Assembly (NCBI GenBank): GCA_023150835.1
Contig: JAKLKB010000006.1
Location: forward strand, 1 to 64,000
Reading direction: 5' to 3'
Source of the DNA: Myxococcota bacterium
Lineage (GTDB): Bacteria; Myxococcota_C; UBA6777
Length of the DNA stretch: 64,000 bases
The notes under the pieces are model-generated. The model did not search any database. It was not told where the DNA came from and was given only the letters and a program-made list of their open reading frames with translations. Positions 1 to 64,000 of this stretch are shown here, piece after piece; position 1 is the first letter of the stretch; every line of letters starts with the position of its first letter. A program made the translations under genes and the position numbers.

Positions 1-1708
1 TGTTGAGGGTGAGGGGTTGGGGTGTGTGGTTGGGGAACATCAGAAAAGGGCTTTGGGGGGTGAGGGTGAGGGGAGGGGTGATCTCGGTGCGTTGGGCGAT
101 CTCGCCTTGGACGGGATCTGTGCGCAGATGGCGGAAGGTACGAGAAAAAGTCAGAGTGTGCTGAGCGATCTGGAGAGTGAATTGAGCAAAGAGAGGTGCG
201 ACGTCGACGGGTTGTTCGGAGGTGTGGGGATGTTGGAGTGTGTAGAGTCCCGAGGAGGAATGTGTAGCAAGCCAGTTGGGGGCGGAGATGGGGGCGTCTT
301 GGGGCAAGGTCAGAGACAAGCGCCGCAAAAAGGGCTTGTGTTCAGGGAGATCGCGTTGGAGATCGAGGTGCGCACCTGTGGAGAAGTCGATGCGAAGGAG
401 TTTGAGGGGGATCGGGCTGCGATTGAGGGCGTGGAGGGAGATCTGGAGGGAGGAGCTTGGGACGGCGGAAGGCGCGTTGGTTCGGGCATCGAGGTAAAGT
501 CCAAGGCAAGCGGCGAGGGCGGAGCGGAGGGCGAGAGCGCGTTCTTGGAGCAGGAGATCGTTGGAGAAGTGGGGATGTTGTGTGAGGGCTAGGTAGGCGG
601 AGAGCAGGGCTGGAACGGAGCGATGGGGTTCGTGTGGGAGGAAGGCGTCTTTGGCTTGTTGGAGAGAGCGAGCGATGGCGTCGGAGAGCGGGATGCGCTT
701 CCATGAAAAGTCGATGCCATCGAGGATATCGGTTTGGGCTTTTTCGCCGGCGAGATGTTGGAAGTATTCGCGGGCGGGGCCGCGTTGTGTGGCGAAGCCG
801 AAGCCTTGGCTTTTGTGCATCGAGCGGCTGTGGGCGGCGATCTCTCCGTAAGAGTAGCCAAGGAGAGGGTTGTAGGAGCCGATATCGATCTTGTGGTAGC
901 GGGAGAGGTTGATCTTGCGTTTGAGTCGTCGGAGCATCCAAGTGGAGATGTTGTGGAGGAGGCGTTTGGCTTGCCAAGGTGGAGCGTGTGGGATCTGCTC
1001 GGGGAATCGGAGCGGATCGGAGGCGGCGTGAAAGGCTTCACGGGCGAGGATGGCGGAGGCGAGGTGGTGGCCGTGTGTGTTGCCTGTTTCGGGGAAGCGG
1101 GTGATGATCACATCGGGGCGAAAGCGGCGGATCACCCAGACCACATCGGAGAGGACGGCTTGGTGTCCCCAGATCTGCAAGGATTCGGCGGAGGATTTGG
1201 AGTAGCCAAAGTCTTTGGCGCGGGTAAAGAATTGTTCGGCACCATCGAGTCGGCGGGCTTGGAGAAGTTCATGGGTGCGGATCATGCCGAGCAAGGGGCC
1301 TTGTTCGCTACCGATCAGATTTTGTCCACCGCCTCCCCGCGTAAGAGAGAGATAACCGACGCGAAGTTTTCGTTGTCCAGCGAGATAAGCGAGGAGTCGG
1401 GTGTTTTCGTCGTCGGGGTGTGCAGCGATGTAAAGGACACGCCCGACGGATTGGAGGCGTTCGAGTTGATGGAGGATGTGGGCGGCGTGGGGCTGAGCGA
1501 TCTCGATCTGCGTGAGGGCAGGATCGGGGAGTTGGGGTGTGGACATGGCGGTCCTTTTGGGCTGCGGGCGGGGAGAGGTGGTTTTTGTGGGCTGTGGGCG
1601 GGAAGTGGGGCTAGGGTAGGTCGGTGGGATGGGAAGGGCGAGAAGGAGGAGGATCGTCAAGAAGGGGCGAGGCAGAGTGGAGGTGAGTGTGTTGGGAGTG
1701 ATGGGCAT
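1..1708 (-). CDS. Exported PIG-L (LmbE-like) deacetylase, C terminus beyond window
   Basis: The minus frame stays open from ATG 1708 to the left edge, giving at least 569 residues. It begins with a hydrophobic signal-like segment (FLTILLLLALPIPP). About 95 residues in come the PIG-L/LmbE hallmarks AHPDDEN and a GGGGQN loop, then GNTHGHHLA. The family comprises zinc-dependent N-deacetylases of GlcNAc-type substrates. ATG 1708 is preferred because AGGAG lies 10 nt upstream and it supplies an export signal. An internal ATG at 1546, behind AAAAGGA, would give a cytosolic form. The first ~98 nt overlap the 3' end of bshA, so it is probably co-transcribed with bshC-bshB1-bshA. A long PIG-L protein is not a required bacillithiol enzyme (BshB1 is present), so its substrate is unknown. 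Confidence 0.85.
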   Translation of the reverse strand, partial: MPITPNTLTSTLPRPFLTILLLLALPIPPTYPSPTSRPQPTKTTSPRPQPKRTAMSTPQLPDPALTQIEIAQPHAAHILHQLERLQSVGRVLYIAAHPDDENTRLLAYLAGQRKLRVGYLSLTRGGGGQNLIGSEQGPLLGMIRTHELLQARRLDGAEQFFTRAKDFGYSKSSAESLQIWGHQAVLSDVVWVIRRFRPDVIITRFPETGNTHGHHLASAILAREAFHAASDPLRFPEQIPHAPPWQAKRLLHNISTWMLRRLKRKINLSRYHKIDIGSYNPLLGYSYGEIAAHSRSMHKSQGFGFATQRGPAREYFQHLAGEKAQTDILDGIDFSWKRIPLSDAIARSLQQAKDAFLPHEPHRSVPALLSAYLALTQHPHFSNDLLLQERALALRSALAACLGLYLDARTNAPSAVPSSSLQISLHALNRSPIPLKLLRIDFSTGAHLDLQRDLPEHKPFLRRLSLTLPQDAPISAPNWLATHSSSGLYTLQHPHTSEQPVDVAPLFAQFTLQIAQHTLTFSRTFRHLRTDPVQGEIAQRTEITPPLTLTPQSPFLMFPNHTPQPLTLN

Positions 1709-2939
1709 GATCGAGTGGCTCCTGTGCGGGGTGCAGGGCGTGTGTTTCGCAGAGGTGACAAGGAGAGGCAAGCGAAGGGCGCGCAAGGGTTTGTAGATAA
1801 AGGGTTTCGTATTGTTGGAGGACGGCGTTGGGATCGCCGAATTGGAGGGCGCGTTCTCTGGCGTGGAGGCGCATCAGGGCGAGGCGTTGGGGATCGCGAA
1901 GGATCTGTATGGCGTGTTGGGCCATGGTGTGGGTGTCATAGACAGGGGCGAGAAAGCCGCTGTGTTGGTGTTCGATCAGCTCGCTGAGGCCGCCGACATC
2001 ACTGGCGATCACGGGGAGTCCGCAGCTCATGGCTTCGAGGGCAGCGAGGCCGAAGCTTTCGGTTTCGGAAGGCATGAGCATCAGGTCGCATTGTTGGAGA
2101 TATTGGACGATATCTTCGCGTTTGCCGAGGAAGCAGACGCGATCTTGGAGTCCGCGTTGTTCGATCTGTTCGGCGGCGTTGCGGCGTTCGGGGCCTTCGC
2201 CGATCAGGAGCAGGCGGGAGGGGAGGGTTTGATTGACGGAGGTGAAGGTATCGATTACGTCGGGGATGCGTTTGACGGGGCGGAAGTTGGAGACGTGAGC
2301 GAGGATGGGTGTGTTGTGGAGGGCGGGGATACGGGGGAAAAGGTTGTTGATGCGTTGTTTGTCGCGGTGGGAGGCAGGAGAGAAGCGTTGTGTATCGACG
2401 AAGTTGGGGATGACTTCGATGGGAAGGTTTGTAGGGAGATCGAGGAGCGGGTAGGCGACTTCGCGCAGATAGCGAGAGGGCGCGGTGATCGCGTCGGAGG
2501 CGAGGAGGGCCATGCGCGTGACAGAGCGGTAACTATCGAGGCATCCGACACGAGTGACATCGGTGCCGTGAAGCGTGACGATCAAGCGTGGTCCGCCGCT
2601 TTGGAGGATCTGGCGAGCGAGATAGCCGCTAACGGCGTGAGGGATGGCGTAGTGGAGGTGTAGGATATCAAGGTGTTCGCGTTGTGCGATCTCTGCGAGG
2701 CGGGAGGCGAGAGCGAGCGTGTAGGGGGGGAATTCAAAGAGGGGATAGTCTTGGACTTCGACAGGGTGGAATTGGATGGGTAGGGTGGTTTGTCGTGCGC
2801 GGACGGGCATCTCGGTGGTGATGAGATGAACTTGATGACCGCGTTGGGCCATGCCAAGGCCGATCTCGGTGGCGACGATACCGCTTCCGCCAAAGTGAGG
2901 ATAACAGACGATTCCGATGCGCAATTTGACAGATCCCAT
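1611..2939 (-). CDS. bshA: BshA, N-acetyl-alpha-D-glucosaminyl L-malate synthase
   Basis: GT4-family retaining glycosyltransferase that joins GlcNAc from UDP-GlcNAc to L-malate, the first step of bacillithiol synthesis. The N terminus has the BshA signature GIVCYPHFGGSGIVATEIG. The C-terminal half has the GT4 nucleotide-sugar motif ESFGLAALEAMSCGLPVIAS. The length is 442 residues against about 380 usual. The last ~60 residues are low-complexity and coincide with the overlap with the next gene, so an ancestral stop was probably lost. Its ATG overlaps the bshB1 stop as TGATG, which indicates translational coupling. Confidence 0.93.
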   Translation of the reverse strand: MGSVKLRIGIVCYPHFGGSGIVATEIGLGMAQRGHQVHLITTEMPVRARQTTLPIQFHPVEVQDYPLFEFPPYTLALASRLAEIAQREHLDILHLHYAIPHAVSGYLARQILQSGGPRLIVTLHGTDVTRVGCLDSYRSVTRMALLASDAITAPSRYLREVAYPLLDLPTNLPIEVIPNFVDTQRFSPASHRDKQRINNLFPRIPALHNTPILAHVSNFRPVKRIPDVIDTFTSVNQTLPSRLLLIGEGPERRNAAEQIEQRGLQDRVCFLGKREDIVQYLQQCDLMLMPSETESFGLAALEAMSCGLPVIASDVGGLSELIEHQHSGFLAPVYDTHTMAQHAIQILRDPQRLALMRLHARERALQFGDPNAVLQQYETLYLQTLARPSLASPCHLCETHALHPAQEPLDHAHHSQHTHLHSASPLLDDPPPSRPSHPTDLP

Positions 2940-3736
2940 CAGCTTTTCTCGAAGAAATGAGGGAGGCGTCCTGCGCTTAGGCGAAAGTGGGCGACAGGGT
3001 CGGCGATCCCGAGCGTGTTTTCACAAAAGAAAGGTTCGGCGCGTTCGACACCGAGCATGGAGCCGTAGTAGCGGTCGCGGGCGTCGATAGCGGCGAGGGC
3101 TTGGGGGGAGCCGACGAGGGTTGCGGCTCCGCCTTGGGGGGTGACTTGGCTGGCGTGGCGGAGGATGGCTTGGGTTTTTTGTTCGGCGTGTGCGGAGATA
3201 TCGACGAGGAAGCTTGGGGAAAAGGTGTGCCGCATCGCGTAGAAAAGGACTTGTGAGGGTGCAAAGGGCGGAAGATCGGAAGACGTGGTATAACGTCGTA
3301 GGCCAGAGAGAAAGAGGGCACGCGAAAGCAGCGCACTGGCTTGGGTATGATCGGGGTGTCGGTCTTTTTGCCAAGGGATCAAGACAAGGGCAGGGCGAAG
3401 TCTGCGCAAGGTGTCGACAAGGCGAGCGGTGGGCGTGTGGAGGCGTTCGTCGGGGATGGCTTCGTTAGGGGACCAAGGGAGCAGCGCACCATCGGGGAGT
3501 TCGAGATTTTCGCGCAGGGTGAGGCCCATGACACGGGCGGCATCGGCGGCTTCTTTGGCGCGTGTTTGGGGATCGCCGTTGGAGGCGAGTTCTCCGCGAG
3601 TGAGGTCGAGGATGCCCGTGTTGTAGCCGCATTGGGCCATCTTGATCACCAAGCCACCACAAAAGAGTTCAACGTCATCGGGATGTGGGCCGATGGCGAG
3701 CAGATCAAGGTTGTGTGTTTGAGTCATGGCGATCAT
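2939..3736 (-). CDS. bshB1: BshB1, GlcNAc-malate deacetylase of bacillithiol synthesis
   Basis: Zinc-dependent LmbE/PIG-L deacetylase that removes acetate from GlcNAc-malate to give GlcN-malate. The metal and catalytic motif GPHPDDVELFCGG lies near residue 20, followed by the BshB1-type LTRGELASNG; the distal His motif is DRHPDHTQAS. At 265 residues it has the usual family length. The start is ATG 3736, with ATG 3727 possible. It overlaps bshC by about 30 nt and bshA by the TGATG coupling, so the three genes form one operon. It is clearly shorter than the second, exported PIG-L protein further downstream. Confidence 0.93.
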   Translation of the reverse strand: MIAMTQTHNLDLLAIGPHPDDVELFCGGLVIKMAQCGYNTGILDLTRGELASNGDPQTRAKEAADAARVMGLTLRENLELPDGALLPWSPNEAIPDERLHTPTARLVDTLRRLRPALVLIPWQKDRHPDHTQASALLSRALFLSGLRRYTTSSDLPPFAPSQVLFYAMRHTFSPSFLVDISAHAEQKTQAILRHASQVTPQGGAATLVGSPQALAAIDARDRYYGSMLGVERAEPFFCENTLGIADPVAHFRLSAGRLPHFFEKS

Positions 3737-5366
3737 GGCTTTCTTTGCGGGGGTGAAGGCTCAGCGTGGTGTGTTGGTAAGGTTGATAGGCTGCAAACAG
3801 CGTTTGTTTGAGGGTTTGGAGGCCGAAGCGAGCGGCCAAGTAGGGGAAGCCGTAGAGGCGTTCTTGGGGAGCATCGTTGGGAAAGAGGCGTTGTTTGGCA
3901 GCGTGGAGGCGTTGGGTGGCTTGTTCGTCTTGGCTGAGTTGGGCGCGTTGGATCTTGGTGATGAGTTTTTCGAGTCCGTCCTCGAACTGCTGTACGAGTT
4001 TTTGAAGTGGCTTGAAGAGGTTGGGATCAAGGGATTGGAGGGGATGTTGAAGCTGTGTGATGGCGTCTTGGAGGGGGGTGGAGAGTTGTTTGCGAAGGTT
4101 GTGTTGATCGAGCGGGTGGTTGGGTTGTTGTTGAGCGATGCGGGCGATGAGGGTGGCTTCGGGGGCTTGGAGATCGTTGTAGGTCAAGCCAAGCTGGTCG
4201 AGGATCTTTTGTTGGCTGGGTTCGATCCATACGAAGCGTCCGCGAGGAAGGATCATCGGCATCGGGAGATCCATGAATTGGTAGAGTGGGGGCATCTGTG
4301 CGAAGTAAGCGATCTCGCCGGGTCCACCGACATAAGCAGCGGTCGGGAGGGATTGATCTTGGAGGATGGGGCGCAACAGAGCGGAAGTGCTGAAGCAGCG
4401 GGGAGATCGCTCAAGGTGTTCGAGGATCGCTTGGCGTGAAAGTCGGGCGGGGTGGCCCGCGAGGGCAAAGTCAGGACCGTCTTGGAGGATGCGATAACGC
4501 GGTCCTTCGGGGCCTTCGGGATGAAAGAAGCAGAGGGTGGCGTTTTTTCGCAGGGGGATCTGTACATCGAATCCTGCGGAGGTGAGGGCCTGTTCGCGTT
4601 CTTTGAGCAGAGTCTCGATGGCGTGGGCGTCAAGGAGGGCGCGTTGGTGGAGCGGAGCGGCAAGGGGGGCAAAGGCGGGATCGCGTGGGTTGAGCAGGAG
4701 CAAGCCTTCGTCGGCAAAGACAGATTGAAGGAGATCGGCGAAGGCATCACCGATGGGGCGATGGGGGGTGTAGTGCTGTTCGAGAAGAGCGATCACTTCG
4801 TCGGCGAAGGGGAGGCCGTGTAGAGAAGAGCGGATCTGTTCAAAGGCAGCGGAAAGGGCGGTGGGATCGAGTGTGTAGTGAGCAACCGAGGCGCGCCATG
4901 CGAGGGCTTCTGGGTGTTCGAGGGCGCGCAAGGTCAGGATCTCTCCGTTGTTTTGGGGGAGGCAGCAAGAGGCGATCTCGGCGAGATCGTGGTCTTCGAC
5001 TTGGAGCCAAAACAGCGGAACGACGGTGTTTCCTGTTTCGGCTTGGAGTTGTCGAGCGAGAAGGATGGCGGAAGCGGCCTTGTGAAGGGTGTAAAGCGGG
5101 CCAAGAAAAAAGCCGACCTGTTGGCCTGTGACGACGACGGTGGTTCCTTCTTGGGCGAGGGCGTCGAGGTGGGCTTGGTGAGCAGGAGTGCGTTTTTCGG
5201 GGGGATGTTGCGCATGAAGCAGCGCAAGCAGCGCGGGTGAACATCGGCGGTTTGCGCGTTGTTGGAGGGTGGCAAGACGGGCTTTGGGATCGGTATGGTG
5301 GGGATGCAAAAAGGCCGAAGCATCGGTCTGTGCGGCAAGAAAGGCGGGAGAAAAGGGGCGCGTCAT
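3705..5366 (-). CDS. bshC: BshC, cysteine-adding enzyme of bacillithiol synthesis
   Basis: Putative cysteine ligase for the last step, GlcN-malate plus cysteine to bacillithiol. The family signature VVVTGQQVGFFLGPLYTLHK lies near residue 80, followed by a PLFWLQVEDHD motif. The C terminus contains a predicted coiled-coil stretch, a family trait. The length is 553 residues from ATG 5366; GTG 5369 is immediately upstream, and AGGA lies 9 nt before the ATG. It is the first gene of bshC-bshB1-bshA-PIG-L, so the complete pathway is encoded here. A REP-like element occupies the DNA upstream. Confidence 0.93.
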   Translation of the reverse strand: MTRPFSPAFLAAQTDASAFLHPHHTDPKARLATLQQRANRRCSPALLALLHAQHPPEKRTPAHQAHLDALAQEGTTVVVTGQQVGFFLGPLYTLHKAASAILLARQLQAETGNTVVPLFWLQVEDHDLAEIASCCLPQNNGEILTLRALEHPEALAWRASVAHYTLDPTALSAAFEQIRSSLHGLPFADEVIALLEQHYTPHRPIGDAFADLLQSVFADEGLLLLNPRDPAFAPLAAPLHQRALLDAHAIETLLKEREQALTSAGFDVQIPLRKNATLCFFHPEGPEGPRYRILQDGPDFALAGHPARLSRQAILEHLERSPRCFSTSALLRPILQDQSLPTAAYVGGPGEIAYFAQMPPLYQFMDLPMPMILPRGRFVWIEPSQQKILDQLGLTYNDLQAPEATLIARIAQQQPNHPLDQHNLRKQLSTPLQDAITQLQHPLQSLDPNLFKPLQKLVQQFEDGLEKLITKIQRAQLSQDEQATQRLHAAKQRLFPNDAPQERLYGFPYLAARFGLQTLKQTLFAAYQPYQHTTLSLHPRKESHDRHDSNTQP

Positions 5367-5410
5367 CACAGCATATCCTACACGATGTGAGGAGTGGTTT
5401 TTTTGTGTTT

Positions 5411-5532
5411 TGTGGGGTGCGGCCCCACGCCCCGCAAGAGCGAAGCCCTCTTGACCCCGTGTTGGGCGAAAAGATCTCTGTTTTTCGCACAGACGACTCT
5501 ATGGCTTGAGCGGGCGAGAACACGGGGGGTTC
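5411..5532. repeat. REP-like double-hairpin repeat, copy R1
   Basis: First of at least five related intergenic elements (R1-R5). It contains a GTGGGG/CCCCAC hairpin, a second inverted repeat around CAAGAG...CTCTTG, the conserved word TTGACCCCGT and, about 60 nt on, GAACACGGGGGG. It lies in the gap between the divergent or adjacent minus-strand genes bshC and the DUF2911 gene. The hairpins could terminate transcription, but the dispersed copies argue for a spreading repeat. No gene was seen in 5367-5558. Confidence 0.7.
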
Positions 5533-5558
5533 GTCAACCGCGTCTCTGCCGTCTGTGA

Positions 5559-6452
5559 TTATTTTTTGGGTGGAGCAGCGGCTTTTTGCCAAGCGGCGAT
5601 CTTGGCTTCTGCGCCTTTGCGGAAGAAGTTGTCAAAGATACGATCGCCTTTGCCTAGAGCGGCGGCGCGTTGGCCGCTTTGGATCGCGTCTGCGGTGCGT
5701 CCGAGTTTTTCAAAAGCAAGCGCTTTGAACCATGTATTCCACCACGTTTCTTTGAGTTGGGTGGAGGTGTTGAGCATGGCGAGGGCTTTGTTGGCGTCCC
5801 CCACGCCCAAGTAGTAGCGGCCTGCCAAGAAGAAAGGACGCCAAGCATTTTGGGTGCCTTTGTGGATGGCGGCTTCGACGATCTTGGGGGTGTCGGTGGA
5901 GATCTGGACAGAGAGGCGTACTTTTTCCCATTCGACATGGAGGACGGTGGTGTTGTCGGTGGTATCGGTGAATTGGAAGGCGAGGCGTTCGCGGTGTGGG
6001 ATGGCGGTGGGGATGGCTTCGACTTGTGCGACGGTATGTTTGGTGTCGTACTTGGGGCCGCGTGTCCAAGCGCGTTCATCGGTGCTGAGGAAGAAGGTCC
6101 ATGTTTTTTCGGTTGGGATGGTGAAGATGTAGTAGGTTCCGGCTTTGACGAGGGTTTTTCCGAAGGTGATGTCGTGTCGGAACTTGATCTCCGAGCCGAC
6201 GTTTGCGCCTGTGCGCCAGATCTTGCCGTAGGGGACGAGTCCACCCCAGATCTTGCGGCCTTTGACGGCGGGGCTGTGGTAGGCGATGCTGATCTTGGTG
6301 ATGCCGACGGTTTGCATGACTTTGGCGCGAGGACTTGGGAGAGGGAGTTTGAGCGCATAGGCAGCGGGGGATGCGAAGCAGGAAACAGCGAGGAAGCCGA
6401 ATACAAGGGCGATTCGGCGGAGGAGGGATCGTGGGGGTGTCTGTGTGTGCAT
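5559..6452 (-). CDS. Exported DUF2911 domain protein
   Basis: 297 residues with a signal peptide (a hydrophobic run after LLRR, ending near ASPAAYA). The DUF2911 signature is seen in ISIAYHSPAVKGRKIWGGLV followed by PYGKIWRTGAN. The C terminus looks TPR-like (RYYLGVGDANKALAMLN and later repeats). Function is unknown; family members are envelope or periplasmic proteins. ATG 6452 is chosen because AGGAG stands 7 nt upstream and a signal peptide follows; the longer open frame to 6722 runs through a REP-like element and is not credible. It is probably monocistronic. Confidence 0.85.
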   Translation of the reverse strand: MHTQTPPRSLLRRIALVFGFLAVSCFASPAAYALKLPLPSPRAKVMQTVGITKISIAYHSPAVKGRKIWGGLVPYGKIWRTGANVGSEIKFRHDITFGKTLVKAGTYYIFTIPTEKTWTFFLSTDERAWTRGPKYDTKHTVAQVEAIPTAIPHRERLAFQFTDTTDNTTVLHVEWEKVRLSVQISTDTPKIVEAAIHKGTQNAWRPFFLAGRYYLGVGDANKALAMLNTSTQLKETWWNTWFKALAFEKLGRTADAIQSGQRAAALGKGDRIFDNFFRKGAEAKIAAWQKAAAPPKK

Positions 6453-6697
6453 AGGTTCTCCTGTGCGAGTAAGGATGAAGAGGAACAACGGGGCGCTTTT
6501 TGACAAAAGCACCGAGGGACTGTTGTGCAACATTCTTGGTGTCGATGCCATTCCCAGAAGTTTTGTGCGGCCTTTGGATGCACCAAGGCGACTTTTGGAT
6601 GCGCGAGCACTGCGTGGGCGCGCATCGAGATCGAGGCGGTTCTTTCGGTATTCTTTGATGGATGGAGTTGGTGCGGTCGGTGCGGTCGGATAGGTGA

Positions 6698-6820
6698 TGT
6701 GGGGTTTCACCCCACGCCCCACAAGGGAGCTTTGCTCCCTTGACCCTGAATTGGCGGGACGAACAGGCGTTTTTCATGTCAACGTCTGCGCCGCTAGAAG
6801 TGCCACGAACACGGGGGTTT
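6698..6820. repeat. REP-like double-hairpin repeat, copy R2
   Basis: Clearest copy of the family: GTGGGG-ttt-CCCCAC hairpin at about 6699-6714, then the perfect inverted repeat AAGGGAGC-ttt-GCTCCCTT at 6723-6741, the word TTGACCCTG, and GAACACGGGGG at 6808-6817. The 784-nt gap 6453-7236 contains this element and the structured element at 7107-7203. No convincing gene was seen in the rest. Confidence 0.75.
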
Positions 6821-7106
6821 TTGTCCACACGAGTCTCGCTTGTGGAAAAGAGCGTTGCATGGGTGCGATCAAGCGCGGCGGTGAAGTTGCAGTCTGTTTC
6901 AGATGGTTTCATTTGTTTCAAGGAATGGTTGCAACTGGTTGCAGGTAGGGGAAGGCCATCTTGTTTTGCCCTTGTGTTGCAAGGGCGAGATGTTGTTTTT
7001 GGTGTAGAGTGGTATGCCTCGTGCTGTTGCGGAGCCAGCGGTGTGGAGACAGAGACGGAGGGGGATCGGAAGAAATGCGAGTGGCGAAGTGTACACAGGA
7101 GCCGTT

Positions 7107-7203
7107 GTGCGCAGCGTTTGGGTGGTGGATGATGGGTACGGAATGCACGTTCAATCCGAGGGTCCAACCTCGGAGCGAACGTGTGCGCAGCGTTTGGGTG
7201 GTG
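7107..7203. promoter_or_regulatory. Structured element upstream of the SulP gene: direct repeats around a long hairpin
   Basis: A 21-nt direct repeat beginning GTGCGCAGCGTTTGGG occurs at 7107 and again at 7183 (76-nt period). Between the copies lies a two-part stem: GCACGTTC (7145) pairs with GAACGTG (7177), and nested inside CCGAGG (7156-7161) pairs with CCTCGG (7168-7173). The element ends about 33 nt before the SulP start codon, so it could be a leader structure or operator. A role is inferred from position only. Confidence 0.4.
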
Positions 7204-7236
7204 AATTGTGGGTAAGGAAGGCGTGGAGGAAAGAAG

Positions 7237-9045
7237 ATGAGCGGTTTGAGTCGATGGATACCGGCGTTGGATTGGTTGAGGGCGTATAAGCGCGAGGAGC
7301 TGCGGGGGGATACGATGGCGGGTTTAACGGTCGCGATCATGTTGATTCCGCAGGGGATGGCGTACGCGATGTTGGCGGGTTTACCGCCGCAGATGGGGCT
7401 GTATGCTTCGTTGTTGCCGCCATTTTTGTATGCGTTGTTGGGGACATCGCGCCAGTTGTCGTTTGGTCCTGTGGCGATGGATTCGTTGTTGGTGGCGACG
7501 GGTGTGGGAGCGATGGCGTTGGCGGGGAGTGCGGATTATGTGGCGTTGGCGATCACGTTGGGGGTGTTGGTGGGGTTGATGCAGATCGGGATGGGTTTGG
7601 CGCGGTTGGGTTTTTTGGTGAACTTTTTATCGCGGCCCGTGATCAGCGGTTTTACGTCAGCAGCGGCGTTGATCATCGGGTTGAGCCAGCTCAAACATTT
7701 GGTGGGGTTGAAGTTGGAGCGAAGCAGCCAGATCCAAGTGATCGTGTTGGATGTATTGAAAAAGATAGGGGGTTTGCATGGGTTGACGTTGGGGATCGGG
7801 TTGGCGGCGGTGGTGTTGTTGGTGTGGGTGAAGAAGCGGCGTCCGGCGTGGCCGGGTGCGTTGTTTGTGGTGTTGTTGGGGACGTTGGTGGTCTGGGGTT
7901 TTGGATGGGAGCGATCAGGCGTGCAGATCGTGGGTGCGGTACCTGCGGGGCTACCGGGTTTGACGATGCCGCGCTACGACTGGGGGACGATCGAGCGGTT
8001 GTTACCGATCGCGTTGACGATCGCGTTGGTGGCTTTTTTGGAAGGGATCTCGGTGGCGCGGGCGATCGCGACCAAGCGGCGCTATGCGGTGGATGCGAAT
8101 CAAGAGTTGATCGCGATGGGCGTGGCGAATCTTGGGGGTGGTTTGACGGGCGGTTATCCCGGGACGGGCGGATTGTCACGGAGTGCGGTGAATGATCAGG
8201 CGGGTGCGCGGACAGGACTGGCCTCGATGATCACGGCGTTGTTGGTGGGTTTGACGCTACTGTTTTTTACACCGCTGTTCTACTTTTTGCCGAAAGCGGT
8301 GTTGGCGGCGATCGTGATGGTGGCGGTGTTTGGTTTGATCGAGTTTCAAGAGCCGTTTCGTTTGTGGAAGATCCAGCGGATGGATGCGGTGTTGTTGTTG
8401 TTGACGTTTGGAGTGACGTTGACGGTGGGGATCCAGCAGGGGATCGCGGTGGGGGTGGGGGTATCGCTGCTGTTGTTTATTGCGCGCAGCACAAGGCCGC
8501 ATACAGCGGTGTTGGGGCGGATCAAGGGGACAGATATCTATCGGAATGTCGAGCGTTTTCCAGAGGCCGAGACGTGGTCGGGGGTGGTGATCTTTCGGTT
8601 GGATGCGTCCTTTTACTTTGCGAATGTGGCGTTTTTTAAGGAGTTGTTGCGCGATCTGATCTTGCGAGCGGTGCAAGGAGGCGAGCCGTTGCGTGCGGTG
8701 ATCGCGGATACAAGTGGGATCGACTTTGTGGATTCTTCGGCGGTGGATGCTTTGCAGGAGGTGGCCCGCGATTTGAAGGACGCGGATATCGCATTTTATT
8801 TGGCGGGAGTCAAAGGGCCTGTGCGGGATGTTCTGCGTCGGTCGGGGCTGTACGCGATGCTTGGTGAGGAGCGTGTGATGTTGCGGATCCAAGATGCGGT
8901 GGATGCGGTGTTGCAAGAGCAGAAAGGTGAAGCGCAAGCGTTGTATGAGACGGGTGTTGTGCATCAGCGCGCAGGGACGGTGTTTGTGGAGGCTGATGCG
9001 ACGAAGCAAAACAGCCCAAAAGCTGTGGGAGAAGTGACTTCCTAG
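7237..9045 (+). CDS. SulP family anion transporter with STAS domain
   Basis: 602 residues. The SulP signature appears early as MLIPQGMAYAMLAGLPPQMG, followed by about ten to twelve hydrophobic segments. The C-terminal STAS domain (about 440-560) contains ADTSGIDFVDSSAVDAL, the region around the phosphorylatable Ser. SulP proteins carry sulfate, bicarbonate or other anions, mostly as symporters in the inner membrane. The start ATG follows GGAGGAAAG. The next two genes encode a YeeE/YedE pair, which favours sulfate or another sulfur oxyanion as substrate, but bicarbonate cannot be excluded. Confidence 0.92.
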   Translation: MSGLSRWIPALDWLRAYKREELRGDTMAGLTVAIMLIPQGMAYAMLAGLPPQMGLYASLLPPFLYALLGTSRQLSFGPVAMDSLLVATGVGAMALAGSADYVALAITLGVLVGLMQIGMGLARLGFLVNFLSRPVISGFTSAAALIIGLSQLKHLVGLKLERSSQIQVIVLDVLKKIGGLHGLTLGIGLAAVVLLVWVKKRRPAWPGALFVVLLGTLVVWGFGWERSGVQIVGAVPAGLPGLTMPRYDWGTIERLLPIALTIALVAFLEGISVARAIATKRRYAVDANQELIAMGVANLGGGLTGGYPGTGGLSRSAVNDQAGARTGLASMITALLVGLTLLFFTPLFYFLPKAVLAAIVMVAVFGLIEFQEPFRLWKIQRMDAVLLLLTFGVTLTVGIQQGIAVGVGVSLLLFIARSTRPHTAVLGRIKGTDIYRNVERFPEAETWSGVVIFRLDASFYFANVAFFKELLRDLILRAVQGGEPLRAVIADTSGIDFVDSSAVDALQEVARDLKDADIAFYLAGVKGPVRDVLRRSGLYAMLGEERVMLRIQDAVDAVLQEQKGEAQALYETGVVHQRAGTVFVEADATKQNSPKAVGEVTS

Positions 9046-9106
9046 AATCTTTTGTTGAGGTGTCGGCTCCTCAGAAGCTTTTGAAGGCAAGTCGAGCCAA
9101 CAGAGT

Positions 9107-9194
9107 GGTTGGTTTGAAAGACGCTGTGTACCCCGTCGATACGGGGTCAAGGGGGCAAAGCTCCCTTGTGGGGTCTGGGGTAAAACCCCATAAA
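9107..9194. repeat. REP-like double-hairpin repeat, copy R3
   Basis: Inverted-orientation copy: the leader TTGGTTTGAAAGACG (also in R5), then ACCCCGTCGATACGGGGT, the stem GGGGGC...GCTCCC, and GGGGTAAAACCCC. It sits between the SulP gene and the YeeE/YedE pair and could attenuate read-through between them. Confidence 0.7.
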
Positions 9195-9240
9195 AGTTCT
9201 CAAACAGTGTCCATTCTATAGAAGAAAAAGGAGAGAAAAG

Positions 9241-9681
9241 ATGTTGCAATCGTTGATGATGGGAGCGATCGGCGGGACGATGATCGGTTTGTCGGTTGCG
9301 ATCATGCTGTTGTTTTTAGGTCGGATTACGGGGATTAGCGGGATCTTTGGTGGTGCGCTGATCCCGACGGACGGCGATCGTTTGTGGCGTGCGGTGTTTG
9401 TGCTGGGGTTGTTGGTGGGCGGCGTGTCGCTGTGGTGGTTGTATCCGACGGCATTTCCTGTGGATGCGTTGAAGTCGATGTCGTGGCCGGTGGTGGTGTT
9501 GGCGGGGTTGTTGGTGGGCGTTGGAACGCGGATGGGGAGCGGTTGCACAAGTGGGCATGGCATCTGCGGACTGGCGCGTTTTTCGGTGCGTTCGTTGGTG
9601 GCGACGGTGACGTTCATCTTGGCGGGTGCAGCGACGGTGTTTTTGGCGCGGCATGTCTTGGGTTTGAAGTCGTTGATTTAA
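9241..9681 (+). CDS. YeeE/YedE family sulfur transporter, first half
   Basis: 146-residue membrane protein with four likely transmembrane segments. It has the family's Cys signature GSGCTSGHGICGLARFS. Full-length YeeE proteins import thiosulfate; in many bacteria the family is split into two ~145-residue proteins (PmpA/PmpB-like), as here with the next gene 27 nt downstream. The RBS AAGGAG lies before ATG 9241. It acts in the inner membrane. The substrate (thiosulfate, sulfite or a sulfane-sulfur compound) is not determined by sequence. Confidence 0.9.
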   Translation: MLQSLMMGAIGGTMIGLSVAIMLLFLGRITGISGIFGGALIPTDGDRLWRAVFVLGLLVGGVSLWWLYPTAFPVDALKSMSWPVVVLAGLLVGVGTRMGSGCTSGHGICGLARFSVRSLVATVTFILAGAATVFLARHVLGLKSLI

Positions 9682-9708
9682 GCAGTTAAGAAAAAAGGAG
9701 ATTTGACG

Positions 9709-10173
9709 ATGAATACATCGGCGATGCGTTTGTGGGTGGTGTTTGTTTCGGGTGTGTTGTTTTCGGTGGGGTTGGGGCTTTCGGGGATGACGCAGCCCGT
9801 GAAGGTGAAGGGGTTTTTGGACTTTTTTGGGAGCTTTGATCCGACGCTGTTGGCGGTGATCGGTTCGGCGACAGGGTTAAATGTGATCTTGTTTCGTTTC
9901 ATTTTGCGCCGTCCTGCGCCGATCTTGGAGGAGAAGTTTTCTTTGCCGACCAAGAAAGAAGTGGACAGGCCGTTGGTGTTGGGGGCGGTGTTGTTTGGGA
10001 TGGGATGGGGGATCGGTGGTTTTTGCCCCGGGCCTGCGTTGACGTCGCTGGCGTCGGGTACGTGGACCGTGTTGATCTTTGTGATCGCGATGGCAGCGGG
10101 GAGTTTGGGTTATCTGTTTGTGGAAAAGCAGATGCAAAGTGCCAAAGTTTCGCGGGAATCCAAGAAGTCTTAA
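9709..10173 (+). CDS. YeeE/YedE family sulfur transporter, second half (DUF6691-like)
   Basis: 154 residues, four predicted membrane segments. It starts with a family-typical N terminus (GVLFSVGLGLSGMTQPVKV) and carries the conserved Cys motif GGFCPGPALTSLASG. ATG 9709 is chosen because AAGGAG ends 8 nt upstream; a TTG at 9703 is in frame but too close to that RBS. It forms a two-gene unit with the preceding half-protein, and the two presumably assemble into one channel. Confidence 0.9.
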   Translation: MNTSAMRLWVVFVSGVLFSVGLGLSGMTQPVKVKGFLDFFGSFDPTLLAVIGSATGLNVILFRFILRRPAPILEEKFSLPTKKEVDRPLVLGAVLFGMGWGIGGFCPGPALTSLASGTWTVLIFVIAMAAGSLGYLFVEKQMQSAKVSRESKKS

Positions 10174-10338
10174 CGCAGGGCCTTGTCTCGAAAGTGTTTT
10201 TGGCGCTATCGTGCGGGGTGTTTTGTGACACTTTGGCGGCATAGCTTGCGCGGTTCGTTGGGGCTGCTTAAACAAAGCCGCGAAGAGGGCGTCATGGCCC
10301 TCGAAACCAAAGACCCTGTAGAAAGAAAGGTTAGATGG

Positions 10339-12219
10339 ATGCGTCGATGGATTCCCGTAGTGATGTTTTTCTTTGCGCTTGGTGCGGCGATGACAGGCGG
10401 ATTTGCCTGTGATGGCCCAAAAACAGAACAGACAACCGAAACCCAGAAAGAGCCGACGGCAGAAGCAACACCCGAAGAACAGACCGTGATACCCGAAGAA
10501 AAAGCGGCGGATGGCAGCGAGACGGTAGCCGATGGAACGGGCGAGACGGTAGCCGATGGAACGGGCGAGACAGTGGCCGACGGAACGGGCGAGACAGTGG
10601 CCGACGGAACGGGCGAGACGGTAGCCGACGGAACGGGCGAGACGGTAGCCGACGGAACGGGCGAGACGGTAGCCGACGGAACGGGCGAGACGGTAGCCGA
10701 TGGAACGGGTGAAACGGTAGCCGAAGTGACGCCTGAATCGAATGCGGCACCTGATCCAGCGGCAGCTACGCAGATTACTGCGGTTCGCGGCGGTACAGCG
10801 GGGGATATCAAGAAGGTGGCGGTGACTTACTTGAAGCCCTTGATGCCGGGGGCTTCTGCAACCGATGGTGCGGGCTTTTTTGTGCAAGCCACCCAAGATG
10901 GCCCTGCGTTGTTTGTGGCCGTCGATCCGAGCACAACAACACCTCCGCTTAGTGTAGGAGATATCATCTCATTTAAAGCCGACACCGTGACCGCTTCGCA
11001 AGGGCGTCAAGAAGTGACGGCGATCAGCAACTTGACTGTGGATGGCAAAGGTTACGATGTGACGAAGCTTGCTCAAGACATCAGCGCAAAAGCCGATGTC
11101 GTGAGCGCTTTGGATAGCTACGAATCAGAAATCGTCTCGTTGGAGGCCAAGTTCAAAGGGGCATTTGCGAGCGGAGGAGCTGGCTATTCGAAGATCACGG
11201 TGGAGAGCGCGGGTTTGACGGGGGATGCCAAGTTTCTTGTGCGTGTTCCTGTTGCGGTTTCGACGGATCTCGGCGATGTCGATGGTTGTACCTTCTCGCT
11301 GCGTGGCGTGCCGATGTGGCGCTTTACAGCGGATGCGCAAGTTTCGTTCTTTTCGCTCACTGCGCTGACGTTGAAGACATGCCCTGCGCCCAAATTGCTT
11401 TCGGCGCAAGCAACGAACGCAACGACGGTGATCTTGACGTTCAATCGTCGCCTTGATGGAACAAGCATCCTTGGTGGCTCGCAATTCACCTTTGATAAGG
11501 GCCTTACAGCATCGTCGAGTACAGCGTTGGGAGAGCGTGTAGAGTTGACCACAGGCCAACAAACTGCTGACGAAGAGTACACTGTGACCGTGGCTGCGAC
11601 GGTTAAAGATTCCCTTGGGAGTGGGGTGGATGCCACCGCGAATTCAGTCAAGTTCAAGGGATTCCGACCGTTTACGAGTTCGCTGATGATCAACGAGATC
11701 CTCGCCGATCCACCGACAACAGGGGGAGATGCCAACAAAGACGGCACAGTGAACTCAACGCATGACGAATTTGTTGAGATCGTGAACATTTCGGCCAACG
11801 CGGTGAATTTGTCAGGTTATAAGATCCTCGTGGGCACGGCGGTGGTCTTTACCTTTGGAAGCGTCTCGCTTGCTGCGGGCAAAGCAGTGGTGGTGTTTGG
11901 TGGTGGCATGACCAACGACACCGAAGTCGGAACAGGCACGCCGCACAGCAAGTTCAGCGGCTCGTTGGTATACAAGGCGACAGCGAGTTCAGGGCTTGGA
12001 CTTACAAACAGCGGGAAGATCGTTACGTTGCAAGACGCGACCGGTGCGACGCTGGATACTTTGGAGTACAAGAGCAGCGGGGCTTGCAAAGGGGATGCAG
12101 ACGAATCGGTGAACCGCGCACCTGATTTGACGCCGTACTCCTGCGAAAGACACAAGACCTTGCCGGGAGCCACGACGGCGTTTAGCCCGGGAACCAAGTC
12201 GGACGGTTCGAGCTTTTAA
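10339..12219 (+). CDS. Secreted LTD-domain lipoprotein with an octapeptide repeat stalk
   Basis: 626 residues. An N-terminal hydrophobic export signal ends at a possible, weak lipobox (GGFAC). A Glu/Thr-rich linker then carries eight tandem copies of an ETVADGTG octapeptide (24-bp DNA repeats, ~10520-10720). There follows an OB-like/beta region, an Ig-like segment (ATTVILTFNRRLDG) and a C-terminal lamin-tail domain (INEILADPP, EFVEIVNISANAVNLSGYKI). LTDs are common in exported proteins of Myxococcota-like bacteria and are thought to bind polysaccharide or DNA, unproven here. ATG 10339 has GAAAGG 8 nt upstream; longer in-frame starts (10294, 10183) lack this and would bury the signal. Confidence 0.85.
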   Translation: MRRWIPVVMFFFALGAAMTGGFACDGPKTEQTTETQKEPTAEATPEEQTVIPEEKAADGSETVADGTGETVADGTGETVADGTGETVADGTGETVADGTGETVADGTGETVADGTGETVADGTGETVAEVTPESNAAPDPAAATQITAVRGGTAGDIKKVAVTYLKPLMPGASATDGAGFFVQATQDGPALFVAVDPSTTTPPLSVGDIISFKADTVTASQGRQEVTAISNLTVDGKGYDVTKLAQDISAKADVVSALDSYESEIVSLEAKFKGAFASGGAGYSKITVESAGLTGDAKFLVRVPVAVSTDLGDVDGCTFSLRGVPMWRFTADAQVSFFSLTALTLKTCPAPKLLSAQATNATTVILTFNRRLDGTSILGGSQFTFDKGLTASSSTALGERVELTTGQQTADEEYTVTVAATVKDSLGSGVDATANSVKFKGFRPFTSSLMINEILADPPTTGGDANKDGTVNSTHDEFVEIVNISANAVNLSGYKILVGTAVVFTFGSVSLAAGKAVVVFGGGMTNDTEVGTGTPHSKFSGSLVYKATASSGLGLTNSGKIVTLQDATGATLDTLEYKSSGACKGDADESVNRAPDLTPYSCERHKTLPGATTAFSPGTKSDGSSF

Positions 12220-12317
12220 TCGGATAGGATGGGCTCTGCTCTGCTCTGCTCTGGTTGGGGGATCTGGTGGCGGAGTGGGGGGCGGATGCTTGGGTACAAT
12301 CGAACGAACGGCTGTTT

Positions 12318-12989
12318 TTAAGGGGCAGCGGACCGAGTGGTGGGCAGCGGCGGTGGGGATTGTAGGGTGAGGTGGGGACGGACGCGCTGAAGTGTCTTGG
12401 GGCCGATTCCACGGATATCGCGAAGCTGTTCGAGGCGGGTAAAGGGGCCTTTTTGCGTGCGCCTTGCGACGATCGCTGTGGCGAGGCGTTGGGAGATCCG
12501 AGGGATGGCGGTGAGTTCGGATGCTGTAGCGTGATTGAGTGGAAGAGGGATGCCAAGGAGGATGCGTTGGGGGGCAGGAAGCATCGAGAGATGGGCGTGG
12601 CAGTATGGTATCGCTGTGTGTGCGGTGGATGTAGGGTGAACGCGATGTGATGCGGGGACAGAGGTGGAAGATCGCGATGGGATGGACAGATGCAAGAGTT
12701 GTCCGTGTTGGGGGATCGGGAGAGGTGGAAGGGTGCAGCGCTTTTTGAGGGGGCGTAGGTAGGTAGCGAGGAAGGGCTGGGCTTCTTTGGGGTCGGTGGG
12801 TAGGCAAAGAACGATCTGTTGTTGGAGGAACGCGAGACCGATCCAGCGAGCACAGGTGGGGGGCGTGGTGGGTTGGGGCGGTGGGGCGTTGGAAAACCAA
12901 TGCAGAAAAAGCAGCAGAGCAAAGATCAAAAAGCTCCATATCCCAAGGAAGAGCGGAAAGGTCGGTCTTTGGGCTGCGTGGGTGGACAT
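12318..12989 (-). CDS. ComEA-like membrane-anchored helix-hairpin-helix protein
   Basis: 223 residues with one N-terminal membrane anchor (LFLGIWSFLIFALLLFLHWF) and a variable middle. The C-terminal double HhH motif is LNHATASELTAIPRISQRLA followed by LRDIRGIGPKTLQRVRPHL, the ComEA-type non-specific DNA-binding fold. ComEA binds incoming DNA during transformation, but HhH-only anchored proteins are widespread and no other competence gene is near. It is convergent with the LTD gene and lies upstream-facing from phoH. The RBS is weak. Confidence 0.8.
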   Translation of the reverse strand: MSTHAAQRPTFPLFLGIWSFLIFALLLFLHWFSNAPPPQPTTPPTCARWIGLAFLQQQIVLCLPTDPKEAQPFLATYLRPLKKRCTLPPLPIPQHGQLLHLSIPSRSSTSVPASHRVHPTSTAHTAIPYCHAHLSMLPAPQRILLGIPLPLNHATASELTAIPRISQRLATAIVARRTQKGPFTRLEQLRDIRGIGPKTLQRVRPHLTLQSPPPLPTTRSAAP

Positions 12990-13103
12990 GCGCGATCTCT
13001 TGTGGTGTGGGTGGTTTGTGGAGAGGTTTGGTCGGACAGAGGAGGCCGGGAGAGACCACGACCTCGGTGCTATCGGTCTTTGTGGACGCAGGGAGGACGT
13101 CGA

Positions 13104-14531
13104 TCAGAGGAGATTGGCAGCGATCTCTGCGAGCTTAGAGCGTTCGCCTTTTTGGAGCGTGATGTGGCCTGAGAGTGGTTGATTTTGAAAGCGGCGAACG
13201 AGGTGGACAAGGCCGTTGCTAGAGGAATCGAGATAAGGGTGATCGATCTGGTAAGGGTCGCCCGTAAGGACGATCTTGGTGTCTTCACCTGCGCGTGAGA
13301 CGATGGTTTTGATCTCGTGGGGAGTGAGGTTTTGTGCTTCATCAACGATCATGTATTGGCGGGGGATCGAGCGGCCACGGATGTAGGTGAGGGGTTCGAT
13401 CTGCAAGACGCCAAGGTCGATCAGTTCTTGGTAGGAGCGACCGCTGCGTTTGTCTTTTTGGTTGAGGCCCATCAAGAGTTCAACGTTGTCAAAGATCGGC
13501 TGCATCCAAGGCCCGAGTTTTTCGTTGAGTCCGCCCGGGAGGTAGCCAAGATCGCGGCCCATCGGGAAGATCGGACGGCTGACGAGCAAGCGTTGGTAAA
13601 GCTGCTGATCCATGGTGGTCATCAGACCGGCAGCGATGGCAAGAAGGGTTTTTCCTGTGCCGGCTTTTCCGACAAGGGTGACGAGTTTGATGCGCGGATC
13701 GAGCAGGAGTTCGAGCGCAAAGCGTTGTTCTTTGTTGCGGGGCTGGATGCCCCAAACGTCCTTGTATTGGGGGCGAAAGGCGACTACGTTTTTGCCGTCA
13801 GGCTCGATCCGCGCAAGGCCGCTGTGTTGGGGATTGTTGCTGGAGACAAGGGAGAGAAACTGGTTGGCGTAGAAGTCGAAGCGTCCGCCTTGTGCGGGGT
13901 TCGGGAGGCTCGGAGGAGGGGGAGCGGCGCTGGTGGTGTTTGTGGTGGGCGGAGGTTCGGGCTTGGGGAGGATGGCTTGGAGATCTTCGATCTGGATCTG
14001 TTCGGTTTGGAAGAGTTGGTCGATAAAGCCGCTAGGGACGGTGAGTTCTTGGTAGCCGGGATAAAGCTCGTCGATGGGGCGGCTTTCGGGTTCAAAGTCT
14101 TCGGCGTCAAGGCCGACAGCATCGGCGCGGATACGGAGGTTGGTGTCTTTGCTGATCAAGATCGTCTTGCGGTCGGGTTCTTCGGTGCAAAGGCGCATGG
14201 CGACGGCGAGGATCTTGCTGTCGGGGTGGTTGGGATCTTGGAAGAGGTTAGAAAGTTTTTGGCTTTTTTCGGCGAAGAGGATGCGTAGGGTTCCGCCGCT
14301 TTGGAGGGTGACACCGTCTTTGGAGATGTCGCCCTCTTGTTTTCGGTAGTGATCGAGATAACGCGCCACTTGGCGAGCATTTCGCCCGATCTCGTTGATA
14401 TCTTTTTTGAATTGATCGAGTTCTTCGATCACGTAGATCGGGATAACGACGTGGTTGTCGGCGAAGTCGAAGATGGCATGGGGATCGTGAAGCAAGACGT
14501 TGGTATCAAGGACGAAGTTTTTGGCGGTCAT
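13104..14531 (-). CDS. PhoH2-type PIN domain/PhoH ATPase
   Basis: 475 residues. The N-terminal PIN ribonuclease domain carries the acidic residues of VLDTNVLLHDP and EELDQFKK. The C-terminal PhoH ATPase carries Walker A GKAGTGKT, RPIFPMGRDLGYLPG and Walker B IVDEAQNLTP. PhoH2 proteins are RNA helicase/ribonucleases active on RNA. AAAGGA lies 7 nt before ATG 14531. A Pro-rich linker (~200-225) joins the domains. It diverges from the M48 peptidase gene, with 190 nt between starts. Confidence 0.93.
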   Translation of the reverse strand: MTAKNFVLDTNVLLHDPHAIFDFADNHVVIPIYVIEELDQFKKDINEIGRNARQVARYLDHYRKQEGDISKDGVTLQSGGTLRILFAEKSQKLSNLFQDPNHPDSKILAVAMRLCTEEPDRKTILISKDTNLRIRADAVGLDAEDFEPESRPIDELYPGYQELTVPSGFIDQLFQTEQIQIEDLQAILPKPEPPPTTNTTSAAPPPPSLPNPAQGGRFDFYANQFLSLVSSNNPQHSGLARIEPDGKNVVAFRPQYKDVWGIQPRNKEQRFALELLLDPRIKLVTLVGKAGTGKTLLAIAAGLMTTMDQQLYQRLLVSRPIFPMGRDLGYLPGGLNEKLGPWMQPIFDNVELLMGLNQKDKRSGRSYQELIDLGVLQIEPLTYIRGRSIPRQYMIVDEAQNLTPHEIKTIVSRAGEDTKIVLTGDPYQIDHPYLDSSSNGLVHLVRRFQNQPLSGHITLQKGERSKLAEIAANLL

Positions 14532-14721
14532 GCGGCTTCCTTTGTGGATGTGGGCGCGAGGTTGCGCGAGTGAGATGCTTCGCTCGTGGCTGTCGCAAGG
14601 GCGTCTATCCTAGGGCCAAGCGAACAAAAGGTCAACGTACGGCTTGGCTTGGTGTAGGGTGGTGTGTAGGGTGGATGTGCAACAATCGAAAAGTGCGATC
14701 GTTTGGGTCGAGGAGGTAAGG

Positions 14722-15963
14722 ATGACGATGAGCTTGGAAAAAGCGGTGGATGGGAGCGAAGTGGTTTCGTGTCGGCATTGTGGGCGGAAGAATCGGATCT
14801 TGGTAGAGCGTGCGTTGGAGGAGCCTGCCTCGTTGCGATGTGGGGCGTGTCGGGGAGGGCTGTTGTTGGAGACGACGGAAGCGTATGTGGGGCTGAGCGG
14901 TCGGGCCTATCAGCATCCGTGGGATCGGGAGGCATTGGCGGCGTTGCAGAAAGTGCCGGGGATCGACTCGCTGTTGCGGTGGTTGGTGTCGGAGAGTTTC
15001 GAGCGTGCATCGCGGATGTATCACGTTTCTTCGTACATTCGATGTCATGAGCGTCAGGGCAAGGCGTTGTATCGGATGTATCGGGATGTATCGGAGCGGC
15101 TGGATATCCAAGAAGTGCCGGAGTTGTTTTTGTATCGAGGGGGCGGGATGAATGCCTATACAACGGGGGTTCGGAAGCCTTTGGTGGCGTTGTCGGCGGA
15201 GCTGGTGGAGGGATTGGAAGATCAAGAGCTGCGCGGAGTGATAGCGCATGAGTTGGGGCATTGGCAAAACGATCACGTTCTCTACAGCATGGCGGCGCAG
15301 TTGTTGGGCAATTTTGCGGGGGCGATGGCGATCTCGGTGTTGGGTTTGGGGACGTTGGCGATGATGCCGTTGCGACTGGCGCTGTTGAAGTGGATGCGAT
15401 GTTCGGAGTTGACGGCAGATCGGGCGGAATTGATCGCGGTACGTGATCCGCGAGTGGTGATCCGCACGTTGATGAAGATCGCGGGAGCGACGCCGCGATT
15501 GATGGAGCAGCTTGATCTGGACAGCTTTTTGGAACAAGTCGACGAGGCCGAACAGATGGAACAAGAGCAGATCTTGAATCGCGTCTTTTCGCTGATGCAG
15601 TCGGTGTTTCGTACACATCCGTTGGTGGCGTGGCGCGCATCAGAGTTGATGCGGTGGGCGCGTAGTGGACAGTATGTGCAGTTGATGGCGGGCCATTATC
15701 TGCGGCGTGGAGACGAAGAAGCGCGAGATTGTGAGGCGTGTCATCGCCCTTATACGGCGTCTTTGGAGCGATGTCCGCACTGCGGTCATCGAGCGGGCGA
15801 GCGGGTCGCAGAAAAGACCGAAGAGAAGGACTTTTTCACACAAGTGCAGGATATGCTGCCGAACGGAGTGCAGGATGCGGTGGCGCAAGGTACTTCGTGG
15901 CTCAAAGGATGGTTTGGGGGAGACGAGCGAAGCGAGGGCCAAGGGCCGCAAAAACCAAAGTGA
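14722..15963 (+). CDS. M48 family metallopeptidase flanked by zinc ribbons
   Basis: 413 residues. An N-terminal zinc ribbon has CRHCGRKN and CGACRG pairs. The M48 peptidase core has HELGH at 176-180 and a downstream third ligand in the SELTADRAEL segment, with a hydrophobic stretch between them. A C-terminal second zinc ribbon has CEACHRPY and CPHCGHR. This is a probable membrane-associated, HtpX-like zinc protease. ATG 14722 has AGGAGG 5 nt upstream; the open frame to 14644 lacks an RBS. Zinc ribbons on both sides of the protease core are unusual and may bind protein partners. Confidence 0.9.
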   Translation: MTMSLEKAVDGSEVVSCRHCGRKNRILVERALEEPASLRCGACRGGLLLETTEAYVGLSGRAYQHPWDREALAALQKVPGIDSLLRWLVSESFERASRMYHVSSYIRCHERQGKALYRMYRDVSERLDIQEVPELFLYRGGGMNAYTTGVRKPLVALSAELVEGLEDQELRGVIAHELGHWQNDHVLYSMAAQLLGNFAGAMAISVLGLGTLAMMPLRLALLKWMRCSELTADRAELIAVRDPRVVIRTLMKIAGATPRLMEQLDLDSFLEQVDEAEQMEQEQILNRVFSLMQSVFRTHPLVAWRASELMRWARSGQYVQLMAGHYLRRGDEEARDCEACHRPYTASLERCPHCGHRAGERVAEKTEEKDFFTQVQDMLPNGVQDAVAQGTSWLKGWFGGDERSEGQGPQKPK

Positions 15964-16000
15964 TCGCAGGATGGATGGACTTGGCGGGGGATGGAAGTAC

Positions 16001-16029
16001 TTGACAGTGGTCTGTCTTTTCTGTTAAAG
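16001..16029 (+). promoter_or_regulatory. Putative sigma70-type promoter ahead of the beta-branching cluster
   Basis: Perfect -35 TTGACA (16001-16006), 17-nt spacer and a weak -10 TTAAAG (16024-16029). It lies in the gap after the M48 gene and would give a ~220-nt leader before the alpha-oxoamine synthase. It is the only strong promoter-like match seen before the cluster. The rest of 15964-16257 shows no gene. Confidence 0.45.
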
Positions 16030-16257
16030 ATGCGCCGCTTTTGGTGATCCTGCTTGTACATCGCCTTGTTTTTTGACGCGGTGCGTCCGTGTGTTTGTGG
16101 GGTGTACGGGAGTGTGTCTGGGGGCGAGGGAGGTGTGGTTTCGATGTTTCACACGCAGGAGTTCGTCTTTTTCCGTTTGCTTTGGCGATAGAGCGTGTGC
16201 GTGGTTTCACAAGACGCGGTCGATGCGCTTGTACGAAGAAGAGAAGGAATCAAGATC

Positions 16258-17508
16258 TTGATCAATCCAGCCGATTATAGCTTGGCCGATTTTTATTACA
16301 GTGAGACCAATGATCCGACGTGTCCGCCGCCCGAGTTTACGGCGTGGCGTGAGGCGGGAGCGTGGGCGATGTCGTTGATGGAACCTGCGTTGCACGGCCC
16401 CGCGATTCCGCGTGTTTCGATCTATCGTGCGGGACACGATCAAAAGGTGATCAACCTGTCGTCTTACAACTACATGGGGATGGCGCATCATCCTGAAGTG
16501 ATCGAAGCCGCCAAGCAAGCGTTGGATAAGTACGGTGTCGGCGCTTGTGGATCTCCGCTCTTGTCGGGGCTTTCTGATCTTCACCGTGAGTTGGAAGTGA
16601 AGCTTGCGGCGTTTTTGGGCCGCGAGGCAGTGATGCTTTACAACAGCGGTTTTGGCGCAGCGATGGGCGCTTTGGCGGGGATGTTGCGCAAGGGCGACAC
16701 GGCGATCTTGGACGCAAAGTGCCATCTTTGCGCGATGGATGGGGCTTCGCTGTCCAAAGCCAAGCGGGTGTTTTTTGATCACAACAGCGCAGCTTCTTTG
16801 GAAGAAGCGCTGTCGAAGAGCGAAGGGCAGCGGCGTTTGGTGGTGTTGGAGGGGGTGTATTCGATGGATGGCGATGTGGCGGATCTTCCGGCGTTGTTGG
16901 AAGTGACCCGTCGTCATAAAGCCAGTGTGTTCATCGACGAAGCGCACTCGCTGTTGGTGTACGGCAAGCATGGGCGCGGTGTGGCTGAGCATTTCGAGGC
17001 AGAAGCCGATATCGCGGTGATGTTTGGCACGTTCAGCAAATCTTTCGCAGGGGTGGGCGGATTTGTTGCGGCCAAAAAAGAACTGGTGGATTACCTGCGT
17101 TATTACAGCAACCCCTACGGTTTTAGCTGTGCCTTGCCGCCCTCGGTGGTTGCGGCGTTGTTGAAGGTCTTGGAGATCTTCCAACGCGACGATTCATTGC
17201 AAAAACGCCTGTGGGACAACACGCATTACTACCGTTCGCAGCTTTTGCAGATGGGGGTCAATATCGGGGAGTCGACTTCGCAAGTGGTTCCGATCGTGAT
17301 CGGCTCGAATCGTTTGTTGTTGTACCAACTCTGCCACGAGATGAACGAAAAGGGCCTGTTCTTGGCTCCTGTGGATTATCCCTCTGTTCCCGAAGGGCAG
17401 CTGCGTTTTCGCTCGGCGATCACAGCCGCCCACACCCGCGAAGATCTCGACGAAGCACTTCAGATCATCGAAGACACAGTGGTCAAACGCCTCAAAGAAC
17501 AAGGCTAA
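16258..17508 (+). CDS. Alpha-oxoamine synthase (SPT/KBL/BioF family, PLP-dependent)
   Basis: 416 residues. PLP enzymes of this family condense an acyl-CoA or acyl-ACP with an amino acid, with loss of CO2, to form an alpha-amino ketone. Visible residues are GACGSPLLSGLSDLHRELE (~96-114), His156 for ring stacking, DEAH 227-230 and the Schiff-base Lys261 in GTFSKSFAG. The N terminus (DFYYSETNDP) is more like serine palmitoyltransferases than BioF. The start TTG 16258 has AAGGA 9 nt upstream; GTG 16195 is in frame but has no RBS. It is the first gene of the beta-branching cluster, so the acyl donor is probably the cluster's ACP-bound chain. Family call is firm; substrates are inferred. Confidence 0.9.
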   Translation: MINPADYSLADFYYSETNDPTCPPPEFTAWREAGAWAMSLMEPALHGPAIPRVSIYRAGHDQKVINLSSYNYMGMAHHPEVIEAAKQALDKYGVGACGSPLLSGLSDLHRELEVKLAAFLGREAVMLYNSGFGAAMGALAGMLRKGDTAILDAKCHLCAMDGASLSKAKRVFFDHNSAASLEEALSKSEGQRRLVVLEGVYSMDGDVADLPALLEVTRRHKASVFIDEAHSLLVYGKHGRGVAEHFEAEADIAVMFGTFSKSFAGVGGFVAAKKELVDYLRYYSNPYGFSCALPPSVVAALLKVLEIFQRDDSLQKRLWDNTHYYRSQLLQMGVNIGESTSQVVPIVIGSNRLLLYQLCHEMNEKGLFLAPVDYPSVPEGQLRFRSAITAAHTREDLDEALQIIEDTVVKRLKEQG

Positions 17509-17541
17509 ACCCAACACGAAGGCCCCACAGACGCGATCGAT

Positions 17542-17682
17542 CTGCTCCAAACGCGAACGATACCGATAAACGCGGTAGGTCTGCTCCAAACGCGAACGAT
17601 ACCGATAAACGCGGTAGGTCTGCTCCAAACGCGAACGATACCGATAAACGCGGTAGGTCTGCTCCAAACGCGAACGGCTCTT
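17542..17682. repeat. 39-bp tandem repeat, about 3.6 copies
   Basis: Units begin CTGCTCCAAACGCGAACG at 17542, 17581, 17620 and 17659, the last truncated. They are nearly identical and have no spacers. They start 34 nt after the alpha-oxoamine synthase stop and fill part of the 455-nt gap before the acyltransferase. The unit is a multiple of three and open in one frame, but no gene signal surrounds it. The rest of 17683-17963 shows nothing recognisable. Confidence 0.9.
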
Positions 17683-17963
17683 CTCCATGCAAAACAGCTC
17701 TTCATCCATGCGGAAGGGGGTACGTTTTGCGGCGCATACAGTATCGCGGCACGTTTACGCCACGAGTGTTGTTTTTGTGCAACACCGAATGCGGTGGATG
17801 GGCTGTGGGGGTGCGGGTTGAGCGTGTTGTATCTTGCGGTGGTTCGGTCTTTTTGGATCGAGTCACAGTGTGGAATGTGACGTATGGCGTAGGGTTTGCT
17901 AAGGAGAGAAGAGGCTTTTTTGGAGTCGTGGTTTGTTGTGGGTGAAGAGGCGAGGTGTGTGAG

Positions 17964-18935
17964 ATGGCGATGGTATGGATGTTTCCGGGACAGAGTTCGC
18001 GCTATGCAGGGATGATCGAAAAGCTGGTGTCGTTGCATGATGCCAATCGGGTGTTGTTGGGCCGAGCATCGGAGCTTTTGAATCGGGACGTGGGGGCGTG
18101 TTATGCGTCTTCGCGCAGCGAAGAAGAGATGTTTGCGAGCAATCGCGATGTGCAGATCGGTGTTTTTCTTGCGAATCAGATGTTTTTGCAGATCTTGGAA
18201 GCGGCAGGATTGAAGGCGGATTACTCGCTTGGTTTGAGCTTGGGCGAGTGGAATCATCTGGTGCATATCGGTGCGGTTTCGTTTGATCAGGCGTTGTTGG
18301 CGGTGGAGCAGCGGGGCTTGGCGTATGATGCGGGTCCACGCGGTTCGATGGCTTCGGTGTATCCGGCGTCGGTGGAAGACTTGGAGCCGATCTTGGAGCG
18401 ATCCCGAGCTTTTGGGGTGGTCGAGGCCGTGAATCTGAACTCGCCACGCCAGCAAGTGATCTCAGGAGAGACCGCAGCTCTCGATGAAGCCGTGCGTTTG
18501 ATCGAAGAAGAATTGTTTTTGCAGCCCGTGATCATCGAGCGCCAAGTGCCGATGCACGCATCGATCTTTCGCCCCGCAGGCGAGCAGTTTCGAGCGCATC
18601 TAACCAAGATGCGATTCCAAAAGCCCGCGCTACCGTATCTTCCAAATCGTTTGGGACGCATCCAAGAATCCCCCACCCAAGAAGACTTTGTGGAACTGCT
18701 GTCTTCGCATGTGTACAGCCCTGTGCTGTGGCGGCATTCGATCGATTTTTTGGTGGAACGCCACCCGAACGCGGTGTTTGTCGAGGTGGGGCCGCGTGGT
18801 GTGCTGCATAATTTGTTGGATCGTCGGTGGCATCGAGATATCCGCAAGTTCAAGATGGATAGCGCCCAAGACACCGAAGCGCATCAACAAGAAACGATCG
18901 CAGCGCTTCGTCAATTGGCTGAAGAGACCGTGTAA
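17964..18935 (+). CDS. Malonyl-CoA:ACP acyltransferase-like protein (FabD/trans-AT type)
   Basis: 323 residues, the usual FabD length. Expected role: load malonyl (or a related acyl) from CoA onto the ACP. The FPGQ motif lies at 7-10, the nucleophile Ser92 in GLSLGE (normally GHSxGE, so the His before the Ser is Leu), Arg117 in QRG as malonyl-carboxylate binder, and His198 in the PMHAS motif. Ser-Arg-His are thus complete. ATG 17964 is taken (GTG 17955 and ATG 17970 are alternatives). Its last codons and stop are the first unit of the 29-bp tandem repeat that follows. It resembles the AT of trans-AT polyketide and HCS clusters. Confidence 0.88.
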   Translation: MAMVWMFPGQSSRYAGMIEKLVSLHDANRVLLGRASELLNRDVGACYASSRSEEEMFASNRDVQIGVFLANQMFLQILEAAGLKADYSLGLSLGEWNHLVHIGAVSFDQALLAVEQRGLAYDAGPRGSMASVYPASVEDLEPILERSRAFGVVEAVNLNSPRQQVISGETAALDEAVRLIEEELFLQPVIIERQVPMHASIFRPAGEQFRAHLTKMRFQKPALPYLPNRLGRIQESPTQEDFVELLSSHVYSPVLWRHSIDFLVERHPNAVFVEVGPRGVLHNLLDRRWHRDIRKFKMDSAQDTEAHQQETIAALRQLAEETV

Positions 18936-19080
18936 AAAGCCAATTGGCTGAAGAGACCGTGTAAAAAGTCAATTGGCTGAAGAGACCGTGTAAAAAGTCA
19001 ATTGGCTGAAGAGACCGTGTAAAAAGTCAATTGGCTGAAGAGACCGTGTAAAAAGCCAATTGGCCGAAGAGACCGTGCAA
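18911..19080. repeat. 29-bp tandem repeat copied from a gene's 3' end
   Basis: About six units of AATTGGCTGAAGAGACCGTG plus a TAAAAAG tail. Unit 1 is the last coding codons and TAA stop of the acyltransferase. Later copies differ by single bases and run up to 20 nt before the dehydratase start. Each copy carries a TAA, and the 29-nt length shifts frame each time. Only non-coding DNA was expanded. Confidence 0.93.
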
Positions 19081-19100
19081 AAAAGAAGGACAGAGATCGG

Positions 19101-19652
19101 ATGGACGTGGAGAAGTTGGTGCGTCGGATGCGGCGCAAGCGCTTGTTTGAGATCGGGGAGGGGGCCGAACAAGTGAGGCTGGGGCGCGATGCGATCAAGC
19201 AGATGATCCCGCATCGTGAGCCGTTTTTGTTGTTGGATCAGATCGATACGGTGGATCTTTCGCAGGTCGCGATGATCGCACGTCGAACGATCGATCCGAG
19301 CGATCCGATCTTGCGAGGGCATTTTCCCGGAGATCCCGTTTATCCCGGGGCTTTGTTGTTGGAGATGTTGGGGCAGGCGATGTTGTGTTTGAACCACCTC
19401 AATAACCTCGGACGGACGGCGGTTTTCCCCGAAGATCGGCCAAGACCTGTGCGTTTGATGAAGCTGTATCACGCGCTGTTTCTGGCCGAAGTTCGGCCTG
19501 ACGAAGAGATCGAGCTTTTGGTGCAAAAGATCGATGGAGGCGAATACACGTTGACTTGCGCGGGGCAGGTGTGCAAGGGTGACGCGATTTGCACCGTCAC
19601 CGTGATGGAAGTCTATCTTGTTGAGGAAGAGACGGAAAGGAGTGCGCTTTGA
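19101..19652 (+). CDS. FabZ/FabA-like hotdog 3-hydroxyacyl-ACP dehydratase
   Basis: 183 residues. The FabZ core is HREPFLLLD (38-46), then GHFPGDPVYPGALLLEMLGQ with His74 and Glu88 as the expected catalytic pair. It would dehydrate 3-hydroxyacyl-ACP to the enoyl-ACP between the ketoreductase and the enoyl reductases of this cluster. It is longer than FabZ (~150), with an N-terminal extension of about 30 basic residues. The stop overlaps the ketosynthase start, so the two are translationally coupled. Confidence 0.88.
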   Translation: MDVEKLVRRMRRKRLFEIGEGAEQVRLGRDAIKQMIPHREPFLLLDQIDTVDLSQVAMIARRTIDPSDPILRGHFPGDPVYPGALLLEMLGQAMLCLNHLNNLGRTAVFPEDRPRPVRLMKLYHALFLAEVRPDEEIELLVQKIDGGEYTLTCAGQVCKGDAICTVTVMEVYLVEEETERSAL

Positions 19653-20938
19653 GCGAGCAAAAGCGACGGGTTGTTATTACGGGCATGGCCATCAACACAA
19701 AATTAGGCGATACGCTCGACGGCTTTTATGAAAGCCTGATCGCGGGCAAGTCAGGTCTTGTGAACTGGCAATTTGTGAACACAGACGGCATCTATTCGAA
19801 AGTGGGCGGAGATTTGAGCGATTATGACGTGGACGGAAAAGCCGCAGCGCTCAAAGAGACCATGCCTACGGAAGAATGGAAACGGCTGCGCAAGCTGTTG
19901 CGCGGTGCGCCCTTTTCGACGCGATTGTCGATTCTGTGTGCTTCGGATGCTTGGTTGGATGCGGGTTTGCACAAAGCGGGCATCGATCCGACGCGAGTTT
20001 CCGCAGTTGTGAGCGGTCACAACCTCAACAAATACTACGATTATGTGATCGATCGGCAATTTGCCGAAGAGCCTGATTATATGGACCCGATGGCGTCGGT
20101 GCGTTCGTTGGATACGGATCATGCGGGTTCGGTGGCCGAAGTGTTGAATATCCAAGGCTCGATCTACACGATGGGCGGGGCGTGTGCATCGGCCAACGTC
20201 GCCTTGCGTACAGCCATCGACGAAGTGCGCCACCATGAACACGATGTGGCGCTTGTGGTGGGGGCTGCGTTGGAATTTTCGCCGATGTCGCTGCATGCGA
20301 TGGCGTTGATGGGCGCGATCTCGTTTAAGTCTTTCAACGATTGTCCCGAAAAGGCCAGTAGACCGTATGATATGGCCCGAGAGGGCTTCATTCCTTCGCA
20401 TGGTGCGGCTGTTTTGGTGGTGGAGACATTGGAACACGCCAAGGCACGGGGAGCCAAGATCTACGCCGAGGTCTTGGGCGTCGAAGCGATGTCGGACGCC
20501 AACCACTTGCCGAATCCCTCGCTGGATGGGCAAGCCCGCACGATGAATCGCTTGTTGAAAGTGACGGGTGTTTCGCCCGATAGCATCGACTACGTTTGTG
20601 CGCACGCGACGTCGACACCGCTTGGCGATTTGACGGAACTGGGTTCGATCAAAAAGGTGTTTGGTGCGCACGCTCCAAAACTCAAGATCAACGCGCCAAA
20701 GTCGATGCTTGGCCATACTTGTTGGTCGGCTCCTGCGGTGGAGACCGTTGCTGCGGTGATGCAGATGCAGCGTGGCTGGTTGCATCCTTCGATCAATATC
20801 GAAAACATCGACCCCAACGTCGACTTGCAAGTTTGCCCCAACGAACCTGTCAAACACCAGATCCGCTTGATGCTGAAAAACTCTTTTGGTTTTGGTGGGA
20901 TCAACTGCTGTAGTCTATTGAAGTTGTACGAAGATTAA
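19649..20938 (+). CDS. Beta-ketoacyl-ACP synthase (FabF-like) of the beta-branching cluster
   Basis: 429 residues, usual KAS II length. The condensing triad is complete: Cys179 in GGACASAN, His319 in CAHATSTPLGD, Lys351 and His356 in KSMLGHTC. The motif after the second His (TCWSAPAVE) replaces the common GxAGxxE pattern. It should extend acyl chains with malonyl-ACP. The decarboxylase KS of known HCS cassettes has Ser in place of Cys, which is not the case here. TTG 19649 has AAAGGAG 7 nt upstream and overlaps the stop of the dehydratase. A related family is the discrete KS of trans-AT clusters. Confidence 0.9.
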   Translation: MSEQKRRVVITGMAINTKLGDTLDGFYESLIAGKSGLVNWQFVNTDGIYSKVGGDLSDYDVDGKAAALKETMPTEEWKRLRKLLRGAPFSTRLSILCASDAWLDAGLHKAGIDPTRVSAVVSGHNLNKYYDYVIDRQFAEEPDYMDPMASVRSLDTDHAGSVAEVLNIQGSIYTMGGACASANVALRTAIDEVRHHEHDVALVVGAALEFSPMSLHAMALMGAISFKSFNDCPEKASRPYDMAREGFIPSHGAAVLVVETLEHAKARGAKIYAEVLGVEAMSDANHLPNPSLDGQARTMNRLLKVTGVSPDSIDYVCAHATSTPLGDLTELGSIKKVFGAHAPKLKINAPKSMLGHTCWSAPAVETVAAVMQMQRGWLHPSINIENIDPNVDLQVCPNEPVKHQIRLMLKNSFGFGGINCCSLLKLYED

Positions 20939-20998
20939 GGGCTTGAGCGACTTGTGGGCAAAAAAAGCCGTGTTCGCGCCATTTCAAGCGGCAACGCC

Positions 20999-21086
20999 GA
21001 TGGTTTGAAAAGCGACGATTCACCCCGCCAAAACGGGGTCAAGGGGGCGAAGACCCTTTGCGGGGTGTGGTACCTCGCCCCACAAG
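20999..21086. repeat. REP-like double-hairpin repeat, copy R4
   Basis: Begins ATGGTTTGAAAAGCGACG, then CCCCGCCAAAACGGGGTCAA, the diverged stem GGGGGCGAAGACCC and GGGGTGTGGTACCTCGCCCC. With the two MITE-like copies that follow it fills most of the 446-nt gap 20939-21384 between ketosynthase and ketoreductase. No gene was seen there. Confidence 0.65.
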
Positions 21087-21100
21087 ATCATCCAGCCGTG

Positions 21101-21213
21101 TCGTACGAAATCCGCTCGTTGTGTGATCGCAAAACGTAGGGGCAGACAGGTGTGGTTGCCCGACAATCGGGTGTCTACGCACTATCCTACGGGAACAGAT
21201 CACTCGGATATCG
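21101..21213. mobile_element. MITE-like repeat, copy A
   Basis: Non-coding element with imperfect terminal inverted repeats: left ACGAAATCCGC, right (read inward) ACGATATCCGA. Its core is a hairpin word GTAGGGGCAGACAGGTGTGG. No transposase is encoded. Copy B follows directly in the same orientation; other copies lie at 23508, 29289, 36942 and 50882. Confidence 0.75.
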
Positions 21214-21225
21214 TGTCAGTCCGAT

Positions 21226-21340
21226 AATACGAGATCCGCAGGGAGCGTGATCGTAAAACGTAGGGGCAGACAGGTGTGGCTGCCCAAGGATAGGGCGTCT
21301 GGGCGCTATCCTTCGATCATAGATCACTCGGATATCGCAT
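21226..21340. mobile_element. MITE-like repeat, copy B
   Basis: Head-to-tail neighbour of copy A, sharing AAAACGTAGGGGCAGACAGG and the end word ATCACTCGGATATCG. It ends about 45 nt before the ketoreductase start, so it separates that gene from upstream promoters and may add a hairpin to the leader. Confidence 0.75.
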
Positions 21341-21384
21341 AAGAAGTCGAAAGTTTGAAGCTTTGTGGGAGAAAAAGAAATTCA

Positions 21385-22131
21385 ATGATCTATTTTATTA
21401 CGGGCGGCTCAAGAGGTATCGGGGCGGGTGTGGTGTTGGATGCGGTGCAGCGCGGGCATGATGTGGCGTTCACCTACGTGCAAAGCGAAGAAGGAGCCGC
21501 CAAGATCGAAGAAGAGGCTCAGCGTTTGAATCCGTCGGTGCGTTGTAAAGCGTATCGTTTGGATGTGCGCAAAGCCAAAGAAGTCGAGCAGGTGGGTGAT
21601 CAGGTGCTTGCGGACTTTGACACGGTGGATGTGGTGATCAACAACGCCGGGATCAGCCGCGATCAAACGGTCGTCGGGATGTCGGATGAAGAATGGGACG
21701 ATGTGATCGCCGTCAACCTGACAGGGACGTTTTATGTCTGTCGGTTTTTCTTGATGGGGATGGTGGGGAATCGCTTTGGTCGGATCATCAACGTGTCGTC
21801 GTTGTCGGCGTATGGGGCGTCTGGACAATGCAACTACGCAGCGGCCAAAGCGGGCTTACATGGTCTGACGCAAACTATCGCTAAAGAGTACGGTCGCAAG
21901 GGCATTACAGCAAATGTCGTGGCTCCGGGTTTTTTTGAGACCGATATGACACGCGATGCTTTGCCCGAGCATATGCGGCAGTTTTGGCAAAAGTGGTCTC
22001 CCGTCCCCAAAGGTCGGATCGGAGATATCAAAGAACTGAGCGCGACGATCCACTTTTTGGCCTCGAAAGAAGCGGCGTTTGTCAACGGCCAGATCATCAA
22101 CGTGACGGGTGGGTTGGATTGGTCGCCCTGA
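21385..22131 (+). CDS. FabG-like 3-oxoacyl-ACP reductase (SDR)
   Basis: 248 residues, a classical short-chain dehydrogenase. The cofactor motif GGSRGIGAG lies at 7-15, NNAG at 86-89, and the catalytic set Asn111, Ser138, Tyr151 and Lys155 (YAAAK). It would reduce the ketosynthase product with NADPH to 3-hydroxyacyl-ACP. ATG 21385 is used; GGGAG lies 12 nt upstream, and the in-frame TTG at 21355 is unlikely. It comes directly after two MITE-like copies and 120 nt before the HCS gene. Confidence 0.9.
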   Translation: MIYFITGGSRGIGAGVVLDAVQRGHDVAFTYVQSEEGAAKIEEEAQRLNPSVRCKAYRLDVRKAKEVEQVGDQVLADFDTVDVVINNAGISRDQTVVGMSDEEWDDVIAVNLTGTFYVCRFFLMGMVGNRFGRIINVSSLSAYGASGQCNYAAAKAGLHGLTQTIAKEYGRKGITANVVAPGFFETDMTRDALPEHMRQFWQKWSPVPKGRIGDIKELSATIHFLASKEAAFVNGQIINVTGGLDWSP

Positions 22132-22146
22132 TCGCGTCTTCGTCTC

Positions 22147-22200
22147 GTCGCACGACAGGAGCCGCGTTGGGCTTGTCGCACGACAGGAGTCGTGTTGGGG
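22147..22200. repeat. Short direct repeat, 2 copies of ~28 bp
   Basis: Two copies of GTCGCACGACAGGAG plus a variable CCGCG/TCGTG and TTGGG lie in the 120-nt gap between the ketoreductase and HCS genes. Another small expansion restricted to a gene gap. Confidence 0.75.
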
Positions 22201-22251
22201 ATGGGGAGAAGTGTGAGTGTCGAAGGCGTTTTGTAGGAGAGAAGTGTAAGG

Positions 22252-23481
22252 ATGCAACGTGTAGGGATTGAAAAGATTTGGGTGTACCCCTGTTCGATGT
22301 TTTTGGATCTATCTGAACTGGCCGCTGCACGGGGATTGTCGCCAAGTTATCCGATGGAGAACTTGATGATGCGTGCGCGAGGGGTGAACCCGTGTTGGGA
22401 AGATCCCGTGACGATGGCGGTCAATGCGGCCAAGCCGATGTTGACGCAAGAAGATCGTGATTCGATCGAGTTGTTGATTGTGGGAACGGAGTCCTCGCCC
22501 GATCAAGGCAAGCCGATCAGCACCTTTGTGCATCGATTTTTGGGTCTATCGGAAAACTGCCGAAACTTTGAGACGAAGCATGCTTGTTATGGCGGGACGT
22601 GCGCGGCGATGATGGCGGCGCATTGGGTGGCGTCGGGTGCTGCGGGAGATGCGAAAGCCTTGGTGATCGCGACCGATCAGTCGCGGATGCACTTGGGTGC
22701 GCCTTGGGAGTATGTGTTGGGGGCGATCAGCGTGGCGATGTTGATCTCCAACAAGCCGAGCGTGCTGGAGTACGATCTGCGCGACAACGCGTATTGGACA
22801 AAAGAAGTGGGAGATACTTTTCGCCCGACCTCTCGCGAAGAAGCCGGAAACACCGAGCAAAGCGTCTTTTGCTACCTTGAAGCTCTCGAAGGGGCCTTTG
22901 CGCATTATCGGCGCAAGCAAGGCGGGATGGTGGATATGAATGCGCGCTTTCAGAAGCATATCTACCACGTACCGTTTTCGGGCATGGTGCAACGCGCCCA
23001 TCGCCAGATCATGCGCGATGCACACGGGATGTCTCGCAAAGAAGCGGATGCCCACTTTGATCAACGGGTGCGCGGAAGTTTGGTGTACAACTCCCAGTGT
23101 GGCGGGACATATACAGCAGCCACATTTCTTGCATTGACGGGGCTGTTGGATCAATACAGCGATTTGAACGCAGGGGATCGTATCAGCATCTTTGCGTATG
23201 GTTCGGGATCTTGTTCGGAGTTTTATTCGGGGTTTATCGGTGATCAAGCCCGTGAGCGCGTTGCAAAAGCCGATGTACAGGGCAGAATCGATGCGCGTTA
23301 TCGCCTGAGCGTCGAAGAGTACGAAGCTGTCGAGAAAGAGCGCACAAGCTACATCGATCTGCCGACCTACCAGCCGCCCAAAGAAGGATTCAACAACCAC
23401 TACAAGGCGTTTTACGAAGGCAAGGGCTATCTTGTCTTGGATGGTTTGGACGGATATTTCCGTCATTATGCGTGGAGTTGA
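22252..23481 (+). CDS. HMG-CoA synthase-like beta-branching enzyme (HCS)
   Basis: 409 residues, homologous to the HCS proteins of polyketide beta-branching (PksG/TaC/TaF type). They perform an aldol addition of acetyl-ACP to an ACP-bound beta-ketone. The HMG-CoA synthase triad is visible: Glu80 in VGTESS, Cys112 in KHACYGGT and His239 in YHVPFSGM. The C-terminal GSGSCSEFYSG matches the family. Mevalonate HMG-CoA synthase is unlikely, because ECH1, ECH2 and ACP follow in the same operon and no mevalonate gene is present. ATG 22252 with GGAGAG 10 nt upstream. Confidence 0.93.
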   Translation: MQRVGIEKIWVYPCSMFLDLSELAAARGLSPSYPMENLMMRARGVNPCWEDPVTMAVNAAKPMLTQEDRDSIELLIVGTESSPDQGKPISTFVHRFLGLSENCRNFETKHACYGGTCAAMMAAHWVASGAAGDAKALVIATDQSRMHLGAPWEYVLGAISVAMLISNKPSVLEYDLRDNAYWTKEVGDTFRPTSREEAGNTEQSVFCYLEALEGAFAHYRRKQGGMVDMNARFQKHIYHVPFSGMVQRAHRQIMRDAHGMSRKEADAHFDQRVRGSLVYNSQCGGTYTAATFLALTGLLDQYSDLNAGDRISIFAYGSGSCSEFYSGFIGDQARERVAKADVQGRIDARYRLSVEEYEAVEKERTSYIDLPTYQPPKEGFNNHYKAFYEGKGYLVLDGLDGYFRHYAWS

Positions 23482-23507
23482 CGGGCTGTGCGCTGGGTGG
23501 CCTCGTC

Positions 23508-23621
23508 ATACGATATCCGAGAGATGTATGCACAAACGAGAGTACGCGGATGCCCGATTCTTGGGCAGCCACACCTGTCTGCCCCGACCTCTTTACGATA
23601 GCGCAACAGGCCGATCTCGTA
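23508..23621. mobile_element. MITE-like repeat, copy C
   Basis: Inverted relative to A and B. It starts ATACGATATCCGA, contains TTGGGCAGCCACACCTGTCT and ends GGCCGATCTCGT. It lies between HCS and ECH1, inside the cluster, without breaking either gene. Confidence 0.75.
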
Positions 23622-23659
23622 GGAGTCCCTGAATCTTGGTGCGTGAAGGGTATGTTTTG

Positions 23660-24619
23660 ATGAGCATGGAACTTCGGTGGAGAGAGCAACAGAGAAGCGT
23701 GTGGCGTTTGCAGATGATGCCTGTGGAGGCTACACGAGCCGAGATATCGTTGGATAGTGCGGCGTTGCGGGATTGGGAACAGAAGCTCAAAGAAGCCGAA
23801 GAGGCGGAGATTCGGGTGTTGGTGATCGAGGGTGTGGGGGGGATGTTTTGTCAGGGGATGGATCTGGGGGCGCGTTTGATGGCGTATCCGCAACCTCCGA
23901 TGGGTCCGTCATCGCGAGATGAAGCGCACGAGATCGATGCGCATTATACGCCAACACCCGGGATCTTGCGTGCGCTGCACGGTCGTACTGTGTTGGATGA
24001 TGTGACGGCTGCGGCACTGCGCGACGATGTGAAGCGTTATGCGGCGTTGCTGTGGGCATTGCGACGCGCTGCATTTGCGGTGGTGGCGTTGGTGGATGGT
24101 GAGGTGATGGCGGGTGGAGTGGGCCTGATGGCGGCGGCGGATCAGGTGTTGGCGACGAAGCGATCGCGTGTGGGTTTGCCGGAGGCTTCGTTGGGCTTGT
24201 TGCCTGCGGTGGTGTTTCCTGTGTTGTGTGAGCGTGTCCCTGCACAAAAAGCCCGATGGTTGGCGATGCGCAGCGTGGGGATGGAGTCGGCAGAAGCGTT
24301 GGCGCTTGGGCTGTTTGATGCGGTTTACGAAGATGCGGAGGCTGTGGAGAAGGCAAGTCGTGAGAGTTTGCGCGCTTTGTTGCGGGCGCATCCGCAAGCG
24401 ATCGCCGATCTCAAACGCCGCACTACGGAAACGCCGAAGGCATCGCTGCAAGATGCGTTGGATGAAGCTGCGGAGTATACGGCCTCTTGTTTGATGCTTC
24501 CTGATCGTGTAGAGGGCATCCGTCGTTTCTTGCAAGGAGAGCCTTTGCCTTGGCAAGAACGCTTGCCTCGCAGAGAAGATCGTTCCCACCCATCGGATCC
24601 ATCGCGATCCTCCGAGTAG
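23660..24619 (+). CDS. Enoyl-CoA hydratase-like ECH1 dehydratase of beta-branching
   Basis: 319 residues of crotonase fold. Oxyanion-hole motifs are FCQGMDL (~63-69) and GEVMAGGVGL (147-156), with a probable acid in GLPEASLGLLPA (Glu175). In HCS cassettes ECH1 dehydrates the HMG-like ACP intermediate (PksH/TaX/CurE role). It is longer than typical ECH1 (~260), with an inserted segment around 75-130 and a Ser/Arg-rich C-terminal tail. ATG 23660 has GAAGGG 10 nt upstream. ECH2 follows after 19 nt. Assignment to ECH1 rests on order and on ECH2 being clear. Confidence 0.83.
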   Translation: MSMELRWREQQRSVWRLQMMPVEATRAEISLDSAALRDWEQKLKEAEEAEIRVLVIEGVGGMFCQGMDLGARLMAYPQPPMGPSSRDEAHEIDAHYTPTPGILRALHGRTVLDDVTAAALRDDVKRYAALLWALRRAAFAVVALVDGEVMAGGVGLMAAADQVLATKRSRVGLPEASLGLLPAVVFPVLCERVPAQKARWLAMRSVGMESAEALALGLFDAVYEDAEAVEKASRESLRALLRAHPQAIADLKRRTTETPKASLQDALDEAAEYTASCLMLPDRVEGIRRFLQGEPLPWQERLPRREDRSHPSDPSRSSE

Positions 24620-24638
24620 ACAACGCCGAAAGCACGGG

Positions 24639-25409
24639 ATGTCGAGCATGACAGAAGCTTTGATCACACTTCACTACGAAGAATCAGGGATCGTGATCTT
24701 GCAGATGCAAGATCAAGCCAAGAAAAATGCCCTTGGGACGGTCTTTGTTGAAAAGCTGACGGAGGCTTTGCATCAAGTGGCACAGCGTGCCGAAGTGCGA
24801 GTGTGCGTGTTGCGAGGACTGGAAGAGGTGTTCTGTGCAGGCGGCGATGAGGAGATGTTGTTGGCATTGGCACAGGGCAAGATCGTGGCGTCGGATATCA
24901 TGTTGTCGCGGACGATGCTCGAAGTACCGATCCCAACGATCGCAGTGATGGAAGGCCACGCTGTGGGTGGGGGTCTGACGCTTGGTTTGTGCTGCGATAT
25001 CGTGATGATGGCGCGGGAAAGTCGCTATGGCTGTAGCTTTATGAACATGGGATTTACGCCCGGGATGGGTACGACGCGCTTGTTGGCCTTGGCGGTGGGT
25101 GAGTACATCGCTGCGGAGATGATGTTGGGGGGGCAGTTTTTTCGGGGCGCGCACTTCGAGGGGCGTTCACAGATCAACTACATCTTGCCGCGTGAGCAGA
25201 TGTGGCGAAAAGCCATGCAAGTGGCCGCAGCGATCGCAGAAAAACCGCGATTTGCGTTAGAGATGCTCAAGCGCGATCTGTCGTTGAAAAAACGACGCCT
25301 CTTTGAAGAAGCCCGCACCAACGAAGTGCCGATGCACCAGTACTGCTTTGCTTTGCCCGAGACGGCTCAGCGTATCCAAGAAAACTACGTCTCCACAAAG
25401 AAACACTAG
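24639..25409 (+). CDS. Enoyl-CoA hydratase-like ECH2 decarboxylase of beta-branching
   Basis: 256 residues, crotonase fold. The segment CSFMNMGFTPGMGTTRLL (132-149) closely matches the ECH2 decarboxylase signature of PksI-type proteins (FMKYGFTPGMG). Oxyanion motifs are FCAGGDEEML and GHAVGGGLTL. ECH2 decarboxylates the glutaconyl-like ACP intermediate, leaving a beta-methyl branch. No strong RBS is seen before ATG 24639; ATG 24648 is an alternative. It is the best single marker that this is a beta-branching rather than a beta-oxidation locus. Confidence 0.92.
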   Translation: MSSMTEALITLHYEESGIVILQMQDQAKKNALGTVFVEKLTEALHQVAQRAEVRVCVLRGLEEVFCAGGDEEMLLALAQGKIVASDIMLSRTMLEVPIPTIAVMEGHAVGGGLTLGLCCDIVMMARESRYGCSFMNMGFTPGMGTTRLLALAVGEYIAAEMMLGGQFFRGAHFEGRSQINYILPREQMWRKAMQVAAAIAEKPRFALEMLKRDLSLKKRRLFEEARTNEVPMHQYCFALPETAQRIQENYVSTKKH

Positions 25410-25471
25410 CCGAAACAAAAAGATATCCGATTACAAAGATATCGGTTCTTTGCATCAGAAGGAGCTTTGGG

Positions 25472-26281
25472 ATGCGCAATGATCTTCGCGGAAAAGCGGT
25501 CTTGATCACGGGTGGAACCAAAGGGATTGGTTTTGCGATCGGTCTGGCGTTTGGAAAGTTGGGCGCACACACCTATTTGACGCATCGTTGGGGTTCGGCG
25601 GACGAAAACAAGATCCGCGAACAGTTCGCAGCAGCGGGCGCACCGACACCGCAGATCGTCGAGGCCGATGTGGTCAACGATGACGATCTCAAGCGGTTGT
25701 TGGCGCTGATCCAGCAAGATCACGAACGCATCGAAGTGTTCGTCAGCAACGTTTGCGTTGTTCAGCCTGCCAACGGCGTAGACAGCTACAAAAAACGCTC
25801 GCTGCTGCGGAGTTTGGAGTACAGCGCTTGGCCCTACGTCAACTACACCATGCAGATCAAGAAGACTTTTGGGACATATCCGCGTTATGTGGTGGGGATA
25901 TCGAGCGATGGCCCCGACAACTACTTTAGCCACTACGAATTTGTCGCCGCCTCGAAGACGGTGATGGAAACTTTTTGCCGTTATATGGCTTCTCGCCTAT
26001 ACAAAGAGGATGTGCGCTTCAATGTGATCCGCACCCGTAGCGTCCCGACCGAAGCGGTGCTGGAGATCTTTGGGGAGGATTACATCAAGTTTTTTGGAAA
26101 GTATGCCGGCGAAGAATACTTTGTCCAGCCCGAAGAGGTCGCTGATTCGGTGATCGCGCTGTGCAGCGGTATGTTGGATAGCCTCAACGGCCAGATCGTT
26201 TTGATTGACAAAGGCTCGTCTTTCGCGGATACCCTGATGCGTTTGATGGAAAAACGTCACACGTTGGGCCTGTCGTTGTAA
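25472..26281 (+). CDS. FabL/FabI-like enoyl-ACP reductase, paralogue 1 (SDR)
   Basis: 269 residues. The Rossmann motif is GGTKGIG (14-20). The active site is Tyr155-x6-Lys162 within HYEFVAASK, the spacing of FabI/FabL enoyl reductases rather than the Tyr-x3-Lys of ketoreductases. It would reduce the enoyl-ACP, perhaps the branched one made by ECH2. AAGGAG precedes the start. Paralogue 2 is two genes downstream and shares YKKRS and SLEYSAWP. The ACP gene lies between them. Confidence 0.85.
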   Translation: MRNDLRGKAVLITGGTKGIGFAIGLAFGKLGAHTYLTHRWGSADENKIREQFAAAGAPTPQIVEADVVNDDDLKRLLALIQQDHERIEVFVSNVCVVQPANGVDSYKKRSLLRSLEYSAWPYVNYTMQIKKTFGTYPRYVVGISSDGPDNYFSHYEFVAASKTVMETFCRYMASRLYKEDVRFNVIRTRSVPTEAVLEIFGEDYIKFFGKYAGEEYFVQPEEVADSVIALCSGMLDSLNGQIVLIDKGSSFADTLMRLMEKRHTLGLSL

Positions 26282-26335
26282 GCCCGCGTAGGGCGCGTGA
26301 TAAAATGGAAAAATAGAAACAAAGGAATAGGAACC

Positions 26336-26593
26336 ATGACTAAAGAAAAAATTTTCTCGATCGTGAAAAAAAACTTGCTTGATATCCTCGAAGATGCCGA
26401 TGAGAGTGCGGTCACTCCCGATAAATCGATGAAAGAACTCGGCGCAAACAGCTTGGATATCGTCGAAGTGGTGTCCACGAGCATGCGTGAATTGAAAGTC
26501 AAGATCCCCCGCTCCGAACTCAATACGCTGACCAACATCGGCCAATTGGTCGATGCGTTGTATGCCGCTGTCAACAACAAAGTGGACGCTTAA
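26336..26593 (+). CDS. Acyl carrier protein of the beta-branching cluster
   Basis: 85 residues with the phosphopantetheine Ser39 in ELGANSLDIVEVV. GANS before the carrier Ser and the following IPRSELNTLTNIGQLVDALY resemble donor ACPs of HCS cassettes (AcpK/TaB type, GANSVD) more than the housekeeping DSLD ACP; this is from memory of the families. It is the only ACP in the window, so it may serve as both donor and chain carrier. ATG 26336 has AAAGGA and AGGA upstream. It lies 54 nt after reductase 1 and 31 nt before reductase 2. Confidence 0.93.
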   Translation: MTKEKIFSIVKKNLLDILEDADESAVTPDKSMKELGANSLDIVEVVSTSMRELKVKIPRSELNTLTNIGQLVDALYAAVNNKVDA

Positions 26594-26624
26594 ATCCTTG
26601 AAACCACACCCCACCGCTCATCCG

Positions 26625-27461
26625 ATGATCAAAAATGACTTTCGTGGAAAAGCGATCTTGATCACGGGCGGCACAAAAGGCATCGGCCTTGCGATCGCGC
26701 TTGCGTTTGCACGAGAAGGGGCGCACGCTTACCTCACTTACAAGTGGGGAAGCGCGTCTCTCGACAGCATCCGCGAAACGTTCCGCAACGAAGGGCTTTT
26801 TGAGCCGATCTTGATCGAAGCCGACGCCTCGAACGAAGAAGACACCGACATGGTGCTTCGTCGCATCAAGGAAGATCACGAACACATCGAAGTGTTTGTC
26901 AGCAACGTCTCTTTTTCGCAGCTTGTATCCGATGAAAGCTCCTACAAAAAGCGCTCGTTCCTTAAAAGTTTGGAATACAGCGCGTGGCCTTTTCTCGGAT
27001 ACTCGCAAAAGATCAAGCAGACCTTCGGTCGTTATCCGCACTATATCCTCGGAACATCGAGCTTTGGCGTCGATACCTACTACATCCAGTACGACTTTGT
27101 CGCTGCTTCAAAAGCTGTGATGGAGACTTTTTGTCGATACATGGGCAAGCATCTTCTCAACGAAGGTGTGCGAGTCAACATCTTGCGCTCGCGCCCTGTC
27201 GCCACCGATTCACTTCGGGCCACTTTCGGCGAAGGCTACGAAGCTTTTGCAAAAAAGCATTTTGGTGAAGAGGCGTTTGTCACCGTCGAGGAAGTCGGCG
27301 AAGCAGCTCTGGCGATGTGCAGCGGCCTGATGGACGCCATGACCGGACAAGTCCTAATGATCGATCACGGCGTCACCTTCCACGACAACATCCAGTACAT
27401 GTTTGAACATCGCGATGAGATGGGCTTTGAGGCGCTTCTTGCCGAAGTCGAAAACAAATAA
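26625..27461 (+). CDS. FabL/FabI-like enoyl-ACP reductase, paralogue 2 (SDR)
   Basis: 278 residues, close in sequence to the reductase at 25472. It has GGTKGIG, the shared YKKRS and SLEYSAWP segments and a Tyr-x6-Lys site in QYDFVAASK. The differing residues beside the active site (TSSFGVDTYYI instead of ISSDGPDNYFS) suggest a different substrate. The start is uncertain: ATG 26625 has no clear RBS, and TTG 26598 is possible. It is the last gene of the cluster and is followed at once by tandem repeats and a convergent gene. Confidence 0.85.
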   Translation: MIKNDFRGKAILITGGTKGIGLAIALAFAREGAHAYLTYKWGSASLDSIRETFRNEGLFEPILIEADASNEEDTDMVLRRIKEDHEHIEVFVSNVSFSQLVSDESSYKKRSFLKSLEYSAWPFLGYSQKIKQTFGRYPHYILGTSSFGVDTYYIQYDFVAASKAVMETFCRYMGKHLLNEGVRVNILRSRPVATDSLRATFGEGYEAFAKKHFGEEAFVTVEEVGEAALAMCSGLMDAMTGQVLMIDHGVTFHDNIQYMFEHRDEMGFEALLAEVENK

Positions 27462-27537
27462 GTCCACGGAAAACACGGAAAACACGGAAAGGGGCAGGAA
27501 AGGGGCAGGAAAGGGGCAGGAAAGGGGCAGGAAAGGG
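27462..27537. repeat. CACGGAAAA and AAAGGGGCAGG tandem repeats
   Basis: Directly after the reductase stop comes GTCCACGGAAAACACGGAAA, a short run of the CACGGA family also found at 32985 and 33829. Then come about five 11-bp AAAGGGGCAGG units up to 27537. They separate the convergent cluster end and the 27541 gene; no terminator hairpin was seen. Confidence 0.85.
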
Positions 27538-27540
27538 AGT

Positions 27541-28398
27541 TTACGAAAGAAGAGGAGAGGCGGCGGTGGCTCGTCGGACCCAGTTTTGGGCGAGCATACC
27601 GCCGTTGTCGATCAAGGACTCTTCGAGAAGAAAAGCGGGCAGAGGGGTTTGTTCGAGGCGGGAGAGCAGGGCCAAGTCGGCGTGAGGATGGGCTTGATAG
27701 AGGCGAAAGAGAGCGGCGATGCTTTTGGAGCCGAGGCGGAGATCAGCGGTGCTTTTGGAGCCGAGGCGGAGATCAGCAGTGCTTTTGGAGCCGAGGCGGA
27801 GATCAGCAGTGCTTTTGGAGCCGAGGCGGAGATCAGCAGTGCTTTTGGAGCCGAGGCGGAGATCAGCAGTGCTTTTGGAGCCGAGGCGGAGATCAGCGGT
27901 GCTTTTGGAGCCGAGGCGGAGATCAGCGGTGGGGTGGGCTTCGCCGTCCTCTTCGCCAAAGGGTCCGATCTCGCGAGCGCCGATGCCGAGGATCATGCGA
28001 CTGAAAAGCAAGCGTTGACGGGCTTGTTGGAGAAATCGTGGATCGAGGATCGACAGCAGGGCAGCCCATTGTGGAGTGACCCACGAGCCGCGATCAAAGC
28101 ATTGCCAAGCGAGGGAGAGTGTGTGCGGATCATGCAGGCTTGGGGAGACGAAGATCGCGCCGACCGCGACGAGGTTTTCGCGCCAGTTGGAGTCTTGGAT
28201 CAGAGCGTGAACTTTGGAGGTGAGGTGGGGGATCGGGCGGAGAACCTCTTGGACGGTGCGGAATAACGCGGTGGTTGCGAGCGGATCTTCGTAAAGATTG
28301 AGCAGCGCGTGTATGGGTGAGATGCGCTGTTGGTTTCCAACAAAAAGCGGCGCAAAGTCTTGGCGAAGCGCTGCGGAAGGGGTGAGTTGGGCGGACAT
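27541..28398 (-). CDS. Unknown protein with seven in-frame decapeptide repeats
   Basis: 285 residues, no family recognised. The N-terminal ~155 residues are Leu-rich and look alpha-helical (ALLNLYEDPLATTALFRTVQ, SLAWQCFDRGSWV). They are followed by seven identical TADLRLGSKS decapeptides (30-bp units, ~27717-27936), then a short Leu-rich C terminus. ATG 28398 has AGGAG 6 nt upstream, which supports a real gene; the open frame to 28584 does not matter. No signal peptide. The repeats are identical at DNA level, so the expansion is recent and has kept the frame. Convergent with the reductase gene. Confidence 0.7.
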   Translation of the reverse strand: MSAQLTPSAALRQDFAPLFVGNQQRISPIHALLNLYEDPLATTALFRTVQEVLRPIPHLTSKVHALIQDSNWRENLVAVGAIFVSPSLHDPHTLSLAWQCFDRGSWVTPQWAALLSILDPRFLQQARQRLLFSRMILGIGAREIGPFGEEDGEAHPTADLRLGSKSTADLRLGSKSTADLRLGSKSTADLRLGSKSTADLRLGSKSTADLRLGSKSTADLRLGSKSIAALFRLYQAHPHADLALLSRLEQTPLPAFLLEESLIDNGGMLAQNWVRRATAASPLLS

Positions 28399-28533
28399 AG
28401 GGCGCTCCTGTTTGTACAAAAGGCAAGAGATCCTGCATCGTTGGGTGGGGGCGCAGGTGGCTCTCAAGATAGTTTGGGGCGGTGCGGATGGCCAGACGCG
28501 AAGAGAAGTTCGGCTTTTTCTTTGCTCGTGCGC

Positions 28534-28567
28534 TTGACGTTCTGTTTTGTATGGATAATTGTCCATA
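28534..28567 (+). promoter_or_regulatory. Promoter/operator of the brnT-brnA pair
   Basis: A TTGACG -35 box (28534-28539) is followed by a perfect inverted repeat TATGGA-TAATTG-TCCATA (28550-28567) covering the expected -10 region, 31 nt before the brnT start. BrnA-type antitoxins repress their own operon, so this is the likely operator. Exact -10 is unclear. Confidence 0.55.
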
Positions 28568-28597
28568 TACGATAAACCACCCAAGAAAGGAAAGCGT

Positions 28598-28873
28598 ATG
28601 GATGTCGGTTACGTCTGGGACGAATCAAAGTACGAGAAAACAAAAGAAAAGCACGGTGTGACGTTTGCTGAAGTTGTTTATGCGATGGAAGATCCCAACA
28701 GTTTAGACGAACAAGAATTTCGTAACGACGAAGAACGCTGGGTGAGCGTGGGTTCCACGTGGGAGGGGCGTGTCATCGCCGTCGTTTACAACTGCGACGA
28801 ATTTCCTCTTTACCGCATCATTACTGCTTTCCAAGCAGAAGGGAGTTGGCTCGATGAGTACCGAAAAACCTGA
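28598..28873 (+). CDS. brnT: BrnT-type toxin (DUF497)
   Basis: 91 residues. It shows the BrnT pattern: YVWDESKYEKTKEKHGVTFAEV near the N terminus, a central RW.SVG..W.GRV and a RIITAF motif. BrnT is a RelE-fold ribonuclease toxin neutralised by BrnA. ATG 28598 has AAAGGA upstream. It overlaps brnA by 20 nt, toxin first, the usual brnTA order. The surroundings are repeat-rich, consistent with a mobile module. Confidence 0.88.
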   Translation: MDVGYVWDESKYEKTKEKHGVTFAEVVYAMEDPNSLDEQEFRNDEERWVSVGSTWEGRVIAVVYNCDEFPLYRIITAFQAEGSWLDEYRKT

Positions 28874-29204
28874 CGAAATCGATATCCTACGAGAAGAGAT
28901 TCTCGCGAGGAAACCGAACCCCGATTCGATTTCTCGCGGGCTTGAGCGTAGAAAACAGCGATTGCAAGAGGCCATAAAAACGAAAATATCCATCCGCATC
29001 GACGAGGACATTTTGCAAGAGTTTAAAGCCCTCGCACAAGGGAAAGGCTATCAAGCACTGATCAATCAGGCGCTTCGCGAATGGTTGGTGGTCGGTGGTC
29101 TGAGGGAACTTTTGCGCGAAGACGTGGAGCAACTCATCCAGCACACCATCCAAACAACCCTTTCTTCCGTTCAAAACCCGGTACAAAAAAGAGCGAGCAA
29201 ATAG
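28854..29204 (+). CDS. brnA: BrnA-type antitoxin
   Basis: 116 residues. The ribbon-helix-helix region is KISIRIDEDILQEFKALAQG followed by YQALINQALREWL. BrnA binds BrnT and represses the shared promoter. ATG 28854 has AGGGAG upstream inside brnT. It is longer than many BrnA proteins, with an extra C-terminal helical stretch (~85-116). Confidence 0.85.
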   Translation: MSTEKPDEIDILREEILARKPNPDSISRGLERRKQRLQEAIKTKISIRIDEDILQEFKALAQGKGYQALINQALREWLVVGGLRELLREDVEQLIQHTIQTTLSSVQNPVQKRASK

Positions 29205-29221
29205 GGTCGCCACGATTTGCA

Positions 29222-29289
29222 GTAGCGGTCCTGTTCTTGGGCAGCCACGGGGCTGCATCTGCCGATCACAGCACGGAGGATTTTGTATC
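29222..29289. mobile_element. MITE-like repeat, partial copy D1
   Basis: Right half of the element only: TTGGGCAGCCACGGGGCTGC, then GATCACAGCACGGAGGATTT. It abuts complete copy D2 directly. Confidence 0.6.
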
Positions 29290-29412
29290 ATACGATCTCC
29301 GAGAGACGTGTGATCGAAGGGTAGGTGCGATCCGCTGTAGACGCCCTATTGTTGGGCAGCCACTGGGGGCTGCCCCTACGTTTTTCGGTCACAGCATGGA
29401 GGGATTTCGTAT
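29289..29412. mobile_element. MITE-like repeat, copy D2
   Basis: Starts ATACGATCTCCGAGAGA, core TTGGGCAGCCACTGGGGGCT, ends GGGATTTCGTAT. The last base coincides with the stop codon of the DCC gene (29412-29414). It sits with D1 between brnA and the convergent DCC gene. Confidence 0.7.
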
Positions 29413-29864
29413 CACTCGCTTTCGATCCATCGCTTTCGCTCCTCTACGGTCGGTATCCTGCAAGCGTTGTATCGTCCAAAAAGGCGGTAGCGGTAGCGCG
29501 CAAAAAGGCGATAAAAAGCGTTGAGTAAAAAAAGCGGTATCCATCTCATAAAGATCAAGGATGGAAAAAGGCGGGGGTATATTTCTCGGGCTGCACGACC
29601 ATCGAGCAACAACGTCTCCGAAGGGGTGCCCGCATGGAGCAGCAAATAGATACCATCGATATCGTCTATTTTGCCACCGTGGCGTTGCAAAGCAGCACGC
29701 GCATAACCTCCTTGAAGATAAGCAAAAAAGAACTGCTTTTTCGCATCGTGTTTCAACAAGAAATGGACAAACCAATTGCAGTACACGCAGGTTCCGTCGA
29801 TAAAGACGACGTGGCGTTGGTTGGGGATGGCTCGTTCGGGCGGAGGTTCGATCATGGCGGTCAC
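29412..29864 (-). CDS. DCC family (DUF393) thiol-disulfide protein
   Basis: 150 residues from GTG 29864, or 147 from ATG 29855. The DCC signature [18 protein letters not shown] lies near residues 24-41, and the family's [10 protein letters not shown] and [10 protein letters not shown] segments follow. DUF393 proteins are thioredoxin-like, presumed oxidoreductases of unknown substrate. The start overlaps the carboxylase stop (ATGTGA context), so the genes are coupled. A MITE-like copy touches the stop codon. Confidence 0.85.
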
Positions 29865-31471
29865 ATGCGAAAGACGCCGTAGCGTGTGGGGTTGGGGGGG
29901 GCTTGCAAGGTGACGGCAAGCGCAAGGCCGAGGATATCGCGGGTGTGGGTGGGATCGATCACGCCGTCGTCCCAGAGGCGGGCAGTCGAGTAATAAGGAT
30001 TGCCTTCGCGCTCGTATTTTTCGAGGATAGGGGCTTTGAAGGCGCGAGCCTCTTCGTCGGACATGGCGGATTGTCCGAGGCGTTCGGCTTGTTGTTGTTT
30101 GACGGTGTAGAGGACGTTTGCGGCTTGTTCACCGCCCATGACGGAGATGCGGCTATTCGGCCACATCCAGAGGAAGCGCGGAGCATAGGCACGACCGCAC
30201 ATGCCGTAGTTTCCAGCCCCAAAGGAGCCGCCGATTACGACGGTGAGCTTGGGTACTGCGGCGTTGGAGACGGCATGCACCATCTTGGCTCCGTCCTTGG
30301 CGATGCCGCCGGCCTCGTAGTCGCGCCCGACCATAAAGCCAGTGATATTTTGTAAGAAGATCAACGGGATACCGCGTGCCGAACACAGCTCGATAAAGTG
30401 GGTTCCTTTGAGGGCCGATTCGCTGAATAAGATGCCGTTGTTGGCGACGATCCCGACGGGATAACCGTGAATATGCGCAAAAGCACACACCAACGTCGTG
30501 CCATAGCGGGCCTTGAATTCGCGCCATTGACTGCCGTCGACGATGCGGGCCATGACTTCGCGGACATCGTAGCCGATGCTTGTGCGCGGTGGGACGATGC
30601 CGTAAAGCTCGATCGGATCGTAGAGGGGTTCTTCGGGGGACTGGACTTGGGCGTGGATCTGGAGGTTGCGGTTGAGGGATTCCACGATCTCGCGGACTTG
30701 TTCGATCGCATCGTGATCGTCGACTGCGAAGTGATCCGCAACGCCAGAGATCCGTGTGTGGACATCCGCTCCACCGAGATCTTCGGCGGTCACTTCTTCG
30801 CCTGTGGCGGCCTTAACGAGCGGTGGGCCAGCCAGAAAGATCGTGCCGTTGCCTTTGACGATCACGGCTTCGTCGCTCATCGCGGGGATATAGGCCCCGC
30901 CCGCTGTACAAGATCCCATCACGCAAGCGATCTGCGGGATACCCAGCGAACTCATCTGTGCTTGGTTAAAGAAGATCCGCCCGAAGTCATCGACATCAGG
31001 GAAGACCTCATCTTGCATCGGCAAAAACGCCCCGCCCGAATCCACAAGATAGATGCAAGGCAGGTGATTCTCTTGGGCGATGTATTGGGCGCGTAGGTGC
31101 TTTTTAACCGTCATCGGAAAATAGGTTCCGCCTTTGACCGTCGCATCATTGGCGACGATCATACAAGGCTGCCCGTGAACACTGCCGATCCCCGTCACGA
31201 TCCCCGCTCCCGGGGCCTCACCTTCGTAAAGATCCCACGCTGCAAGTGGCGATAGCTCTAAGAACGGAGAGCCCGGGTCGATCAAACGCTCGATGCGCTC
31301 GCGTACAAACAGCTTTCCGCGTTTTTCGTGCTGTTGGCGGGTTTTGTCGCCGCCGCCCTTACGCACAAGCACCATCCGTTCGCGCAACTCCTCCGCTAAA
31401 CCCCGATTGTGGGCCTCATTCTCTTTGAAGGTCTGGCTTTCTGTTTTGATCAGCGATTGAAAGATCTGCAT
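29861..31471 (-). CDS. Acyl-CoA carboxylase carboxyltransferase subunit, methylcrotonyl-CoA type
   Basis: 536 residues of biotin-dependent carboxyltransferase. Motifs are [57 protein letters not shown] and the C-terminal [16 protein letters not shown]. This pattern fits the beta subunit of 3-methylcrotonyl-CoA carboxylase (leucine breakdown) better than propionyl-CoA carboxylase. The biotin-carrying alpha subunit is not in the window. AAGGAAG precedes ATG 31471. The DCC gene is coupled downstream. Leucine breakdown yields iso-branched acyl units, but a link with the beta-branching cluster is only a guess. Confidence 0.9.
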
Positions 31472-31706
31472 CAACGCTTCCTTGGCTCGTGGTCTGTGAG
31501 CGATGGGTGGCCGTTCGTTGCGACACCCCATCCAACGGGCTTCTCGTGTGACCCTGTTTGGAGCGTCTCTTGTACCCACAATCTTCGACCACAACAAGGG
31601 GGTATGTCCTGTTCGTGGAGGGTGGATTCGTTTCTTCGTCGTGCTGTTTGAAATGCCGCGAACACGGGGGGTTTCCTATCTATTGCTTTGTTGGGCCGTC
31701 GCGTGG

Positions 31707-31876
31707 TTCACAGCCAGCCCGCTGTTGATCCGCCAAGTGGCTCACAGCCAGCCCGCAGTTGATCCGCCAAGTGGCTCACGAAAGCCTCGATGTTCGGTCG
31801 CTTTGTTCACAGCCAGCCCGCAGTTGATCCGCCAAGTGGCTCACGAAAGCCTCGATGTTCGGTCGCTTTGTTCACA
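31707..31876. repeat. 34/65-bp nested tandem repeat after the Cds1-like gene
   Basis: Units start CACAGCCAGCCCGCAGTTGA and end with GTGGCTCA. Two carry an extra GAAAGCCTCGATGTTCGGTC block, giving periods of about 35 and 65 bp. The array touches the stop codon (31872-31874) of the Cds1-like gene. The 400-nt gap 31472-31871 also has a REP-family fragment (CGCGAACACGGGGGG near 31651) and no gene. Confidence 0.85.
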
Positions 31877-32963
31877 ACAAGCCCGTTGCAACGAAGCGTT
31901 CAAGCTGCTCCCAAGGGACGCGCAGATCGAGCTTTTCTTGTTGCAGCCATTCATCGCTAAAGTACCGATCTTTGTAGCGATCGCCTGCATCGCAGATCAA
32001 TGTCACAACGCTGCCTGTTTGGCCTTCTTGGAGCATCTTGCTGATCAAACCAAATGCCGCAAAGACGTTCGTTCCCGTCGATGCGCCGACCTTTTTTCCG
32101 AGATAGCGTTCCAAAAAGCGCGTGGTTGCGATGCTTTGTTCGTCGGAGATCTGTACAGCATCGTGGATCACGTCGGGCAAAAAAGAAGGTTCAACACGCG
32201 GCCGCCCGATGCCTTCGATGCGCGAACTGGCGCACATCTTGAGATGTGGATCGCGTGTCTTGAAATACTCGTAAAACACCGACCGTTCTGGGTCTGCAAG
32301 AATAAGCTGTGTTTGGCCCCCGCACTCCAAGGAATAACGCAGATAACGACCGATCGTGGCGCTGGTTCCGCCCGTCCCTGCGCTCATGACGACATAGGCA
32401 GGGGTTGGATAAGGCTCTTGCTTCATTTGATCGAAGATGCTTTGTGCGATGTTGTTGTTGCCCCGCCAATCGGTCGCTCGTTCGGCGTAAGTGAACTGAT
32501 CCATATAGTGGCCGTTGCGTGTGCGTGCGATCTCCTCGGCGGAGGCGTAGATCTCCGCTGGTGCGACCCGCTCACAACGCCCCCCCCAAAACTCGATCTC
32601 TCGGACTTTTTGCGAGGCTGTTTTTTCGGGAATCACCGCGATAAAGGGCAATCCCAACAGCCGCGCAAAGTAGGCTTCCGAGATCGCCGTACTGCCCGAA
32701 GAAGATTCAACGATGGGCGTGCCTTCGCCGATCCAGCCGTTGCAGATCGCATACAAAAACAACGACCGCGCAAGTCGATGTTTGAGACTGCCTGTCGGAT
32801 GCGTTGACTCGTCTTTGAGATAGAAATGGATATCGTGTTTTTGTAAGATCGGAAACATCGGCTTGAGCAGATGTGTATCCGAAGATCGCGTAAAATCCGC
32901 ATGGATCTGTTGGATCGCCCAACGCACCCAGTTGCTGCAATACTTGGCTTTTGAATGAGTCAT
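31872..32963 (-). CDS. PLP-dependent cysteine synthase-fold protein, Cds1 (cysteine desulfhydrase)-like
   Basis: 363 residues, fold type II PLP enzyme. The N terminus NWVRWAIQQIHADFTRSSDT and the PLP-lysine segment KDESTHPTGSLKHRLARSLF fit the Cds1/Rv3684 group, which splits cysteine to sulfide, pyruvate and ammonia, more than CysK or CysM. Further motifs are VESSSGSTAISEAYFA (substrate loop) and SAGTGGTSATIGRY (phosphate binding). ATG 32963 has GGAG 6 nt upstream; the longer frame to 33032 runs into repeats. A cysteine-using role fits the bacillithiol and sulfur-transport genes elsewhere, but linkage is not shown. Confidence 0.85.
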   Translation of the reverse strand: MTHSKAKYCSNWVRWAIQQIHADFTRSSDTHLLKPMFPILQKHDIHFYLKDESTHPTGSLKHRLARSLFLYAICNGWIGEGTPIVESSSGSTAISEAYFARLLGLPFIAVIPEKTASQKVREIEFWGGRCERVAPAEIYASAEEIARTRNGHYMDQFTYAERATDWRGNNNIAQSIFDQMKQEPYPTPAYVVMSAGTGGTSATIGRYLRYSLECGGQTQLILADPERSVFYEYFKTRDPHLKMCASSRIEGIGRPRVEPSFLPDVIHDAVQISDEQSIATTRFLERYLGKKVGASTGTNVFAAFGLISKMLQEGQTGSVVTLICDAGDRYKDRYFSDEWLQQEKLDLRVPWEQLERFVATGLL

Positions 32964-32984
32964 CAGTTGCTCCAAAATACAAAA

Positions 32985-33088
32985 AGAGTCCACGGAAAGC
33001 ACGGAAGGCACGGAAAAAGAGTCCGCGTACAACGACCAACGGGAGTTTCACGCTTCGTACAACGACCAACGGGAGTTTCACGCTTCGT
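32985..33088. repeat. CACGGA minisatellite and a 30-bp direct repeat
   Basis: AGAGTCCACGGAAAGCACGG and further CACGGA units, then two identical 30-bp copies starting TACAACGACCAACGGGAG (about 33028 and 33058). Lies between the Cds1-like and GxxExxY genes. Confidence 0.85.
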
Positions 33089-33106
33089 AAAGCATGGACA
33101 ACACTG

Positions 33107-33529
33107 TTAGAGAAGAAGGCGCTCGATGGTTGCTTTGGGATGGCATCCAAAATTGGCTAACAGGCCGACTTTCAGCCCTGTAGATTTCAGGTAGTTGAGC
33201 AGTTGTGCTTTATGTTCGCCGGTGGTTTGGCTGAGGGCTTTAATCTCCAAGATAACCGAATTGTAGCAAATGAAATCAGGCCGATAGTAGTGCTTCAATG
33301 GTTCGCCTTTGTAGGACAGTCGCAATTCGCTTTGTGCCGCGAAAGGGATGTTTGCTTTGGCGAATTCTTTTTCCAAGCACTCTTGATACACAGCTTCGAG
33401 AAATCCGCAACCCATCTCTCGGTACACCTCAAAGATCGCGCCTCGGATCGCGTAGGTTTCTCGTTCGTGGAGTATGGTTGTTGTTTTTGGATAGGTGGGA
33501 GGAAGGAATGTTGGATCGCTGGGGTTCAT
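33107..33529 (-). CDS. GxxExxY family protein
   Basis: 140 residues. The signature GCGFLEAVYQECLEKE gives the family name (G-x2-E-x2-Y). Later PDFICYNSVILEIKAL has the D...E-x-K pattern of PD-(D/E)XK nucleases, followed by HKAQLLNYLKSTGLKVGLLANFG. The family is of unknown function and often multi-copy in repeat-rich genomes. AAAGGTAG precedes ATG 33529. CACGGA minisatellites lie on both sides (32985 and, inverted, 33829), which suggests it travels with or within such repeats. Confidence 0.88.
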   Translation of the reverse strand: MNPSDPTFLPPTYPKTTTILHERETYAIRGAIFEVYREMGCGFLEAVYQECLEKEFAKANIPFAAQSELRLSYKGEPLKHYYRPDFICYNSVILEIKALSQTTGEHKAQLLNYLKSTGLKVGLLANFGCHPKATIERLLL

Positions 33530-33828
33530 CGTTTTCTACCTTTCTTTGTTTCTAGCGTTGTTTCTTGTGAGATTGCTTGCTGTCGGCAAGATTGCTTGTT
33601 GTCCTGTGATCGGGTGTGCTCTACGCTTCGAATGTTTCGGGATGAGTTGCGTGCGCTGGACGAGGGCACTCGCTGCTTGCTTTATTGTCGGCGGTGTTGG
33701 ATTCTTGTTTTGTTGGTCGGTGTTTTCATTTTTTTGCGGTGGGCGTGGGGAGGTTGTGCTTTGATAGAGCGAGTCGTGTCTTACGAAGCGCTAGGCCCTC
33801 TTTGGCGGCCTGCCTTGGAGTCTTCTTG

Positions 33829-33958
33829 CCTTCTTTCTGTGTTGTCTGTGTTGTCTGTGTTGTCTGTGTTGTCCGTGTTGTCCGTGTTGTCCGTGTTGTC
33901 CGTGTTGTCCGTGGAGTCTTCTTGCCTTTTTTCCGTGTTTTCCGTGTTTTCCGTGGAC
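33829..33958. repeat. 9-bp CCGTGTTGT minisatellite array
   Basis: About nine units of TGTGTTGTC or CCGTGTTGT, the spacer word GGAGTCTTCTTGCC before and within, then three TTCCGTGTT units and CCGTGGACT. It is the reverse complement of the CACGGA family at 27462 and 32985. The remainder of the 626-nt gap 33530-34155 shows no gene and no clear promoter. Confidence 0.88.
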
Positions 33959-34155
33959 TATTCTTTCTGGCTTGGTAGGTTTCGTGTTTGATCGGGCGAT
34001 TTACGCCAAGGAGAAAACTGCGACGAATCGAGTCCGCCCCATCCACCGAGTATTGCACTCGTACCATTGTTTCGGATCTGTTCGTGTTTTTCTGTTGATT
34101 ACGCTGTGCTTGTTCTGTTTGGCCTGTACATCCTAGAGGATAGGAGTTGTGTTGG

Positions 34156-36462
34156 ATGAGTCACACCCAGCGTTTCGGTCGAGGCGGTGCCGTTTTTTAC
34201 GGTGTTGTGGTTTTGGTGATGGTGCGGTGGTTTTTTGGGATGGTTTTTGATGGAGCGTTTGTGCAAGCGCAACCGATTCCTCCAGAGATCGAGCGGTCTA
34301 TTCGGGATTTGCGTGATGCTGCGGATCCGAGGGTTCGTGTGCGTGGAGCAAAAGCCTTGGGGCAGAGCGGAGCCAAAGCAGCGCCTGCTGTGGCGGTGCT
34401 GGTGCGAACATTGAGCGAAGAAAACGAGGGCGTGGTTCGTCGGGAGGTGGTCAAGGCTTTGGGTCAGATCGGCGTGGTGGCCAAGGCAGCGATCCCTGCG
34501 TTAATCGAGGCTTTGTGCGATCCCGATGCAGATGTGCGCCCCCAAGCAGCCGAGGCGTTGAGAGCGGTGGGAACGGTAGCGATCCCTGCACTGATCTACG
34601 CGGTACACCATCCCTTTTGTTGGAACGCCCGCTATCTCGCCATCAAAACGCTCGGTGAGATCGGGGGAATGGATCGATCGGCGATCAAGGCGATCGTTCA
34701 GAGCCTCAAAGATCAGCGTTTCGAGGTTCGTCGAGAGGCCGCGTTGGCGTTAGGCAAGATGGGGGTAAAAACGAAGTATGCGCTCCCTGTATTCATCGAG
34801 TTGTTGGGGGATAAAGAGGCGTGGGTACGCCAAGAAGCCGCAAAGTTGTTGCGTGAGAGGGGGGATTTGGCGGTTCCTTTGCTGACGAGGGCTTTGTGGC
34901 ATCCAAAGGAAGAGATCCGTATGGGGGCGATTGAAGTGCTGGGCAAGATGGGGCAGCTTACGAGCGATAAGCTGGTGAGAGCCTTGGGGGGGGCGTCTTG
35001 GGCCGTGCGCTGCGATGCTGCGAGGGCTTTGGGCAGGATGGGGAAGGCTGCTCGGCCTGTGATCCCTGCGCTGATTCGGGCTTTGCGCGATCCGAGTCGT
35101 GATGTTCGCGCTTGTGTTGTCCAAGCCTTGGGAAAGATGACCGACACCGCGCTCCCCGCCATCACGGCGGTTTTGGGTGATCCCGATGCGCGTGTTCGGG
35201 CGAAAGCAGCCCAAGCCTTGGGAGATATCGGACCTGCCGCCAAGACAGCGATCCCAGCGTTGATCGTGGCATTGCGCGATCGTGAGTTGGAGGTGCGCGA
35301 GTCTACGTCATTGGCGCTCGCAAAGATCGGAGCATCGGCAGTTCCAGCGTTGATCGTGGTGTTGCGCGACAAGGAATGGTTGGTGCGCGGTGATGCCGCC
35401 AAAACACTTGCAAAGATCGGTACAGAAGCGAAAGAGGCGGTTCCAGCGTTGATCGTGGCGTTGCGTGATGAAGTGAGGGAAGTGCGTGTTGTGGCCGCCA
35501 AGGCTTTGGGGAAGGTGGGTGGGGCTGCGAGGGCAGCGGTCCCTGCACTGATCGAGTCATTGCGCACAGAGCAGATCGGAAGAGTGCGCGCTCGATCTGC
35601 TCAGGCGTTGGGGCAGATGGGGGATGCGGCAAGCGCGGCGATCCCTGCACTTGCGTCGGCTTTACGCGACAAACACTCGGATGTTCGACAACAGGCTGTT
35701 CGTGCGTTGGGCCGTATCGGGGTTCGAGCCGTGTTTGCGATCCTTGGGCAAGCTTTGCGCGAACCTGATTTGGAAGTTCGACGGCTTGCAGCGGAGGCAC
35801 TCGGTCAGATCGGTGTGGCCGCCCAATCGACGGTCCCTGCGCTGGTTGAGGCGTTGCGTGATCAAGAAAAAAAAGTGTGTGTGTCTGCGGCCCGAGCCTT
35901 GGGGCGGATGGGCAGCGCTGCAAGACAGGCGGCTCCTGCGCTGGTGGGAGCGATTCAGGATCCAGAAGTGCGTGCTTCGGCGGTCGAGGCGCTTAAACGG
36001 ATGGGCAGCGCAGCGAAGCCAGCGATTCCCGCGCTGTTGAAGGCTTTGGGCGATCTGGATCCGAGCGTTCGCAGCATCTCTGCCGAGCTGTTGGGGTCGA
36101 TCGGGAGTGCCACCAAACCAGTGATTAGGGTGCTGGTTCGGGCTTTGCGCGATGAAGAAGATGAGGTGCGTGTTCGTGCGGCCTTGGCTTTGGTTTGCCT
36201 GAACGCCTCAAAGCGTGCGGTATCCGTGTTGCTCAAGGCTTTGCGGGAGAAGCAACGGCTTGCTCGTCTTCGATCGGTGCGGCTGCTTGGGAAGATGGGA
36301 GCGGGGGCTCGATCCGCGCTGCCTGCGCTTCATCAGGCCAAAAAACAAGCGACGGATCGCCTTTTTCAGGCCGCGATCACAGAAGCGATCACCGATATCT
36401 CCCGCCCTTCTGTTTCGTTGTGCCCCTTTTCGGCGTCTCCTCCTCGCTCTCGGCGGCCTTGA
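34156..36462 (+). CDS. Exported HEAT-repeat protein
   Basis: 768 residues: an N-terminal hydrophobic segment (FYGVVVLVMVRWFFGMVF) acting as signal or anchor, then about twenty HEAT repeats of ~37-40 residues with the consensus AAxALGxIGxxAxxAIPALIxALRD to about residue 735. The repeats fit phycobilisome-lyase-type (PBS) HEAT, a protein-binding solenoid. ATG 34156 has AGGAG 9 nt upstream. No catalytic domain is seen. A periplasmic scaffold is possible. The 3' flank carries a 43-bp tandem array starting 35 nt after the stop. Confidence 0.88.
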   Translation: MSHTQRFGRGGAVFYGVVVLVMVRWFFGMVFDGAFVQAQPIPPEIERSIRDLRDAADPRVRVRGAKALGQSGAKAAPAVAVLVRTLSEENEGVVRREVVKALGQIGVVAKAAIPALIEALCDPDADVRPQAAEALRAVGTVAIPALIYAVHHPFCWNARYLAIKTLGEIGGMDRSAIKAIVQSLKDQRFEVRREAALALGKMGVKTKYALPVFIELLGDKEAWVRQEAAKLLRERGDLAVPLLTRALWHPKEEIRMGAIEVLGKMGQLTSDKLVRALGGASWAVRCDAARALGRMGKAARPVIPALIRALRDPSRDVRACVVQALGKMTDTALPAITAVLGDPDARVRAKAAQALGDIGPAAKTAIPALIVALRDRELEVRESTSLALAKIGASAVPALIVVLRDKEWLVRGDAAKTLAKIGTEAKEAVPALIVALRDEVREVRVVAAKALGKVGGAARAAVPALIESLRTEQIGRVRARSAQALGQMGDAASAAIPALASALRDKHSDVRQQAVRALGRIGVRAVFAILGQALREPDLEVRRLAAEALGQIGVAAQSTVPALVEALRDQEKKVCVSAARALGRMGSAARQAAPALVGAIQDPEVRASAVEALKRMGSAAKPAIPALLKALGDLDPSVRSISAELLGSIGSATKPVIRVLVRALRDEEDEVRVRAALALVCLNASKRAVSVLLKALREKQRLARLRSVRLLGKMGAGARSALPALHQAKKQATDRLFQAAITEAITDISRPSVSLCPFSASPPRSRRP

Positions 36463-36496
36463 GATGGCGAGGTGGGGCTTCCACCGAAGTGTGCGG

Positions 36497-36792
36497 GCGT
36501 ATGTTGGCGGACCGTGCGACCCACCCAAAAAACCTGTGGGCGTATGTTGGCGACCGTGCGACCCTTCCAAAAAACCTGTGGGAGTACTTTGGCGACCGTG
36601 TGACCCTTCCAAAAAACCTGTGGGAGTACTTTGGCGATCGTGTGACCCTTCCAAAAAACCTGTGGGAGTACTTTGGGCGACCGTGCGACCCTTCCAAAAA
36701 ACCTGTGGGAGTACTTTGGGCGACCGTGTGACCCTTCCAAAAAACCTGTGGGAGTACTTTGGGCGACTGTGTGACCCTTCCAAAAAACCTGT
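36497..36792. repeat. 43-bp tandem repeat, seven copies
   Basis: Units of ~42-43 bp built on CCTTCCAAAAAACCTGTGGG with GAGTACTTTGGCGACCGTG linking them. They are nearly identical and have no spacers. The unit is not a multiple of three, so all frames are read in turn and none is a credible gene. With the MITE-like copy at 36942 it accounts for most of 36463-37065. Confidence 0.92.
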
Positions 36793-36941
36793 TGGTCTTG
36801 CGATCTTTGGGGGTTGTGTGTTTGGGTAGGAAGGCACGGGTGATGTTGGGCTGCGGCTTGGCAAGGAAGGTGTTGCGTATCTATCCCCCTTGGGGACGGA
36901 GTATCAACGGAGAGCGAATCACCCTTTGTTGAGCAGAAATG

Positions 36942-37043
36942 ATACGAAATCCGCAGGGTGTGTGCATGACGTAGGGGCGGTTCGCGAACCGCCCGATTCT
37001 TGGGCAGCTATGTTTACGCTCACACAATAGGCGGATCTCGTAT
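36942..37043. mobile_element. MITE-like repeat, copy F (best inverted ends)
   Basis: 102 bp with near-perfect terminal inverted repeats ATACGAAATCCGC and GCGGATCTCGTAT. The core differs from other copies (GTAGGGGCGGTTCGCGAACC, a perfect internal palindrome GGTTCGCGAACC). It ends 23 nt before the LRR gene start and over a weaker alternative ATG at 37042. Confidence 0.8.
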
Positions 37044-37065
37044 GAGCGGTGTTGAAGGGAGAGCG

Positions 37066-38817
37066 ATGAGAGAAGCGGTACAAGAAGCGTTGAACGCCCT
37101 ATTGATGGAGGAGGAGAGTGCGGAGACGTGGGAAGGGCTGTGTACGTTGTTGGTGGAGATCTGTACGGAAGAAGAACGGGAGTGGGGGATTCAAAAAGCG
37201 GCGTTGGTGTTGGCATCGTGGTCGGATGAATACTGTCGATTGGAGGGGATCGATCTAAAGCATCCATGTTGGCCGTTGGTGCGGACATTGCGTTTGTCGG
37301 ATGAAGATCTGGTGGATTTGGCGGTCTTGATGGAGCATCCGCACATTCGAGGGTTGGAGATGTCGGGTTGCGAAAGGCTTGAAGATGCCGAGGTGTTGGG
37401 GCAGTTGTCGTCGTTGACGTATTTGGATGTGTCGGGGACGGTGAGTTTGCGGGATATTGGCGGGTTGGGGCGGTTGAAGCTGTTGACGCATTTGGATGTG
37501 TCATCTTGTCCGAATGTCGAGGACTTTGGTGTGATTGGAGAGATGAAGGGCCTGCGGAGGTTGGGGCTGTCGGAGTGCGATGCGTTGGTGGATGTGGGGT
37601 TCTTGGAGGGATTGGAGGGGTTGGAGTATGTGGATTTGTCATGGTGTGCGTTTTTGGAAGATACGCGGGGGTTGGCGGGGAAAGTCAGATTGCGGGAAGT
37701 GGATCTGTATGGCTGCGATGTGTTGAGGGAAGTGGATCTGCGGGGATGTGTGGCGCTTGAAGAGATCGATGTTTCGAAGTGTGCCTCGCTGGAGAATCTG
37801 GACGGATTGCGCGGATTGACGGCCTTGCGGAAGATCGATGTATCGGAAGGGCTGTCGTTGCGGGACGTGGATGGTTTGTGCGAAGCGCTGTTGCTTGAAG
37901 AGGTGGATTTGTCGAAGTGCGAGTCGTTGGAGCGGGTGGATGGGCTTGAGGGGATGAGCGCGCTGCGGATGTTGGATCTGTCGGGTTGTGTGCGGCTGCA
38001 AGATATCAGCGTGTTACGTTCGTGTGTGGGGTTGGAAGAGGTCTACTTGCACGATTGTATGGCCCTGACGGATCTGGTGGGTTTGGGTGGATTGAGCAGG
38101 CTTGAGACGTTGGATGTGTCGAATTGTGTGGGTCTGACGTCGTTGGGAGGGCTGTGTGGGTTGCCGAGTTTGCAGACGTTGAATTTGTCGGGCTGTGCGG
38201 CGATGTCGGATCTCTCGGAGATTACGGGGTTGACATCGTTGGTTTCGTTGGATTTGGCGTGGTGCGTGGCCTTGTCGGATCTGCGACCGATTGGGGGGTT
38301 AAAGAGGCTGCAAACGCTGGATATGTCGGGTTGTACGAGTGTGGTGTCTTTGGCGGGTGTGGGTGGATTAAGGCAGTTACAAGCGTTGGATATGTCGTTG
38401 TGTTCGGGCCTGACGGGGGTTCAAGAGTTGGCGGGGCTGTTGCGGCTCAAGCATTTGAACTTGTCGTGGTGTCATGGTTTGCGGGATCTCAAGGGCTTGG
38501 GTGGGCTGCGTTCGTTGCAGTCGTTGGATCTGTTGGGTTGTGAAAGCCTGACGGATATTCGTGCGCTGGCGTTGCTAAAGGGTTTGCGCAAGTTGAATCT
38601 TTCGGCGTGTTCTTCGTTGGAGAGTTTGACGCCGTTGGCAGCGCTCGAATCGCTGGAGTCTTTGAACATTTCGTGGTGTCAAGCACTGGCGATCGGAGAA
38701 GTGGCAAAGTCGATTATGCAAGGGGAAGATGTCGTGCGTTTTCGCGGGATGTTGGGCAAAAATATCGAGGCGCGGCCCGATAGCTCGCTGCTTTTTGAGC
38801 AGCGAAGGCGGCCTTGA
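37066..38817 (+). CDS. Leucine-rich-repeat protein
   Basis: 583 residues. A ~95-residue alpha-helical N-terminal cap is followed by about twenty LRRs of ~22-23 residues with the pattern LxxLDVSxCxxLxDLxGLxGL. Cys at the fixed position gives a cysteine-containing (CC-type) LRR. No signal peptide and no enzymatic domain, so a cytosolic binding protein is likely. ATG 37066 has AAGGGAG 4-5 nt upstream; ATG 37042 lies inside a MITE end. It is convergent with the uvrD-like helicase gene, with 11 nt between the stops. Confidence 0.85.
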   Translation: MREAVQEALNALLMEEESAETWEGLCTLLVEICTEEEREWGIQKAALVLASWSDEYCRLEGIDLKHPCWPLVRTLRLSDEDLVDLAVLMEHPHIRGLEMSGCERLEDAEVLGQLSSLTYLDVSGTVSLRDIGGLGRLKLLTHLDVSSCPNVEDFGVIGEMKGLRRLGLSECDALVDVGFLEGLEGLEYVDLSWCAFLEDTRGLAGKVRLREVDLYGCDVLREVDLRGCVALEEIDVSKCASLENLDGLRGLTALRKIDVSEGLSLRDVDGLCEALLLEEVDLSKCESLERVDGLEGMSALRMLDLSGCVRLQDISVLRSCVGLEEVYLHDCMALTDLVGLGGLSRLETLDVSNCVGLTSLGGLCGLPSLQTLNLSGCAAMSDLSEITGLTSLVSLDLAWCVALSDLRPIGGLKRLQTLDMSGCTSVVSLAGVGGLRQLQALDMSLCSGLTGVQELAGLLRLKHLNLSWCHGLRDLKGLGGLRSLQSLDLLGCESLTDIRALALLKGLRKLNLSACSSLESLTPLAALESLESLNISWCQALAIGEVAKSIMQGEDVVRFRGMLGKNIEARPDSSLLFEQRRRP

Positions 38818-38828
38818 GGGGGAAGTGG

Positions 38829-40871
38829 CTAGGATTTGTTGAGGAGGGAATGGATCTCGGAGAAGAAGGATTTGAATTTTTTGTCGCGCTCTTCTTCGGA
38901 TTGGGCTTGTCGTTGTTGTTCGGCTTGGAGGAAGAAGGTGAGTTCTTTGGGGATATCGGCGAGGAAGCGGGAGGGATCGCGTTCGAGATTTCGTCCGAAG
39001 CGTCGTCGTTCGAGAGCGCGGAAGATGTAGAGTCGTTGTTTGGCGCGGGTGATGCCGACATAACAGAGTCGTCGTTCTTCTTCGACGTCGGGTTCTTCGC
39101 CTTGTCGGTAAAAGGGCAAGAAGCCGTCTTCCATGCCGACGAGGAAGACGACGGGGTATTCGAGGCCTTTGGCTCCGTGTAGGGTGATCAAGGTGACGTG
39201 ATCTTTTTCGGTTTCGCGATCATCGTCTTCGCTGTGGGAGTCGAGGGAGATGCGTTCGAGGTAGTCATCGAGGGAGGGGTGATCGACGCGGCGTTCGTAT
39301 TGTTCGATGGCGTTGATGAGGGAGGAAAGGTTGTCGATACGGGATTTGGCTTCGTTGGGATTTTTGTATTCGCGGTGAAGGTGTTGGAAGAGGCGGAGTT
39401 CTTGGAGAAGTTCGAGGGTAAGGGTGGAGAGTTTGGTGCGTTGTGCGCGGAGGCGGAAGAGGTCGAAGAGTTGGAGAAGATCGAGGATGGCCTTGCGTGC
39501 GGAGGGTGTGAGGGTTTCGATCTGTTCGGCGTGTTCGCAGGCTTGGTAGAAGGAGTTGAAGCGGCCATCGCGGAGTGTTTCGGAGAGGTGGTCGATGGTG
39601 GTGTTGCCGATGGAACGGGGTGGGTAGTTGATAATGCGTCGGAGAGAGATCTCGTCAGAGGGGAGGTGGAGGACTTTGAGGTAAGCGAGGGTGTCTTTGA
39701 TCTCTTTGCGCTCGAAGAAGGTTTGTCCGCCGACGAGTTTGTAGGGGATGCGTTCTTGACGGAGGGCTTCTTCAAAGGCTTGGGACTGTGCGTTGGTGCG
39801 GTAGAGGATGGCAAAGTCGCGCCAAGGTCGTTTTTCAGCGTGTTTGATCTCGAAGAGTTGTTCGACGGTGTAGCGGGCTTCTTTTTCTTCGTCGGGTAGG
39901 GTGGCGAGTCCGATGCGAGGGCCGGGGAGGGCATCGGTCCAGAGGGATTTGTCGTAGCGGTTTTGGTTTTTGGCGATGACTTTGTTGGCGGCGTCGAGGA
40001 TGTGGGCGGAGCAGCGGTAGTTTTGGGTGAGCATGATGGTGCGAGCGCCCGGGAATTGTTTGTCAAAGTGGAGGATATTGCTGACATCGGAGCCACGCCA
40101 TCCGTAGATAGATTGGTCATCATCGCCGACGACGCAGAGGTTTTTGTGGACAGAGGCGAGGCAGTCGACCATGAGGAGTTGTGCGCGGTTGGTGTCTTGG
40201 TATTCGTCGATCATGATCTGTTGGAAGCGGTTGGACCATGTGTGTAGGGCGTCGGGGAAGGAGCGAAAGATCTTGACGGGGAGTCGGATCAGGTCATCAA
40301 AGTCGACGGCCCCACAAACGCGCAGGGCGTCTTCGTAGAGGGAGTAGGCTTTTTTGAGGACCATGATGTTTGGGTAGAGGGCGTGGTGGGTAGTGTGGAC
40401 GAGGTCGTTGGGATCGAGGAAAAGGTTTTTGGCTTGGGAGATGGCGGCGAGAAGATCTTTGGGGGGGTGGAAGGCTTCGTCGATGCGGTTTTCGCTCATG
40501 ACACGGCGCAAGATGGCGAGTTGATCGCTGGGATCGTAGATGGTGAAGCGTTGGGGATAATGGAGACGAGAGAGTTCTTTGCGGAGGATCTTGACGCCGA
40601 GGGAGTGGAAGGTGCTGAGGGTGAGTTTTTTGACGAGGGTGGGATCTTTGATCATGGAGGAGACGCGTTCTTCCATTTCGCGGACGGCGCGGTTGGTAAA
40701 GCTGACGGCGAGGATGGCCTCGGCGGGATGGCCTTGGGCGAGAAGATGGGCGATGCGATGGACGATGACACGGGTTTTTCCGCTGCCAGCGCCTGCGAGG
40801 ATCAGCAAAGGGCCGTGCGTGTGCAAGACAGCGTCGCGTTGTTCGGGGTTAAGGTGAGCGACCGAAACCAT
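38829..40871 (-). CDS. UvrD/Rep/PcrA-family DNA helicase (SF1)
   Basis: 680 residues with all SF1A motifs: GAGSGKT (motif I), SFTNRAVREMEER (Ia), MIDEYQDTN (II), VVGDDDQSIYGWRGSD (III), LTQNYR (IV), TLHGAKGLEYPVVFLVGMED (V) and YVGITRAKQRL (VI). A 3'-5' DNA translocase acting in repair or fork restart. It lacks the long C-terminal RNA-polymerase-binding tail of UvrD, so it is nearer Rep. ATG 40871 has GGAGG 9-10 nt upstream; the frame could extend to 40892. Confidence 0.94.
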   Translation of the reverse strand: MVSVAHLNPEQRDAVLHTHGPLLILAGAGSGKTRVIVHRIAHLLAQGHPAEAILAVSFTNRAVREMEERVSSMIKDPTLVKKLTLSTFHSLGVKILRKELSRLHYPQRFTIYDPSDQLAILRRVMSENRIDEAFHPPKDLLAAISQAKNLFLDPNDLVHTTHHALYPNIMVLKKAYSLYEDALRVCGAVDFDDLIRLPVKIFRSFPDALHTWSNRFQQIMIDEYQDTNRAQLLMVDCLASVHKNLCVVGDDDQSIYGWRGSDVSNILHFDKQFPGARTIMLTQNYRCSAHILDAANKVIAKNQNRYDKSLWTDALPGPRIGLATLPDEEKEARYTVEQLFEIKHAEKRPWRDFAILYRTNAQSQAFEEALRQERIPYKLVGGQTFFERKEIKDTLAYLKVLHLPSDEISLRRIINYPPRSIGNTTIDHLSETLRDGRFNSFYQACEHAEQIETLTPSARKAILDLLQLFDLFRLRAQRTKLSTLTLELLQELRLFQHLHREYKNPNEAKSRIDNLSSLINAIEQYERRVDHPSLDDYLERISLDSHSEDDDRETEKDHVTLITLHGAKGLEYPVVFLVGMEDGFLPFYRQGEEPDVEEERRLCYVGITRAKQRLYIFRALERRRFGRNLERDPSRFLADIPKELTFFLQAEQQRQAQSEEERDKKFKSFFSEIHSLLNKS

Positions 40872-41091
40872 GGTAGGGAACCTCCGAGCCAAAAAAGCAA
40901 CTCAAAAAGAGCAGGCATGATGCGGCTGCGCAAATGTTCGGTCAAGGGGCAAGGAGGGTGGGGCTGGCCTTGTGTTTGAAGGGGTGCCGATCCAAACTAG
41001 CGTGTTGTTGGATGATAGGAACGATCGATACGGGAGAGATGGAATGGTCCGCACAAGAAGACGAGAACAGCAAGGGAAGGGGGATAGGAAG

Positions 41092-44000
41092 ATGCTTCGA
41101 GGGTGGAGTGTAGGGATATGGGGGTTGGTGGGATGGTTGTTGTGCGGCGTGGCGTGGGGGCAAGAAGAGGATTGGAAGTTGCGGGATCGGGATCGGCGGC
41201 AGAAACAGATCTTGAGGCGTTTTCAAGAGATCGTGGAGAAGAAGCCTGATCGGGGTTTTGCGTTTCAGCGGATGGTGGAGGTGGGTCGTCGTTGGCCGGG
41301 GCTGGATCGTTTGGTGGCGGAGTATCGGAAGAAAGTGAAGGCATCGCCGCGTCGGTTGGCGTATTCGTTGATCTTGGGGCATTTGTTGGATCACACGGGG
41401 CAGCGGGAAGGTGCGTTGCGTGCGTACGAGCAGGCGTTGCGGCTGGATCCGCAAAATGCGATGGCGTTGCAGTACAAAGCGGCGATCTTACAGAAGTTGC
41501 AACGTTATGAGGAAGCGATCAAGGCGTATGAGACAGCGTTGGGTGTGTTTAAGGACGCGGAGAGGAAGCGGCGAGCGTACAAGGCATTGGGGACGTTGTG
41601 GTTGTTGAGGAAGCAGCCGAAGAAAGCGTTGGGGTATTGGAAGCAATTTTTGCAGATGAGTCCGAACAACTTGTTGGCGCGGGAAGAGTTGGCGCGGGAG
41701 ATGGGGCGGAACAAGTTGTACGAAGAGGCGTTGTTGCAGTGGAAGGAGGTGTTAAAGCGCCGAGGGGGAGGAGTGGCGCGAGCGGGGGTGTTGCGGCAGA
41801 TGGGGGGATTGTACGAAGAGATGGGGAAGTGGCCAGAGGCGGTGGGGGTGTATCGTCAAGCGATGGTGTTGACGCAAGAGAGTCATTGGTTGAGGAGAGA
41901 GTTGAGTGCGCGGGTGTTGCAGTTGCATCGGGAGAATGGGAAGTTGGCGGAGCTTGCGGGGTACTTGCAGCAGCAGAAGCGCAAGTCGGCATCGGACTTG
42001 TCGGCGTTGGCGCAGTTGTATGACGAGATGGGGAGGGACAAGGAAGCGCGGGAGATGTATGCGAAGGCATTGTTGGCGAACTCACGGGATTCGCGGTTGC
42101 GTTTGCGGTACATCACGTTGTTGGAGGTGGGAGGAGATGTGGCGGAGGGGGTGAAGCAGTATCGGTTGTTGATCCGCAATGAGTCGTCGGAGCCGCGTTA
42201 TCGGATGGCGTTTGCGGAGATGTTATCAAGGGCGGGTAAGCAGAAGGAATCGTTGGCGGAGATGGCGGAGGTGGCGCGGAGATTTTCGCGCAATACGGAG
42301 ATCTTGTCGCGGTTGGCGGCGCTGTATCGGCGGCGTCGGATGCACAAAGAGGCGAACGCGTTGTTGCGGCGTTTGATTGCGGTGGATCCGAGGGATCCGG
42401 CGCATCGCAATGCGTTGGGGACGTATCATTTTGAGTTGGGACAAAAAGGACAAGCGCAGACGATCTGGAGGGGGATCTTGCGCAGTGGTTTGGGTACAGC
42501 GGCGGCGTATACGGCATTGGGGCAGATCTATCGGAGCCACAATCTGGATCGGGATGCGTTGGAGGCGTTTCGGAAGGCAGCGCGTGCGGCTGCGAAAGAT
42601 CCGAATGTGTTGCGCAATTTGGGAGAGATGTTTCGTCGTTTGTTGGAGGAGGAGGGGGATCTCAAGGCGAAGGAACTGCAAGAAGCGATCGAGGTGTGGA
42701 AAAAGATTCATTTGTTGGCGAAGCTGCGTCCCGCGAAAAAAGAGGCGTTGCGGCAATTGTTTGCGTTGTATCATGCGCAAGGGACGTCGTATCGGCTGCC
42801 TGTGGAGTATCGACAACGGCTGCGCAAACGCCCAAGCGATATAGAAGCGTTGCGGCTTTTGGGGGAATATTATTTGTGGTTGGCACGCAAGGAGCGGCGG
42901 GATCATGCGCAGGCGCGGCGTTATTTTGAGCGGATCTTGGATTTTCAAAAAGATGATATCGATGCGATCTTGACGTTGGAAGATCTGGAGGCGCGTCAGA
43001 GCCGATGGTATCTGGCGAAGCGTTATTTGTTGCGAGCGGTGGAAGTGGATAAGAAGGGGAGGAGGACGTATTATCGGCGTTTGTATGAGTACAGCTTGAA
43101 GCTGCGTCAGTACCAAGACGCGATCCAGTATGCGCGTCGGGTGGTCGAGTTGTATCCAGACGATGCGACGGCCCATGCGGAGTTGGCGCGGGTGTATCGA
43201 AAGGTGGGACGGGCGCAAGAGGCGGTGGGAGCGTACCAAGAGGCGTTGCGCTTGCAGCCACACAATCATGGATACCATCAAACGCTCGGGCATTTGTATC
43301 GCGATATGGGGCAAACGGACCAAGCGATCGAGCGTTACAACTTTGTGTTGAAGCACGCGAAAGAAGGGAACCTGATCTACGATGCGGCCATGCAGATCAT
43401 GGGATTGCGCACGTTGGCCCCAAAGAACGATGTGTTGGAAGTGACGTTGCAGACGCTGTCTGAGCAGAATCCAAGGGAGCTTGCGTACTTTCGGGCGTTA
43501 GCGGAGTTGTACCAGCGGCAGGGGCGGATGAAAGAATACCGCGTGGCGTATTTGAAGGCGGCGTCGTCGGTGGATGACAAGTCGCAGGTGTACAAGAAGT
43601 TGGCGGAAGCAGCGACGGAACAGGGCGATTTGAAGAAGGCGATCATCTATTACCGCAAGATGCTTGAAGAGACGCCGAACCCGCAGCCCGATCAACAGAT
43701 GCACTTGGCGCGGTTGTCTTTTCAGGTGGGTGATCAAGTTGGGGCGCGCAAGCTGCTGTTCTCGATCTTGACGGAGAATCCGAACTCTGCGCGGATCTTG
43801 CGCCAAGTTGGAGAGCTGTTCGATCGCCATCAGTTGGCGGAGGACGCGATCTATAGCTACGAGTTGTTTTTGGAGCTGCAGCCGATGGAGTCGGCGGTAC
43901 GAGTGCGGCTGGCGGAGCTTTATTTGCAGAAGCAGATGAACGAGCCCGCGATGGGCTTGTTGGAGTCGGTGTTTTGGCAAGAAGAAGAAAAAGCGTTACG

Positions 44001-47000
44001 CAGCGTGGCGAAGAAGACGAGCAAACCCAAAAAAGCCAATTCTCCGACACCATCGAGGGCGTATGGTCGGTCGATACGTCATCGTCCGATACATCTGTCC
44101 TCGTCTTATTATGCGCGTCGGATGCGTTATATGCGGCTGTATCAGTCGAGGCCGCAACGGATACAGGCGTTGGGCTTGTTGTTGGAGTTGTACGCGAAGG
44201 CGGGTAAGTTGGAGGAGTGGGATCGTCGGGTGGAGCTGCATTTGCGGTATGGATGGCAGGACACCGGAACGTTTCTGCGTTATGAGCAGACGATGTTGTT
44301 GGAGTTTTTGGCTGCGGCGTATCGAGAGCGCGGTTGGGACGAGCGTTTGCGCAAGATGTATGAGGTGATGCACGAAGCGGATCCGCAAAATGCGCGATGG
44401 TCGCAAGAGTTGGCAAAGCTGTATATTGATCAGGGGTTGCATGAAAAGGCAAAAGCGCTGATGTTTGGGATCCATCGGGGAGGGGTTCAAGATATCCAGA
44501 TGATGTTGGCGCGGGTGCGATTGTTGGTGCAGTTGCGAGAAGAAGAGCAATTGACGTTTCAGTTGCGAAGCTTGTTGTACGGGAGTTATACGCGAAACCA
44601 CCACTATATGCTGCAAGTGTTGCAGGAGTTGCGAAAACTACCGAACACACGGTTGTATGAGATGTTTTTGCGGGGCTTGTTGCAGACGGGGGTTGCGTAT
44701 TATCGGGAGGCGTACCAGCAGATGTTGGTAAGCGTCTATTTGCAATCGGGAAAACAAGATCTTGCGCAAAAGATGTTGATGGCGCGATGGAAGGGGGGGT
44801 TGTCACGTGCGCCGCTCAAGCAGATGGAGACGGATCGGTTGGGGACAGCGCGTTTGTTGTGGCCGTTGTTGTCGTCGAAAGAGCAAGAAAAGCTGTTGCA
44901 GGATGCGGAACAAGGGGTGACGGATGCTTTGTTGGGTGGAGATCCAGAGAAGATTCGGCAGGCTTTGGTGACGGCGCGAGCAGCGGTGTGGGTGGGGCGG
45001 GGTCAGGATGCGGCGCAAGCCTATCTTCCGGCGATGTGGAGTGTGGGGACCAAGTACCAAGACGGCCCATTTTTGCGGGGCGTGTTGTCCGATCTGTTGC
45101 GGGAACGGCAGGATATCCACGCGCTGAAGTTGATCAAGCAAGAGATGGCGGAACAGACGACGCCGCATACAGAGATGGGGTATCTGTACAGCGTGTTGAC
45201 GCATTTGTCTTCGAGGGGGGGGACGCCAGAGGCGAGTTTGGGGCGATATCTGGAGAAGGCATTGCGGCGTTTGCACCCGAGAAGTCGGAGGCCAAGCGTG
45301 ATCAGGCGTGGGGCTGTGGCGATCAACTCGATGTTAGAGAAGAGGGCATGGTTGGCGTTGGCGTTGCGATTGGGAGAGGTGTATTTGAAGGGGGGCGATC
45401 CGAAGCGGGGGATCTGGTGGTTGGAGGCTTGTCGTTGGTTGGACAGCGAGCAGGCACAAGAACCCGCGTTGTTGAATCTGCTGTACGAGGCATACCAAGA
45501 ACAGGGGATGAACGAAACGGCGGCGCGTTATCGGGAGAAGACGCGCCAAGCGATCGGCGAGATCTTGTTGCGGGATCTGAAGGGGTGGGAGCTGTATTTG
45601 GGGCTAGGTGCGGAGCGGGACAAGGCGCTATTTTCGCATATTTGGTTGTATCTACGGAATTCTCCGACGATGTACACGGCACGTTATCAGTTACAGCGCC
45701 CAAGTCAGATGTTGCGTTATCAGATCCAAGGGATTCAACGGATGTCGTTGTTGGAGAGTTACAAGGTGCGGATCGCGCCGTTGGCTGCGTTGTACAGCCC
45801 GTCAGGTGAGATCCAAAAGCTGGTGGATTTGCTCAAGGCACGCCGAGAGCGGGTGGTGGATGGCGAAACGAAGCGGATGTTGTCGTTGTATGTGATGGGT
45901 GCGTATCTGTGGGATTGGGAGACGCGTTCGACACCGAGTTCATTGAAGGAGTTGTTGGCGAGGATGGATGGGCTGCGCAAGATGCCGCACAGTCCGCAAG
46001 AACGATTTCATTTGGGATTGTGGCATGGGAGGTTGTTGGGTGAGATGCAACAGCCGAAGCAGGCGCTTGCGGTGTATCGTGAGTTGTTGACGGGCGCGTC
46101 GCCAGCCCAAGAGCGGCAGGTGTTGTTGCAGATCGCGGAACATGCGAACCAAGCCTCGGAGGAAGACCAAGAGAAAGCTGCGCATGTGCAGCTTGCGCGC
46201 AAGCACAACGAGCCGAATTCGTATCGTGTGCTTGCACAAAAGGCGTTGGAGGCGAAGCAGATCGGGGAGGCGGTGCGGTATTTTCGGGGGTATATGAAGG
46301 GGCATTTGACGTTGCCGCAGTATCGGAGCTTATCGGGCCACTTGAAGAAGGCGGAACAAGAGATCCAGCTCGCGCAATTTTTGTTGGGTGTGGATACGGG
46401 CGATCGCGTGGTGTTTCATTTGTTGCGGGCGATCGATGCGATGCGTTTGGAACGAAACCGCGAGAGCTACTTGTTTTCGATGCGGATGCAGCAGACTTTG
46501 CGCACACTTCAACAAGCGGGGCGGCTTGAGCAGCAAGTGGAGGCGTGGGAAAAGACGCGCAAAGAGACGCAAGTGGATGATCCATACCAGATGATGTTGT
46601 TGTCGCAGGCGTACGGATACTTGGGGAAAAAACAGAAGCGTTTTGAGGTGTTGACAGCATGGCTGTATGTGCAACCGTATGAGCAAGCGCTGTTTCGGCG
46701 TTGGAAGGTGTCGTTTGAGCACGATGCTTTGGAGGGAGAGCAGCAAAAGATATTGGAACGACTGCGCGTTTTGTATGCGCCACCCAAGCCCAAGCCGGGG
46801 GGATACGATCTATTTTTTGGGGATATCGCTTTTCGCAAAAAGCGGCCAGCCGAGGCGTTGGTGTCGTGGAAGTTGGCAGCGAAAGAGTGTTCGAGTACGG
46901 CGGCTTTGTTTTCTGCGGCTGCTTCGCCGTATCGCAGGAATACGTTTTATGCGCGGTCTGCATGTGTCCAACGGGTCTGCCAGTCGATGTTGAAGGCGGG

Positions 47001-50000
47001 ATTGACGGACGAAGCCTTGCAGGCGGCGAAGGATCTGTTGAAGAAGGAGTCGAGCCATTACACGCGTCGGTCGGGGGTTTTGAATTTTGCGCGAGTGTTT
47101 TTGGCGGAAAAAGGATACCGTGCAGTCGTGGCGTTGGGGGAATTGTTGGGGATGAGATCGAGGTCGTCGGGCGGGTCGGGTTTGATGACGCTGGACAACG
47201 TTCAACTCGAATGGATGGGGCATTTGGCGCAAGCGCAAAAGGGTCTAGGCCAAGAGAAGGAACGTGTAGAGAGTCTGTTTGAGATCATGAGTGCCAAGAT
47301 GGTTTCGCCGTACCAGACGAGGAGGCAGGCGGATATCTTGAAAGATGCGGGGATGTGGGTTGCAGCGGAGTATGTGCTGTGGCGTGCGCAACAGTCGGCG
47401 ACGGCATCGATGTTGGTGCAATTTCGGATGCAGCTTTGTGATATCTGGCAACGCCAAGGGGTGGGAGCGTTGTGTGGTTTGGATCAAGGTCGGGAGGGTG
47501 TTTTGGACGAGGGGCTGTTGGCGTTGCGGGCGGAAAAAGCGGGGCTATTGTTTATTGCGATGCTGCTGCGTCGGCGAGCGTGGTTGCGGATGCCTCGGCA
47601 GTTGGAGGCGTTGGATCAATTTTTGAAGCTGTCTTTGGCGTTGGGGCGAAAAGAAGAGAGTGCGTTTTTGCAGCGTATTCGGGCGCGTTGGTTTGTGGGG
47701 CAGCCGCCGTTGGGTGCTGTGGCGGAGAAAGCAAGGGAGAGTTCGGCAGGGTGGGAGTTACAGGTTCCTGCGTATTGCAAGACGATGAGTGTGCAAAAGG
47801 GGCGGTTGGATACTTCGGACTGTACGGGGAAATGGTCGACGATGGAATCTTCGGGTAGCTTGCGTTGCCAGCGTCGAGTGGTGAGGGCGGGAAGATGGGT
47901 GTTGACGAATGATTGCCGTGGTCGATTGGTGGCGGTGGAGGCGGATGGGGGGAAGGTTGCGTGGGTCAAGCAGTTGGTGCAAGTGAAGACACGGGAGGTT
48001 GTAGAACGAGCCCAAGCCATGCATCGATCGGAGGTGATGTGGCTGGATCGGCATCTGAATGTTGCGGACATTCGGGTGGATGGAGAGGATGTATGGGTGG
48101 CGATCAACGAGGCTTGGTTTGAATGGGGTAATGGCTGGGTTTCGGGCATTCAGCATCGACTGCATCTGCTGCGGGTGCGACAAAAAGATGGCGCGATCCA
48201 AGCATCCAAGGTGTTTGCGGGTAATTATGTGCGGGGCCGAGTGCATCTGGAGGGGGAGCGGTTGTTGTTTCGGGGGCGTCGCCTGTATGCGTTGTCTCGT
48301 CGAGATGCGACGGTGTTGTGGGAGAGCGGAGCGCTTGGAACTCGCGGGACTTGGTTGTTGGATATGGGATCGTCGTTGCCGTTGGTGGTGTCGGGAGGAT
48401 ACGTTTTTGGAGAGAGCGACGGCTTTGTTCGTGCGTTGCGGTTGTCGGATGGTGGGGTGTTGTGGTCGCAACGCTTGCATCAAGGGGTTCGTGCGTTGGA
48501 TGCGGATGCTTCGCATCTTGTGGTGGTTTTGGTGGACGGCTCGTTGTGGTCGATGGAGGCAAAGACAGGGAAATTACGGTGGAAGGCTTGGTTGCGTAGC
48601 GGGCATCGGCGTTATGTGCATGTCTGGTGGGCGGGGTTTGAGTTGCCTTTTCGTGAGGGGGAACACGCTTTGCTGACGAAGGCGGGCGTGTTGGCGTCGA
48701 CGTCGGATGGTTGGTTGGCGTTGTTTGATCAGCAGACAGGAAAGCCGCGTTGGGAGCGAGAGGTGGGCGAGATCGTGTGGCATGCGCCCCGTCCGTTGGG
48801 GGATGGTGAAGAGGTGCTGTTGTTGGGGCAGATGGGGACAGCGAGTCGCTTGCGGTTGTCGGATGGAGCGCTGTTGTGGAAAGGCCGATTTTCGCAAATG
48901 CCGCAGCGTGGGTGGTTGAACAAGTTTCATCATAGCCAAGCGATCGCGATGGGGCGTGGTTTGCTGTTTGGAGCGTACCAAGAAGATCATCGCTTTGTGT
49001 TGCGTACGCGATCGTTTGTCGCAGCGACAAGCTCGGATTCATCGAAGGAAAAGGTGTTGTCTTTTGTTCGACAGTTGCGTGCGGAGGGGCGTTCGGTTTG
49101 GGCAGACAGGATCTTGTCGTACGCGGCGGATGCAGAGCGCGGGGAGGACCAAGTGTATTTCTCGGCGCTTTCGGCGTCGGGGCATCTGAGCAAGATCCAG
49201 CGCTTGCGTTGGATCACGGCGAAACTGCGGTACGCATCCGATCTGCGGGGAGCTTTGCTGGAGATGGAGCCGATGCTTCGTACGTTGGGGGTGTTGAAGC
49301 CGCCCGCTTATTTTGCGGCTTACGACAAACAAGCGGTGAAGGACTACGCGACGCAATTTTTGTTGTATTACTGGCTGCATCGCAAACGTTCGGGTGATTC
49401 GATGGAGACGTGGTGGCAGTTGGTTCGTTCGTCGTATCGGGTGTTGCAGTTGGATTCGCCGTTTGCGCGGCGGGTGATGGCGTTGTTGTTAACGGAGGGG
49501 ACGCCGGTGGTGCGTTGGTGGGCAGCGGCGACGTTGGCGGCGTGGGGGAGCAGTGCGGGGCATCGCGTGTTGTTGCAGGGGCTTGCGAAACGAGGCGAGT
49601 ATCGGGCGGTGGTGTTGAGTACGCTTCAACAAGACTGGGTGATGCGGATCTTGGTGCATTGGTCGTATGCGCTGCGTTGGGAAGGGTTGTTGGGGCGTCG
49701 TGATCTTGCGGATGCGGAGGTGTTGTTGAGGTCGTATCATCCGTTGGTACGGAACCTGTCGGCGTTGTTTATTGCGGATCATCTGAGCAAAGAACGCCCC
49801 GAAGATCAGCGTTTTGATACGCCGCTGTTGCGTGCGACGTTGCGCCGGATCTTGAACGATCGCGGTGTTGCGGTTCAAACAACGAGCGAAGCGCAGACAT
49901 GGCGGATGCAGGCTGCGATCGCGATGGCGCGATTGGGAGAGCGCGTAGGGATCGAGGGTTTGCGCCTTTTGGTGCGGCAAAGCAACAACGCGACGTTGCG

Positions 50001-50841
50001 CAATCGTGCAGCGCGGTCTTTGTTCTTTGAATTTGGCGATGCGTCGGGGCGCAGCGCGATCTTTGATAGCGTCCAAGGGACCAACCAAAAGAATCTGCGG
50101 CTGCCTTCTTTTCAGTTGATCTACGCCAACAACCTCTTGGGATTGAAAGAGTACCGCAAGGCTTTGACGCAGTTTCGCAAGGTACACACGATGCCGACAG
50201 CGCTGCTTTCGGTGCTTCATCAATCGAAGGCATCATGGGGGATGGTGCGTTCGCTTGCGCATCTGGAGCGTTATGACGAAGCGCTACAGGAAATCGAAAA
50301 ACTCAAGATGCTCGATCCTGCGGCGGTCTCGCACCTGCCGTATATCCAAGGCTACATCTTTTGGAAGCAAGGCAAGGATAGCTTGGCGAGGCCGTTGTTC
50401 GAGCGTTTCATGCGAGAGCATCCTTATGGGGACGATGCGTCGCAAGTGCGGGAATGGCTTGCGCGGAGCTTGTTGAAAGCGGGGCGCGCAGAAGAAGCCA
50501 TCGCGTTGTTTACGCCGATATTCGAGCGTGATCGTGGGATGCGTCGACTTTATTTGGAGCATTACCATCTTGCGCGTGCTTTGTCGAAAGCCAAGGTGGA
50601 TCCGACGCTTGCGCGTGTGGGACTGCTGCATATCCGCAAGGCGCTCGAACTCCAACAAGATCAGCCCCGATTGATCGCCATCGAAGCCAGTTTGTTGCAT
50701 CTTCTCGGACAATTCGACCAAGCCAAGCGTCGGTTGCTTCGAGCGATCCAGTTGGATGCCCCACAATCCCCGCTGCGCCGAGAATATCAAAATTGGCTGC
50801 AAACATGGGAAGGTCGAAAGGTCGGCCTCAACAAAAATTAG
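41092..50841 (+). CDS. Giant exported TPR / PQQ-propeller / HEAT protein
   Basis: 3249 residues (9750 nt), the largest gene here. A signal peptide (IWGLVGWLLCGVAWG) is followed by a very long TPR superhelix (~30-2240) with units such as DALEAFRKAARAAAKDPNVL. PQQ/beta-propeller-type repeats follow at ~2250-2620 (RLVAVEADGGKVAWVKQL, LRLSDGGVLWSQRL, LWSMEAKTGKLRWKAW), then HEAT-like helices ~2800-2985 and a final TPR block ~3000-3249. ATG 41092 has AGGA upstream; longer starts to 40972 lack a signal. Likely a periplasmic or outer-membrane scaffold. No catalytic residues were recognised. Confidence 0.88.
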   Translation: MLRGWSVGIWGLVGWLLCGVAWGQEEDWKLRDRDRRQKQILRRFQEIVEKKPDRGFAFQRMVEVGRRWPGLDRLVAEYRKKVKASPRRLAYSLILGHLLDHTGQREGALRAYEQALRLDPQNAMALQYKAAILQKLQRYEEAIKAYETALGVFKDAERKRRAYKALGTLWLLRKQPKKALGYWKQFLQMSPNNLLAREELAREMGRNKLYEEALLQWKEVLKRRGGGVARAGVLRQMGGLYEEMGKWPEAVGVYRQAMVLTQESHWLRRELSARVLQLHRENGKLAELAGYLQQQKRKSASDLSALAQLYDEMGRDKEAREMYAKALLANSRDSRLRLRYITLLEVGGDVAEGVKQYRLLIRNESSEPRYRMAFAEMLSRAGKQKESLAEMAEVARRFSRNTEILSRLAALYRRRRMHKEANALLRRLIAVDPRDPAHRNALGTYHFELGQKGQAQTIWRGILRSGLGTAAAYTALGQIYRSHNLDRDALEAFRKAARAAAKDPNVLRNLGEMFRRLLEEEGDLKAKELQEAIEVWKKIHLLAKLRPAKKEALRQLFALYHAQGTSYRLPVEYRQRLRKRPSDIEALRLLGEYYLWLARKERRDHAQARRYFERILDFQKDDIDAILTLEDLEARQSRWYLAKRYLLRAVEVDKKGRRTYYRRLYEYSLKLRQYQDAIQYARRVVELYPDDATAHAELARVYRKVGRAQEAVGAYQEALRLQPHNHGYHQTLGHLYRDMGQTDQAIERYNFVLKHAKEGNLIYDAAMQIMGLRTLAPKNDVLEVTLQTLSEQNPRELAYFRALAELYQRQGRMKEYRVAYLKAASSVDDKSQVYKKLAEAATEQGDLKKAIIYYRKMLEETPNPQPDQQMHLARLSFQVGDQVGARKLLFSILTENPNSARILRQVGELFDRHQLAEDAIYSYELFLELQPMESAVRVRLAELYLQKQMNEPAMGLLESVFWQEEEKALRSVAKKTSKPKKANSPTPSRAYGRSIRHRPIHLSSSYYARRMRYMRLYQSRPQRIQALGLLLELYAKAGKLEEWDRRVELHLRYGWQDTGTFLRYEQTMLLEFLAAAYRERGWDERLRKMYEVMHEADPQNARWSQELAKLYIDQGLHEKAKALMFGIHRGGVQDIQMMLARVRLLVQLREEEQLTFQLRSLLYGSYTRNHHYMLQVLQELRKLPNTRLYEMFLRGLLQTGVAYYREAYQQMLVSVYLQSGKQDLAQKMLMARWKGGLSRAPLKQMETDRLGTARLLWPLLSSKEQEKLLQDAEQGVTDALLGGDPEKIRQALVTARAAVWVGRGQDAAQAYLPAMWSVGTKYQDGPFLRGVLSDLLRERQDIHALKLIKQEMAEQTTPHTEMGYLYSVLTHLSSRGGTPEASLGRYLEKALRRLHPRSRRPSVIRRGAVAINSMLEKRAWLALALRLGEVYLKGGDPKRGIWWLEACRWLDSEQAQEPALLNLLYEAYQEQGMNETAARYREKTRQAIGEILLRDLKGWELYLGLGAERDKALFSHIWLYLRNSPTMYTARYQLQRPSQMLRYQIQGIQRMSLLESYKVRIAPLAALYSPSGEIQKLVDLLKARRERVVDGETKRMLSLYVMGAYLWDWETRSTPSSLKELLARMDGLRKMPHSPQERFHLGLWHGRLLGEMQQPKQALAVYRELLTGASPAQERQVLLQIAEHANQASEEDQEKAAHVQLARKHNEPNSYRVLAQKALEAKQIGEAVRYFRGYMKGHLTLPQYRSLSGHLKKAEQEIQLAQFLLGVDTGDRVVFHLLRAIDAMRLERNRESYLFSMRMQQTLRTLQQAGRLEQQVEAWEKTRKETQVDDPYQMMLLSQAYGYLGKKQKRFEVLTAWLYVQPYEQALFRRWKVSFEHDALEGEQQKILERLRVLYAPPKPKPGGYDLFFGDIAFRKKRPAEALVSWKLAAKECSSTAALFSAAASPYRRNTFYARSACVQRVCQSMLKAGLTDEALQAAKDLLKKESSHYTRRSGVLNFARVFLAEKGYRAVVALGELLGMRSRSSGGSGLMTLDNVQLEWMGHLAQAQKGLGQEKERVESLFEIMSAKMVSPYQTRRQADILKDAGMWVAAEYVLWRAQQSATASMLVQFRMQLCDIWQRQGVGALCGLDQGREGVLDEGLLALRAEKAGLLFIAMLLRRRAWLRMPRQLEALDQFLKLSLALGRKEESAFLQRIRARWFVGQPPLGAVAEKARESSAGWELQVPAYCKTMSVQKGRLDTSDCTGKWSTMESSGSLRCQRRVVRAGRWVLTNDCRGRLVAVEADGGKVAWVKQLVQVKTREVVERAQAMHRSEVMWLDRHLNVADIRVDGEDVWVAINEAWFEWGNGWVSGIQHRLHLLRVRQKDGAIQASKVFAGNYVRGRVHLEGERLLFRGRRLYALSRRDATVLWESGALGTRGTWLLDMGSSLPLVVSGGYVFGESDGFVRALRLSDGGVLWSQRLHQGVRALDADASHLVVVLVDGSLWSMEAKTGKLRWKAWLRSGHRRYVHVWWAGFELPFREGEHALLTKAGVLASTSDGWLALFDQQTGKPRWEREVGEIVWHAPRPLGDGEEVLLLGQMGTASRLRLSDGALLWKGRFSQMPQRGWLNKFHHSQAIAMGRGLLFGAYQEDHRFVLRTRSFVAATSSDSSKEKVLSFVRQLRAEGRSVWADRILSYAADAERGEDQVYFSALSASGHLSKIQRLRWITAKLRYASDLRGALLEMEPMLRTLGVLKPPAYFAAYDKQAVKDYATQFLLYYWLHRKRSGDSMETWWQLVRSSYRVLQLDSPFARRVMALLLTEGTPVVRWWAAATLAAWGSSAGHRVLLQGLAKRGEYRAVVLSTLQQDWVMRILVHWSYALRWEGLLGRRDLADAEVLLRSYHPLVRNLSALFIADHLSKERPEDQRFDTPLLRATLRRILNDRGVAVQTTSEAQTWRMQAAIAMARLGERVGIEGLRLLVRQSNNATLRNRAARSLFFEFGDASGRSAIFDSVQGTNQKNLRLPSFQLIYANNLLGLKEYRKALTQFRKVHTMPTALLSVLHQSKASWGMVRSLAHLERYDEALQEIEKLKMLDPAAVSHLPYIQGYIFWKQGKDSLARPLFERFMREHPYGDDASQVREWLARSLLKAGRAEEAIALFTPIFERDRGMRRLYLEHYHLARALSKAKVDPTLARVGLLHIRKALELQQDQPRLIAIEASLLHLLGQFDQAKRRLLRAIQLDAPQSPLRREYQNWLQTWEGRKVGLNKN

Positions 50842-50881
50842 GGGTGGGGAAGAGGAGGGGTGGGAGGATGGGGCGGGTTAG

Positions 50882-50992
50882 ACGATATCCGAGTGATGTG
50901 TGCGCAAAGGATAGTGTGTAGATGCCCTGTGGTTGGGCAGCCACACCTGTCTGCCCCTACATCTTTACGCTCCCACAACGAGCGGATTTCGT
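50882..50992. mobile_element. MITE-like repeat, copy G
   Basis: Starts ACGATATCCGAGTGATG, core GGTTGGGCAGCCACACCTGT plus CTGCCCCTAC, ends AGCGGATTTCGT two bases before the ihfB stop codon (50994-50996). It separates the convergent giant TPR gene and ihfB. Confidence 0.78.
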
Positions 50993-50993
50993 C

Positions 50994-51281
50994 TTATTCT
51001 TCGTCGCCGTTGACGCGCTCGCGCAGTTCTTTGCCGACGGTGAAGAAGGGGATGCGTTTGGGTGGGATCTCAACGGGGCTACCGGTTTTGGGATTTCGAC
51101 CCGTGCGAGCATCGCGGTGTTTGACGGTGAAGCTGCCAAAGCCACGGATCTCGATACGCTCACCACGGATCAAAGAGTTGCGCATGCTATCGAAGATGGT
51201 GTTGACGACGGATTCGATATCTTTTTTGGAGAGGTCTGTACGTTTTTCGCTGATGGCGAGGACGAGTTCGCTTTTGGTCAC
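50994..51281 (-). CDS. ihfB: HU/IHF family DNA-binding protein, IHF beta-like
   Basis: 95 residues. The HU/IHF core includes IESVVNTIFDSMRNSLIRGE, the beta-arm RIEIRGFGSFTVKHRDARTG and RNPKTGSPVEIPPKRIPFF. RNPKTG with VEIPPK and the neighbours cmk and rpsA favour IHF beta. It bends DNA as a dimer. The start is GTG 51281 with AGGAG 6 nt upstream. It follows rpsA by 670 nt, longer than in enteric bacteria, so it probably has its own promoter. Confidence 0.93.
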   Translation of the reverse strand: MTKSELVLAISEKRTDLSKKDIESVVNTIFDSMRNSLIRGERIEIRGFGSFTVKHRDARTGRNPKTGSPVEIPPKRIPFFTVGKELRERVNGDEE

Positions 51282-51951
51282 GGTGGACTCCTTTTTTTTC
51301 TCGCAGGATCCAGAGAGCGTTGGTGGATCCGAACAAAAGGTTGAGTTTCTCCAAACGGAGGATGTTTGCTTTGGTGCTCATCCGATCGGGGAACGGATGT
51401 GACGGGATGGGCAACGTAGGTTGTGGAGAGAACGGATATCCGTCATTCCACGTCGGCTCATCGGAGCATGGATTGTTGTTGGTGTGCAAAGGACAAAGAC
51501 GAGGACGGATCCGCCCGAGATAGGAGAGGCAGATGTCGGATGTGCGGTGTCTGCTTGGAAGCATCCGTGCGTCCTTGCGGGCTTTTTCGTGCGCCACTTC
51601 TTCGGTGCTGAGAGTTGCAACGAAAGAAAGCGGCAGATCTGTGTCAAGCATGAACCTTCAACAGATGAAGGTGGCTGCAGCGTTATGTTGCGACGAAAGA
51701 GAGCGGCAGATCTGTGTCAAACCGTGACACAAGAGAAAAAGCGATGAGTTCTGAGGCGCAACCCACGAAGGGGATCGCGGTGGATGGACCTCAGAAAAGA
51801 AAGAAAGAGATCTCTCTTCTTTTTCGTGTCTGTCTCTTGTGAGGCTAAGATAGCGAAACTTTTAAAAAAATCAAGAAATTCTTTTGGTTTTGAACAAGAA
51901 ATTCTTTTTGGGAAAGCAAGAGGGGGTGGAGTGGGGTGGATGCGATGCGGG
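51282..51951. other. Gene-free gap between rpsA and ihfB with a duplicated 31-bp element
   Basis: No credible gene. Two 31-bp direct repeats (51617-51647 and 51690-51720) share GCGGCAGATCTGTGTCAA; read on the minus strand each opens with TTGACA, a perfect -35 word, upstream of ihfB. No good -10 follows at 16-18 nt. Near the rpsA stop the word CAAGAAATTCTTTT occurs twice (about 51872 and 51895). Confidence 0.5.
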
Positions 51952-53643
51952 TTATTTCTCTTCGTGGAGGTGTCCGCGCAAGAGGGCACCGAGGCTGGTG
52001 GAGGCTTCGCCTTGGTCGGCGTAGTTGTTGTCATCGTGGGCTTGACGGATGGAGAGTCCGATTTGGCGTTTTTCGGTGTCAAGGTTGATGACGCGGACGC
52101 GGACTTCTTGTCCTTCTTTGAGTTCGTCGGTGGGGTTTTCGACGCGATCATCGGAGATCTCGGAGATATGGACGAGACCTTCGATCCCGGATTCGAGTTC
52201 AACGAAAGCGCCAAAGTCGGTGAGTTTTTTGACGTTGCCTTGCCAGACGGAGCCTTCGCGGTAGCGGACGGGGATATGGCTGCTCCAAGGATCGGGGCCG
52301 ATATCTTTGATGGAGAGGGAGAAGCGTTGGTTTTGTTCGTCGATGTTGGTGACGATGGCTTCGACTTCTTGGCCTTCTTCAAACATTTCAGAGGGATGTT
52401 TGACGCGTTGAACCCAAGAGATATCGGAGATGTGGACGAGGCCGTCGATGCCTTCTTCGATACCGACAAAGATGCCGAAGTCGGTGATATTGCGGATCTT
52501 GCCGACGATCTTGCTACCGAGGGGATATTTCTCTTTGAGTTGGCTCCAAGGGTTGGGTTCGACTTGTTTCATGCCGAGGCTGATACGACGGTTGTTGACG
52601 TCGATATCGAGGACAACAGCATCGACGGTTTGGCCGACGTTGACGACTTTGGAGGGGTGTTTGATGCGTTTGGTCCAAGACATCTCGGAGATGTGGACGA
52701 GACCTTCGATGCCTTCTTCGATCTCGACGAAAGCGCCGTAATCGGTGAGGCTAACGACTTTGCCGGAGACGCGGGTTGCGGGTGGATAGCGTCGTTCGGC
52801 GTTGTTCCATGGGTCTTCGGTGATTTGTTTGAGTCCGAGGGAGACGCGTTCGGTGTTTGAATCAAACTTGAGGACTTTGACCTTGATTTGATCGCCGACG
52901 TTGAAGCGTTCGGAGGGGTGGTTGATGCGGCCCCAAGACATATCGGTGATATGGAGAAGGCCGTCGATACCGCCGAGGTCGACGAAAGCGCCGTAGTCGG
53001 TGATATTTTTGATTTGTCCGTCGAGGATCTGGCCTTCTTGGAGTTTGTCGAGGGTGTCCTTTTTGAGGGCTTCGCGTTCTTCTTCGAGGAGGGCGCGACG
53101 AGAAAGGACGATATTGGAGCGTTTTTTGTTGAACTTGATGACTTTGAATTTGTAGCGTTGTCCGATCAGTTTGTCGAGGTTACGAACAGGGCGGAGGTCG
53201 ACTTGGGAGCCGGGGAGGAAGGCTTTGACGCCGATATCGACGGAGAGGCCGCCTTTGACACGTTGAACGATGACACCTTCGACGACTTGGTCTTCTTCGC
53301 AGGCTTTGGAGATCTCTTCCCAGATCTTGAGCTTGTCAGCTTTTTCTTTGGAGATACGGCAATGGCCGTCGTTGTCTTCGAGGATTTCGACGAGGACATC
53401 GACTTGATCGCCGGGTTTGATAGAGAGAGATTCGCTGTTGTAGCCGAATTCGCGAAGAGAGATCTCGCCTTCGGATTTGAAGCCGATATCGATAAGAACT
53501 TTGTCTTTTTCGATTTTGACGATGGTGCCGCGTACGATAGCGCCTTCTTGGATCATGGATTCGCTTTTTTCTTGTTGTTCCAAGAGGGCGGCAAAGTCCT
53601 CTTCGTCGTGAAGAGGCGAGTTGTGTTCAACGTGATCGATCAT
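51952..53643 (-). CDS. rpsA: 30S ribosomal protein S1
   Basis: 563 residues, the length of six-domain proteobacterial S1. Six S1 RNA-binding domains in series are visible from the repeated ITDYGAFVDLGGIDGLLHIT-type segments (NITDFGIFVGIEEGIDGLVH, LTDFGAFVELESGIEGLVHI and others). It recruits mRNA to the 30S subunit. AGGA lies before ATG 53643. cmk is upstream and ihfB downstream, the conserved proteobacterial order. A strong promoter lies 148 nt upstream. Confidence 0.97.
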   Translation of the reverse strand: MIDHVEHNSPLHDEEDFAALLEQQEKSESMIQEGAIVRGTIVKIEKDKVLIDIGFKSEGEISLREFGYNSESLSIKPGDQVDVLVEILEDNDGHCRISKEKADKLKIWEEISKACEEDQVVEGVIVQRVKGGLSVDIGVKAFLPGSQVDLRPVRNLDKLIGQRYKFKVIKFNKKRSNIVLSRRALLEEEREALKKDTLDKLQEGQILDGQIKNITDYGAFVDLGGIDGLLHITDMSWGRINHPSERFNVGDQIKVKVLKFDSNTERVSLGLKQITEDPWNNAERRYPPATRVSGKVVSLTDYGAFVEIEEGIEGLVHISEMSWTKRIKHPSKVVNVGQTVDAVVLDIDVNNRRISLGMKQVEPNPWSQLKEKYPLGSKIVGKIRNITDFGIFVGIEEGIDGLVHISDISWVQRVKHPSEMFEEGQEVEAIVTNIDEQNQRFSLSIKDIGPDPWSSHIPVRYREGSVWQGNVKKLTDFGAFVELESGIEGLVHISEISDDRVENPTDELKEGQEVRVRVINLDTEKRQIGLSIRQAHDDNNYADQGEASTSLGALLRGHLHEEK

Positions 53644-53790
53644 GCTGTTCCTATTCCTTATGGTGGAGCCGAGGGGGAGAGTTGGAGATCAACAGACCCC
53701 TACAAAAACGTATCTTTTTTGTGCGTAACTTGTTGAAGTTGGTCAAGTTTTGCATCAAAGAAGGTGTACCCTAAACGAGACAGGGTTGTC

Positions 53791-53819
53791 ACTATAGAAA
53801 GCTTTTTTTGACTCGTCAA
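53791..53819 (-). promoter_or_regulatory. Strong sigma70 promoter for rpsA
   Basis: On the minus strand TTGACG (53819-53814), a 17-nt spacer and TATAGT (53796-53791), each one base from consensus or nearly so. It lies between cmk and rpsA. The ~140-nt leader that follows contains an inverted repeat AACTTG/CAAGTT (53727-53732 and 53744-53749), a possible site for S1 autoregulation. Confidence 0.7.
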
Positions 53820-53837
53820 GGTATTTTTAAGGTTTGA

Positions 53838-54566
53838 TCAATGAAGTTCGTGGAGTGGGGGTGGAGGGACTTTGGGTAGAGAGGGGAAGCGGGCGTAGGT
53901 GGCATCGAGCATTTGTTGGAGGACTTGTTGGGGGGAGAGGGAAGAGGTGTCGATGCGGAGGGCATCTTGGGGGCATCGGAGTGGCGCATGGGTGCGTTGT
54001 GTATCGGCGCGATCACGGGCTTCGATCTGTTGTTGGATCTCTTTGAGGGAGGTGGAGGAGTTGGGGCCGAGTTGGCGGAGTCGTCGTAGGGCGCGTTCGT
54101 GGGCGCTGGCGTCGAGGTAGAATTTGAGGGGGGCGTTGGGGAAGACGACGGTTCCGGTATCGCGGCCTTCGAGGACAGAGGGTCCTTGGAGGGCGAGGTG
54201 TCGTTGTTGAACGAGGAGGAAAGTACGAACGGAAGGATGGACGGAGACAGCGGAGGCACCGATGCCGATCTCGGGGGTGCGGATGGCGTCTTCGACATCT
54301 TGATGATTGAGGAAGATGCGGCGTTGTCCGTGTGTGTGGTGAAATTGGAGGTGTACGGAGGGGAGGAGTGCGGCGAGTTGGGACTCATCGTCCCAAGGGA
54401 TGTGGGCTTGTTGAGCGGCGAGGGCGAGGGCGCGGAACATGGCGCCTGTGTCGATGTAGGTGAATCCGATGGTTTCGGCGAGGGTGCGGCTGAGTGTGCT
54501 TTTGCCGGCCCCAGCGGGGCCGTCGATGGTGATGATGGGGTGGGGGAGGGGCGATGTTGTGGGCAT
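53838..54566 (-). CDS. cmk: Cytidylate kinase
   Basis: 242 residues. P-loop IDGPAGAGKSTLSRTLA at the N terminus, YIDTGAMFRALALAA, LEGRDTGTVVFPNAPLKFYL (the RD-GTVVFPdA motif), then RRLRQLG and RDRADTQR lid residues. It phosphorylates CMP and dCMP with ATP. CGGAAG precedes ATG 54566. First gene of cmk-rpsA-ihfB, 195 nt before rpsA, which also has its own promoter. Confidence 0.96.
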   Translation of the reverse strand: MPTTSPLPHPIITIDGPAGAGKSTLSRTLAETIGFTYIDTGAMFRALALAAQQAHIPWDDESQLAALLPSVHLQFHHTHGQRRIFLNHQDVEDAIRTPEIGIGASAVSVHPSVRTFLLVQQRHLALQGPSVLEGRDTGTVVFPNAPLKFYLDASAHERALRRLRQLGPNSSTSLKEIQQQIEARDRADTQRTHAPLRCPQDALRIDTSSLSPQQVLQQMLDATYARFPSLPKVPPPPLHELH

Positions 54567-54599
54567 GAGCTTCCGTTGGGTTGGTTTTCAATGCTTGTC

Positions 54600-54788
54600 C
54601 GCCCCGAAGGACGGATGCGACGGTTGAGTTTGATTTGGTTTTGATGTCTGTTCGGCTCGAACGACGGTCAGGGTGGTTGATTTGGTTTTGGTGTCTGTTC
54701 GGCTCGAACGATGGGCTGGACGGTTGATTTGGTTTTGATGTCTGTTCGCCTCGAACGATGGGCTGGACGGTTGATGTTGATTTGCGTT
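54600..54788. repeat. ~56-bp degenerate tandem repeat
   Basis: Three to four copies built on TTTGGTTTTGATGTCTGTTC followed by GGCTCGAACGATGGGCTGGA and GGTTGA. The array fills the 225-nt gap between cmk and the end of the exported-protein gene at 54792. No gene or terminator was recognised. Confidence 0.85.
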
Positions 54789-54791
54789 GAT

Positions 54792-55466
54792 CTACGGTTG
54801 TTTTGGAGGGGCCGTTTGTTGTTTTGGAGGGGAAGGCTGGAGGGTGGGAGGGGTGGTTTGTTGTTTTGGAGGGGAAGGCTGGAGGAAGGATTGGAGTTTT
54901 TGGACAAAGGCATCGAGTTCGATGGGCTTGTGGTGGTGGAGGTGTTGAAGTTGAAAGCGGCCTTTGGTGTTCCACGAGCCAGCGGCGATGTTGCGAGTAT
55001 CGCGTAGGAGGAAGCGTTTTTGTGTTTTGGGATCTTCGAGGATGGCGAGTTTTCCGTAGGCCATGCCCATGACGTGAAAGTAGCGGGGGTTGTGTTGGCG
55101 TTCGAGGAAGACGAGGGTTTCTTCGCCGGCTTTGAAGCGAGCGGAGCCGGGGACATGGCTTCCGATGCTGTGGATGGCTCCGCCGACTTGGCGGATATCG
55201 ATCTCTTGTTGTTGGGGATCGCCTTTGAAGCGTTGGATGACGGCGATCTTGATGTAGGTGTAGATGCGGCGATCTTTGGCGTGCCATCGGGCGTTGACGC
55301 TGAGGACGCGGCCTTGGATGATGGTGTGTGCGCGTTGAGCCATCTGTTGATCGTCGAGTTTGACGATGATGGTGGCTTGTGTGAAGGGGGAGGCCAAGAA
55401 GAAGGCGGCCAAGCCCAACAAGATCGTAGAGAGCGGCTTCAAGATCGCGGAGAGCGACTTAGGCAT
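54792..55466 (-). CDS. Exported protein of unknown function, partner of the matrixin-type protease
   Basis: 224 residues with a signal peptide (LLGLAAFFLASPFTQA). The mature part starts IVKLDDQQMAQRAHTIIQGR and looks like an all-beta domain (YTYIKIAVIQRFKGD, ETLVFLERQHNPRYFHV). The tail is a Pro/Gln repeat (QPSPPKQQT, two units). No named family was recognised. ATG 55466 has AGGAG 8 nt upstream and overlaps the end of the protease gene by 8 nt, so the two are coupled and probably act together outside the cell. Confidence 0.8.
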   Translation of the reverse strand: MPKSLSAILKPLSTILLGLAAFFLASPFTQATIIVKLDDQQMAQRAHTIIQGRVLSVNARWHAKDRRIYTYIKIAVIQRFKGDPQQQEIDIRQVGGAIHSIGSHVPGSARFKAGEETLVFLERQHNPRYFHVMGMAYGKLAILEDPKTQKRFLLRDTRNIAAGSWNTKGRFQLQHLHHHKPIELDAFVQKLQSFLQPSPPKQQTTPPTLQPSPPKQQTAPPKQP

Positions 55467-57753
55467 AACGGGATCTCCTAGAGGTACGGGCGAGGACAAA
55501 GAGGGCCAGTAAGAGCACCAGCCACGCCACAAAGGATGAGGATGACTCGCTATGTTCGCAACCGCAGCCGGCGCGTTTGGGTCGGCAGGGGTTAACGCTG
55601 CAATCGCTTTGGGAGGCGGGCCAGCAGCCGAGGTTGATGTTGGGGAGTCCTTCGATGCAGAAGAAGCCGTCTCCGCAGCTTGCGGGAGTGGAGGGAAGGC
55701 AAGTGCGGCTACAGGTGCCTTTTCCGTCGAGAACGATGCAAGTGAGTCCGGGGACGCAACCTTCGTCGCCTGCGCAGACAAAGCCGAGGGTGCTGCGGCA
55801 GACGTTGTTGATGCACTCTTGGCCGGAGGGACAGGGGCCACGCCCACCGCAGTTGACTTCGGTGGCAGCGCAGGCGTTGTTGAGGCAGCGCAAGCCGGAG
55901 CCGCATTGGTTGTCGGCGGTGCAAGTTTTGGGGACGCAGCGGCCTTTTCCGCTAAAGATGCTGCAAGTCTCGGTTGGACCGCAAGTATTGTTGCAAGCGT
56001 CGATTTGTTTGCAGCGTTGTTCGATGCATTTTTGGGGGGAGATGCAATCGCTGTCTTGGGAGCAGGTTTGGGCGCTGCCTGTCGTGCAGATACCGCCGAG
56101 GCAGATCTCGCCGCCGGCGCATTGTTGGTTGCTTGCGCAGGGGGTTCCGGGTTGGCAGAGGCTGTTGGCGCAGCGGTGGCGTGGGGGGCATTCGGCATCG
56201 GAGCCGCCGCATTCTTTGCGACAGAATCCGAGTTCGCAGCGGTGTTTGGGTTCGCAGTCGGTGTTGGCGGTACAAGGCGAGCAGCGCTCGTTTTTGCAGA
56301 CGCGTCCGGTGGGGCATTCTGCGGCGCTTTTGCAGGGTTCGGTGCCGGTTTCTTGGGTACAAAGGCCGACGGTGTTGTTGGTGTTGGCGACGGCGATACA
56401 ACGATACCCTGAAGGGCAAGCACCGTTGGCTCCGGGGCGACAGAGGAAGCGGCATTTTTTCTCTTGGGTGTTGCAGCCGAGTTCGTATTCACAGGGGGCT
56501 TGATCGCTACAATCCATGCCTTCTTTTCCGCCATTGTTGGGGGGGATGCAAAAGCCTTTGGTGTAGTTGGTGCCTTCGGCGGCGATGCAGCGGAGGTTGC
56601 CTTCGCAGCGGGCAGCGAGTGGGTCGCAAGGAGTGCGGCAGCGGTCGCCATCGCCTGCGTTGATACATTGGAGGTTTCCGCAGCATCGTTGTTGGGCGGT
56701 ACAAGCGAGTCCTTCGTTGGTGCAGGCTTGATCGTTGACGCAATTTCCGCTGATACATTTGAACGGATCGAGGCAATCGTTGTTGCTGCGGCAGCAAGGA
56801 TAGGGAGTTGCGCCCGCGCAGGTGTTGAGGGAGGGTGTGCAGTTTCGCCCGAGGATGACTTGGGCATTGTTGGGATCGGCGATGGGGGTGCAGTTGTAGC
56901 CGGCGGGGCAGACGCCGCCGTTGGAACAGTCGAAGCCACAGCGGTTTCCGTCGGTGAGGCCGATACAGAAATTTTTGGAGCCGAGGCAATCGTCGTTGGT
57001 GTTGCAGCTTTTGCAGACTTGTTGATATGGAGCGCAACGCTTGGTGTATCGGCCATTATAGCAAACAAGGTCAGGGCCGCTGGTTTCGGCATCTTTGCAT
57101 GCGGCTTGGGTGGGGTACAGATCGCGGATACCTTGGCGGTCATCATCGGTGAGCTGGCGTTTGCTGGTTTCGCCCGGGTTGGCGGAGGCGAACATCGTGG
57201 CGGTGACGACTTGGGAGTGCCACAGGCCCAAGACATGGCCGAGTTCGTGGGTGAGGATAGCTTGGAGGTCGTATTTGTCGTTGGCACCGATACCGATCGG
57301 GACGCCTTGGGTGTTCCAGTCGTTCATCGAGATATCGGCGTCAAGCATCTCGCCGTCGCGGGTGTTGTAGTAGGTTTCGGTGCGGGCAAGTTCGATCTCA
57401 CCGAACTTCCAGTTGGCTTTTTGGTTGATGAATTTGATCACCAGCTTTCCGTCGTAGCTGGCGGGTAGTTCGGTGTTTTCGACGGGAGCGAGTTTGAGCA
57501 GTTGTGGGATCGCACCAGAGATACCGTTCCAAGCGGCCACAGAGCTTGATAGTGCGCTTTGGATATCGGCAAACGGGATCTGCACACTGCCCGTTTTATC
57601 GAGGTTGATGGTGAGGGGGAATTTCCCGCGTTTCCAATAGCGTTCGCGGTTGTTCTCATCGATTGGGAAAAGCTCGTAAGCCCATACCCGCGAAACCGAG
57701 AACAACATCACAAACCAACACAAAACACATACGATACGTTGCCATTTTCCCAT
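55459..57753 (-). CDS. Matrixin-type secreted metalloprotease with Cys-rich repeats and MYXO-CTERM-like anchor
   Basis: 764 residues: signal peptide (IVCVLCWFVMLFSVSRVWA), then a matrixin-like catalytic domain with the zinc motif HELGHVLGLWH and a Met-turn candidate (ATMFASA). From ~240 to ~730 runs a long series of short Cys-rich modules (CxxxxxCxxGxxCxxxxC). The C terminus is GCGC, a short hydrophilic link, a Leu-rich membrane segment and RRSRYA, like MYXO-CTERM sorting signals. It is likely displayed on the surface. ATG 57753 with AAGGG 9 nt upstream. Coupled to the exported-protein gene downstream. Confidence 0.88.
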   Translation of the reverse strand: MGKWQRIVCVLCWFVMLFSVSRVWAYELFPIDENNRERYWKRGKFPLTINLDKTGSVQIPFADIQSALSSSVAAWNGISGAIPQLLKLAPVENTELPASYDGKLVIKFINQKANWKFGEIELARTETYYNTRDGEMLDADISMNDWNTQGVPIGIGANDKYDLQAILTHELGHVLGLWHSQVVTATMFASANPGETSKRQLTDDDRQGIRDLYPTQAACKDAETSGPDLVCYNGRYTKRCAPYQQVCKSCNTNDDCLGSKNFCIGLTDGNRCGFDCSNGGVCPAGYNCTPIADPNNAQVILGRNCTPSLNTCAGATPYPCCRSNNDCLDPFKCISGNCVNDQACTNEGLACTAQQRCCGNLQCINAGDGDRCRTPCDPLAARCEGNLRCIAAEGTNYTKGFCIPPNNGGKEGMDCSDQAPCEYELGCNTQEKKCRFLCRPGANGACPSGYRCIAVANTNNTVGLCTQETGTEPCKSAAECPTGRVCKNERCSPCTANTDCEPKHRCELGFCRKECGGSDAECPPRHRCANSLCQPGTPCASNQQCAGGEICLGGICTTGSAQTCSQDSDCISPQKCIEQRCKQIDACNNTCGPTETCSIFSGKGRCVPKTCTADNQCGSGLRCLNNACAATEVNCGGRGPCPSGQECINNVCRSTLGFVCAGDEGCVPGLTCIVLDGKGTCSRTCLPSTPASCGDGFFCIEGLPNINLGCWPASQSDCSVNPCRPKRAGCGCEHSESSSSFVAWLVLLLALFVLARTSRRSRYA

Positions 57754-57960
57754 GATCTCAGCCCTTTTCGTCAGACGTTTCAAGCGTCGCTTATACTAAA
57801 GGCTTCCGAGCAGACTGGCAAGAGATCCGTTTGTGGGGGGCGGCTATTGGCCATCTCGGCGGGCAGATCGATTTTGTAGAAGGGAGGAGCATTGTCGGGG
57901 GGGTAGCGAGGATACGGAGGGATGGGGATTTGTCGGTATGCAAGGGAAGGTGTGCAGAAA

Positions 57961-58085
57961 ACGCCCCCGTGTTCGCGGAGGTTCAAGCGTTGCGGTTGTT
58001 GGTTTGAAAGACGTCTGTTCGCCGCGTCGATACGGGGTCAAGGGAGCCGCGCTCCCTTGTGGGGTGTGGGGCAAAGCCCCAAAAA
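57961..58085. repeat. REP-like double-hairpin repeat, copy R5
   Basis: Inverted orientation as R3: ACGCCCCCGTGTTCGCG first, then TTGGTTTGAAAGACG, CGTCGATACGGGGTCAAGGG, stem GGGAGCCGCGCTCCC and GGGGTGTGGGGCAAAGCCCC. It lies in the 347-nt gap 57754-58100, just downstream of the DUF3857-OmpA gene, where it may act as a terminator. No gene in the gap. Confidence 0.75.
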
Positions 58086-58100
58086 ACGCGAATCGAAGGG

Positions 58101-60641
58101 CTATTGGGAGACGATATTGAATTCGACGCGGCGGTTTTTGGCGCGATTTTGTTTGTTGGTGTTGGGGACGAGGGGGCGTTTGGGGCCGAAGCCTTCGGCA
58201 TCAAGGCGGCCTTCTTCGACGCCTTTTTTGACGAGGTATCGTCGGACGGATTTGGCGCGGCGGTCAGAGAGGTTGGTGTTGTAAGCGGGATTTCCGCTGC
58301 TATCGGTGTGTCCTTCGATACGGACGCGGATGGTGGGGCGGCTTTTGAGGACGGCGACGACTTGATCGAGGACGCCAAAGGACTTGCGTTGGATGGTGTC
58401 GCGGTTGAGGGCAAAGAAGATCTTTTGGAGGATCTCGATCTTTTTGTCGGTGACTTGGACGAGGATGATCTTGGGGCAACCGTCGCGCTCTTTGACGCCC
58501 GGGACGAAGGGACATTTGTCGAGGCGGTCGACGATGCCGTCACCATCGGAGTCTTTGTCGGGGCAGCCTTGGTTTTCGGGGATGCCTTTGACTTTGGGAC
58601 ACTTGTCTTTTTCGTCGGGGATACCATCGCCATCTTCGTCGCCCCCGGGACATCCGGGTTTCATGGTCGACGTCACGAGCAAGGTGTTTTCTGCGCCGTC
58701 GATCTGGATAAAGAAGCCTTGCATCTTTTTGTATTCGTCGTTGCTGAGGATGTCTTTGCGGAAGTGGTATTCTGCTTTGAAGACGATGTTGAGGCCGCTG
58801 GCGCCGGTGGTGAGTTGGTAGCGCAGGAGGGCATCGTCGATTTGAAAAGGCTTCGGTAGTTCGAGGGCTTTGAGACCTTGGATGTGGATCTCGTCGATGT
58901 AATGTCCGCTGGTTTTCCACATGAAGGGGTGGTGTTGGCGCTTGGTGGCGAGATGGCGTTGGTGGTCGGAGTGGAAGTCGAAGTGGACGTAGATCTCGCA
59001 GTCGGTGACGCGGTTTTTGTAGAATTCAGCGGTGAAGTCGGCTTCGATGCGAGGTGTTTTGGATTTTACCTCGGTGATGCGGGCTTCTTGGACTTTGATC
59101 GATTGGAGAAGTTTTTTGGTGGCGAGATAACCGAGCAGAGTTTGCGCCCACTGATTTTTTCCGCTCGCGGTATCAAGGCTGTGATCTTTGATGCGTTGAT
59201 CGAGATCGGCGCGGTGATGTCCGCGCAGGAGCATCACCATCTTGCCTTTGATCTTGCCGTCAGGGGTCGCGTTCAACGTGATCTCGCGCTGTGTCCTATT
59301 TTCGGTGGGGGCTTGGAGAGGGGTTTGGATCAGTCGGCCATCGTCGATGGGAAGGGCGGAGGCGTTTTGATCTTCCCAGCTTAGGTCGCCGAAGTGGCTA
59401 TCGGTTTTTGCGGTATCAAGGAAGATTCCGCCGTCGATGCTTGGGATGTGGTTGAGGGTGTGTTGAAAGACCGCAGGGGTGGGCAGTTGCGGATCGACAT
59501 CGCCTTTGTCGCGGGTACGTACGCGCACGATCTGGCTGGGGATGCCTGCGGCTTCGAGCATGGCTTTGTACAGTGCGGCTTTTGCGCGATCGTCGCCTTG
59601 TTGTTGTTTGAGGGTTTGTTCGGCGGGTGCGACGCTCCATTCCATCATCTGGGGATCGCGGGTGATGGTGCGGACTTTGTCGTGCAAATAGTCGTAGATG
59701 CGCTGGGCTTTTTCGCGGTTGTCGCTTGCGCCTTGGGTGATCTTGTCGGTCTTGTCTTTGATGGCGGGTGTGGACACGGCGCTGTTTTGGAACATCTCTT
59801 TTTCAAAGCTTGCCACTTCCGCCCACGAAGACGACGGATAATTGCGCCCTTGGTAGCCGAAGGACTTGGGGGCTAACTCGATGCGTGCGGTTAAGGTGTG
59901 GGCGTTGGGTTGACCGGCTTCGGTTTCGAGGGCAGGGACTTTTCGAGCGGACCAGACGTGGATGGTGTGGCTGGGACGGTCGGGATCATTTTCGGTTCGG
60001 TAGCTGATCAGCGATGCGGGGAAGTCTTGACCGCCGTAGACACGGGCATTGAAGGCGAAGTCGCGAGGGGCTGAAAAGCGAAACTCGGTTTCTTGGACGG
60101 GTCGGTCTTTTTGGACATAAAAGGTGTAGTGCAAAAAGGTGTTTGTTTCGAACTTGGCGAGATATTCGTGGATGGCACCCGGGGTGATGTTGTCCATGAA
60201 CCACAAGCTGTACATGGCGTTGCTTTCGCTTGTGGGGGACCAGTCGACGGGCCAATCGTAGAAGCCACGCGACGGCGTGATCCAGCCGTTGGGTCGAACG
60301 ATCCGCGCATAGATCTCTTTGAGCGGGCGGCGGGGAGTGTAGATCACGGCCCCTTGGGTGATGTTGCCGGATTGTGTGGTTTTCCATGTCAGGGATTGGA
60401 TCTGGACGTGTTCGGTTTCTGTAAAGCGCATCCGCTCGGCATCTTGGAGGACGAGGGTTTGCTTGATCATCGGATAATGCTCGCCGTCCTTGCTGAGGGT
60501 GGCGGCTTGGGGCGGGAGCGTGGGCTTGAGCGGTCCGAATTCTTTGGGGGTGGGGATGATGCCAAAGAAGGGTACACATCCCGAGAGGTTGAGAGCGATC
60601 ACCGCGACAAGCGGCAACAGGCGGAGAGAACGATTGAACAT
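58101..60641 (-). CDS. Lipoprotein with DUF3857, degenerate transglutaminase, TSP3 and OmpA domains
   Basis: 846 residues. Lipobox LNLSGC near residue 22; DUF3857-type N-terminal beta region; transglutaminase-like core (~290-420) in which the usual GDC motif reads GDDRAKA, so the nucleophile Cys is missing, though FQHTLNHI keeps a His. A Ca-binding TSP3 stretch (DEDGDGIPDEKDKCPKVKG, DSDGDGIVDRLDKCP) leads to a C-terminal OmpA peptidoglycan-binding domain (GHTDSSGNPAYN, LSDRRAKSVRRYL). Expected at the outer membrane, tied to peptidoglycan. AAGGA precedes ATG 60641. The next gene upstream is a second DUF3857 lipoprotein, 27 nt away. Confidence 0.88.
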   Translation of the reverse strand: MFNRSLRLLPLVAVIALNLSGCVPFFGIIPTPKEFGPLKPTLPPQAATLSKDGEHYPMIKQTLVLQDAERMRFTETEHVQIQSLTWKTTQSGNITQGAVIYTPRRPLKEIYARIVRPNGWITPSRGFYDWPVDWSPTSESNAMYSLWFMDNITPGAIHEYLAKFETNTFLHYTFYVQKDRPVQETEFRFSAPRDFAFNARVYGGQDFPASLISYRTENDPDRPSHTIHVWSARKVPALETEAGQPNAHTLTARIELAPKSFGYQGRNYPSSSWAEVASFEKEMFQNSAVSTPAIKDKTDKITQGASDNREKAQRIYDYLHDKVRTITRDPQMMEWSVAPAEQTLKQQQGDDRAKAALYKAMLEAAGIPSQIVRVRTRDKGDVDPQLPTPAVFQHTLNHIPSIDGGIFLDTAKTDSHFGDLSWEDQNASALPIDDGRLIQTPLQAPTENRTQREITLNATPDGKIKGKMVMLLRGHHRADLDQRIKDHSLDTASGKNQWAQTLLGYLATKKLLQSIKVQEARITEVKSKTPRIEADFTAEFYKNRVTDCEIYVHFDFHSDHQRHLATKRQHHPFMWKTSGHYIDEIHIQGLKALELPKPFQIDDALLRYQLTTGASGLNIVFKAEYHFRKDILSNDEYKKMQGFFIQIDGAENTLLVTSTMKPGCPGGDEDGDGIPDEKDKCPKVKGIPENQGCPDKDSDGDGIVDRLDKCPFVPGVKERDGCPKIILVQVTDKKIEILQKIFFALNRDTIQRKSFGVLDQVVAVLKSRPTIRVRIEGHTDSSGNPAYNTNLSDRRAKSVRRYLVKKGVEEGRLDAEGFGPKRPLVPNTNKQNRAKNRRVEFNIVSQ

Positions 60642-60668
60642 GACGCGTGTTCCTTTTCGCGGGATGGG

Positions 60669-63329
60669 TTACTTGTGAGCGATCTGGAAGGTGATCGATT
60701 TGGCCGTTTTTTGCCAGAAGGTGCGGAAGGCTTGATACCGTTCGGCGGGGAGTTCGCGTTGGCGAAACTCGATGTGCGTGTGTTTGGAGAGCACGTTGCT
60801 TTCGATCTTATGCGAAGATTTGAGGTAGACGACACCATCAAACGATTTGTCATAGCTGTGTTCTTTGGCTTTGGCGGACTTGCGAAGGTTGAGACTGAGC
60901 TTGAACGACGGCGGAAAACGCAGCGTGATCTTGGTTTCTTTGAGGTAGGGGTATTCAAAAAACAGCTTCACATCGCGGTTGGGGGCTGTAAAGGTGTAAG
61001 AGGGGAGTGTGCCCGGGGTTTTGTAGAGCATGACTTTTTGGCTGTGGGGAAAGCAGTGATGGGCTTTGAATTTGTAGCGGTAGGTGACGGGCTGCGAGAG
61101 GTCTTGGATGTTGAGTTCGGGTAGCACAAGATCGGTGATCTCGAACTGTTGGCCGCAAACTTGGCGAAGCCATCCGCCGCGTTGTTTGCGCCAAGTTTCC
61201 CAGTCACGGGGTTGGGCAAACAGAAGCTGTCGGCGGACGTTGGCGGCAAGATGCCCCGTCAGCTTGATCTCGTAACTGCCCGTCAGTGTGCCCTCTGCGT
61301 CCACTTGCATATCAAAGGTGCGGAAGTCTTGGGTGTAGGTGTAGGGTTGGGAAGGCGTCTTAAAGAAGCGGCCACCGCCGTAGTCGATGATGAAGGCTTC
61401 GACGCCTTCGGCGCGTGGATTGACGGTGTTGTAGGGATCGACGATCCCTGCGGGGCTCAAGAGGCGGCCTTGGTTGACGGTGCGCTCTTTTCCGGCAGGA
61501 GCAAACTTCGCGGCATCAGCGGCACGTTCGGCGTGTAAGCCACGCCAAGGGCCTTCGGATTCTTCAGGGACGAAAACAGCCAACCCACCGAAGACATCGC
61601 GGTCAGGGAGACCTTTGCGGTAGTCGTAGTATCCGTTGGGGACGAGGGCTGCGTAGGCGCGGATGCCAAGCGAACGCAACATGACGATGAAAAGCATATT
61701 GCTAACGTAGGGGTTTCCTGTGCGCATCTGATAGCTGCGCAAGAGGTCTTCGCCCGAAGATAGGCCAAAGTTGATCGGTGCAAGGCCGATCGCACCTTGG
61801 ACATAGAGGTTTTGGCGGAGATGTTCGTAGATGACTTTGATCTTTTCTTCGCGGCTGGTGGCGTTGCGGGTGAGATCGCGGGCGATCTTGGGGAGGCCAT
61901 TTTGGTTGAGTTCTTGGTCTTCGTCCATCTGGAAGTTGCGGTTAAATCCGCCGCGATCGTCTTGGAAGGGCCACATCGCACGAGTATACCAAGCGATCAC
62001 GTTTTTCCATTCGGCGCGGATATCTTGGTATTCGGCGAGGCGGGTATCCAACATCCGCACGATCTTGATGGTGGCTTGCGGGGGTTTGCAATAACGGGGC
62101 GGTAGCGCCGAGGTTTTGCACATGGCGTTGAGGCCCATCCGACCTTGGCGAGTCACGCCCGGGACGTTGCGCATGTAGACGTCGATCATGCGGGAATCGC
62201 GGTCGTGGCTCACACGCACAGCGTCTCCCCCAAAGGAGCGATCGGCTTCGTCGGCGACGAGTGCTGCCCGAATGGCTTGTTCGACAGCGAGGTCGAGTTG
62301 GAGCTTGTCGCTGACGGGCGCTTTCGGTGTTTCGAGCGGTTTGTTTGGATCGATCGTGCCTTTGACTTTCTCGGCGCTCTCGGGAGCCGAGACTTGCAGG
62401 CGCTGGATCACGGCTTGGCGCTCGGCGGCGCTCATCATCGGAAACACATTCAGCGCAGCGATGCGTTTGTCCTCGGGCAGTCGGTCGAAAACGTTCACCA
62501 TCAAGGTCTTTTGCTTGACGTTAAGACCTTTGAGCCAAGCCTGTGCAGCCGCTTTTTTGTCGGCAGGGAACTGTTCGAGCAGCAGGTCGATCTCGGCCAT
62601 CACGCTTGCGATGCGTTGGGTGGCTTCGCGGATCTGAAGCGTTTGCAAGACAAACAAGGGATCAAGATCGATCCGCATCTCAAGGTTTTCAGCGTAGTGA
62701 TAGCGCATGTGTGCGCGGCGCACAGGGATCTCTTGTAAAAGCTCGATTCGCACGCCCGTCAATCCGAAGAAAAAGCGGTCGAATTGCATACTCAGGTCGT
62801 ATTCCCACATCACATCCAGCACACAACCCACTTCGATGCCGGGCAGATGCGCATGAAAGACTTGGTTTTCTTGCACCGTCTCGACCGCGTCTGTTCCGCG
62901 ACTATAGAACTTGACGCGGAGATCTTTGAGGACGCGATCGTCGTATTTCAACACTTTGTTGTTCGGGCAGGTGGCGCGTACGTTGAACTTTTGCAGACGA
63001 TTGAATGGACTCCACACCCCGAATCCACCCGGAAGATACTTAAAGGAAGCGTACTTGAGGCCGCCATGTTTGTTGATGCGGATGCGCTTGTTCATGCGCC
63101 AAAGAGTGGTGCGTTGGGATTGTCCGACTTGTCCCCATCGATGGTAGTATTCGGCTTCCATCCACAAGATCTCGGCATCTGGCATCGTTTGCTTGGAGCC
63201 GAGGGGTTGAAGATCTTTTTGTGTGACGGGTTGAAAGCCCTTAAAACTTGGAATGCAGCCGCTCGCGAGCAAGCCGAACAGCACAAAAGCTGGCCATTGC
63301 CCCGATACGCGGTGTTGTCTCAAACGCAT
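60669..63329 (-). CDS. DUF3857/transglutaminase-like lipoprotein
   Basis: 886 residues. Lipobox LLASGC near residue 25. DUF3857 occupies ~50-180 (YYHRWGQVGQSQRTTLWRMN). A long helical insert (~215-320, rich in MSAAERQAVIQRL-type helices) interrupts the pattern. A transglutaminase-like core follows (~500-600), where the usual G-[DN]-C reads TGNPYVSNMLFIVMLRSLGI, so Cys is replaced by Pro and the enzyme is likely inactive. A beta-rich C terminus completes it. GGGAG lies 9 nt before ATG 63329. Co-oriented and tightly spaced with the DUF3857-OmpA gene; probably an operon for an envelope complex. Confidence 0.85.
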   Translation of the reverse strand: MRLRQHRVSGQWPAFVLFGLLASGCIPSFKGFQPVTQKDLQPLGSKQTMPDAEILWMEAEYYHRWGQVGQSQRTTLWRMNKRIRINKHGGLKYASFKYLPGGFGVWSPFNRLQKFNVRATCPNNKVLKYDDRVLKDLRVKFYSRGTDAVETVQENQVFHAHLPGIEVGCVLDVMWEYDLSMQFDRFFFGLTGVRIELLQEIPVRRAHMRYHYAENLEMRIDLDPLFVLQTLQIREATQRIASVMAEIDLLLEQFPADKKAAAQAWLKGLNVKQKTLMVNVFDRLPEDKRIAALNVFPMMSAAERQAVIQRLQVSAPESAEKVKGTIDPNKPLETPKAPVSDKLQLDLAVEQAIRAALVADEADRSFGGDAVRVSHDRDSRMIDVYMRNVPGVTRQGRMGLNAMCKTSALPPRYCKPPQATIKIVRMLDTRLAEYQDIRAEWKNVIAWYTRAMWPFQDDRGGFNRNFQMDEDQELNQNGLPKIARDLTRNATSREEKIKVIYEHLRQNLYVQGAIGLAPINFGLSSGEDLLRSYQMRTGNPYVSNMLFIVMLRSLGIRAYAALVPNGYYDYRKGLPDRDVFGGLAVFVPEESEGPWRGLHAERAADAAKFAPAGKERTVNQGRLLSPAGIVDPYNTVNPRAEGVEAFIIDYGGGRFFKTPSQPYTYTQDFRTFDMQVDAEGTLTGSYEIKLTGHLAANVRRQLLFAQPRDWETWRKQRGGWLRQVCGQQFEITDLVLPELNIQDLSQPVTYRYKFKAHHCFPHSQKVMLYKTPGTLPSYTFTAPNRDVKLFFEYPYLKETKITLRFPPSFKLSLNLRKSAKAKEHSYDKSFDGVVYLKSSHKIESNVLSKHTHIEFRQRELPAERYQAFRTFWQKTAKSITFQIAHK

Positions 63330-63603
63330 ACTACTTCACTCCCAAAAGTTGATCCTGACCATCTGTTCGGCAAGATCAACGCTCTCTATGTGGTGCCGAT
63401 AACACAAAAACAGGCGCTACGTTTCGCAAAGTTCGGCAGCTTAGCTTCGTGATCGGAGGCTGTCAAGCCCTCCATGTCTCTGCAAACGCGAACATTTATC
63501 GCAACCCCACACAAAATGCAAATCTGTTTCGTGATGGGGTTGTGTTGTTGTGGGAGGAGGTGGGGGGGGAAGCGAGAGGAAGTGGTGGGGGAAAGCGGGA
63601 GGA

Positions 63604-64000
63604 TTAGGGGGTGTTGCTGCGGTTTTCGATGCCGGTGGCTTGGTCTTTGTTGATGATGTTGAATTCGACGCGGCGGTTGGTGGCGCGATTTTGTTTGGTG
63701 TCGTTGGCGACGATGGGTTTATCGGGTCCGAAACCTTTGGCTTCGAGGCGGCCTTCATCGATACCTTTTTTGATCAAGTACTTGCGAACGGATTTGGCGC
63801 GGCGATCAGAGAGGCCAACGTTGTAGGCACGACGACCACGGTCATCGGTGTGTCCTTCGATACGGACGCGGAGTTCGGGACGGCTTTTGAGGACGGAGAC
63901 GACTTGATCGAGGACGCCAAAGGACTTGCGTTGGATGGTGTCGCGGTTGAAGGCAAAGAAGATCTTTTGGAGGATCTCGATCTTGTCTTTGGTGACTTTG
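63604..64000 (-). CDS. OmpA-family protein, C-terminal part (N terminus beyond window)
   Basis: At least 132 residues, open at the right edge. The OmpA-like domain shows FFAFNRDTIQRKSFGVLD, GHTDDRGRRAYN with the Asp/Arg peptidoglycan-binding pattern, LSDRRAKSVRKYLIKKGI and QNRATNRRVEF. It is clearly related to the OmpA end of the lipoprotein at 58101 (long identical stretches), so one arose from the other by duplication or conversion. The 274-nt gap to 63330 shows no gene. Confidence 0.9.
   Translation of the reverse strand, partial: KVTKDKIEILQKIFFAFNRDTIQRKSFGVLDQVVSVLKSRPELRVRIEGHTDDRGRRAYNVGLSDRRAKSVRKYLIKKGIDEGRLEAKGFGPDKPIVANDTKQNRATNRRVEFNIINKDQATGIENRSNTP

Follow-up and report, generated by a model that had tools for sequence, protein, structure and literature searches.

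The window analyzed here is a stretch of 64,000 nucleotides from a Myxococcota bacterium (7.56-Mb assembly; nearest relative in the genome collection, the Myxococcota MAG KLAP109). Between positions 16258 and 27461 it carries eleven open reading frames (ORFs), all on the + strand, in the order AOS, AT, DH, KS, KR, HCS, ECH1, ECH2, SDR1, ACP, SDR2. NCBIfam and Pfam labels agree for all eleven, upholding the co-directional genes and functions proposed in the initial annotation, and the residues quoted there (AOS K261; KS C179/H319/H356; HCS E80/C112/H239; ECH2 FMNMGFTPGMG) were reproduced exactly on recomputation. The first gene (16258..17508, +) encodes a PLP-dependent alpha-oxoamine synthase (AOS) of 416 aa (PF00155; best NCBIfam model TIGR01825 at 356 bits, under its cut-off). 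It is followed by a discrete malonyl-type acyltransferase (AT; 17955..18935, +; PF00698, FabD-like; Ser95, Arg120 and His201, numbered from 17955), a FabZ-like hot-dog dehydratase (DH; 19101..19652, +; PF07977, NF000582; His74), a ketosynthase with active-site Cys179 (KS; 19649..20938, +; NF005490, 352 bits) and a FabG-like ketoreductase (KR; 21355..22131, +; TIGR01830, 255 bits). Then come an HMG-ACP synthase of the polyketide beta-branching type (HCS; 22252..23481, +; best PDB matches CurD and PksG), a PksH-like HMG-ACP dehydratase with an insertion at approximately residues 75-120 (ECH1; 23660..24619, +; NF005498) and a PksI-like methylglutaconyl-ACP decarboxylase (ECH2; 24639..25409, +; NF005496, 286 bits against a cut-off of 215). 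An enoyl-ACP reductase-like SDR (SDR1; 25472..26281, +; Y-x6-K with Y155; FabL among the best named models, with enoyl-ACP reductases as PDB matches) and a second enoyl reductase-like SDR with the same motif (SDR2; 26625..27461, +; PF13561; 52% identical to SDR1) flank a single carrier protein with the motif GANS39LD (ACP; 26336..26593, +).

Start codons are uncertain for AOS and ECH1, a GTG at 16195 being possible for AOS. The gap between AOS and AT measures 450 bp and includes a tandem repeat, that between AT and DH measures 165 bp and holds another, and the KS-KR gap of ~420 bp contains no called gene; despite these gaps and repeats, a single transcript is likely for the cassette. Intergenic tandem repeats in or just after the cassette lie at 17541-17676, 18910-19083 and 27486-27537 (units of 39, 29 and 11 bp, respectively); the 29-bp units copy the end of the AT gene, and further arrays occur elsewhere in the window. 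As claimed in the initial annotation, modular PKS and NRPS genes appear to be absent: the 91.8-kb contig containing the window yielded neither a further ketosynthase nor an NRPS condensation domain. An ORF of 3238 aa at 41128-50841 has TPR-type matches and is not a megasynthase. On contig C39 of genome G000, two ORFs (2602 and 2334 aa) contain several KS domains and possibly encode a PUFA-type synthase. Another FabF/FabG/FabD/FabZ-like set lies on contig C160 of the window's genome.

Scanning one genome per species with an enoyl-reductase (SDR) alignment recovered 77 related loci, spanning Myxococcota, Spirochaetota, Aminicenantes, FCPU426, Chlamydiota, Bacteroidota and Pseudomonadota and including cultured bearers (Nannocystis, Plesiocystis, Enhygromyxa, Rubrivivax and Asticcacaulis). 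A sample of 381 genomes from beyond the window's own family gave only three weak marker matches (E ~1e-32), and a scan of viral contigs with the same alignment gave no match. Most related loci lie in unannotated MAGs; gene orders were determined by tblastn and a purpose-written simple codon-usage gene caller. Of the two main layouts, one, AOS-AT-DH-KS-KR-HCS-ECH1-ECH2-SDR-SDR-ACP, is found in Nannocystis and relatives, and the other, KS-KR-HCS-ECH1-ECH2-SDR-ACP-AOS-DH, in Spirochaetota, Aminicenantes and FCPU426. In a sister genus (G002, G004), ten of the genes are present with their order unchanged, with identities of 47-70% for nine of the ten common genes (39-40% for ECH1), an MBL-fold hydrolase at the end and no adjacent AOS. 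Retention of gene order in the sister genus and in loci of several phyla is far beyond chance. Among HCS-positive loci classed as untruncated (not cut within 600 bp of the cassette; n = 36), AOS was found at 30 and was locally absent from six, DH was found in 35 and AT in 24. The modular PKS that the initial annotation had named as evidence against its own reading was not seen in the flanks of HCS-positive loci (up to ~10 kb on each side). ORFs of >850 aa do occur in these loci (two in L061 and others in L066, L069, L086, L090 and L095), none of them matching the KS query.

Neighboring genes were annotated from scored representatives rather than at every locus. At L104 and L085, Pfam identified PPTases, and homologues connected to these by BLAST lie near other cassettes. 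The neighbor of AOS in L065 is an epimerase-like SDR, which has relatives beside Nannocystis cassettes, and in L089 AOS is followed by a desaturase, a thioester-reductase-like protein and an SDR. L068, L075 and L089 have a conserved protein of ~160 aa placed between SDR and either AT or AOS; the L075 copy has no Pfam match.

Against PDB sequences, the cassette HCS scored 267-259 bits with CurD/PksG, compared to 185 bits with the best bacterial mevalonate-type HMG-CoA synthase. The mevalonate-type HCS of the same genome (contig C113) passes TIGR01835 (366 bits, cut-off 360) and the cassette HCS falls below it (276 bits). Mevalonate-type copies of this family split off at 100/100 in a 54-row HCS tree with CurD at the base of that split; row L005 was misframed, and only starred groups away from that row were used. 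Judged from these comparisons, the cassette HCS is of the polyketide type and distinct from the mevalonate HCS of the same genome, so the grouping with mevalonate HMG-CoA synthases that had been set out beforehand as an objection did not materialize. The HCS residues E, C and H are present in all 48 aligned rows (one being the CurD reference), Asp and Glu are conserved among cassette ECH1s at a 93% threshold, and the catalytic His of ECH2 is kept in 58 of 60 aligned rows (one being PksI). Activity of PksH depends on Glu137 with a contribution from Asp68, and D68 and E175 of the window ECH1 correspond to the motifs of these catalytic residues (PMC7501309). In ECH2, the signature FMNMGFTPGMG occupies residues 134-144, and His233 aligns with His230 of PksI, the only residue required there, a K80A mutant of PksI being active (PMC7501309); the idea that ECH2 is inactive for want of the Lys80 position was dropped on that account.

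Loss of the trio was considered for L042, L045 and L046 and was dropped for L042 and L046, whose genomes hold a contiguous HCS-ECH1-ECH2 trio on another contig; in the L045 genome, an HCS lies at a contig edge elsewhere. HCS gave no match in the genomes of L080, L101, L108, L112 and L115, whose loci keep SDR-ACP-AOS. The KS of L101 is part of a large protein annotated as AMP-binding, PP-binding and KS, and L080, L108 and L115 match this AMP-ligase-ACP-KS protein over 1144-1168 residues at 55-58%; L112, in which the ORF starts at the contig edge, matches only its KS end, and the large ORF of the HCS-positive locus L095 matches its AMP-ligase-ACP part. The five HCS-less loci appear to hold an unbranched version of this pathway that starts from activated fatty acids. 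Given a separate trio in two genomes and HCS-less SDR-ACP-AOS operons in five, HCS-ECH1-ECH2 behaves as a module, and it looks like an add-on to an AOS pathway. At L048 (8738-10804), an SDR comes directly after HCS, and ECH1 and ECH2 were not detected at the locus.

Decarboxylating KSs of HCS cassettes carry a Cys-to-Ser change. The KS of the window, with Cys-His-His, is not of this decarboxylating, non-elongating kind; it is the only KS and keeps its Cys, so it should elongate, unlike the textbook cassette KS. The KS alignment has 69 rows, among them the second KSs found in Spirochaetota-type loci and the KS portions of large fusion proteins, so that rows are not a count of cassettes. Of these rows, 68 have the Cys, 68 the first His and 67 the second His (two gaps); the sole exception at the Cys is L117, a truncated gene call of 262 aa. 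The second KS of many spirochaete-type loci was also considered as a chain-length factor and rejected: that of L070, the one scored, passes a FabF model, and every KS row apart from the truncated L117 call has the Cys. A single ACP motif was found in any + frame between 15.9 and 28.0 kb. The Ser, Arg and His positions of AT are conserved in 31 cassette ATs at a 93% threshold, and Y-x6-K occurs in all 111 aligned cassette SDRs. In L062, L063 and L069, SDR1 and SDR2 were called as a single ORF of 566-577 aa, suggesting joint action of the two enoyl reductases. With KR and DH beside HCS almost everywhere, plain reduction cycles are expected in addition to branched ones.

The window AOS belongs to the alpha-oxoamine synthase superfamily, with the PLP Lys (K261) and the stacking His (H156) in place and 168 bits to PF00155. 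It reaches no curated family cut-off in NCBIfam: scores against serine palmitoyltransferase (SPT) models were 323, 310 and 252 bits (cut-offs of 640, 500 and 670), so that an assignment as SPT was not adopted, and the score against NF005526 (CqsA/LqsA alpha-hydroxyketone autoinducer synthase) was 194 bits (cut-off of 428). A 35-row AOS tree included SPT, KBL and ThAOS references. In it, the majority of cassette AOSs, the window AOS among them, formed one clade (98/97) apart from 3a2b, the single reference by which SPT was represented, and this clade joined a Bacteroidota and Alphaproteobacteria group (100/98). The AOSs of L046, L055, L059 and L065 fell outside the main clade and grouped with AOS-SDR fusions of the window's own family. 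This tree was rebuilt without the misframed row L033, and the first AOS tree was used only for starred groups away from that row. Two well-separated AOS lineages occur in cassettes, or three when the Bacteroidota group is treated as separate. The AOS-SDR fusions in the window's family, at G002:C443 (L142) and G003:C59 (L143), are possibly an SPT joined to a keto-reductase.

Taken together, the eleven genes probably encode a stand-alone type II fatty-acid/polyketide synthase that works iteratively, with a beta-branching module and amino-acid-dependent release by AOS. Malonyl would be loaded by AT onto the single ACP and the chain elongated by the Cys-type KS, with KR, DH and the enoyl reductases giving a saturated chain in ordinary cycles. 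In at least one cycle, HCS would instead add acetate to the beta-ketone, after which ECH1 would dehydrate and ECH2 decarboxylate the intermediate to a beta-methyl enoyl-ACP that an enoyl reductase could saturate. Finally, AOS would join the branched acyl-ACP to an amino acid in a decarboxylating condensation that yields an alpha-amino ketone, and the final product would most simply be a branched sphingoid-like base. Gene content, intact catalytic residues, conserved order and repeated association with AOS can be read from the DNA alone; we infer iteration, where the branch sits, that AOS takes an acyl-ACP, which amino acid it uses and what is finally made. Arguing for this synthase are the order conserved across phyla, the AOS at most untruncated loci and its more than one lineage, the flanks free of modular PKSs, the conserved catalytic residues, the polyketide-type HCS, the modular trio and the PPTases near cassettes. 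Counting against it, the cassette offers neither a Ser-type decarboxylating KS nor a second ACP as acetyl donor for HCS, intergenic repeats break up the window operon, and the AOS lies below every curated cut-off. The discrete, non-modular beta-branching system with an AOS of the initial annotation stands, and the sphingoid or sulfonolipid-type base suggested there is a possible product. The AOS is a frequent rather than an invariant partner; the sister genus has an MBL-fold hydrolase in place of an adjacent AOS, so AOS release is not universal.

The AOS could be a true serine palmitoyltransferase, its product an ordinary sphingolipid base with a methyl branch. We lean against this view while holding it possible: the window AOS scores 265 bits with the Sphingobacterium SPT (3a2b) and has DAHSL, TFSKS and a Ser at residue 99 in common with it, but that Ser position is Ala in many cassettes, bit scores are alike against ThAOS, SPT and KBL, and neither the SPT cut-offs nor the position outside the SPT reference in the tree favors it. 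A KDSR-like SDR after ACP in L047 also fits a sphingolipid route, as does a FemAB_like gene (PF04339) in the window's genome, from the family of bacterial ceramide synthase, although PF04339 is non-specific.

A branched acyl chain with several fates (free acid, aldehyde or membrane-lipid acyl donor), with AOS as just one member of an exchangeable set of release enzymes and with the branched acid rather than the amino-ketone as the conserved output, would account for the hydrolase beside the sister-genus cassette, for the thioester-reductase-like proteins after ACP in L075 and after AOS and the desaturase in L089, and for the six loci that lack a local AOS. We consider it unlikely given AOS at the other 30 and AOSs of more than one lineage in cassettes; moreover, genomes without a local AOS have AOS-family genes elsewhere, as with the AOS-SDR fusion of G002. 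Doubtful to a like degree is a trio acting once, at the start, to turn acetoacetyl-ACP via 3-methylcrotonyl- into isovaleryl-ACP and so provide an iso-branched chain without leucine degradation. All of the chemistry required is present, and iso-branched chains are common in bacterial lipids, but nothing points to an acetyl starter, and the HCS-less relatives that load their chain via the AMP-ligase-ACP-KS protein suggest a fatty-acid start in some cassettes. A merely coincidental AOS beside the window cassette is already disfavored and very improbable, since in most loci, across several phyla, AOS lies next to ACP, AT or DH, even though 450 bp with a tandem repeat separate it from AT here and the sister genus has no adjacent AOS.

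The branching synthase with AOS release that we prefer combines features of several known systems. HCS cassettes of modular PKSs (PksF-AcpK-PksG-PksH-PksI of bacillaene; CurD-E-F) have the same HCS, ECH1 and ECH2 catalytic residues (PMC7501309, PMC9582728), and the nearest models of the window KS and ACP are of the corresponding types (PRK07103, PksF type; PRK07117, AcpK type, NF005502 at 69 bits, below the cut-off of 79). The cassette KS of modular systems is a decarboxylating enzyme (PMC9582728), and the window set differs further in having no modular PKS and in having its own KR, DH, enoyl reductases, AT and AOS. PfSgaAB, a bacterial system for sphingolipids, likewise pairs an iterative chain builder (a type I PKS) with an AOS, which yields a 3-keto sphingoid base. 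SgaA is a single type I protein of several domains, whereas every function in the window is on a discrete ORF, and the parts of that account drawn on here describe no HCS cassette (PMC12134224). In the AasR-AcpR-SPT system of Proteobacteria such as Caulobacter, a dedicated ACP hands the acyl chain to an AOS-family enzyme, as proposed here, although that chain comes from primary fatty-acid synthesis via an acyl-ACP synthetase (PMC9386255), and in the window it is predicted to be built and branched on site. Discrete AT, KS, KR, DH, ER and ACP are shared with type II fatty-acid synthase, to which the window adds HCS-ECH1-ECH2 and AOS. No description of an HCS cassette joined with an AOS, nor of a pathway with this exact set, was found in the open literature searched, in line with the initial annotation.

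Beta-branching has been described so far mainly from modular PKSs, to which HCS cassettes are described as accessories. We tentatively propose, at rather less than even confidence, a broadly distributed type II synthase that works iteratively and uses a single KS and a single ACP for ordinary elongation as well as for HCS beta-branching. Its products would be sphingoid-like amino lipids with multiple methyl branches or with branches at programmed positions, in bacteria without known lipids of this kind. A small, discrete and genetically separable HCS set would be a simple model for the timing of beta-branching and for the way in which one ACP can act as both acceptor and donor. If the AOS product is as predicted, these loci would represent an additional route to branched amino lipids in several phyla, cultured bearers included.
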